64,000 bases of DNA from Labia minor. Taxonomy: Eukaryota; Arthropoda; Insecta; Dermaptera; Spongiphoridae. This document shows positions 1-64,000 of the stretch, in pieces. The notes beneath the pieces were generated by a model. It was not told the origin of the DNA and searched no databases. It saw nothing but the letters and a program-made list of their open reading frames with translations. Where the stretch lies: NCBI GenBank assembly GCA_963082975.1, contig OY720348.1, positions 23,179,146-23,243,145 on the forward strand, written 5' to 3'. Made by a program: the position numbers and the translations under genes. How positions within the stretch are numbered: the stretch's first letter is position 1; every line of letters starts with the position of its first letter.

Positions 1-32
1 TATCAAAGTAAGATATTTTTTTTATTTTTATA

Positions 33-67
<35 letters not shown>

Positions 68-168
68 GTTACATATTAATAATAATAATAATTGCAATTT
101 TATTATTAATTGATTTGTTATTAAATGTAAATAATTTTATTTATTTATTTATTTTTTACAATGTATAG

Positions 169-11998
<11,830 letters not shown>

Positions 11999-12129
11999 AA
12001 CAACCAATAAATTTAATTTTAATTCCTTCCTGTATTTATGTGAAATACTCGTATAAGTTTACTTTTATACAATTTTTTTTTTTAAATAAAACTTATTTCA
12101 CTTAACAATGTATTCAATTCCAAATTAAA

Positions 12130-12530
12130 TGTTAATATAGTTGCTTAGACTACCTACCTATGTCTATTGCGTACGTGAACTTGAAAGTGCTTGACCATAT
12201 CAACAACATATCTCCCCCCATTCCTATCCTGAGAAAAAAATCTGAAGCTTTTGGACATCCTATGAAAGGATTGTGCCTATCAAGTTGGTTGTTGCCTAAG
12301 CGGGGTAGAGGTATTATGTGATCAGCACAACGAAACCTCTCAACCTTCATCTTGATTTTCTAGAACGGAGGTCGCTACTTTTCATTTCAAATAGATTCCC
12401 AATATTGATCACATAGGTGGGTGAACCTCTTACCAAAGACCCCAACTAGAAAGAAATTCCCTTGCCAGGCGTGGAATTTGAGCTCATGACCACGAGGATG
12501 AGTGTCAAGTGTGTTGACTGTGTAGCTTCG
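12130..12530 (-). repeat. tRNA-derived SINE
   Basis: On the minus strand, from about 12530, the sequence reads GAAGCTACACAGTCAACACACTTGACA (A-box-like), then GGTCATGAGCTCAAATTCC (B-box-like, compare GGTTCAAATCC), followed by a body of about 330 bp. A fragment of the body recurs at 6728-6812. The tRNA-like part is too degenerate to be a working tRNA gene. Confidence 0.6.
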
Positions 12531-12686
12531 ATTTCCTAATAAAACTCCATCAAATTAAATTCCTCTTGTTCCTTTATATCTACTTTTATATTTCTGGTCT
12601 ACTGGGTCCCTAGGATTATATATATTTTATTTATTATTTAAACTGTAGATATTAAATTATTAAAGCTTTGGTGGTTGTTTTTATTT

Positions 12687-12971
12687 ATAACGGAATTTTG
12701 TAGATTAAACCACATATTGATATTTGTTATTGTAAATTTATTCAAAAAATACAAGCATATACACAACGTTTCGATTGCTACATCTGCAATCGTTATCAAG
12801 TGACTCGAGTGTCCAGTCACTTGTCACTTGTCACTGGACACTCGAACAGTGCAGTCGCTTGATAACGATTGCAGAAGTAGCAATCGAAACGTCGTGTATA
12901 TGTTTGTATTTTTTGAATAAATTTACAATAACAAATATCAATATGTGGTTTAATCTACAAATTTCCGTTAT
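12687..12971. repeat. Near-palindrome of about 285 bp
   Basis: Two arms of about 140 bp lie head to head, from ATAACGGAATTTTGTAGATT on the left to its complement ending at about 12971. The arms are near-identical over most of their length. The right arm has an extra GCACTGTT near the centre, and CACTTGTCACTTGTCACT lies at the turn. Each arm carries the block TTGATAACGATTGC..GCAATCGAAACG, with a perfect 7-bp stem CGATTGC/GCAATCG ahead of AAACG, a layout recalling a broken hammerhead ribozyme. It is probably an inverted duplication of a retroelement end. Confidence 0.8.
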
Positions 12972-13076
12972 ATTTAAACTGTATTTTCATATTGAATATT
13001 TTGAACTCAAAATTTTTGTGTATTCTTTTTTTAATTAAAATTTGAAAATGAAAATGAAAGCAGCTGCAAGTGGTAA

Positions 13077-13357
13077 GTGAGAGATAACATTGAAATTGAA
13101 ATTAAAAAAAAAAAACGTTTTTTTCTTCATATATGTCATTGTCGAAAAAACATTGCATCCAAACAAATGTTACAGTTAGTTTTTGTAACACCTTTCAGTA
13201 AACTTTACCGGTCCACTTGTCAAGGGATCCATAAATTAGAAGACCGTTGGAATAAGTGTATTGAAGTTGAGGGAAACTACGCTGAGAGAGAAACATAGTC
13301 TTACAAATAAAAATTGGTTTCTTCCTTTCCGTTCCACGGACTTATCGAACAACCTAG
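13077..13357 (+). pseudogene. Mariner/Tc1-type transposase remnant with 3' terminal repeat
   Basis: The reading frame 13077-13298 ends with GIHKLEDRWNKCIEVEGNY, the wording of mariner-family transposase C-termini, where the pattern is RW-KC--G-Y. Just downstream, at about 13336-13357, the sequence ACGGACTTATCGAACAACC then TAG is a mariner-type terminal inverted repeat (reversed: CTAGGTTGTTCGATAAGTCC). No matching 5' terminus is visible upstream and most of the transposase is missing, so this is a 5'-truncated, dead copy. Confidence 0.7.
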
Positions 13358-14213
13358 TATATATTTATGTTTGTTGAAAAATATTTTCCAATAATTTTTA
13401 TTTAATAAAATATTTGATAATATTTATTAACTAAATTATCGTATGCGAAAGTTGTGAAATTTATTATTAATGAACCTGATTTCGAAAACATCAAAAACAT
13501 CAGCCTTAACTGTCATATTATTTTTTTTTCAGTTAAGAGGATGCCTATTATGAGATTGTTAATTTATAAAATTTTGAATTGTGAGTTTTGTTAAATATTA
13601 TTAGCTCTACTACTACTAATGTAATAAAAATGTTTATTTTGTTGTAAAATTATTAAAAATATACTCAATTAAATGCTCATAGTTTTATGTTAAACTTTAT
13701 TAATATACTTGTAGTGCATCAAAAAATAGGATTCTATTAAAGGAGAAGAAAGTTTAAAAGGGGTCGACGTAGGAAAAAAGATTAGGATACCCTGAGTTAG
13801 ATGATGATTTATAACATAGAGCAGCGGTCGCCGTGAAGAAGCCGGCTCTACGTGTAAGTATTGGATGCGTCATACATTAATAAATATATTTTCTGTAATC
13901 ATTTTTCCATTAAACTAATGATAATTTCTTTTTTTAAATGACTAATCATCAGCATAATGAAGAGAATGATTGCCGCAACATTTAATTTTTTTTATACATA
14001 TATGCATATCAAAACGGCCTGCAGTTCAAATAAAATAAAATTTAAAGAGTTTTTTCTTCATGAGGGAATTTTTGCTCACATAATTTTCCACAAAAAAGGC
14101 CCGAAATTTGATGATATAATGTTTTGGTACATCCAAAATGGCGACTGTGACGTCAGATAGGCGACAACTTTTGTTCGAAGTGTTCTCTCCCTATCTCCTT
14201 GATAGAAATAGAA

Positions 14214-14483
14214 GTAGAAGTGATTCCCAAAGTGGGCGCTGGAGCGGTCCAGGGGCGGTGATGGCATTACTTGTATATTACTTTTCTATTCTGAGATCAA
14301 TAAATAGATACATAAATTCAATGTTTCTAATTTACACCTTTATTTATAATATTTTGCAAATAGGTACATTTATCTTTCTGTTTAATTGTTATTAAAATTA
14401 AAAAAAGTTAATTTCCAAGGGGGCGCTGAGTAAATTTTTTTTTGGAAAAGGGACGCTTGGCCAAATAAGTTTGGGAACCACTG
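14214..14483. repeat. hAT MITE, about 270 bp, with 8-bp flanking duplication
   Basis: Left part AAGTGATTCCCAAAGTGGGC followed by GCTGGAGCGGTCCAGGGGCG; right end AAGTTTGGGAACCACTG. These are mirror-image hAT termini. AAATAGAA occurs at 14206-14213 and again at 14484-14491. The left end carries a few extra bases (GTAG) before the repeat, so the exact border is not certain. Confidence 0.7.
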
Positions 14484-15097
14484 AAATAGAATATAGAAAA
14501 TATTTGAGGGGGGAGGGAGTGGGGGTCAAGAGTTAATAACACATCCAGGTTTTTTTTATTTTTAATATATATATATCTTTATTCTATTATTTTTACAATA
14601 TTGAAATGATTTAATGGATAATATATAAGAAATATGTTTTGTTATGTATTACACTTATTCAGATTAGTTAATATATCTTAAACTTTTCTCTTTAAAGAGA
14701 AGATGGCTGGCCCTTCTCATTATAAATATCTTTTTTTTTTTTAACAACAATATATATGTATTTAAGATGAATGTTATTAATAAATCTTAATAATATAAAA
14801 TAATAAATACATCTTTACCTATCTTGACATTAATTAATAAAGAAGTTAAATAATTGTATCATGTACATTTATACACCAAATATTACATTGACTTTAATTT
14901 ATCATTATTAAACAGATACAATTAATTCACATTGACTAATTTAACAGATAGGACGATTTGTCACTCACAAATATACACCTTGACAATAAAGTTACATTGA
15001 TAATTTGAAGATCGAATATTTGGTAAAATGGTACAGATTTAATGAAAATAAAAAATTTACTGAATATTTAAAAATTGGGAAAAAATAAGCATATATT

Positions 15098-15286
15098 GCC
15101 TACTTTTTTTTTTTTTTTTTTAAAAGAGACAAATTGAAAATTTTTTAAAAAAAAAGTCGGGAGTCTGATCGCGAAAAACAATTGATTGATTTTTTTTTTT
15201 AGAACCATATTGAAAAAATTTAAATATTTGCCGATATTTTGGCAGGGCCGCAAAAATAATAGTAGGCCGCGAGTTTGACATCCCTG
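15098..15286. repeat. hAT MITE (second family), one end intact
   Basis: Right end GCGAGTTTGACATCCCTG. Its reverse complement reads CAGGGATGTCAAACTCGCGG, and its interior (CAAATATTTAAA..TTTTTTCAATATGGTTCTA) matches the element at 57379-57572. The far end fades into poly-A/T. Confidence 0.7.
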
Positions 15287-15372
15287 ATTTACAATAAAAT
15301 TAAAAGTTAAAATTTATAAAATAATAATAAAAAATTAAAAACAATATAATACGAAATAAATAAATTACAAGT

Positions 15373-18300
15373 TTATTTTGGGAGAAATTTATCAATTTTC
15401 AATGGCAATAATCGCTTCATATCCCTGCAAAGACTATATTCAATTCGCATTTCTTTTTTAGTCTTTTCATTTCGATCGCAGTAATCGATAAATTGCTAAA
15501 AAAAAAGAATTACAATTTTATATAAGAAGATAAGACATTAAAACATCCATAATCTATTAGTTGAATACCCACCGTATAATAAATTAACGAATGTTTGTTG
15601 TTAAACTTAATATCTTCAGGACTAGAACAAATGCGTTTTTGGTAGACCCGAGCAACGGTGAAATATGCGTTAAGACAGGGTCGTGCCATGTCGTCTTCAA
15701 ATTTGAGAGGCATCTTGTCATCTCTGAAAATTTAGTTTATTGTTCAATTAATTTTAAAATATTTATTTAATCTTATACTAGTACTATTAAAGATGAATAA
15801 TATTCAATAATTTTGATAAATAAATTAAAAATAAATGAAAAATTATAAACCAAATTATTATATTATATTAATATAAACTTATATATATATATTAAATAAT
15901 AATATAATAAATATTAAATAATTAATTTATTAATTAACTTATTTACAAATTATATTAACTTTAGTTTAGTTTATTTGATTTAAAATTAGAAAAAATATAA
16001 TATAAAAAATTATTTAGTGATTCATTAAAATCTTTCAAAAGAGAATATACATACTTGTCTTTGAATGAATCCAAAAATTTTAGAAAGAATTTGACACTAT
16101 TATCGCAATACGAATTGGCTTTTCTGATACTTGATTTGCTATTTTCAGTTCTGACTTCCATAATATTCATCTTCACGTCAAAAATATCATGATTAATTTG
16201 ACCCATTTCGTACCAAATCTCTCGACAAGAATCAATATAATATTTAGCGTTCAATTTACCCTGGAGGGGTTCCAGCAAATATAAACGCTTTTTAAGCATG
16301 ATAATTTGTCTTGCATCATCCTCTTCAAAGAAGCAGAGGTTTCTGTAGAGCTGACTGTGATCTTGAGTGATCTGGATCATGTCCGAAGCATGGGTATCAA
16401 GAGTATAATACTTTTTAGCTGAGACGATATGTTGTTGCATGATGAGAAATAATTTCCTGGCATCATCAAAAGTCAAAATATAATTATAAATGACTTTATT
16501 TTCATAAAACGAAGTATCAAACTTGTCAAAATGTAATTGGTTCAGATCGGCCATTTTGAGATCTTCTTTTTCTAAAATTTCTGCATCTTTCAGAACGGTT
16601 TCGACATCAAGAATTTTAAAAAATGATTCAGTATCTTCAGAAATTAAGCGTTTCTTGGAGAGGGACATGAGTAAAAGACCATATTTGACCCAACAGCGTG
16701 AAACATCTGCGGATCGGCGATTCATCAATTCCACCCTAAAAATGATTAAAAAAAAAACAACAAATAAATATTTATTAAGTTCTTGGAACTCCTAAGTGTT
16801 TAAAAATAAATGGAATTGTCAAATTTTTGCCCAAGAAAAAACAATAATTTAAGTAAATAATATAAAAATGGTAAAAAAAAAAAATTCAAAAAAATAAATA
16901 ATCAGATTTAGAGAAAAATTTAATAATATGAATTTGTTTCTATTCAAAATTAATATTTCAGAAGTGAAGGAAAGAAATTAATTATGTTTAGTGAAAAAGT
17001 AATATTAAAACTATGTACCTAGAGTATCAAGGTTTATTAAAATATTGTGAAGAAGTTAATTATTCCAATATTTGAATTGAGCAAAGAAAAGGTTTGGTAA
17101 AGTGGAGATTTTACATAAAATGTTTTCTTAGTAGTGAAATGTTAATCGAAACAAATGATATCTGGTTACTTAAGAAGTCAATTTAATTGAGCATAAAAAG
17201 GGTGAATAATGAATGTATTAATTTATTTTTAAGGTTTACGGATAATTTAAAAGGAATAAAATTTTTAAATACGGTAAAACATTTTTGAGAAAAGATAAAG
17301 ATGAATCTTGATCATGGTAAGTTGTAGTTTTAGATGAAGTAGATAAAGAAGAGACTAAATGAGGGAATTGAAGTATAGAGTTCCATAAGAGGAAGATTTT
17401 TTTACAATTCTATTAGATCATTAACACTTTAGTTAGTGGCCGGTATCAACGTATTTATATCACGCTTTTCATTCATGTGGCATTTTGTTAAGGGACAATA
17501 GAGTATATATAGATGGATAGTGGAGATATAACATTTAATCTATTCGCTAATAAATTGGTTGTTCATGTGGACGTGAATATAAAAATTGAATAAATAATTA
17601 TTTTCGAATACTGATGGAGTATCTTCGTAGTGTCGAGCTCCCATTTAAGGAATTAATAAAATTTTATAAATTAACAATGGCTCCTATTAATGTTGAGAAA
17701 ACCCAATTCTTTGGAAACCCCCCAGCCTCCACTTGCTTACAATACAATAAGCTAGAATAAAATTATTTTAATTTTATTAATAATTTATTAATCCTTAGAA
17801 ATCTTTCTTTTGGATTGTTTGAAATATTTGTTATTATCAATTTTATATTGTAATTCATTTATCTTTTTCAATTTAACATTTTTAAATTGAAAATCTCTTT
17901 TAATTTAGTCATTAAAATAGGCACGTTGTTTTATGGGCCATACATATTCATATTAGCATTTATATTTATACATTTTTGTGATAATACCCCGACTCTTCAA
18001 AATTCAACACATAATAAACAATTTTTCAAAAAAATTCCAAGAAAATATCAAAGCTGGGCAAAATATTTCTATTGATGAGGGCATAAGACTGAATTTCAGA
18101 GTTTATAACCTTTCGAAAATCACAAAGTATAGTCTTATCCAGATGCTATGTGATTCTACTTCAGGTTAATTTCTAGTTTTAAATTATATTCTGATGCAGG
18201 GGGGGGGAATAGTTTAAATAATACAATCTTAGAATTATTGGCATATTCATTGAGAAAGTGGCATCATTTATATATGGACAACTTCTATAAGTGTCAAGGA

Positions 18301-20999
18301 TTTTATTTCTAAATAAAATCAGAGTTTGTGGAACAATTCGACGCAACTGAGGATTGCCGAACTCTTTGAAAAAGACAAAGCTGAAAGTTTTTGAAACTGC
18401 ATTCAAACGAAAAGGACAAATAGTTTTACAATTATGGAAACATCGATAAGTAAAGATATAAGAATGATTTCTAGTATTCATAATGCCGAAATAGTTGATA
18501 CGGGAAAAATTTGTAAAATAAAATCAATCGCTTAATACAAAAACCAAATAATATAATAATTGAGTAAAATCATCATATGAAGGGTGTAGATCGAGCTGAT
18601 CAAAATCTCAGCTATTATCCTTTATATAGAAAAACCATAAAATGGTGAGACAAAGTAGTAATATACCTTTTCAATTGTGCTTTATTTAATGCATTCAGAG
18701 TTTACGAACAATTAAATGTAAATTCTACTAAAACATTGAAGTTTCATGTTTTTCTACTACAGTTATCTGAAGCTTGGATTCAGGGTAATTTACCAAATAC
18801 TGAAAAAAAATTTGGAAATCCTAACTATGTTTCTGAAACCAATAAACGAACAAGAAGGTGTGTATGTTATGAAAATAAAATACGTAAAACCACCAATTTT
18901 ATGTGTAAAGTTTGTAAAGTTCTCTTACATTTAAAAGATTGTTTTACTTCATATCATTTGAAGAAGAACTATTGAATGCATATTCTATACACATAGCACT
19001 GTAACTTCACTTGTAAAAAACCTTGTATCTTAAATAAAATGTAATGTAATGTCAATGTAAACTTGTATTTAGGAATGGACTATTTCCATAAAAAAAATTA
19101 TGGTATCTATATGAGGCTATTTAAATTACATATTTTAATTTTCATAGATTTCTGATTGGTTAATTCATTTATTTTAAATAAAATGTAGTGTAAGTTTCAT
19201 GTGAACATGTGTCGTGTTATTATTTGCCGATTACACGCGAAATCAACTACCTTCTGCAGATTTACACCAAAGTCTTGAATATATAATAATATTCTCTTTA
19301 TTACGAAACTTGGAGAAAGTAGAATAATTCAAAATTGAAAAATTGTAATATTTAATAAAAAATTTTAGTCAAAATGTTATTATTGGTTTTTTTGTTCTTT
19401 TTTTAATTTATTTTTTTTTTTTTTTTTGGTTTTTGAAATCTTTTGTACCCAGGAGCTATGTCAAAGTTAGATTTTTGAATTTGAACTTCAAGTTATTGCC
19501 GGCTCCTGAGGTTTTAACAAAAAAGGCATAGGCTCCCTGGTAAAGTTATCACTCAGACCGCATAGTGTTAATAAAGGTAGCAAGTTTAACTAAACTTTTA
19601 TTATAGAATTTTATAAATTTATAATTATTTATCATCACTTATTATAATTAATTATACTAATTATAAATATTTGATTATATAAATATAAACTTAATTAAAA
19701 ATCTTTATTCCAGGTTTAATTATAAATCAATTTTAGTTAAGGGTATGGTTGTTGATGTTATTTTGTTTTATTGACCTCGATGCATCCCCAGGCATAGTTG
19801 GAGTAAAAAAATCAAAAAGGTTGTGTTGGGCGGAACAGGGGTGATGATAGACCTGGGAAAAATATATTTGTGCGAAGACCGATTAAGAAATGCCCGGTTG
19901 AAAAACAAAGTACCGGGTGGGTGGCTAATGTAGGAAAGGGAGTGAGAGAGATGGGAGAAAATAGGAGTTGGATGGGTGTAGCTCAGGATAGATAGATAGA
20001 TTACATGAAGAAATGTGGCTGCTGCGGCCAAGAGCTTTCGAGTTCCGTACAGCCACATAGATAAGATATACAGAATTTATTTAATTTTTTTTTTTTTTTT
20101 TTTTTTTTTTTGGAAATATTTTTTTGAAAGATAATTGAATGTTTAAGTTACAATATTAAGTGAATGAATATTTACTTGGCTGCCATTTCCTCTTCGGTGC
20201 AGGTTTCAAATTGGAGGTCAGACTCGTATTTACGAATAATTGCGCTAGCAGCAGCCAAATAATGTCTTGCTTCCTTAAAACAATTGATTTCAATAAAAAA
20301 TTGGGAAAGAGTAGCTGCATTAGTGGCCCAATCAAGTTTATCCAAATCTCCAAATTCCAATTGTTTTTTTAAAGTAATATGACAATAGAGAACCGCACGT
20401 AGATGCAAATCCAAAGCTTTATATACTTGAGCCAAGTAGAATGTGGTAAGAGCGTAAGTAGCGTCGAGGGTGCGTTCAGCTAATTCATCTGTTGAACTGT
20501 TATGAAAAATCCAATCAATGACGGGTACATCTTTTGGATAAACAGCGGTGTATTCTTTATAAAGAATTTCAGCTTCCTCCAAATGCACTCTCGAATATTT
20601 GGCGTCATCCCGTTGAAACCAAATGACCCCCAATTCATTTAAAGCGGAGATCATCAACAGAATGGTATCAGGATGGAGTGGTTGTTTAGCAATCAAATCC
20701 AAACATTTTTTAAAATACTTCGCCGCAGTGACCAATTCATCAGTATTGGAAGAGGTTTTGCCGAGAGTGAAATAAACAATGGACAACATTAATTTCACTT
20801 CAGTGAACTCATCATTGCCATTGTCGTTAAGGGCCATTTTACAATGTAATAATTCTTTCATATCTTTCAAAATTTCTATAGCTTTATAATAGGATTTGTA
20901 CGGTTCTGATTTTGGATCCCGTTTAGATTCTTTATCAATTAAAAACTTGACTTCTGAATATTTACTTGCCATACTCGTTTGAAGCGTAGTGATTAACAT
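15373..20999 (-). CDS. KIFBP: KIF-binding protein (KIFBP/KBP family), 4 exons
   Basis: A cytoplasmic helical-repeat (TPR-like) protein that binds kinesin motor domains and regulates their microtubule engagement, affecting axonal transport. Exons on the minus strand: 20999-20176, 16735-16055, 15723-15573, 15495-15373 (stop 15375-15373); 592 residues against about 620 in human. Family landmarks in order: EPYKSYYKA near the N-terminus, ALNELGVIWFQRDDA, TTFYLAQVYKALDLHLRAVLYCH, WATNAATLSQFFIEINCFKEARH, SADVSRCWVKYGLLLM, TFDDARKLFLIMQQHIVSAKK, QITQDHSQLYRNLCFFEED, MARPCLNAYFTVARVYQKR, and a C-terminus LPLKIDKFLPK. The start may be at 20999 or at the second Met at 20972 (MASKYSEVKF), which looks more like the family start. 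Intron 1 is 3.4 kb and contains a piggyBac relic in the opposite orientation. It lies head-to-head with the BLM gene. Confidence 0.93.
17425..19567 (+). mobile_element. Decayed piggyBac transposon inside KIFBP intron 1
   Basis: Transposase remnants run in order on the + strand but with stops and frameshifts: HFCDN at about 17964-17980; NISIDEGIRLNFRVYN at 18051-18104, then MLCDSTSG; HHLYMDNFYKC at about 18260-18296; HMKGVDRADQNLSYYPLYRK at about 18570-18633, followed by TIKW and a TGA where the family has Trp; then the C-terminal Cys-rich finger RCVCYENK..CKVCKVLL..DCFTSYH at 18854-18950. These match the DDE/D catalytic core and cross-brace finger of piggyBac transposases. TTAA lies at 17421-17424 and 19568-19571, with inward ends both beginning CACT (CACTTTAGTTAGTGGCCGG and reversed CACTATGCGGTCTGAGTG). 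That gives an element of 2143 bp, shorter than the family's usual size. Identity is firm; the exact termini are less so. Confidence 0.85.
19573..20175. other. KIFBP intron 1, part next to exon 1
   Basis: AT-rich DNA, then a more complex stretch at about 19760-20060 (GCATCCCCAGGCATAGTTGG.., GTGGCTGCTGCGGCCAAGAG) followed by a 30-T run at about 20080-20111. The T run beside a non-AT-rich block looks like the tail of an antisense retroposed element, but I do not recognise the family. Confidence 0.35.
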
Positions 21000-22367
21000 C
21001 TTGATATGATTTTTGGATCACTTCAATTGATTTTGAAGAGAATATAATCAAAATGATGATGTAAAGTAAGGATGTATATATTATATGGCAGAGAGGTAAA
21101 TGTTGCTTATGGAAAGAAAATCAATAATGGCGAATATGGGATGGATTTGGAAATGTCAATAATAATGAACCGGTTCTGTAAAATCTGTTCCATGAACCGG
21201 TTCAGTGATGACCAAATTTTAAATAATTTTTCATTTGAAATTTAGAAATTAAAAAATATTTTTTAGAAGATATTTTTTAATGTAACATAATGAATTTTCC
21301 ATTCTATTCATTTCAAAAGATGTTCAGTGTATTTAATCAAAAATAGATAAATATATATAACTATTTTAATGTTATATGACATATTATATTCAATTTTAAA
21401 ATTTTTACCTTAAAACATTGATAATTTAAATTGAAACACATAAGAAAAAAATTTTAATATCAATTAAATAATTTACCAAGTACATTAATTCTTTCGATTA
21501 ATAACCATTATAATTGCCTCTCTTTTTTCATCAAAGAAATCTTATTAAAAAATAATTTATTTAATAATTTAATTCATTTAAATTTAAATAATAATTATTT
21601 ATTATTTATATACCATTTTGCGGTATTATAAGTTATATTTTAGAATTTTTTAATATTTCTTATTTTATATAAACCGCACAAAGAACTACGTCTTTTATCG
21701 TCTTCGTTCACTTAAGTCATTAACTCCCACTATATTTTTTTTTTTTTGTTAGGTTTCAATATCCCTCTTTATTCGGACCTCTTCATTTTTAATAAGATAC
21801 TTACACCTTTATCGATAAAATTAATTTTTATATATGATTATTTAATAAAATTGATTTTTTTTTTAATTTTAGTCAAAATTATGTTTACAATTGTCTATAC
21901 TAAAAGAAATAAATTTAATATATTACTAGATAAATATTAGATTTTATAATATAAAAATATTATATTTTATAAATCAAATATGCATTGCTTATTTATTTAT
22001 TATTTTATTAATTATTATTTTAATGTATTTTTTTTGTGTGTGTTTTTCTAATTGAGAAATTGGAGGGAAATATCAAAATAAAACTAAAGATATGCTATCT
22101 TCATGTCTATTAATAAAATGAAGAAATTACAGACTATATATTTTGTTTGGTTTAGTTTATAAATATTTATTAGATTAGATTAGATAGTTTTTGGTATTTA
22201 TATATATATATATATTTATACAATTGTATAAATTAATATTATTAATAATTACAACTGTTATAATTATTTCATTATTTGTGCTATATTAGTTTTTTAATAA
22301 TATAATGGCAAAACAACATGCATTTGAATTTTAATAAACTGTCAAAGTGATTTACTCGATTATTAAA
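21000..22367. promoter_or_regulatory. Divergent KIFBP-BLM intergenic region, candidate bidirectional promoter
   Basis: About 1.4 kb separates the first codons of two genes transcribed away from each other. Close to KIFBP, at 21167-21176 and 21194-21203, there are two copies of the palindrome GAACCGGTTC with 27-bp spacing. This matches the AACCGGTT core bound by Grainyhead/CP2-family factors. ATGGCGAATATGG lies upstream of them. The rest is AT-rich without motifs I can defend. That the region drives both genes is an inference from the gene arrangement. Confidence 0.4.
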
Positions 22368-28164
<5,797 letters not shown>

Positions 28165-29714
28165 AACCCAAAAAATAATAATATAATTTAAAAAAATTCA
28201 CCAAGCTAAGCAATATAAAAAATTTCTTCATGTATACCCAGTGAAATAAAAATATACTTTCAATAAATATTATTTTATTTTGTTTATGAATCATAAAAAT
28301 ATCCAAATTTGTTACTAATCATAATAATAATAAGTCTAATAAAATTTTTGTATTTATTCCATTCTCTTTTTTAAAATTATTATTTATTTTTACTTTTTCA
28401 GAATCCATCAGCTTTTTTTTCTTTTACTTTTAATTTTTATCGATAGATAATTTTGTCTGGTCTATTGATATAATTAATCGTAATTAATTTCTAATTTATT
28501 TTAATAAAGCAAGATAAAATATTGTAAGTATTTATATTGTTTGGTTAATAATCAGAAGAATTGCCTCTAATTTATTTTCATCTATATATAAGCCCATTTT
28601 TATATAAATCTATTCATGAAATGACTAATAAAATAAAACTGTTTTCTAACCTATTTTATTTTATAAATTTATAGAAATTCTTAACTCAGAGTGAAATTAA
28701 AATTCAATAACTATTTTATAATATTTTTTATAATTAAACATTAATCTTAGTAGATATTCATTCAAGATATATTTCCTTAATGATACTAAAAAAACAAAAT
28801 GAATTATCTCAAGTATTTAAAATAATATTCTTAATAATTTAATATATAATTTGAAAACTTCATGTATCTTTATATTTTAATGAAGTTAAATAAATCAAGG
28901 AATATGACAGTTTATAAATGCCAATTAATATATTATATAAATAAAGAGACCAATCGTCCTTTCGTAGGCTCTGTGCTTCCTCAAGATGTGTCTAACTGTC
29001 CTCTTTTTCAATATTTTACAACTAATCCGTTTATCTTTGAATTATTTAAAAATATGATGGTGCAATTCTGAAAATCATGATTAGACGCATACACACCACA
29101 TTCTGAGGATAATAACGAAACATAATTGTTGTATAGTTTTTTAAGTTAATAAAATGATCATATATATATTTGCTATTTACTTTTTTCGTAAACTTTTTGT
29201 CCTTTTAATTATAAAAAAATAGACGAAATATTAATGGAATTATCTATTATTTTAATTATGAAATATGAAAAACTTAATATATTTTTTAATCATTTTGAAT
29301 ATTTAAATTATTTTTTTTTTTGTTTGCTACTTTTATAAATAGTTTAATAGTTATTTATATAATATTATTTTTATTATTTATGTTATATATTTCTTGATTT
29401 TGGATATTTTCAATTTCTTTTATAGTTTTTCTAAAATTTATTAATATAAATATAGAGAATATTGAATTAATTATTAAAATTTTTCTATTATAAAATAAAA
29501 TTTTAATATATAATAAAAATTTAAAAATTGTAATATATAATAAAAGTTTAAGTTTCTGGATAGGATTAAATTGTTATACAAAATATAGTATTTATTTGTT
29601 TAAATTATTTATTTATTTGTAAATATAAATTGTTTTTGTTTCTATTATTTATTGTATAGTTTATTATTGTTATATTTTATTTATTATATTCTAGTCATGT
29701 TCAATAAAACATAG

Positions 29715-30040
29715 GGTAAAGTATACAGTCATTGGCCCCCTATCACTAAAACACAAATAATAAGAGATTTTTATTTTAAAAATTGTTCTATAAACTATGG
29801 TTATGTAATCGTTTGTTGAATTGTTGTATAATCACTATAGAATACCTAGGCCAATAACTGTATTTTTTTTTAAAAAAAGTGCTTATTGAAAATGTCATGA
29901 GAAAATGATTTTTTTTTATTAATCAAAATTCTCATGTTCTGCAAACCTAATTTGACACAGATTGTTCCGCAATTTGCCCAGATATGCATTAAAGACTGCT
30001 AGGAATTGATTAAGGGGGCCAACGACTGTATGCTTTACCC
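29715..30040. mobile_element. Tc1/mariner-type MITE, 326 bp, TA-flanked
   Basis: Left end GGGTAAAGTATACAGTCATT then GGCCCCCT; reversed right end GGGTAAAGCATACAGTCGTT then GGCCCCCT: about 26 of 28 bases identical. TA sits on both sides (29713-29714 and 30041-30042). There is no transposase frame. A third, degraded piece of the same terminal sequence, AGGCCAATAACTGTAT, lies inside at about 29850, as if an earlier end had been internalised. Confidence 0.85.
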
Positions 30041-30719
30041 TACAAGTGAAAAGAAAAAAAAACAATTAACTGTTAAGGATATGGAATGTTCAATATAATC
30101 ATTAAATTAATAAGATGAAAAATAGATGATTTTTCTAGTGAAACTTGTTTTTCAGCAAAATTTGGTCTAATTTAATATTCACTTTATTCAGATATTTAGT
30201 TCGGATACTAATGAAAGTTCATCGTTAATTCATATTAATGAAAATGCATCGATTTCTGAAATATTCTAGCATATATTAATTATTTCAATGTGACTATTTA
30301 AATATTACTTTTGATTGGAACAAAATCATTTTTAATTTTTAATAAATCCATGATTATCTTTACTAACTAACTAACCGCTCTCTAGAACGATAAATAAATT
30401 ATCAATGAGTCTCTTCGATTGGGGTTAAAGATAGGGGAGAAGATTTGGCGGTAAATAATTAAGTGTAGTAAATTGAAAACTAATTTCTCTTAGGACTCTC
30501 TTAGAATATTTTTTTTATTTCTACTGAAAATGATCAAATTGAATTATGAAGTACCGGAAGATACATAGTTATATATATATATTTATACTGAATTGAAATT
30601 ATTTTTTTAAATTTGTTTATTGTAAAAATAAATTGATAGATCTTTATAAAAAATTCAAATCCATTTCCAATAATAGAGACAAAAAACTATTTATTTATTT
30701 ATTTAGAAGAATGCCCTGA

Positions 30720-31060
30720 TTTTTTTGTAAATTGCTTGATCCAAGGCAGTCGAGCAAGGCTAGATGGCTAGATGGCGTCAAGAAATGCGCATGCGCACAT
30801 TAACGTTGGCGCTTGACATTCTCAGCACAACTCATTCGAAGCACATTGCTTAATCTTTTAACAAAATGTTAGCGTGTAGCCATACTAATAGTGGCTAAAC
30901 TAATTCAAACCCAAATATGGATTATTTATAACAACTGGGGGAAAATTTTGGAAACCTCAAAAAGGTAATACGATCTACGTATAACAGGTGCACTTATATA
31001 CAGCCCCCCTCTCTCTCCTTCGCTCCCACCTACACTTCCCAATATTATAATCCGCTATTT
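30720..31060. promoter_or_regulatory. GC-richer island with an NRF-1-type palindrome, promoter-like
   Basis: TGCGCATGCGCA at 30786-30797 is a perfect match to the NRF-1/Ewg palindrome. GATGGCTAGATGGCGTCA lies just upstream (AGATGGCG resembles a YY1/pleiohomeotic site) and GTTGGCGCTTGACATTCTC downstream. About 200 bp further on come TATATA and a CT-rich stretch (about 30995-31030). Such clusters mark TATA-less animal promoters, but no gene starts visibly next to it. It could serve an undetected non-coding transcript or be chance. Confidence 0.3.
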
Positions 31061-33508
31061 AAGTATTTTTAACATGTGAGATAATATATCAAGAGCTATA
31101 ATTATAATTTAAAACCAATCTTGTTTTTATCCTTTCCTAATTTATAAAAAATTACCAAGATAAGCCATATGGGGAATATAATGAATGAATTATAATGAGA
31201 AAAAAATTTAAAAATAAAAAAAATTATAATAAATAAAATAAAAACATTGAAAATCACATATTCGTTATTAATAAATAAGCATATTTTTTTTTATAATCGA
31301 AGGCATATGTTTTTGACATTTTCTGGTGATTATAATCCAATGGATATAGTATAATAATGAAAATATCTTATTCTTCATCTATAACTCTCATAAAACCACA
31401 TGCACTGATTTATCAAACTGATGTATTTAAAAAAATATACTTATATATAAATAAATATATATATATATATATATATTTAAATCAATCATTAGTTTTTATT
31501 CATTTATACTCTCCTAGATTTTATTATTAATTGAAAAGTGAATAATCGAAATTTATTTTGCTTGAAATATATATTTTAATTAATTGGAATTGATTCTTGG
31601 ATCGAGTTCTTTCATGGGGTTCTTTTTCAATGAATCCCCCCATAAGAGTGAATAACTAGACAGAGCGATCAATAGAAAGTTTCTTTTCAGGGTCCCCGAT
31701 TCTTATCAAGTCGTTTGGATGACTCAGTGAGCATTATTTCGTTCATCAACACCGTTACTACTTGTAAATTTATTTAGAAATGAATTAGATCATAATTAGG
31801 ATAAATAGAACAAAAAATATATACATATTCAATAAAGCCTTCTTTTTTTGCTCCCTCTTATGTCCAAAATAACTCAATATCCCTCTCTCGCCTCCTCTCC
31901 TCCTCCCCTATTGACGTATCTATATGAATTGTTGAACTGAAAAGAATAAAAAATAATTCATTCAAAAATAAAATACAATTTTAAAAATATAAACCAATAA
32001 CCAAGAACATTAAATATCTTATACAACATTTAAAATAAAAAAAATAATAATTTAATCTAATTTACCAACAAGTAAAAAAATGAATTGTTGTGATGATCAT
32101 TATACTATAATTAATTTTTTTTATTATTCACGAGTTTTTTTTTTTAAGAATTTAAGAATTTTCATTCAAATAATAGAACAAAAGACAAAAAATACAAACA
32201 CCATTTAATTACTTTATTATCAAATAAATCGTTCAAGATCCTCTACTTCTCAAATAGTTAAAGGAAATATTTATTTCATAAAATAATCTTTAATTGAAGC
32301 AACCTATCGCTTATATATTATGATTATTATTAATAAATGTTTAAAAGGATCTCAAATATTTAAATATTTGAATTTTAAACCAACAATCAAAATTTTGAAT
32401 CAACAATCAAGCTAACATAATATAAAAATATAATGGAATATAATGCAAAATATATATAGATTTTATAATCTTTAATCAAGTTTTATTATATCTCAATGAT
32501 TACATTTATTTGATCTATTTATCACTTATGTACAATCAGCCCCACACCTGTCTTATTTACGTCCATGTGGCCCTTCCCACGTGCTTTTCTGTCAGATTTA
32601 TGGTTCATATGGTTAAACCTCGATTTCTTCATTTAATTGTTCAAAATAATCTACAGTATATTTACCTTTATCAAATTAAAAAAAATAATGTAAAGTTACT
32701 TATTTAAAGATTCTTTATTCAATTTCACTTGTAGTTTATTATACTTAATATACTATCTTCAATGAATTTTCTAATATCATTATCATAATTATTTGCATTT
32801 TAAAATTCAAAATCATCGAATAAGATAATTGAGCTTAGGTATTTGTATTTTAAATAATTAAATTAAATTTTCTTAACTTTCGAGTTGATTTCATTAAAGA
32901 TAATTATTTATTTTTTTCGAAATTGATCTTTCTCCACTCTCATAATCCTTAATTTTAATTGTGTCCTAATTTAAAAATATAAACCAATTTTATTCCAATT
33001 ATAACAATTTCAATATTATAAAAATTAATTTTGTTATTTAAGTTATAAATGAAAAGAAAAAAAATATATATATTTTTATATATCTATGTGTGAAATAAAT
33101 TCAATTTGAATAAATAAAATTTGAAAGGAAATCATTTATAAATTTACTATGGCATCTCTGTCAGCATAATAATAAATCAATGAAACAAAATTAGGTTGTG
33201 ATCACGAACTGATCCCCCACTTATTATATTATAATAATATATCAAATTGGATCTCGTTCGAAAATGTTACAACCGAAACAACCAAGATTGGCTACACTTC
33301 TCCCCCTCTCCCACTAGTCTTAATCTTAAACACGCCCCTGAAATGATGATATTGGTTACTTCTAAGAGGGAGAAGTAAGTGTCAACAATTGCATTTCTAA
33401 ACAGCCCTCTCATCCATTTTATTCAATTTTGATTCCGGTGAATCCAAAATATATTATTAGGAAGATATTTAAATTCCATCAAAAATAATTAAATTTATTT
33501 GATTAAAT

Positions 33509-33547
<39 letters not shown>

Positions 33548-33759
33548 ATTGTTATTTTAAAATTATTAAACATCCTATCGAACCAAACAATATGGAACGT
33601 TCCGCACTGATTTTTTAGGTCACTGCTAATTTAATTTTTGATTAATTAATATAAAAAATTCAATTAAATAAACAATTTATTTTTTTTACCTTAAAAAATA
33701 TTCATATATTATATAATTTATTAGTTAAATTGAAATTGATCAATTGTTAATAATATTAT

Positions 33760-34530
33760 ATATATCTTATCTTATTACACTAGCAAAAATTGTATATATA
33801 AATATATATATATTTGTATTTTTGAAATATTAAACCGCTCTAAGGATTTTTTTTTGAAATTCACACTATAGGTAATTTTTAGAAAGAAAAATCGATCCGT
33901 ATTGTTTTGAACCTCGGGAAAATCATCTTTGTTAGTTTTATCTTAATTTAAAATAGGATTTTTTTATAATAAAAAAATGGCGCGGGATAGCGCTTCCTAA
34001 AATACAAAATATTATAAATAAAATAAAATTAAAAATATTTATTTTAATAATATTTTGTAATCAAATTACGAAATATATATTATGTTATATCTACAGGCCA
34101 TACTTTTCTGCCTTTCAGTGCATTAATACGTACGTTTAAGGTAGTGATTCTCAACCACTTTGCCGCGAGATTACGAGGCTCTTAAGTTTTTTTTTTCTAA
34201 ATTTTTTCAATTTGGTTCTAAAAAACAAAAAAGCTAAACCCTTTTTGGGACCACTTTTTTCAAAATGGTAAACTTTAAAACTTATCTTTTTCTTTGTGTG
34301 CCGCCAAATTTTTAAACCGTTAAAAGTGTGCCGCGGTAAAAAGAAAAAGGTTGAGAATCATTGGTTTAAGGGCTGTATATTTTATGACTATTTTTTTTTA
34401 ATTTATGTTCTTTTAAATTATTATTTATTTTAAATAATAATCTTAATCTTAAATATTCATAGTCCATAAGGATTATTTTTTTTAAAGTACCAACTCACAG
34501 CTCGGTGGACTAGGTGCTATATATATATAG
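33760..34530 (+). repeat. Dispersed repeat family A, longest copy, interrupted by a hAT MITE
   Basis: It runs from the AAGATAAG/ACTAGCAAAAATTG end through AAACCGCTCTAAGGATTTT, AAAGAAAAATCGATCC.., AAAATGGCGCGGGATAGCGC, TTTTGTAATCAAATTACGAA and TGCATTAATACGTACGTTTA to CAGCTCGGTGGACTAGGTGC. Other copies are at 2996-3560 (inverted) and 37090-37600. The first and last parts are continuous once 34142-34363 and one duplicated 8-mer are removed. Confidence 0.8.
34142..34363. repeat. hAT MITE nested in family A repeat, perfect 8-bp duplication
   Basis: A 222-bp element with ends TAGTGATTCTCAACCACTTT and, reversed, CAATGATTCTCAACCTTTTT. GTTTAAGG flanks it on both sides (34134-34141 and 34364-34371). 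Two other family A copies show the uninterrupted site: GTACGTTTAACGGCTGTATG at about 37422-37441 and, reversed, CGTACGTTTAAGGACTGCAT at about 3154-3173. This is a clear case of an occupied site versus paralogous empty sites. Confidence 0.9.
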
Positions 34531-35289
34531 GAAATTAAGCTAATCTTAGTTATTCGTTTATTAATGCAAGTTAGGTAAAAATATAATTTTAATTGTGAGA
34601 AAATATATAAATATGTTTATTCGGGTTATATTTATTATTTGTTTATAATTTTAAATTTATTTTAATCTAATTTCTAAAATAATTTATTTATGCTTAAAAT
34701 TGATTAAGCTAGATTATTTTCTATTATTATTTTTCACTTTAGAATAGAAGTATAAATAAACACTTATTTATGTAAGTTTTTTCTGTTAAAAATTTTAACA
34801 TCATTTCTACTGTTCTAATTATCTTACTAACGCATTTGGTAGGGTCTTGGTATAATCTATTTTAAACTTATAACTTAAAACCCAATATATAACTATCATA
34901 TATTAATTGCAGTTAGTTATTAATTTAATTAATTTAAATAATTGTTAAATAAAATGAAACTGGATAAATTAAATAACTACGAAAAATGTTATTTTTTTTT
35001 TTTAAATAATTTTATATATTTTTTTATCGAAACCGTGTGAATATACAGCTACAGAAACATTCATTAAATTATCTTTATTTTGTCCTTGGGTTCTAATGAT
35101 AACGAAGAATTTGCAAACGAGATCTCCCATACGGATATTTCAACGTATTTCGAAATTTTGATTCCTAAACTGTTCATTTGCCGTTCTAGTAATTTTCAAT
35201 TTGATTATACACTCAATGACTTACCTATTTTCAATTAAATATATTAAAGACATGACAGAGAAAATTTTTCATTAATAATTTCATCTTGT

Positions 35290-35850
35290 TTTTAGATTGC
35301 CTATCTTAAGGCGCATTTACAATTTTGCTTTTTACCGACCGACGATAGTAAGGGAAGTATTGTTTTCACACCAAATTTCACATGTGGAGATTTTTACATA
35401 TCTCCACGAATCATGCATTTTCTTAACAGAAAAAAGTATTTTTAGCATGATGTCTGTCCGTCCGTCTGTCCGTCTGTCCGTCCGTCCGTCCGTCTGTCCG
35501 TCCGTATAGATGTGTACAGCCTGAACGGCTTAACGGATTTTGATGAAATTTGATATATTTACTTAATGCATCAGTGGGATGAATTGATCAACTTTTGGTG
35601 CAAATCCGGAAACCGGAAGTGGTAGTATTAGCGATCGACGATAAAAAGGGAAGGGTTATTTTCGCACCAGATTTCACATAAGGAGATTTTTTTACATATC
35701 ACCACGAATGTATTGGTTTTATCCTCGGGAAAAATCATCTTCATTATGTTTTTCTTAATTTAAAATTATATGACGTCACCCAGCCCTTCATGACGTCACA
35801 GCCTCGGGTAACGCCGGCAACGCCGGCTAGTTCAGCTATATATTATAAAT
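35290..35850 (+). repeat. Dispersed repeat with a (TCCG/TCTG)n block and CTAG-type end
   Basis: A stretch of TCCG and TCTG tetramers (about 35453-35506) sits between two related arms, each with ACCGACGATAGTAAGGG / ATCGACGATAAAAAGGG and TTTCACAT-GGAGATTTT. The far end holds two TGACGTCA octamers (35771 and 35791 region) and CGCCGGCAACGCCGGCTAGT. The GC-rich hairpin-like GCCGG..CCGGC directly before TAGT resembles the 3' terminus of Helitrons, but hairpin spacing is not classical. Confidence 0.6.
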
Positions 35851-36309
35851 AAAATAAAATTAAAAATATTTATGTTATATGCCTATCTGTTTTTTATTAC
35901 ATTAATAGATATATTAAAATTATTTGAAATTGTTTCTGTAGCTGGAAATTAATTTTTTTCAAACCGTCGGTCGGTTCGGACCTGGCCACAGGTCAACTTA
36001 TTTTTTATACTTTAAATCAACAAGAATTAAACTTTATTTTTCTCTTTTATCTTATGGCTCTCTTAAATTGACTACAAATTGCATCTGCTCCATTCTACTG
36101 ACCTTTTGACAGGTTTGAACAAAAAAAAAAAATTGTATTTTTATCGACCCCTGTTCCGTTTTGAAATTTGCTAATCAATTTTTTTTTTTTAATTTTACAA
36201 TAAAAATGATTATTTATTATTCAAGGACATACTAAGAACTGAGAAGTAAATGTTTTTTTTTTATTTTAATACTATGATAGTATTTAATTTTGTTAGAACA
36301 ATTAGTATT

Positions 36310-37600
36310 TCAATATATATATATATCTTATCTTATTATAATAGCAAAAATTGTATATATATATTTGTTTTTTTGAGATATTAAACCGCTCTAAGGATTT
36401 TTTTTTTGAAATTCACTTTTATAAAGAAAAATCGATCTGTATTTATATATTCGGGAAAATCATCTTTATTAATTTTTTCTTAATTTAAAATAGAAATTTT
36501 GATAATAAAAAATTGGCGCCGAGCAACGCCGGTTTCCTTAAATACATAATATAAAGTACCGGGACCCCGAGCCTCGGCTCGGTACTTAAGTTAAAAAAAA
36601 TGATTCATTATTATTGGATTTGGCTGGTAATATACCTGGGACACTGAGCTCTCGCTCTACCCTTTAAAAAATATTGATATACAATTCTTTAATTATTTAT
36701 TACAATTATTAAATGTATTAAATAATATTTTATTTAAAAAATATTAAAAATTATAAAACTATCTAAAACTTAATTAATAAAAGAACAATGAATAAATAAA
36801 TCACGGAAATAGATAAAAAAAAATGCACGCGGCGAGTTTCGATCCTTCGAACTCGGGGAGTAAAAACAATTGTTCTAACCACTGGTCTAAGTATTTTGAT
36901 AATAAAATTAAGATATTTTTACCATCTTTCGAAGACATTTATTTGTTTTGTTGTTTTTTTTTGAGAGAGATTAATAAATATATATATATTTTATTAAAAA
37001 TAAATATTTTTAATTTTTAATTTTAAATTAAATAATAAATTTTAAAATATTTTAAATAAAAAAAAAATATTAATACAATTTCAGTTAAAAAATAAAAATG
37101 GATGTCATGTGACGTCACCCATATATAATTTTAAATTAAGAAATAAATAATGAAGCTGTATGTTTCAAGAGATATGAACAATAAAACTTAATTTTTCTTT
37201 ATAAATACTATATCTAGTGTGAATTTGAAAAAAATCGTTAGAGCGGTTTTTGAGAACCCATGGCTATATATATATATATATATACAATTTTAGCTAGCAT
37301 AATAAGATAAGATAAAATAAAATTAAAAATAATTATTTTAATAATATTTTGTAATCAAATTACGAAATATATATTATTATGTTATATCCACAGGCCATAT
37401 CTGTCATTTGGTGCATCAATCAGTACGTTTAACGGCTGTATGTTTTATAATATATCTAGTTTTTTTTTAATTTATGTTCTTTTCAATTAATTGAAATTGT
37501 TTCGTATATTTAGTCGTTTATTTATTTTAAATATTAATCTTAATTTTAAATATTCATAGTTCATAAGGAATCATTTTTTTAAAGAGACCAGCTACTATAT
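36310..37600 (+). repeat. Fragmented family A repeats with tRNA-like relic between
   Basis: 36310-36560 repeats the TAGCAAAAATTG..AAACCGCTCTAAGG..AAATCGATCTG part of family A and ends near CGCCGAGCAACGCCGG. 37090-37600 holds the complementary blocks AAATCGTTAGAGCGGTTTTT, AATTTTAGCTAGCATAATAA, GTAATCAAATTACGAAATAT and AGTACGTTTAACGGCTGTAT. At 36825-36893, on the minus strand, TAGACCAGTGGTTAGAAC (A-box-like) and GAGTTCGAAGGA (B-box-like) suggest a tRNA-derived relic rather than a functional tRNA. Confidence 0.55.
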
Positions 37601-37779
37601 ATTTAATCTAGCACCTTTCAAGCGTAATATATGCATAATTTTGTTCCTAAAAGAATTATTGAGAAAGATAAATTGGAGTATTTTTATTGAATGTAAATAG
37701 TTCTGCAAGTTGAAATGAATAAATGAAATTGTGAGGGTAAATAGAATTGAGTGTGAATACTTGAAGTATTTCCTGAAAA

Positions 37780-38178
37780 TCAAGTCGCCACCGTTGCTTT
37801 GGTTGCGTGTTGGTGTGTTGAGGTCTCTGGAAAGCACAGCGCTTTGACTCCATGGCAAGGGGGGTGGGGTGAGGTCTCTGGAGGGGAGGGGCCCACTGGT
37901 TGCCTGGTCGCTGTTGAATAGAATAGCCAACCAGAGAGGAGAGGTTTTTAGTGCCAGAAGAGACTTGCTTGTCGTACCATTCGGCGTTTGTTCGTTCGTT
38001 CGTTCGTTCGTTCTTTCGTTCTGTCGTTCGTTCCATCGTTCGTTCGTTGTTCGTTATTTGTTTGTGTTGGTTGTTTGGAGAGTGGATCCTTGATCGTGAT
38101 GCTTGTCTTCGCTACATGACTCGTTGCCGTTGATTCTCTGGATATCGTTTGCATCCAAGTCTTCTGTTAAGTGGAAGC
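37780..38178 (+). promoter_or_regulatory. numb promoter / 5'UTR region with TTCG repeats
   Basis: A distinctly GC-richer block in an AT-rich setting, directly upstream of the first numb codon. It contains GGAGGGGAGGGGCCC (about 37879-37893) and an irregular TTCG tetranucleotide array (about 37989-38059) that would fall in the 5'UTR if transcription begins upstream of it. No TATA box is evident. The transcription start cannot be placed from sequence alone. Confidence 0.5.
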
Positions 38179-38746
38179 ATGGGCCAGGTGCCATCGTCCC
38201 ATCATCAACCGCTTGACCGAGCAAGGACTGCGTCCTTCCGTCGTTCCCACCGACATGCTCGAAAGGTAACCAACTGACAATCAATCCAAACTAAACCAAA
38301 ATCCCAATTCCCAATTCCCAATGGTGGTCACGCAGCGAGTTTCCACTTATCCATCCAATATTACCTACCGGCAACCAACTTCAGTCGGCATCAGCCCCAC
38401 CTTGACTACCTTACTTCCATTCTCTTTCTCTCTCACTCACTCTCGCTTTATCTCCACCCCACGGTTACTGCTGCTCTTGCTGTTTCATTCTCTTAAAAGA
38501 AAAAAAAAACACACACCTCTTAATAAAACTCAAAAACATCTGCCTTAATCCATCAACATAACTCCAAGCGAACTACACTCGACCACATTTGCTTTCTACC
38601 AGAAATTCAAAATTTAATCGAGTGACATTGAATTTCAAAATTATCATCAAAACATCGTTTACACTTGAAACACAATATAAAAATCCAATAAATTAATAAA
38701 TATTATAATTTTAATAAGATTACATTTGTGTATTTATTTTATTGAA

Positions 38747-38790
<44 letters not shown>

Positions 38791-39098
38791 GGATAGATAA
38801 ATAATATTAATTAATTAAATAATTTCCTTATATCCAAACCGAACCGAAAAAACCTAAAATTAGGAATAAGAGAATAATTAGTGAATTAGTCAATAAAACA
38901 TTACTTAATGACATCCTATTTCGAGGTTCATAATAAGTTAATCTGGCAAACTTTAATAATTTTTATCTCGTACACTAGAAACGACCCGCAAAAATTGCAT
39001 AAGAAAAGTTTATTTGAAATTAAAAAAGGAATCCACTGGTAAAGTTTTATCCAAATCCATGACTGGATGTCCAGTTTATATAATTACCATATATTATA

Positions 39099-39134
<36 letters not shown>

Positions 39135-42059
39135 CAAACTACTATTAATGTTATTTCAAGTCAAAATGTCGAATTTTGTATACCCTATCAATTACACCTC
39201 AAATCAAATTGTATTTATTATATATGATTATTTTTTAAAATAAAAGTAATACTATTTATTACGTTAATTATTTAAAATTTAGCTGTTTTATATATAAATA
39301 GTATTCTAACTTAATATATTTCGAAAATTATATAACATTGAACTAGAGCAATTTATTTTTACAAAGCTTTTCTCCCCTATTTTACCCCGATTTCATCCCC
39401 CTCCCCATTCAACGGTTGTAAAAGTGTTTTTCTATAAAAGATACCCTAACCACCAAAAAATCCCTAAACAGATAATTACTTTTCTATTAATATTATTAAA
39501 AAATAAATATTGAACTATAAATGATTTTTTCATAAATATTTAAATCAATTAATAAATGAAATGATCCCGAACTATATATTTTATACATTAAAATTAATTT
39601 TATTTTAAATTAATTAGATTATATATATATATATGTATGTATTTATATATAAAGATATCTTTCTATATAAAACCAAAGAATACATTTCGATTTACCCCTC
39701 CATTTTCCAAAAAATAAGATAAAATCATCACTAAAGAGATAAATAATTCAAGATATAAATGGCTTTTGTTGATTTGTCATTTAATTCACCTTTTTGAATG
39801 AATCAAAACAAAAATAATAGAGATTAAGGAATCAAGGATATAACTTGACAGCTCATCGTTCTTATGCAATTTTAAAGTATTTTTTTTTAAATAAACGAAA
39901 AAAAATGATTATTATATTTAATATTAAATACCTATATGCAAGTTTCATATTAAACATGTGAAATTTCGAAATTTTATATTTATATTAGAATATAAAATAT
40001 TATGAAAAAAATGACAATCGTTGCTTTATCGTTCCATTGGTGGAGCAACTAGAAGCGGCTACAGGAAGCTGGTATATAATAAACAATGTATGTTGTATAT
40101 TAACTGTCAAAACATATCGAATTACATGATTTCATATCATAACAATCATTTTTATTTATTATTATTATTATATATAACATATTCCAAATTATTTTCAAAA
40201 AAAAAAAAAAATTTTATACAATTTTTAAAAATTAATTAAATATAGATTTATTTAATACCGACATTGAAACAAATAATTGGGTCCAAGGTTGAATTTCTTT
40301 TGTTTAAATTTGCACTAATAATTTCCATAAAGGGCTTTTGAATTCATTCTCTCATGCTTATTACGTTTTTTTCTCATTCTCAAATGTTTATGTAATTTCT
40401 GTTGAAGAACTCCTTTCTTCATCTAACATTCATTTCACTTTTTCCTTCACTTATTCATTCATTTTTTTTTTAATCAGAGATAAGGTGGATTTTACAATCG
40501 AAAAACAACCTTTCCCAATAGATACCTTGAATTTTCTTGTTTCTACATTAATAATAATAAATTTATATTTAATAATTACTATGCTGAATGATGTAAATAT
40601 ATATAAATTATATGTCATGTCATTGCCCTAGCTAATTTTGAATTTATACAAATTTTTAATCTAATAAAAAATTATTTATCTATCAATAATAAATTTCATT
40701 GGAATATTTGACCATTGATAGATAAAAAAAATTAAATTAATATTTAATTAATTTTGTTATGTTTGAGTTATGATGATAAGCCATAAAACAATCCAAATTC
40801 AAATCAGAATAAATAAAATTAAATTTAAAAATAATATGGGGTTAAATGTGTAACATTTGGAGGTTAAAGGTAACTGAAGAGGTATTTATAAAACACTTCA
40901 CACATACCTCTTCTCTGAAAAATAAACATTCAATTATTTTGTCGATTATGTCCTATATTTGAATGATATGTTTTTCAATTTCTAAACTATTTGCTGAATT
41001 CTTATTTTTTTATTTGGAATGACAACTTAGATGTATAACTTATTGCAATCTATATAAAGGGACACCTGTTTAATTTATGTATTCATTTGATACCAGAAAA
41101 ACTGAAACATTTGTGTCTAGACAATTATTATATCGGAATAGAAATATCAAATTCAATCTTAGTTTCAGTTTCAAAGTCATTCAGTGGCATAAAAAATCAA
41201 TCTAAAATTATATTATTTTACTTAGTTAACTGATTTTTAATATTTTTGATAGTTATATCAATTATTTTAATGGCCATTGAGATTCTGGATAGTACAACAA
41301 TGTTGTTATTAAAAAAAGTTAGGTTAACTTACGATACTTTTGAAATCAATTAGGAAATTTTTCTTTTAAATTAATAAATAATGAATAGAACGGTTTTTAT
41401 ATATATGTATAATTTGTCTACCGAGATTTCATTTATTTTAGAATTTCTTTCAATAAAATTTATTTATTTATTTATTTTTTGCTTCTTGCTGGACTTTGAA
41501 CTCTGACTGTACTATACTTGACAACTTTCCAATGAAACTCTAATTAAAATTAATTAGTTAATATAATTCAATTGTTTTAGATAGCTACTTATATTATATA
41601 TAATGGTGAATTAATGTTGTACAAAAAAAGAAAGTATATAAATAATAAATAGAAATTAGTCTAATTACTATACTTGTTTTTAAATATATTAAATAAAACT
41701 AATGATCTTTTGCTAAAGAATAGACGCTATCAGATTGTAAACATAATTTAAATTTTTTTTCCTTGATTATTAATATTCTTTGATGATTATAGAACTGAAA
41801 TATTGAATTCACATTTTTATATTCTATTGAAACATCTTAAATAGAAAAAATGTTAATAATAATGATATGTAGTATATATAAATGTTTAATTTCAATAAAA
41901 TATATTCTTTATATTTAGTTATATATTTATTTAATTTGTTAAGATATTTAAGATCCGTTATGAAATAATATTTTGGCCATAACTGATCATTAAAGAATTT
42001 TAATAAAAATAGATAATTTATTTTATATATTGAAACTACATTTTTTTTTTACAACTATA

Positions 42060-42096
<37 letters not shown>

Positions 42097-45000
42097 TATA
42101 TAAGAATCGCTATTACTGTTTTCAAGTCATTCTTTCTAGAAAGGTGTATGGTAACTTTTAAAAGTACAAACATTTCAAATAAAGTAATATAAAAATATTT
42201 AATATTAATATTTTATTGTGTGATAAAAATTGGTTGATAATGATGATGATGAAATGTCATAATGTGTGGTTGTTTCGTGGTTGGATTGGAATCTCGATTT
42301 ATCGGTGAAGGTAACTTGGAAATTGCCGTCGTCCAGTTGGGCTGCGATGCTCTCTCCAATGCTGAGGTGAGAAGGCGCTGCCCTTGAAGGATGGCGGGTT
42401 CGATCCCCTCCTTCCGAGCTCAAGACAAGTAAGCTTCTTGTCTCCAAATGGAATTCCATTCTATCCACCATTCCAAAGACATGGCCTCACTTTGCCACCT
42501 TCATCGCCGTTTAAATATTTCATTAATTATGATATGAAACCAATAATATTGAAGAGGGTGGTTATCATCCCTTAAAAACAAAATAAAATATTCAAACGAA
42601 TACATTTTGTTTACCACAGAAATTTATATACATATATATTTAAGAGATTTGTCTGTATGTTATACTCTTCAAATTTTAATAAAACTATTAATTAGGCCGA
42701 TTGTAATTAATAATTAAATAAATCCTTTTAAATATTTGGATACTGTAATTAACTAATTGCGTTGTTATTTTAATTAATAGACTTATATTTTACCAGAAAA
42801 AATAGGTACGTAATGGAAAATGGAAACGACGATATCTCCTTCACTTCCTTTAAATACATTTTTTATAATAGTTAAAAAAAAAAATAAACTAATTGAATCT
42901 TAAATGCTTTTAGCACCACATACCATCCAATTTCTTTCAAATTTAATAAAATAAATAAATAAATATTAATTTATATATTTATTATAAAATTAAAATATAC
43001 CCTTGAAGAGTTTCAGGTTCAGTAGTTTTGAAGGAGAATGCATTGAAATCATTATCTAAAATATTTTAAATAAATATGTTTAAGGACTTTCATTTTTCAT
43101 AAAGCTTAAATGAAATAAAAAAAAATTAGGTAACTTATGATAAGATAATTAAAAAAAAAAAAATTAAATAACATTAGTAGTACATTGAATAGAGATAAGC
43201 GATGTTTGATAAAAAAATAAACTTTACATTAAGACCACATTCGATGACTGAATTGTATTGTAATATGACAGGTGAATTTTTCATTTCAATTAATCAATCC
43301 TATTTCAACGAATTCATAGGATACTTTACAAGGACAATGAATCCTTTCGATTCCAAATACACTGCTACTAGAATATTTAATTAATCTTTCGTTTAGCAAT
43401 CGTGATATTGTAATTAAATTACATAGAATATACCAGTCCATTGCGAGGTAACATTGCTATCGAATTTTTTTTTTTCATTATTTATTTATTAGTAAATAAT
43501 AACTCACTGTTTGTCGTTTTTCTGTACCTCTACCATAAAAAAAAATTATTTTAAAATCCACTTTAATAAGGAAATAATAATTACTTAAATGAATACTCAT
43601 AATATTGCAATTTATTATACATATTACAAATAATAATTAATTATCTATTAAAGGATTTAAAAATATTAATATAATACTACTACTACTACTACTAATAATA
43701 ATAATAATATATTATATATTTATTTATAAATTAAAACATATTTTTTATTAAGTTACAATAGTTTTGAATATAAATACAATAAATAATTACATAATTAATT
43801 TAAATCAATAAGCTCATTATTCGGCATATTTTTTTTTAAACCAGTGCAAATAAGATTGTTTTAACATCTCTGCACACACCCAAGCCATAATATCGTTTTT
43901 TCCTTGTTATTCTAATGAAACTATTTTTACAATTTATTGAATATTACCTCATTAATAATACAAAGGGTATTATTCTAAAATACACTAAATAATAAAGTAA
44001 ATTTTAATTTTTTATTTATATATTTATATATATATATATATATTCATTCACTTTCATATATTTTTATTAACTAATTTATTAGATTATTTAAGAGTTTTGT
44101 TATAATTTAAAATCTATTGTTCCATTGTGATTTCATATTTATTTTATATTATTTTACTCCCATCGAACTGAACCAAAAGAATAGAATTTCCTTGTAGAAA
44201 TGTGGGTCCCCTTGCTATGAATACTTAGGCGAGGTCGAGAGCCTTGAGAAATGATGATGTCATAGAGGCTGAGCATCCCCGATGAGCTGTACTGGGCTTT
44301 TCAGGTAATATTTGATGACTCGATGCTGATTAACATAATATTTGTTTTATATGAATCAAACTTAAAACTCATATGTTTAGAATGTCTGGTATTGAAACCA
44401 TTAAAAAAAAAATTAATTATCTAATGTGACTAACAAAATAGTCACTGTATTTAACTTTTAGGTACAATTTATATTTATATCACAATAAATTTAGAGAAAC
44501 TTACTAATATTATTATACAATGTTTTAGTCTTTTCTACCTAAAACATCTTATATTTATACCTTTACAAAATAAATTATCTCTAGAGAGACAGATGTTCAA
44601 ATAAAAAAAGAAAACAATTAATTATATATATTTTTCTAAAGGTATTTTCTGATGTGGGTTTTCTTTAGTGACCAATTTCACTTGAAATAGAACATAGGTT
44701 ATTTTCATTTGATTCAATAAAAATTTTCAAATAATTTTTAATATTCCTTGTGTTTAAAAGAATTTAAAATGAATTACTTCTAACACTTAAATCAATACAA
44801 CAAGCAATCTTTTAATTTAAAGAATCCTTTATTATTATCATTATTATTATTATATTATTATTAATTCCTGGTTATCTCCAAAATGGATATTTCTTTAAAT
44901 TAATGCTATTTGGAAGTAGGTCAGGTACGGGAACCACTTATCCACCCAGCTCTTGTCATCTCTAGAAGCTATCTTCTACTAGGATAAGTAATGAAAAAAC

Positions 45001-48000
45001 GCGGTCAAGAAAGCTGAGACGAATAAATATATTAAAGTGAAATTTGTGTTACATGATTGCTCTATTTTTTATAGAAGATTAAAACAAACGATAAAATATT
45101 AATAAATTAACACATTTTTTTATAATTTTTTTTCTGATTACTTTATAATAATTCAGCCATTTCTATCAATGTCATTTTTTTTTAAAAAAATAAAAATTTT
45201 AATAAAATGCGTCCACGACACCTCTGTCCAACCTTTAGCTATGTGGACTAAACAAACACCTACGAAAAGAATATTGTTAAATAAATATATATATATATAT
45301 ATAAAATAATAAAATTAGTCTTGTCAAAATATATTTTATTAACTACCTGTACTATCATTTTTAAATATATATGTATATAGAATAAGAAACAATATTATTT
45401 TTAGTTACAATGTTGCTCACATCATGATAGATAAATAAAAAAATCATGATTATAATAATTAAAACTTAAAACACATTCGGTTTTCAATTCTATTAAAAGG
45501 TATTATCATTAATCTATCTCTTTTATTCTATTTAATAAATTATTGAAAAATAATTTTAATATTATTTTAAAAATGAATTGCATACTTGATAAGTATTATT
45601 TAGAAATTTATAATCTTATATACAATTTATATACTAAACTATTTTATATATATTGTCTCTCTCTATATATATTTACTCATTGGAAAAAGTTTAAACAGTT
45701 TCTAACCTTTTGTTGTTAGATCTAATCAAATTTTATATTTTATTTTTCATTAATAATAATTATTTTACCAAATTTTTCTACTTATTAATATTATATATAT
45801 ATAAATATATTGAATTTTAATTTTTGAAATATTTCTTTTAACACATATGTTATTAAAAACATATTACTAAACCTATTTTTCTATTTTGAATATTGAAATT
45901 TTGATTTCTGATGAAAACTTATCTTATTTTATTCATCATTAATTTGAGTATTTAAGTTTTGGACAATGTTTTCTAGAAATACATCAGAACAAAATCTATT
46001 AATTAATAATGTAAATTTGTATATTTTTTATTTAAATTATAAATTAGTCATATTGTTATTATAAATGGTTATTCTTATATTTTTATAGTAAAACAATTAT
46101 ATATTCATCAACGTTTAAATTTAAACGGATTTTATTAAAAAAAAATTATTTTTGTTTATTACGATATTATTAATTAATTTCCATTTGAATTTTTAATTTT
46201 ACCAATTGATTAACTTGTTTTGAATTTACTTTGAAATTTTTGTTTATCTTTTCGACAATCTTAGTTTATATATTTTTAAGTGTAATTTTGAAAGTTTTAA
46301 TTAATATGAAACGACTCATTTAATATAAAAATTTTCAGCATTGTCTAATATAATAAATATCCGCCATTTTCTTATTTCTACTTGATTTTTTATTTTTCTC
46401 TGTTATATGTGTGAATGTTTTATTTTCTATTTCTTTAAATTTAAATAAAAATGATTTTCAATTTTTAGGTTCCGATAATAAAAAGATTTATTTTCCTGTG
46501 GGAATTTACTTTTTTTTTAATTGCGAACTTATTCACTTCTTTATTATTATTATTTGGTTGGGGTGATTTACAATAGGACCCTCTTATTGACCCAGCTATT
46601 GTTTGTCTCCTTAGGGTTCCGAAGGTTCCGGAGGAAGAATGGATCGGCTACGTCGCTCTTTCCGCGATTCCTTTCGTCGACGGAAGGAACATCTCCCAGA
46701 AAGTTCCAAACCCCATCAATGGCAGGCTGATGAAGCTGGGGTTCGCAGTGGAACATGCAATTTTCATGTAAAAGTGAGTCTAACGATGAAGAGAAAGTAC
46801 AATGTTTTAAATGTAAAAAAATATATTTAAATGAAAAATAAAACTTAGAAATTATTTTTTTTTTTTTATTTATTAACAAATGTTATAAAAAAATTACTTG
46901 AATAATTTAATTTTATTATAATTTTTTTCAATTATTTCATTCTTTATTACAATTTTATAGATTTTATATTTCGTAATAAATAGTTCATATTTATTTTAAT
47001 CTGTGTATATACTTCCCTATTACAATGATAAATATGAATTATAATATAAAATATAAAATTAAAAAAATTTTAATTTTAAGGTGACCAACCGTCCCCCTTT
47101 AGGGAGGAAAGTCCTTCTTTTGTAAGTGTCCTCCTAACTGTCCTTCTTTTTGATATCTCTCCCGTTTTTTGAAATATTTAGGGCATTTTGTACTTTTTTC
47201 AAAATCTTTTCAATTTGCTTCTAAAAAAAAGGTCAAACGTTTTTTCTGGACTAAGCTTTTGAACATTTCCGAATTTTTTTCAATTTGCTTCTAAAAAAGG
47301 TCACCTTATTAATATACTTAATTGAATAATATTTATATTTGTCAATAAATATAATTTTTTTAATAAAATTCATTATTTTTAAATTTTTATTTTATATAAT
47401 CTATTCTTTTTTTTTTTTTTGTTTAATTTAATTGTTATTATATTTTTCAGTATTTAGGTTGTGTTGAAGTTTTTGAATCAAGAGGAATGCAAGTTTGTGA
47501 AGAAGCTTTAAAAGTTTTAAGAGTAAGTAATATTAACAATCAAAAAATTAAAAAAAAAACTATTCTAATTTATAAACATTTTTTTTTTTTTGCTTAAAGA
47601 ATTCTCGTAGACGTCCTGTAAAAGCTATTCTTTATGTTTCTGGTGATGGACTTCGTGTGGTCGAAGATGAAACAAAGGTAATTCTGCTGATTAATTAGTA
47701 AATAATGTCATTTCAATTATCGATAGAGATTGATAATAATTTTGTCTTAATCTATTTTTAATTGTCTTCAAATAAATTCGTTATCTACATTTTTCTATTT
47801 ATTTATGAGAGCATCATCGATTTTTTACTAAATTATTATTATTGTTGCTTTATTATAAAATAATAATTCTATTTCTTCTATATTCAAAGAAAAATTACAT
47901 ATCTTATAATTTGAATATACGATTGATCAAAAAATATCTAATCTATGTGATTTACCATTAGAAAGATTTTATTTAATTTTACTTGTTGCATTTCTCTTCT

Positions 48001-50235
48001 AATATTTACTGAATTGTTTTTAGGGTCTCATCGTTGATCAAACCATTGAAAAAGTTTCCTTCTGTGCCCCTGATCGTAATCACGAAAAAGGTTTTTCGTA
48101 TATTTGTAGAGATGGAACTACGCGACGTTGGATGTGCCATGGATTTCTTGCTCTTAAAGAATCAGTAAGAATTACAAAGCTTTGAACTACGGAAATCGAA
48201 TAATAATAAACGGATGTTATTGTTTTTAGGGTGAACGGCTGAGTCATGCTGTAGGCTGTGCATTTGCCGCTTGTTTAGAACGCAAGCAACGTCGTGATAA
48301 AGAATGTGGTGTAACGATGAGTTTCGATCCGAAAAATGCCACTTTTACCAGACAAGGAAGTTTCCGACAACAATCCTTAACGGAAAGAATAGAGAATGCA
48401 GGCGTGGGTGTAACAACTAATTCTGAAACGACTCAACCGATCAATTCTTCAAATCCAGGACCTCCCCCTGCTAAACCTGTAGTCAATCCGTTTGCAATTG
48501 AACGGCCACATGCCACGATGTCGATGCTTCAACGACAAGGTTCATTTCGTGGATTCCAACAATTGAGCCAGGCATCTCCATTCAAACGTCAAATGTCACT
48601 TCGCCTTGGAGAATTACCGTCCAATCTTGAACGTCAAAGATCTCTTAGCTTGGAGTCATCCAATGACCTTCGATTGCCTCCAAGACTGCGCCAAATGGCA
48701 AATAAACAAGCTGGTGAATGTTATTTGATTTTTTTCATGATTATATAATATCCAAACAATTTTCTTATATATCTATTTATCAAAAATAGTTTTATATTTG
48801 TATGAAAAGTTCAAAATAGATTGGAAATGAATACTATGGTTCCATTCTATTTTTGACTGTGTAAACTAATTAAATAACCTATTCATATATTTCTTTTGAA
48901 AATTTTTATTTCTATTTTTAATTTAATTTTTTTTAATTTTAAATTCAATTTATAGAATATCAAATTTGAATATTTCGAGAATAGTAGAATTAAAAACATG
49001 AAATAAAAAATAAAAATAATAGAAATTTTCTTATGCTAATATTTATTTAATTAACTCACAGTCTTCTTTAGGATATATAATTCTATTATATTTTTAATAT
49101 AAAAGAGTTGACTTCGATTTTAATTACAATATATATCTATTTGTTGTTTTCAGTAAGTCCCATACCTGAAATATCTCCAGTAAATGCTGATACTGTCAGC
49201 GCCATGTGTCAACAATTGTCCCACGGATTATCTTTACTTACAAACGATGATCCTAACTCTAGTTCTCAAGTAATTATATTTTTTAATACTTTGTTTACTT
49301 AGAAATTCAACAAATTTTGATTAATATTCTTTTTCAGACTTTCTCTAACTCTATCTCTAAACAACTCTTTGCCGATATCACGAATTCACCAAATCCAAGT
49401 TCTGGTAATTTCCCAAATTTATTATTTCATTAAATTTACATAAAATAAGAAATCTTTTTTCTATTTCAATGGATTTAATATTAATTTTTTTTTTTGTTTT
49501 GATTTTCTTTTTTGTTTAGCTAACACCAGCTTGGAAAATAGTTTTGTCAAGTTAAATAATTCTATTAACAATAATAATTTAAATCAGAGCCTTGACGAAT
49601 TGCCCAAACCAGCAGTTTCATCTAACCTTTGGCCTTCGGGTGCAGAGACTTCAATAAATTCAAGTGTAATTGTAAATTCATCCACTAATGCTTCACCTGT
49701 ACCTTGGGGAACTTCTAATGCTCAGACAAAAGTTGAATCTTCCATAGTCTCGTCTGTGCCTGCCACTGTTATACCTGCTCCAAGGTAAATCATATTTATG
49801 GATATACTAGCATATTTTAAATTGTATCGATAGTAATAGAATGACGAATTTAATTAATTGAAATAAATTTTAGATTTAGAATCATTGCAATTTTAATTTT
49901 TATCTCTACTTGTGGTCATTAATCTGATTTTCTTTTTATGTTTGTTTACCCCCTCTAGTGGCCTACCTAAGCCTGACCAGTGGTTGGGATCTTTGGTAAA
50001 AGCTAGTCCTCCTAGTCGACGTGCACCTCCCATCGGACAACACTCAAGAGCGCATTCATTGGGATCGGCTGAGGCCTTCTTTTGTTCTAACGGAGATCCA
50101 TTTGACGCTGAATGGGCTGCTCTTGCAACGGGCAGACCGGGGGGTGCTCCTCCTCCAACAGCTGCTGTTGCCCAGCCGGCGCCTCCACCACCTATTGCAC
50201 CAACTAACCCTTTCGCCTTCCAAATACAAATGTAA
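38179..50235 (+). CDS. numb: Numb (PTB-domain cell-fate determinant), complete, 10 coding exons
   Basis: A membrane-associated adaptor that antagonises Notch and is inherited asymmetrically in neural precursor divisions, working through endocytic partners. Exons: 38179-38265, 46615-46773, 47451-47522, 47600-47677, 48024-48164, 48230-48713, 49154-49269, 49338-49404, 49520-49784, 49959-50235 (stop 50233-50235); 581 residues. The first exon encodes [16 protein letters not shown] and a basic tail; it resembles the start of fly Numb (MGN...HEPLER) and fits the N-myristoylation pattern. Residue 38 starts [16 protein letters not shown], the basic aPKC-target segment and a known internal start in flies. 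The PTB domain follows ([64 protein letters not shown]). Then come [19 protein letters not shown] and [12 protein letters not shown] phosphosite contexts, [10 protein letters not shown] (AP-2 type) and a C-terminal NPF at 573-575 for EH-domain partners. Intron 1 is 8.3 kb. Confidence 0.93.
38751..38785. repeat. (TA)n microsatellite, longest of many
   Basis: An uninterrupted AT dinucleotide tract of about 35 bp. Comparable tracts occur near 9664, 33511, 39104, 42067, 52697, 53381, 57160 (preceded by TC repeats) and 58757. Their abundance is a general feature of this genome. Confidence 0.9.
42280..42500 (+). repeat. tRNA-derived SINE in numb intron 1
   Basis: GGCTGCGATGCTCTC and GCTGAGGTGAGAAGGCGC are followed by GGATGGCGGGTTCGATCCCC, which carries a perfect B-box GGTTCGATCC at about 42395-42404. 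The A-box region is degenerate and no cloverleaf closes, so this is a SINE head rather than a tRNA gene. The body continues for roughly 100 bp towards ATGGCCTCACTTTGCCACC. Confidence 0.6.
44161..44304 (+). other. Unexplained GC-richer island ending in a splice donor; possible alternative numb 5' exon
   Basis: The sequence complexity resembles that of exons here, and it ends GGGCTTTTCAG|GTAATA. The next good acceptor downstream is that of numb exon 2 (46615), from which translation could start at Met38. ATGATGA at 44252 with later CTGA motifs also recalls a C/D-box snoRNA, but no closing stem is evident. No protein similarity is recognised. Confidence 0.25.
47078..47309. repeat. Terminal-inverted-repeat element in numb intron 2
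   Basis: Begins AAGGTGACCAACCGTCCCCC and ends AAAAGGTCACCTT; the outer 9 bases (AAGGTGACC) are perfectly inverted. Inside, TTTCAATTTGCTTCTAAAAA occurs twice (about 47210 and 47279), as an internal duplication. It is non-coding and the flanking duplication is unclear. Confidence 0.65.
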
Positions 50236-52691
50236 AATAATAGGATTTATTGTTTTTTTTTGTTGCTTTAAATAGGTAATTTATTTAAAACAAACAAATG
50301 AAAACTTAAATCCATTAATTAGATATTAGGTTAAAAAATAATATCTCCTAAAGTTAAATAAAAAAAATCGACTTTAAAATTGCCTTTTCCATCTATTAAA
50401 CTGAAATCTGAATAATATATCAGAGTAATCAGTATATTTCATAACAACAATGAAATAATCCCCTTAAAGTTTTCGTTTCTATTCCTCATGTATCTTAATT
50501 CTAATTTTGAACTTATGGTCATTATCTTTAATTTGGATTAATGACATTAATATTGTTATTATTATTATTATATTATATTAATAAAAAATAATAATTTATA
50601 TTTAATGTTTTTTTAACTATTCAAGTAACTTCAAAAGCTATTTTAATAAGAATTTTATTTGTTGATTCCATCCAAAATGGAAGAAAAAAAAATTGTAATA
50701 AAAATTAAAGTCGGAACTAATGTCATCTCAAATAATAAATTTCCAATAACAAATTGTTCATTTAATGATACAATTGATTAAAAAATAATTTTTATTTTTG
50801 AAGATTTATCAATATAAAGACATTATTTAACTTTAGGACATATTATTGATTAAATCATGTCGATGAAATTATGTTAAAGGTTTATTTAATGTTGTTATAT
50901 CATTATTTATTTGAAAATGCACAATCTTAAAGTATAATTACAAAAGTACTTGTTATGTACTTAAAAACTGTAAGCTCAATAAATATATATATATATATAT
51001 ATTATTTATATATTTATATATATATAAAAGTTAAACAGAAAATATTTTAAAGTATTATACTGTTTTTTGAATTGTAAATATTCTTCAATTAAATTGTTAC
51101 TTAAATTGTTTGTATACAAATTTTCTTGTGTATAAAATCTCAAAATAACTAAACGTACTTAAATTACTGTATGATTGATATGTTTGATGTTGGATGAATG
51201 TTTATCAACAATTTTTCTTCTATTGTTTCTTTCACGTCTCTTCTTTCTACTATTTTCTTAAATTTGACTATTTTCGATAAATTTTTAACAAGGTTCTTTA
51301 TACAGTATTTTATTGATAATATTTTTTTCTATCAATGGAAATGCATAATAGATTAAATATTATCTGGATTTCAATTATTTAAATCAAACTATTATGTATT
51401 AAATTTTGTATATATGATCCTAATTTTAATTATGATCAACAATTTTTTTTTCTGCTTGCAATAATACCCATAAATCATTATAATTTACTGAAAAAATTAA
51501 ATAAATCTTCATATTTAATTACTATTAACATTTGATTTTCAAATACTTTTTATTGTGTTTAACATTTTTATAAGCCTTTAATTAATATAAAAATTAATTA
51601 ATTGTGATATTTACTTGTAATGAAGTTATTTTTAAGAATATATTTGTTTAATTATTGAGAAAAAAAATAATATATTTTATAAAAAACAAAAAAATTAAAA
51701 ACAATTTTGTTAATTTATCCATTTGTGTATAAACCATTAAAATAACAGTTTTCCTAGTATTTCACTAGTATTTCATTAAATTTCATATCATTTATAAATA
51801 TTGTGTTATATATATATAAAAAATAGAATCACTTCTAATGAGAACTGCCTTAATTATACTGTTTTATATATGATAAAAACATATTAACAAAAATCTATTG
51901 ATAATAATAGAATTTGATCTTTTAAATTTATACAAATTTAATATTTTAGGTAAATTTTTTTTTCTATTTATTTGTAATATTATAAACTATTCAAATTCAT
52001 TTAAGTTAATTTTTATTCATTATCGGTCATTTAATATCTTTTAATATCTGATTAAAATAGAACAACTTAAAATATTGTACTATTAAAATATTCTTAATTC
52101 TCTTATTTTATACAATCAAGTATCAAGTGTTAGTGATTTTTGGTGCCGTATTGTATAAATGATTCCTAAAACAATTGTCGCTTTATATATTTATAAAATT
52201 ATTTTTGTATGTGTTCTTTATCAAGGTGCAGGATTATGTTAGAATAAATAACGCACTAGAAATGTATAAATTTAATATAAAAAAATGTAGTTTATAGATG
52301 AAGATAATCGTATAATATTAATTTTTCCTAAAGAATTTACTAAATATGTATTAAATAGCCAAGATTAATGGTGATGTTTAATTTTACACATTTCTATGTG
52401 TTAATTGCCATTAAAATAAACTGAATTTTTGTTTTCAAGTTTCATATTCATTTTAATGAAATGTATGAATTTGTTTCTTATTAATACTGCTCTATGGAAT
52501 AAATAATTTATTAAATAAACAATATATATTAAGTTGAAAATTAACTTTCCTATAATTGGGAATGTTATATCATAAAACTTATTATGGAAGATGAAATCAA
52601 AACAATTGCATTAATAGCGATTCAATAAGTCATATAAAAATTCAATTTTATAATACCAGGCGGCATATCCAGAAATATTCCTAAAATTACG

Positions 52692-52730
<39 letters not shown>

Positions 52731-55360
52731 CCCAATATTTTCCCCTAGTAGACATAATGGGACAGCCCGATTAGAAAAATACATTATAAAATATATTATA
52801 TAATAATAAATAAGCAATAGCAATCATAAATTAGATTGTAATTTGAAAATACATACTATATAATAATTTAGTATTCGGGCTTAAAAAAAAATCATGGAAA
52901 TAATTGTCACAATGATAAGATATTAAAAAAAAAGAATTAGTATAAAAGCACTTAATTAACAGAACAAGATAACAAAATTTAATTTAAATTTATTAGTAAA
53001 AATAGAAATAAATGAGATATAGATATATAATATCGTATTCGTAAAATTGTTTAATTTTATTTGATTATTTAAATTTAGAACATAGTTAATTAATATAAAT
53101 GGATTTAGAAAATGTATTTTTATAAAAAAAAACAAACAAACCACTGTGTAAGAAACATCTTAATTTTAAATTTAATTTAATATTAAAAAAAATTATTTAA
53201 TGAGAATTTTTTAGTCATCAGTTTGTATATAATTATAATTTAAATTCATTTTTTTATGTTAAATTAGACTGAAGTTATCAAAATACAATGAATTTACAAA
53301 TATGTATTTGAATAAATTAAAAATAAAACAATTTATTGAAAATAATAAATAAATTTTTATTTATTAGTTTCAATTCAAATATATATATATATATATATAT
53401 TTCGAAACAATTCAATTCATTTTAGAATTGAGTTTTGAAATTGTAATTTTCATCATCAATGTTATATATAAAAAATATATTTTATTAAGAAATCGATTAA
53501 TAAAATTATTTCTCAGCTTATTAGTTTAATATTTTCTTTAAAACAATTTTAAATTATGTTTCTATATAATCTAATGATGAAAATTATACTTTTGAAACTA
53601 TAATCTTGATTTAAACAATTTATTTCAAGGTAATATATTGTAATGTAATGTAAAATTCATTGTTTATATATAAAAATTAGATAAATATTTCAATATAATC
53701 CACATTTTGGATTAAACTTAACAATATAAATTAAAAACATTGTTGGTTGTGATGTTGAAAATGTTGACGTTTTAATAAAAAAAAAATAATATTAATGTCT
53801 TAATGAGGAGAGCTTTCATATTATTATTTAATTATAATGAAATAATTGTTTAATTTCAATAAAAGCACGATTATTTTTTGCAACTTCACAATTATACATG
53901 ATATTGACTATTTAACGTCGAAACATCTTCAATTATAATCGGTATCATTTACCAAAAACTTCTAAATTCTTATTTATTGTTGAAAATATATACTTAATTT
54001 ATTATTGACACTTTATTTATAAAAAAAAAATAAAAATAAAACAAGACTTGTTATAAAATAGAATTATTAAAGTGAAAATATATATCAGTTTTGGAAAAGG
54101 ATAACTCTTTCAACATCATTATATAAATCCCCTCCAAATTTGAAGATCCTTATTTTATTTGATCAATTTACTATTTCATTCTGCGTAAATTTTACTTTAA
54201 ATATAAAGAAACAAAATTTATAAATGATTATTCAATTTTACATGATTTATCATAAGATCATGTTTATTGTTTTTCTTTTTTCATTTTTATTTGTTCTTAT
54301 TCATTTATTTTATAATATCCAATCAATTGAAGATGTATTTTTGACCTAATATGATGGTAGAATTAAAATAAAATTTTCAGAGAATTAAATAAAATTAAAA
54401 TATCAAATATTAAAAATTTTTATAATCTATATTTTTTACAAGTGTGATATTAATAATAGATAATATATGTAAACAATAAAAATTAATTTCTCCTCAATAT
54501 TTAAATATAAATTATTTTTTAAGATTTTGGGCCTCATTTCATTCATTTAACTTAAAAAAAAATGTAAATATATAATAATAATAATAAGTACTTTATTTTA
54601 TAATTAAGATTTTGTTAGCCAATTTGATTTATGGTCTATGTTTAATGTTAATTCAATGATTAATCATATGCAAATTTTAAGGCTTATGAATATATATCTT
54701 TAGAAATAATCAAACACCTTTAGGTATATATTCAAAAATTAAGGTACTTATAATATTAGAAATACCAATCTATTCATGTATATTGCTTAAAATGTTATCA
54801 ATAAATCATTTATTATTGTTGAATAAACTTTTTTATAATATTAACCATCGAATTACTATCTTTAATAGTTTATTTAATTATAAACAAATATTATTGCATT
54901 TCTTATTAATTTATTAATTTTTGTTTGTGGTTCTTTAAAAACGAAAATTATTGAAATTTATATACTGATATACTAATTGTCCCATAATAATAGGGGACTA
55001 AAATTTTAAATGGACGCAGAGCATATCAAAAGGGATTTGAAGTTGAAATCAAACATCAATACTTTTTGTCAAAAGTAGATTCAGTCAATTGACTTCCCCC
55101 CCCCCCAACCGCATTCCCCTCTTTCACCCACCCAGGCTGTCTGGATTTCTCACATTAAACTGGAGTGTTGCAATGGATGTGATTGCAATAATTGTTTCAT
55201 ATCGATGTAATTCAAATGTTTTTGAACATACAATTGCATTCACATCTCTTGAAATCGTAAAAACTATATAGACAATGAAAAAATTAGATAAATTTCATAA
55301 TAATTAAAATGAAGTATACTAGTATGGTAATATATATATATATATTGTAATGGTTTTCTT

Positions 55361-55388
55361 GGGTTTCTAGGGGGGAAGGGGAAGGGGA
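55361..55388 (+). other. G-run cluster, potential G-quadruplex
   Basis: Four runs of three or more G within 30 bp: GGG, GGGGGG, GGGG, GGGG, separated by 2-7 bases. The pattern meets the usual G-quadruplex rule. It stands out in an AT-rich intergenic region; no gene is close by. Confidence 0.5.
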
Positions 55389-57142
55389 AAGAATCAATTA
55401 AAAAAAATTAATATAAATAAATTTTTTTTTTTTATTTAATTAATATTTAATTTAATTTAAATTAAATTAATAAGTTTAGAATTAATTAGATTATAATTAA
55501 TACTGATTTTAATAAATTAATAATTACATTAATTAATCTTTTATATATAAATCAATTAGTAATTCTGATTTAAATTAATAATTGAGGTTTTAAAAGATAA
55601 TGAAGGTAGGAGAAATGAGGGGAAAAAATATGGCGTCCTTCTAATTCGACAAGGGTCGTGAATGAAGGAGATAATTTTAATTTGTGGTCCAGATAAAGAT
55701 ATAGCACTCAGATAACAAGGATTCCAGCGTGAAATAGAGAAAGAGTTGTACAATGGAAGAGAGTGATTAGCTTATTAGATGTGAACTTTTATAAATTTTA
55801 TTATAAGTAAAATAAATAACGTTAGAAAATTTTCTTTCAAGAATCTTTGTTATTTTAAGCAATAAATCATATTAATTAGTTTTACAAATGGTAATAGAAA
55901 TAATATCAATTAGTAACAAGAACTTAAATTATAATAAAATAAAAGGAAGGAAATAAAGTCTTATCCGTGTCGTGGTGTGGAAAAGGCGGCTGACATATGA
56001 TGTCGTGATGATTTCCAAGAGGTCCAGATGAGTAGATTTTGTGAGGATCGAAAGAACCAGGTTGTCTTGTGTCTTCACGGGTTGAGATCAATTCCAATAT
56101 TTAAATATTTTGTTTGGAAACGAATGAGAGTTAAAAAGCATTTAGCAACGCAAACATTCTATAAAAGTTGATTGTGCAAAATAGAACACGTCTATTCTCT
56201 CTGGTGTCTCGATAAAGAATAATCTTTCCAACAATATCAATAATCAAAATCAACACTCGGATAAATTCACTCACACTCTCACATAAACACACACAGACCT
56301 GGAGTTCTTCCGTCTCTTTCTAATTCTAATTACAAAGTTGTATTTTAATTAAATAATTTATTTTATAAATTAACTAATTATCTCTCTAAGTGAGATCACA
56401 TTTCAAATTCTTAGAACTATTAAATTATATAATATTAAAATACATAAAAAGAAAGGGATAGAGATATTGGCATTAATAAATAAAAAAAACTTAAATATAA
56501 AATAAAGAAATTATTAAAATTAGGGACTGAATTGAAAATATCAGTACAATATATATATATATAATGTGGGGTAACGGTTAGAATCTTTTCTATAATCCCA
56601 ATAGAAATGAAATCTACTTCAGGGAGTAGCACCCCTGTCCTCACGTGAGCTCATGATTTTTTTCCCACCCTCCTCTTATGTGGAAGAATCATGTCCTTTC
56701 CCTTTGGATTCCTTTCAATTCATTTCCTTACCTCACTCCCTGATTCCCCCCCCCCCAAAAAAAAATCCATTTTATTTGAATGATGGAGAATACCTAGTGG
56801 AGATTCATTAAAAATAAAAAAAAATTAAATTTTCACTTATTAGGAGGCTCTTTATAGTCTCGTATATATTTGAATTTATCCACCTAAGGGGTGGGGGAAA
56901 TTCAAATATATGCTGGTTACGCGCATTTTCAACCCTGCAAAACCTCCTAATTTACGAGTGAGACATATCTTAGAAGTATCACATTATAATTCTCTGATAA
57001 ATTAGTAACTTGTTTTATTATATTTTTAGACTAGAATATTTTTATTTTAATCAAATATGAGAAAAAATTCCGAGTTGTCACACGTCCTTTCCAAATTTAA
57101 ATACGAGTATCAAAGGGATAATATATGCTTTTGTAACTCATA

Positions 57143-57194
<52 letters not shown>

Positions 57195-57378
57195 TTTTTG
57201 AAGATTTTAAAAAACACATCTTTTTGATGTTTTCCCCTTTATATAAATTTTTGACAAAGTTTCTTTTAAAAAACTAATTATACTTTAAGATATATACTTA
57301 AGATATAATTTTCGTCAGATTCTAAATAAAACGGATTTTTACGTAATTAAAAGCAAACATTTTTTTTATTGTTTAGCA

Positions 57379-57572
57379 CAGGGATGTCAAACTCGCTTTC
57401 CGCGACGACTATTATTGCGGCACGGTCAATATATCGGCAAATATTTAAAATTTTTTCAATATGGTTCTAAAAAAAAAAATCCAAAAAAGGTCAAATGTTT
57501 TTCTCAACCGCACTTTCGACTTTTTTAAAAAATTTTTGTTTCTTTGGCCCAAGTGTACCTATGAGTTTGACA
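57379..57572. repeat. hAT MITE flanked by GTTTAGCA
   Basis: Starts CAGGGATGTCAAACTCGC and ends ATGAGTTTGACA, lacking the last six or so bases of the terminal repeat seen at 15286. GTTTAGCA flanks it at 57371-57378 and 57573-57580. The interior matches 15098-15286. The perfect 8-bp flank beside a shortened end is odd but supports a hAT insertion. Confidence 0.75.
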
Positions 57573-57964
57573 GTTTAGCATCTCAAATATTTTGCTACAA
57601 AGTTTTCTACCAAATTAAGCAATAGCCAACACACGTTATAATTACTTCTGAAATTCGTGATTCCAAACCATTAAATTGAACCTAAATATTCTCTGTAATC
57701 ATATCACATGAATTAAAATAAATAATAATAATAATAATTTAAAACAGAGATCCTCATCCTCTGTGTCACTCTACCCCCTCGTTTAGACGATATATTAATT
57801 TTCTTATACACTTCTTATATATTATTATAAATTAATATAAAATTTTCAAATGTATACTAAGATAATAAATAAAAAATAATATTTTATTTTTCATTTCTGT
57901 GTGTTTACTTTCTCGTTCTATTTTTGTTTATTTTGTTTATATTATTGCGAATCATTTATATTAT

Positions 57965-58920
57965 ACTAACTGTTCAGACTCCTTTCGCTGCTCTTCGCAC
58001 CTACACAGGGGGCTATGCAGTGGTGTATTGGGAGGGGAACGCGTATATATTTTATTTTAAGTGGCCAGCGAATACTGAAAGGTCAAGAAACAGTATTTGT
58101 ATAGATGATTATCTTCGTTAATCCAATAGTAAATATGATTGTCATTAAATTAATGCACCGTTTTCCAACCTGTGGGGCGTGCCCCCCCCCCCCCTGGGGG
58201 CGGGAAGTTATTAGAGCAATTCCAAGTGCCCGCAAAGTTTTGAAAATTTTCGATTTTTTTTTCAATATGGTTTTTTTTTTAAAAAAGGTAAGATGATGTT
58301 GCGACCAAACTTTTGAACATTTCCCATTTTTTAAAGGTCAGATGATTTTGCGATGCTCTGAACGATAAGGGGGGCGCAAGAATTTTTTTTAACAAAGGGG
58401 AGGCGGTACAGAAATGTTGGAAACCACTGCATTAATGTAATAATAATTAATCATTTTAGAACATTTGGAAAAATAATTTCTATTGAAATATGTTTTTTAT
58501 TCATTTACATTCAATTAAAATGATCCAATGACAAAGAAAACATGAATGATTTAATTCATTGATTTATACTATTGATTTTTATTTCATAGATTTATACAAT
58601 TGGTTTTTAACACTGTATAGTAAAAATAACTTGATAAATTTTTCATCAATCCCAATTATAGTATATATCAAATATTATCTTGTTTCTAAGATGAGAATTA
58701 CACTTTTAAGAAGATTTTTCTCAAACCGGAATCATTTCTGTGTTGATTATTAATACATATATATATATATATATATATAATTTATCATTATCATTTATCT
58801 TTTATCATTATTCAAATGTAAGTTGAATTTTTATTAACCATATTAGCTGCTCAGACCGCCTTGGGCGCTCTACGCATCTAGACCAGGGGCTCCGCCCCCT
58901 GTCTCCCCCAAATAATACGT
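57965..58920. repeat. Pair of related repeat ends with a GGGGCTCCGCCCC hairpin
   Basis: TGTTCAGACTCC..GCTGCTCTTCGCACCTA at about 57970-58005 and TGCTCAGACCGCC..GCGCTCTACGCATCTA at about 58849-58881 are diverged copies. After the second comes CAGGGGCTCCGCCCCCTG (58886-58903), an almost perfect hairpin with a CTCC-type loop. The class is unknown. Confidence 0.5.
58156..58439. repeat. hAT MITE, 284 bp
   Basis: Ends CACCGTTTTCCAACCTGTGG and, reversed, CAGTGGTTTCCAACATTTCT. It is flanked by AATTAATG (58148-58155) and CATTAATG (58440-58447), an 8-bp duplication with one difference. It contains a run of 14 C at about 58182-58195. Confidence 0.8.
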
Positions 58921-60199
58921 ATTATCTGATTGAAAGTCTGTATATAATAGGTTTTCATTTAAATCTAAAATTAACCTTTTTAACTCATTTAGTCCTCCAC
59001 AATCATACAAAATTTAAATAAAGTGAAATATTTATTTTTTTAATTTGAATACGATTTAAACTGAGTCATAATAATTGGTGAACAGAAATATTGATTTTTT
59101 TTTTTTGCGAGATTTGTTATTATATAATGTTGTTCGATTTAGCCTGAATCTGCATTGATATTCTCTTAAGATTAGAAGAAACTTATAAATTGAGTCCTAT
59201 TCAAATCCAATTCATTTACTCATCTAACTTGCTTGAGAAATAATAATAATCAAATAATAATTATATTTTAATATTATAATTAAATATACAAATTTTAATG
59301 TATTATAATTACACTCATATTTCTGAATTTAATAGCAAATTGATTTTCCAAATTTTCTATTTTATTTGCATATGAGTGATTACATGTGTTAAAATTTAAA
59401 CAAATTTAAATATTCTAATTTTTAAATTTATATACAATTAATTAATATTATTTTTTATTAATATCAGATCACAAAAAATAATTTATTAAACACAATAGAA
59501 AAAAAGAAACCTTTAAATAAATTATAATAGTATATAATTATTTGGATTTATAAAAAATTTAAAAAGTTTATAAAATTTAAAATACCTAACAACTTTATAT
59601 CATTTGTCTAAAAAATTATATATTAATTTTTATACAATCATTTTGCACTAAAAATATAGTAATAATTAAAAATTGAGAAATTAAACTAAAATCAAAAACA
59701 AAGATAATATAATTTAGTCACTTTATTTGACATTTTAAAAATATTTTTTACTTCATAAAAACACTAAAAACAATAATTTCTGTTTTTTTTTATTAGACAT
59801 AAATAAAATTTATATCGTTAACTTTTAAATAGAAAAGAAAACATATTCAAATATAATAATAATTTAAAAAAATAATCATTTAAGAAAAATATGATCTATA
59901 TATTTTATTAAATTAATTAAAATGAGAACTTGTAAAATAAATTATTTATTTGAAATGATATTTGAATATTCTAAATTAAAATAAAAATTTAAATATTATA
60001 ATAATTCTTTGTATGGGAATTGCTAGATTTATTAATTTTATATTCATTGTCGGAAATTAATCAACTCCCTTACTCAGTCTCTAGAGGCTCTAAATGAACA
60101 ACATGGAGTATTATATAAATTTTCAAAAATTAATTTCTTCAGTTATTGATTAGATATTGATAAAAATTATAACCTGTGTTCAAATAGAGGTATATAACA

Positions 60200-60395
60200 A
60201 TAGTGTGATGTAATTTCATAGATATCGGTTCAGCCAATTTTGAGTCTATAACATCATAATTTTCCGGACAGACACACAGACATCAAAAATTCTAGTCACT
60301 TTTGGATTCTAGAGGTCAACAAACGCGAAGATATGCAAAATATTTTAAATTCTGAAATATGTGCAGACAAAAACCTTTTTTTATATATATAGATA
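60200..60395. repeat. Retroelement-like dispersed repeat fragment
   Basis: ATAGATATCGGTTCAGCCAA, GGACAGACACACAGACATC and the (AT) tail resemble the 3' part of widespread invertebrate repeats in which a GGACAGACA-type microsatellite follows a conserved block. Similar wording occurs at 5700-5800 and 35500-35560. No protein is encoded. Confidence 0.4.
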
Positions 60396-60694
60396 TTGAT
60401 AATTTTATTTTGTCGAAGTTATATAATTTAATTTATAATTTATAATTAATTATTATATAATAATTATATATAATAATAATTATGAATAATAATTTTAGAA
60501 TAATTATATATAATAACTATTATATAATTATTAATTATATATAATAATTGTAATTAATAATTTTTAATTAATTTAATATTATTAAAAATAATAATTGATT
60601 ATTTTTTTACTAGTCTTTTTAATGCTAAGATTTAATAAATAAAATATTTTATTTTATTTATATGAAATGGTTAATTGAGTTTAAATTTGGTATT

Positions 60695-60790
60695 TCATTT
60701 AGGGGATTTCATCGAGCAGCAATTGGCATTACTGATCCTCACGTAGGCAAGCTGCTCAGTTCCAAATAAGGAATAAAATCAATGCCAATA
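60695..60790 (+). other. Unexplained GC-richer island upstream of MED1
   Basis: After TTTCATTTAG, a plausible acceptor, one frame reads GFHRAAIGITDPHVGKLLSS, then Lys and a TAA, and AATAAA follows at about 60772. It could be a terminal exon of an unrecognised gene, or part of the MED1 5'UTR: an acceptor TTCTATTCTAG at 61143 implies an upstream untranslated exon, and CTCAC|GTAGGC here could be a donor. I recognise no family. Confidence 0.25.
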
Positions 60791-61197
60791 TTTGGGTAAA
60801 GAAGACTAACTAAAAAAACATCTCTATTTATTTTGCTCTCTTTTTTTTTTATTTCTTATAAATTATCAATGGATTTTAAAGTTTAACTATAATATATTTT
60901 TAACGAATGATTCGCTATGTTACATTCACTTACTCTTTCAAATATTTAATATGATATATTTATGTAAATGAATCAGAAAAACATGTTTAAATCTTTAATT
61001 GTGAATTATTAAAGTGAACTACTTGAAAATGCAATGTGCCTCATTTTAGTACAGGTAACAATGAAAAACATTTTCTTTTTTATTTTTCAATTACAATCTA
61101 AATGGCATACATTAATTCTACCATTCATTCTCTTCTATTCTAGTCCTAATTGATAATGTGATTTAAAGAGACGAAGAATTTATAAAATTCTATTAGC

Positions 61198-64000
61198 ATG
61201 TCCGACGAAAAATCAAAAGAATGGCAAATGGAGCTGTTGATGGAGAAAATTCGGGCAAAAGCTCCACAATACAAGCCTTTAGGAGAAAGTGCCAAAGCAT
61301 TGAGAATGTCTTTATTGGTATAGCAATTTATATAATGAAATTGAACATAAAATAAAAAAAAAATAGATATATAATATGTTTTTTTTAATTTACTTTTTTT
61401 CAGGAAAAACGATATCCAATAGATAATGTAGAAAGGAGTCAACTTCAAAAATGTTTAGACATTTTACATAATTGTCTAAAAGTAAATTCTCTACAGGGAA
61501 TGGTTGAAAGGTTGGAAAGTGTTACACGACAACTTGGGTATGAAATCTTTTGAAAATTATATAATATTTAATTGAATATAAATAGAAAAAAAAAACTGAA
61601 ATAAAGAAATCTTTTTAATTATTAATAAAAAAAGAGAGAAATTTCAAAAACAATCTAAATCCAAAATTTTAACTTTGTAAAAAATTATTATTAATTCATA
61701 AGAGAGATTTTAGGAGGAAGAATTTCCTAAAACAAGTCACTTGTTTATATTTTTGAATATCTTTAAATTTTTTGTTTATCGATTATTTAGTATATCATTT
61801 TTTTATTCTTTTGTAAGAATTTTATATATAATATAATATTCTCAATTACAAAACTAATATATTACGTTACATTTTTTTCTACTATAGATTCTATAAATAC
61901 TCTAACTACAAAACCAATATAAATTTCATAATCATATATAATTTAGAATATTTCATAATTATATGAAATCGAATCGAACTTTAAAGGATTTAAGTATATT
62001 TATTATTATTATTATTTTTTTTTTTATATCAAATATTTTTATTCTGACTTCACAATGGACTTTTTTTATAGTTTTAAATAGATATATAGTTTAAAAGGAT
62101 TGAGTAGTATTTTTAAAGGTTTATTGTTTAAATTATCTGACTGATAAGCTAGATCATTCTTTTAAATTGCCAATATTCCTCGAGCTTTCCAACTTCTGAA
62201 TCAGATACAAAAAAAAAAACAATTTTCTCATCACAGTAATTGGCTAGGCTTTGTTTCTCTCATCTTGGACTTTCCCAAAAAGATTTATTAATTCTCAGTC
62301 CTATTTTCAACCCCTTTTATTCTCAGAATTCTACTCTACCCAATTTCATCAGATGGAGACACCAGTATATGGTTTGTTTCAAATTTTACTATCCAAATTC
62401 CACACTCTTTGATGAATGTAATAACTATTTTTCGCACAACTCTGACCATTTTACACTTTCAACTTATATATAATTTCTAAATAATAATCTTAACAATTTG
62501 TGTCTTATTTTTTTCTTTCATTATTTTTATTTTATTTTTCAGATTGAAATTTATGGCAGGCCCTTCCGGAAATGAATTATTTATTTCATCGGATATGTTT
62601 TATTTAGAAGTTGTTCTTCAACCGTCAGGGAAAGTAGAGGATGTTAAGATACACCATGAAGCAAAAGTTGAACAACAAGTATATATTCTTATTATTATTA
62701 TTACAAAATACATTTTAAATAAAATTAAATTAACTTATAATAAACTAATACACACATTTAATTACTCAAATTTATCATAAAGTCTTTTTTTTTCTAGAGT
62801 TGCGAAGAGCTTGTTTCCTGTTTGTCTCGTGGGGATTTTTCTGATTTTACTGCCCAACTGGAAGGTCTTATCTCAATATACCAACTCAATGCTGATAAAA
62901 AAGCAAAATGTAAAGCTTTTAGCGCTCTTCAGAGTCTCGAGACTGATTTATCAATGCTTGCCCAAATACAAAAATTTATTAAGGTATTTTACTCGAGTCG
63001 ATTTATATATCCATTTATACAATATTTTTGTAAATAGAAAAAAAATTACAAGATTATAACGAACATATCTTATGATATTTGAAGTCTAATCTAGAAAATC
63101 TATTAATTAATTCATAAAAAATAAATTTATTAATTATTTTTAATAAACGGAATATTTTTTTATTTATTTGTCCGTTAAATATTATATATATATATCTTTG
63201 AATATTCTCATTTATAATATAATTAAATTATTATTATACTATTAAATTATTAAAATATTAATTAGATGTAATATAACAAAAAATTAATATTAATAATCAT
63301 ATTTAAATATAAATTTCTAATAAATTTATTTCAGGAACCTTTCAATTTAATACATAAATCACCAGTAGGCATTCTTCAGCCCCGTCGTGGAGGGCATCCA
63401 ATGAAATTAACATATCTCGTCTCGCCGTATGAACTCCTTGATTCTGATTTAAAGTGTTCTTGGCCTCTCACTGTTGATGAAGTCATCAACAAAGGGTTAG
63501 GTTATAGTGTTTCGGTGTGCCTTGAAGGTTCTACTTCCCATAAATTACCGATTCAACCCCTCATAAGTATTTCATTAACCCAAGCTGGCAAAAGGTAATT
63601 ACAATTATTTTTTTTGTATTTTAAAAATAGTTATATTAACAATAACAAAATATTAATTTCTATGTATTAAATAAGGAACATATTCATTATTTATTTATTA
63701 ATTATATACCTTAGGATATTTTTATTAAAATTTATTTTATTATGATTTCAAACAATGATATTAATATGTTTAATCCCTCAAGCCGGGAATTAAATTTTCC
63801 TATACCAGCTCTCCGGCGTGAATCAAATGAGCGCAAATGCATTTTCTTGCGCACGTACCTAAAATAATTAATATCTCATAAACTACTCAACATAAATTTG
63901 TGAAATTTTCAACAGATGTTAAGGGAAGATGTTTCTTTTATACAAAAAATCAGCTTAGCGTAACTAGAAATTGAGTTCTGAGTGATAAATGTGATAAATT
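61198..64000 (+). CDS. MED1: Mediator complex subunit 1 (MED1), 5' part, first five coding exons
   Basis: Subunit of the Mediator middle module that links transcription factors, nuclear receptors among them, to RNA polymerase II. Exons: 61198-61317, 61404-61537, 62543-62678, 62798-62983, 63335-63594; the reading frame continues beyond the window after codon phase 2. The 278 codons cover the conserved N-terminal domain: [125 protein letters not shown], and a [10 protein letters not shown] block. These align in order with animal MED1. The start codon follows an apparent 5'UTR acceptor at 61143. The large C-terminal region is outside the window. Confidence 0.9.
61538..62542. other. MED1 intron 2 (1.0 kb)
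   Basis: AT-rich. A more complex stretch at about 62160-62460 includes an open frame of 77 codons (62240-62473) with no family resemblance and no splice continuity with MED1. I see nothing functional in it. Confidence 0.6.
63774..64000. mobile_element. Second copy of the piggyBac-type MITE, truncated by the window end, in MED1 intron 5
   Basis: TTAA at 63770-63773 is followed by TCCCTCAAGCCGGGAATTAA, and then TTTTCCTATACCAGCTCTCC with ATGCATTTTCTTGCGC further in. This matches the reversed right part of the 27260-27676 element (CCCCTCAAGACGGTAATTAA, TTTTTCTGTGCCAGCGCTCT, ATGCACTTTCTC). The family therefore has at least two members here, in introns of two different genes. Confidence 0.75.

Follow-up and report, generated by a model that had tools for sequence, protein, structure and literature searches.

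A probable remote first coding exon of numb

The forward-strand stretch 38179-38265 of the window, the 64,000 nucleotides of Labia minor DNA analyzed here, is in all probability the first coding exon of numb, predicted to be spliced over 8.35 kb to position 46615 and to yield a long Numb of the zygotic type. The coding part of this exon comprises 87 bases (29 codons), starts with MGQVPSS, and ends in phase 0 at the donor AAAG|GTAACC after position 38265. Intron 1 (38266-46614, forward strand, 8,349 bases) runs from GT to AG, and exon 2 opens, also in phase 0, at the acceptor ctccttag|GGTTCC at 46615. The coordinates, the splice sites, and the peptide are as the preliminary description had given them. 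We infer that 38265 is joined to 46615 in vivo. The donor has no G at position +5, a trait shared by 5 of the 8 other numb donors, and an in-frame TGA lies upstream of the exon at 38131. Read upstream, the exon 2 frame meets a TAG (46612-46614) that abuts the acceptor, which rules out any in-frame upstream extension of this exon. It follows that an annotation based on open frames would begin at 46639 and drop the exon 1 residues, bearing out the earlier expectation that the lipid-anchor exon would be lost. While the design of a remote lipid-anchor first exon of numb is already known, as in the fruit fly, exon 1 illustrates neatly how a small, distant, and probably decisive exon would be missed by open-frame annotation.

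Immediately upstream, the GC-rich and CpG-rich segment 37760-38178 (forward strand) is a putative promoter and 5' untranslated region. Extended through the exon (37760-38300), this region has 50% GC and a CpG o/e of 0.98, as compared with 25% GC for the window, and the eleven most GC-rich 300-base segments (50-base steps, 28.2-46.5 kb) all start at 37701-38201. A CGTT microsatellite (tandem repeat) occupies positions 37985-38055, and upstream ATGs at 38099 and 38116 open ORFs of 6 and 5 codons, respectively. The only copy of 37760-38178 found in the genome is its own.

Organization of the numb gene

The joined frame of ten exons, all on the forward strand, is uninterrupted to the TAA at 50233-50235 and encodes a product of 581 residues, with GT/AG borders at all nine introns. 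Exon 2 (46615-46773) encodes a GSEGSGGR linker, the basic-hydrophobic motif, and the start of the PTB domain, and contains a possible internal start at 46639. The PTB domain continues through exon 3 (47451-47522), exon 4 (47600-47677), and exon 5 (48024-48164), the last of which, taken alone, returns a Pfam PID hit (E = 4.2e-9), and ends in exon 6 (48230-48713), which also carries the NumbF domain (E = 8.6e-30). Exons 7 (49154-49269), 8 (49338-49404), and 9 (49520-49784) follow, and exon 10 (49959-50235) contains the stop codon. A Dab-like PTB domain is present, as reported by a match with PDB entry 2nmb over residues 54-203 (E = 4.3e-90), and so is the NumbF domain PF06311 (103.5 bits for a cut-off of 27), which is found at one place in the genome. 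Endocytic motifs comprise a DPF at residue 536, in exon 10, and two NPF, at residue 265 in exon 6 and at residue 573 in exon 10. The Numb query against the 604-Mb genome reports eight places, six of which are at the numb locus. The two other matches (E = 3.0e-7 with 31% identity, and E = 0.67 with 33%) are taken for other PTB proteins; a second numb gene is rejected, no second copy having been found in the 604-Mb genome. The tRNA scan returned none, and COX1 has an open frame under genetic code 5.

The possible second start and the intron 1 island

A second translation start at 46639, giving rise to a short Numb form, is plausible on the basis of its sequence context, with an A at -3 and a G at +4. 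Alternative starts yield two Numb forms in Drosophila and C. elegans, the maternal one shorter and the zygotic one longer, as described in part of PMC11889595. By analogy, exon 1 might be real while many tissues make mainly or exclusively a Numb that starts at 46639 and is expressed from an intron 1 promoter or 5' exon, the myristoylated form being one of two developmental isoforms, an alternative to which we give a little under an even chance. It is favored by the two-form arrangement published for fly and worm (same part of PMC11889595), by the context of the 46639 ATG, and by the TAG at the acceptor, owing to which an intron-initiated read-through transcript would begin translation at 46639. 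However, no convincing promoter or 5' exon was found within intron 1, and as the 38179 ATG likewise has an A at -3 and a G at +4, leaky scanning beyond it is unlikely. An internal start of this kind is compatible with 38179-38265 being the first coding exon.

The less AT-rich island of intron 1 (44161-44304, forward strand) had been put forward as a source of a promoter and 5' exon for a non-myristoylated form, a proposal that finds no support here. If spliced to 46615, the island would carry six upstream ATGs, of which the one at 44282 opens an out-of-frame ORF overlapping 46639, and its CpG o/e is 0.54, versus 0.98 over 37760-38300. No Rfam match reaches the gathering score within the island, and eight sub-gathering matches with snoRNA families (E from 0.64 to 9.2) are taken as chance. 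Its folding is no better than that of shuffled sequences (z = 1.16 and 1.67). As only its own copy was found in the genome, the island is no obvious repeat. It is a poor 5' exon candidate, rejected for lack of support.

Predicted myristoylation and phospho-regulation

Numb starting with exon 1 is probably myristoylated at Gly2. The MGQVPSS start fits the PS00008-type myristoylation pattern, which is shown by 6 of 313 candidate frames on the forward strand and 0 of 221 on the reverse strand, the candidates (534 in total) being all ATG-to-phase-0-GT frames of 15-80 codons in the whole window. Among the 31 distinct forward-strand ATGs within 28,200-46,614, the one that fits is 38179. Besides, the genome encodes an N-myristoyltransferase, matched in two segments. 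That exon 1 is used in a non-myristoylated form, its basic patch binding the membrane by itself, is unlikely: Pro5 and the lack of Lys/Arg at positions 7-9 make a less than ideal signal under the known substrate rules, and the net charge of exon 1 (+6) would suit such binding, but the pattern fit, the presence of the enzyme, and a Gly2 followed by a Ser-rich stretch, common to the assumed fly sequence, argue for the myristoylated form.

Assuming myristoylation, Met1 would be removed and Gly2 then N-myristoylated, and the myristate, together with electrostatic binding by the +6 patch of exon 1 and the +5 patch of the basic-hydrophobic motif in exon 2, would keep Numb at the plasma membrane. Where they are active, aPKC-type kinases would free Numb through phosphorylation within these patches. 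Candidate phosphorylation sites are S19, S44, and S48, and the basic patch of exon 1 contains RTASFRRS, which matches the RxxS(F/L)R form seen elsewhere in Numb. Such kinase-driven release from the membrane is somewhat more likely than not. According to the part of PMC6020718 that deals with these proteins, membrane binding by Lgl, Numb, and Miranda is blocked through aPKC sites situated in their polybasic domains, and not every Numb aPKC site falls in a polybasic domain. The cortical localization of fly Numb is determined by sequences in its N-terminal 76 residues, as stated in part of PMC11889595.

A more tentative reading, which we consider possible but rather doubtful, is that exon 1 combines a lipid anchor with a second phospho-regulated basic patch, making long Numb a two-patch myristoyl switch. 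RTAS(19)FRRS shares its RxxS(F/L)R form with the downstream sites of Numb and its SFRxS spacing with S44/S48, the pair located in the basic-hydrophobic motif, and KSASFRFS, the counterpart in the assumed fly sequence, keeps it. If this reading is true, exon 1 would set the aPKC strength required for release, the short form would answer to one patch, and the tandem SFRxS sites would make it directly testable why two N-terminal forms of Numb exist.

Similarity of exon 1 to the fly Numb N-terminus

The comparison sequence is an assumed version of fly Numb residues 1-41. The exon 1 peptide scores 48 against it, the top of the 534 candidates, the next ones scoring 18 and 12, and 15 of the 28 aligned residues are identical. 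This global score is reached by 0 of 20,000 MG-keeping shuffles of the exon 1 peptide and by 0 of 20,000 of the assumed fly peptide (maximum 39), and 2 of 20,000 exon 1 shuffles reach the observed local score of 44. As a control on the assumed fly sequence, its PTB part agrees with the fly chain of 2nmb (compared by eye); the two fly N-terminal peptide strings are not printed in the literature searched. The notion that the 29-codon stretch is a chance open frame, numb starting at 46639 or from a different first exon, is highly improbable and was rejected: although the exon is short, lies 8.3 kb away, and is matched with an assumed sequence, it comes first among the candidates, withstands the shuffles in each direction, and sits at the GC-rich peak.

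The search for relatives with numb in viral/prokaryote sequence collections gave 7 pattern matches in viral_contigs and 17 in genome_contigs, 0 of them confirmed, and the literature search on crustacean numb returned no matching paper. The long constraint on exon 1 suggested by the preliminary description has a single assumed fly sequence as its basis, these searches having yielded no numb from a related genome.

Comparison with known systems

There is good sequence support for the fly-like Numb architecture first noticed at this locus, MG...HxPL[DE]R...ASFR with a phase-0 junction immediately ahead of MDRLRRSF, and a long Numb that bears a predicted N-myristoyl signal is very likely. The segment shares with the long (zygotic) Numb of Drosophila melanogaster (fly residues 1-56 as assumed here) the MG start, the HxPL[DE]R core, the ASFRxS motif, and the Lys at its end, and is followed in both by the basic-hydrophobic motif and a closely similar PTB domain. 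It differs in length, 37 residues preceding MDRLRRSF here and 41 in the assumed fly sequence; the alignment has a 12-residue gap midway through exon 1, and the GSEGSGGR linker, of 8 residues, has no equivalent in the fly. The PTB domain spreads here over five exons (2-6), whereas the fly locus is organized differently according to part of PMC6778778. If the fly-like reading is true, a lipid-anchored fly-type Numb would coexist with a five-exon PTB organization absent from the fly locus.

The vertebrate NUMB/NUMBL proteins likewise possess PTB and NumbF domains as well as DPF and NPF motifs. Vertebrate NUMB starts with MNKLRQSF and is not known to have a myristoylation exon. Their PTB domain is also encoded by five exons without the extra exon 3 (in the relevant part of PMC6778778), and vertebrates are reported, in part of PMC11889595, to lack conservation of the basic-hydrophobic region of the fly type. 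Lastly, the predicted N-myristoyl group and the basic patches with PKC-type sites are features of the MARCKS-type myristoyl-electrostatic switch, a likeness in possible mode of action, with no sequence relation claimed and Numb not assigned as a member. Polybasic aPKC targets such as Numb have themselves been likened to MARCKS, in part of PMC6020718.

Gene model and identity of the encoded protein

The numb locus lies on a 76.9-Mb contig of the 604-Mb Labia minor genome, and the rebuilt gene comprises ten exons forming one open frame of 581 residues that ends with a TAA at 50233-50235. Its nine introns all begin with GT and end with AG (9/9; phases 0,0,0,0,0,1,0,1,2). As read in the preliminary description, exon 1 (38179-38265, plus strand) runs for 29 codons from 38179 to the donor AAAG/GTAACC, and exon 2 starts at 46615 after ctccttag, its frame opening with the 16 residues reported there. 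The frame of exon 1 begins at the ATG at 38179 (A at -3, G at +4), and an in-frame TGA at 38131 closes it above that ATG. The exon 2 frame is closed by a TAG at 46612-46614, exactly at the acceptor, so that an annotation based on open frames only would begin numb at 46639, as had been anticipated.

The protein encoded by this ten-exon gene is Numb. Over the PTB region it matches 2nmb, a solved chain of fly Numb (E = 4.3e-90), Pfam reports a PID domain in exon 5, NumbF is found in exon 6 (103.5 bits, cut-off 27), and NPF motifs occur at residues 265 and 573 and a DPF motif at residue 536. The genome was searched exon by exon, only the best candidates being scored, and NumbF was found at one place. 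A 227-residue N-terminal Numb query returned eight places, six at the numb locus, including exon 1, which is part of the query itself, and two elsewhere, both weak (31% and 33% identity).

The neighboring genes, with extents estimated by eye from open frames, encode an ABC transporter (PF00005; 1-10722, plus strand), a helicase (PF00271; 22338-28164, plus strand) and, downstream, the Mediator subunit 1, Med1 (about 61197-64000, plus strand); the KIF1-binding protein gene (15961-21017, minus strand, extent by eye) has KBP_C in 15961-16791 and 20172-21017. The gene with the open frame 22620-23363 is read as a RecQ/BLM-like helicase, and this frame contains a perfect 72-base tandem duplication (22832-22977) encoding a 24-residue repeat. 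Elsewhere in the assembly, COX1 is present twice on a mitochondrial-looking contig (G000:C14, 26,497 bases; loci L003 and L004). The copies have opposite orientations and one of them comes close to the end of the contig, a layout that points to either an inverted duplication or an artefact of assembly. Another 29 COX1-like matches lie on other contigs, and the COX1 frame is open when read with the invertebrate mitochondrial code.

Evidence for a highly probable remote first exon

Candidate first exons were defined as every ATG whose frame meets a phase-0 GT after 15-80 codons on either strand of the window, giving 313 on the plus and 221 on the minus strand (534 in total). Scored against an assumed sequence for residues 1-41 of fly Numb, exon 1 reaches 48 and the next candidates 18 and 12. 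Shuffling exon 1 with MG kept never reached 48 in 20,000 trials, nor did 20,000 shuffles of the fly peptide (maximum 39), and under local scoring 2 of 20,000 exon 1 shuffles reach the observed 44. With the reversed fly peptide as control, exon 1 is again the best candidate, at a score of 15, which shows a small composition effect. The fly PTB domain, as assumed for the same protein, agrees by eye with the 2nmb sequence, and neither of two fly peptide strings was printed in the papers searched. A myristoylation pattern of the PS00008 type begins 6/313 candidates on the plus strand and 0/221 on the minus strand; within 28,200-46,614 of the plus strand, it is carried by one of 31 distinct ATGs, that at 38179. 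The earlier proposal of a genuine numb exon is well supported by its rank among the 534 candidates and by the shuffles, given the assumed fly peptide. We hold with high confidence that this is exon 1 and that the gene is numb, a confidence that concerns these identities and leaves the lipid and kinase steps aside. Exon 1 is in all likelihood genuine and easy to overlook, in a gene whose identity and design are both already known.

Upstream region and intron 1

When 28.2-46.5 kb is scanned in stretches of 300 bases at 50-base steps, the eleven with the highest GC start at 37701-38201. The segment 37760-38300 has 50% GC and a CpG o/e of 0.98, the window overall having 25% GC, and the genome search returned no copy other than the segment itself. 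Two short upstream ORFs, at 38099 and 38116, would fall within the 5' leader, provided that transcription begins upstream of them. Further upstream of numb lies a GTCC microsatellite of 13.5 copies (35452-35505).

Within intron 1, the island 44161-44304 is less AT-rich and ends with a donor-like CAG/GTAATA. Its suggested role as leader exon or promoter of a short, non-myristoylated form is not supported: spliced to exon 2 as a 5' exon, it would place six ATGs upstream of 46639, and its CpG o/e is 0.54. The frame of the last of these ATGs (44282) runs over 46639 out of frame. The genome search, which skips common words, found only the island's own copy, Rfam returned zero matches for it at the gathering score, and its folding is no better than that of shuffles on either strand. 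A second GC-rich spot of intron 1 (42201-42600, up to 45% GC) contains overlapping open frames on the minus strand, of which one of 93 codons has no Pfam match.

Proposed membrane anchoring and comparison with known systems

The start of exon 1, MGQVPSS, fits the myristoylation pattern, and an N-myristoyltransferase gene is present in the genome. The net charge is +6 for exon 1 and +5 for residues 38-57; Numb is probably held by a predicted lipid anchor together with these two basic patches. Five SFR triplets occur in the protein, where shuffles expect 0.25 and 0/20,000 reach five. In the exon 1 triplet, RTASFRRS, the serine is preceded by a basic residue at -3 and followed by Phe (+1) and Arg (+2); RQGSFR at 223 and 284 has the same layout, and RQMSLR at 302 resembles it. 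At S44 and S48 the triplets do show the SFRxS spacing, yet position -3 is not basic, so they fall outside this form. The fly N-terminus presumably retains K-S-A-S-F-R, and in an assumed alignment 284 and 302 correspond to human S265 and S284, and S44 to S7. This pattern suggests, as a hypothesis, that exon 1 holds a candidate second regulated patch.

PMC11889595 reports that phosphorylation of human S7, S265 and S284 by aPKC and CaMK1 lowers AP2 binding, that Numb of fly and worm has two forms made from alternative starts, the longer one zygotic and the shorter one maternal, and that cortical localization of fly Numb is set by its N-terminal 76 residues, which include a basic-hydrophobic cluster. 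According to PMC6020718 (see also PMC5783611), Lgl, Numb and Miranda are kept off the membrane when aPKC phosphorylates them in such polybasic domains, some aPKC-type Numb sites fall outside the polybasic domain, and the authors liken the polybasic aPKC targets to MARCKS. The PTB domain spans five exons here (exons 2-6). As five or six PTB exons are usual, with fly among the exceptions named in PMC6778778, this numb differs from that of fly in joining the usual PTB exon number with a fly-type N-terminal segment.
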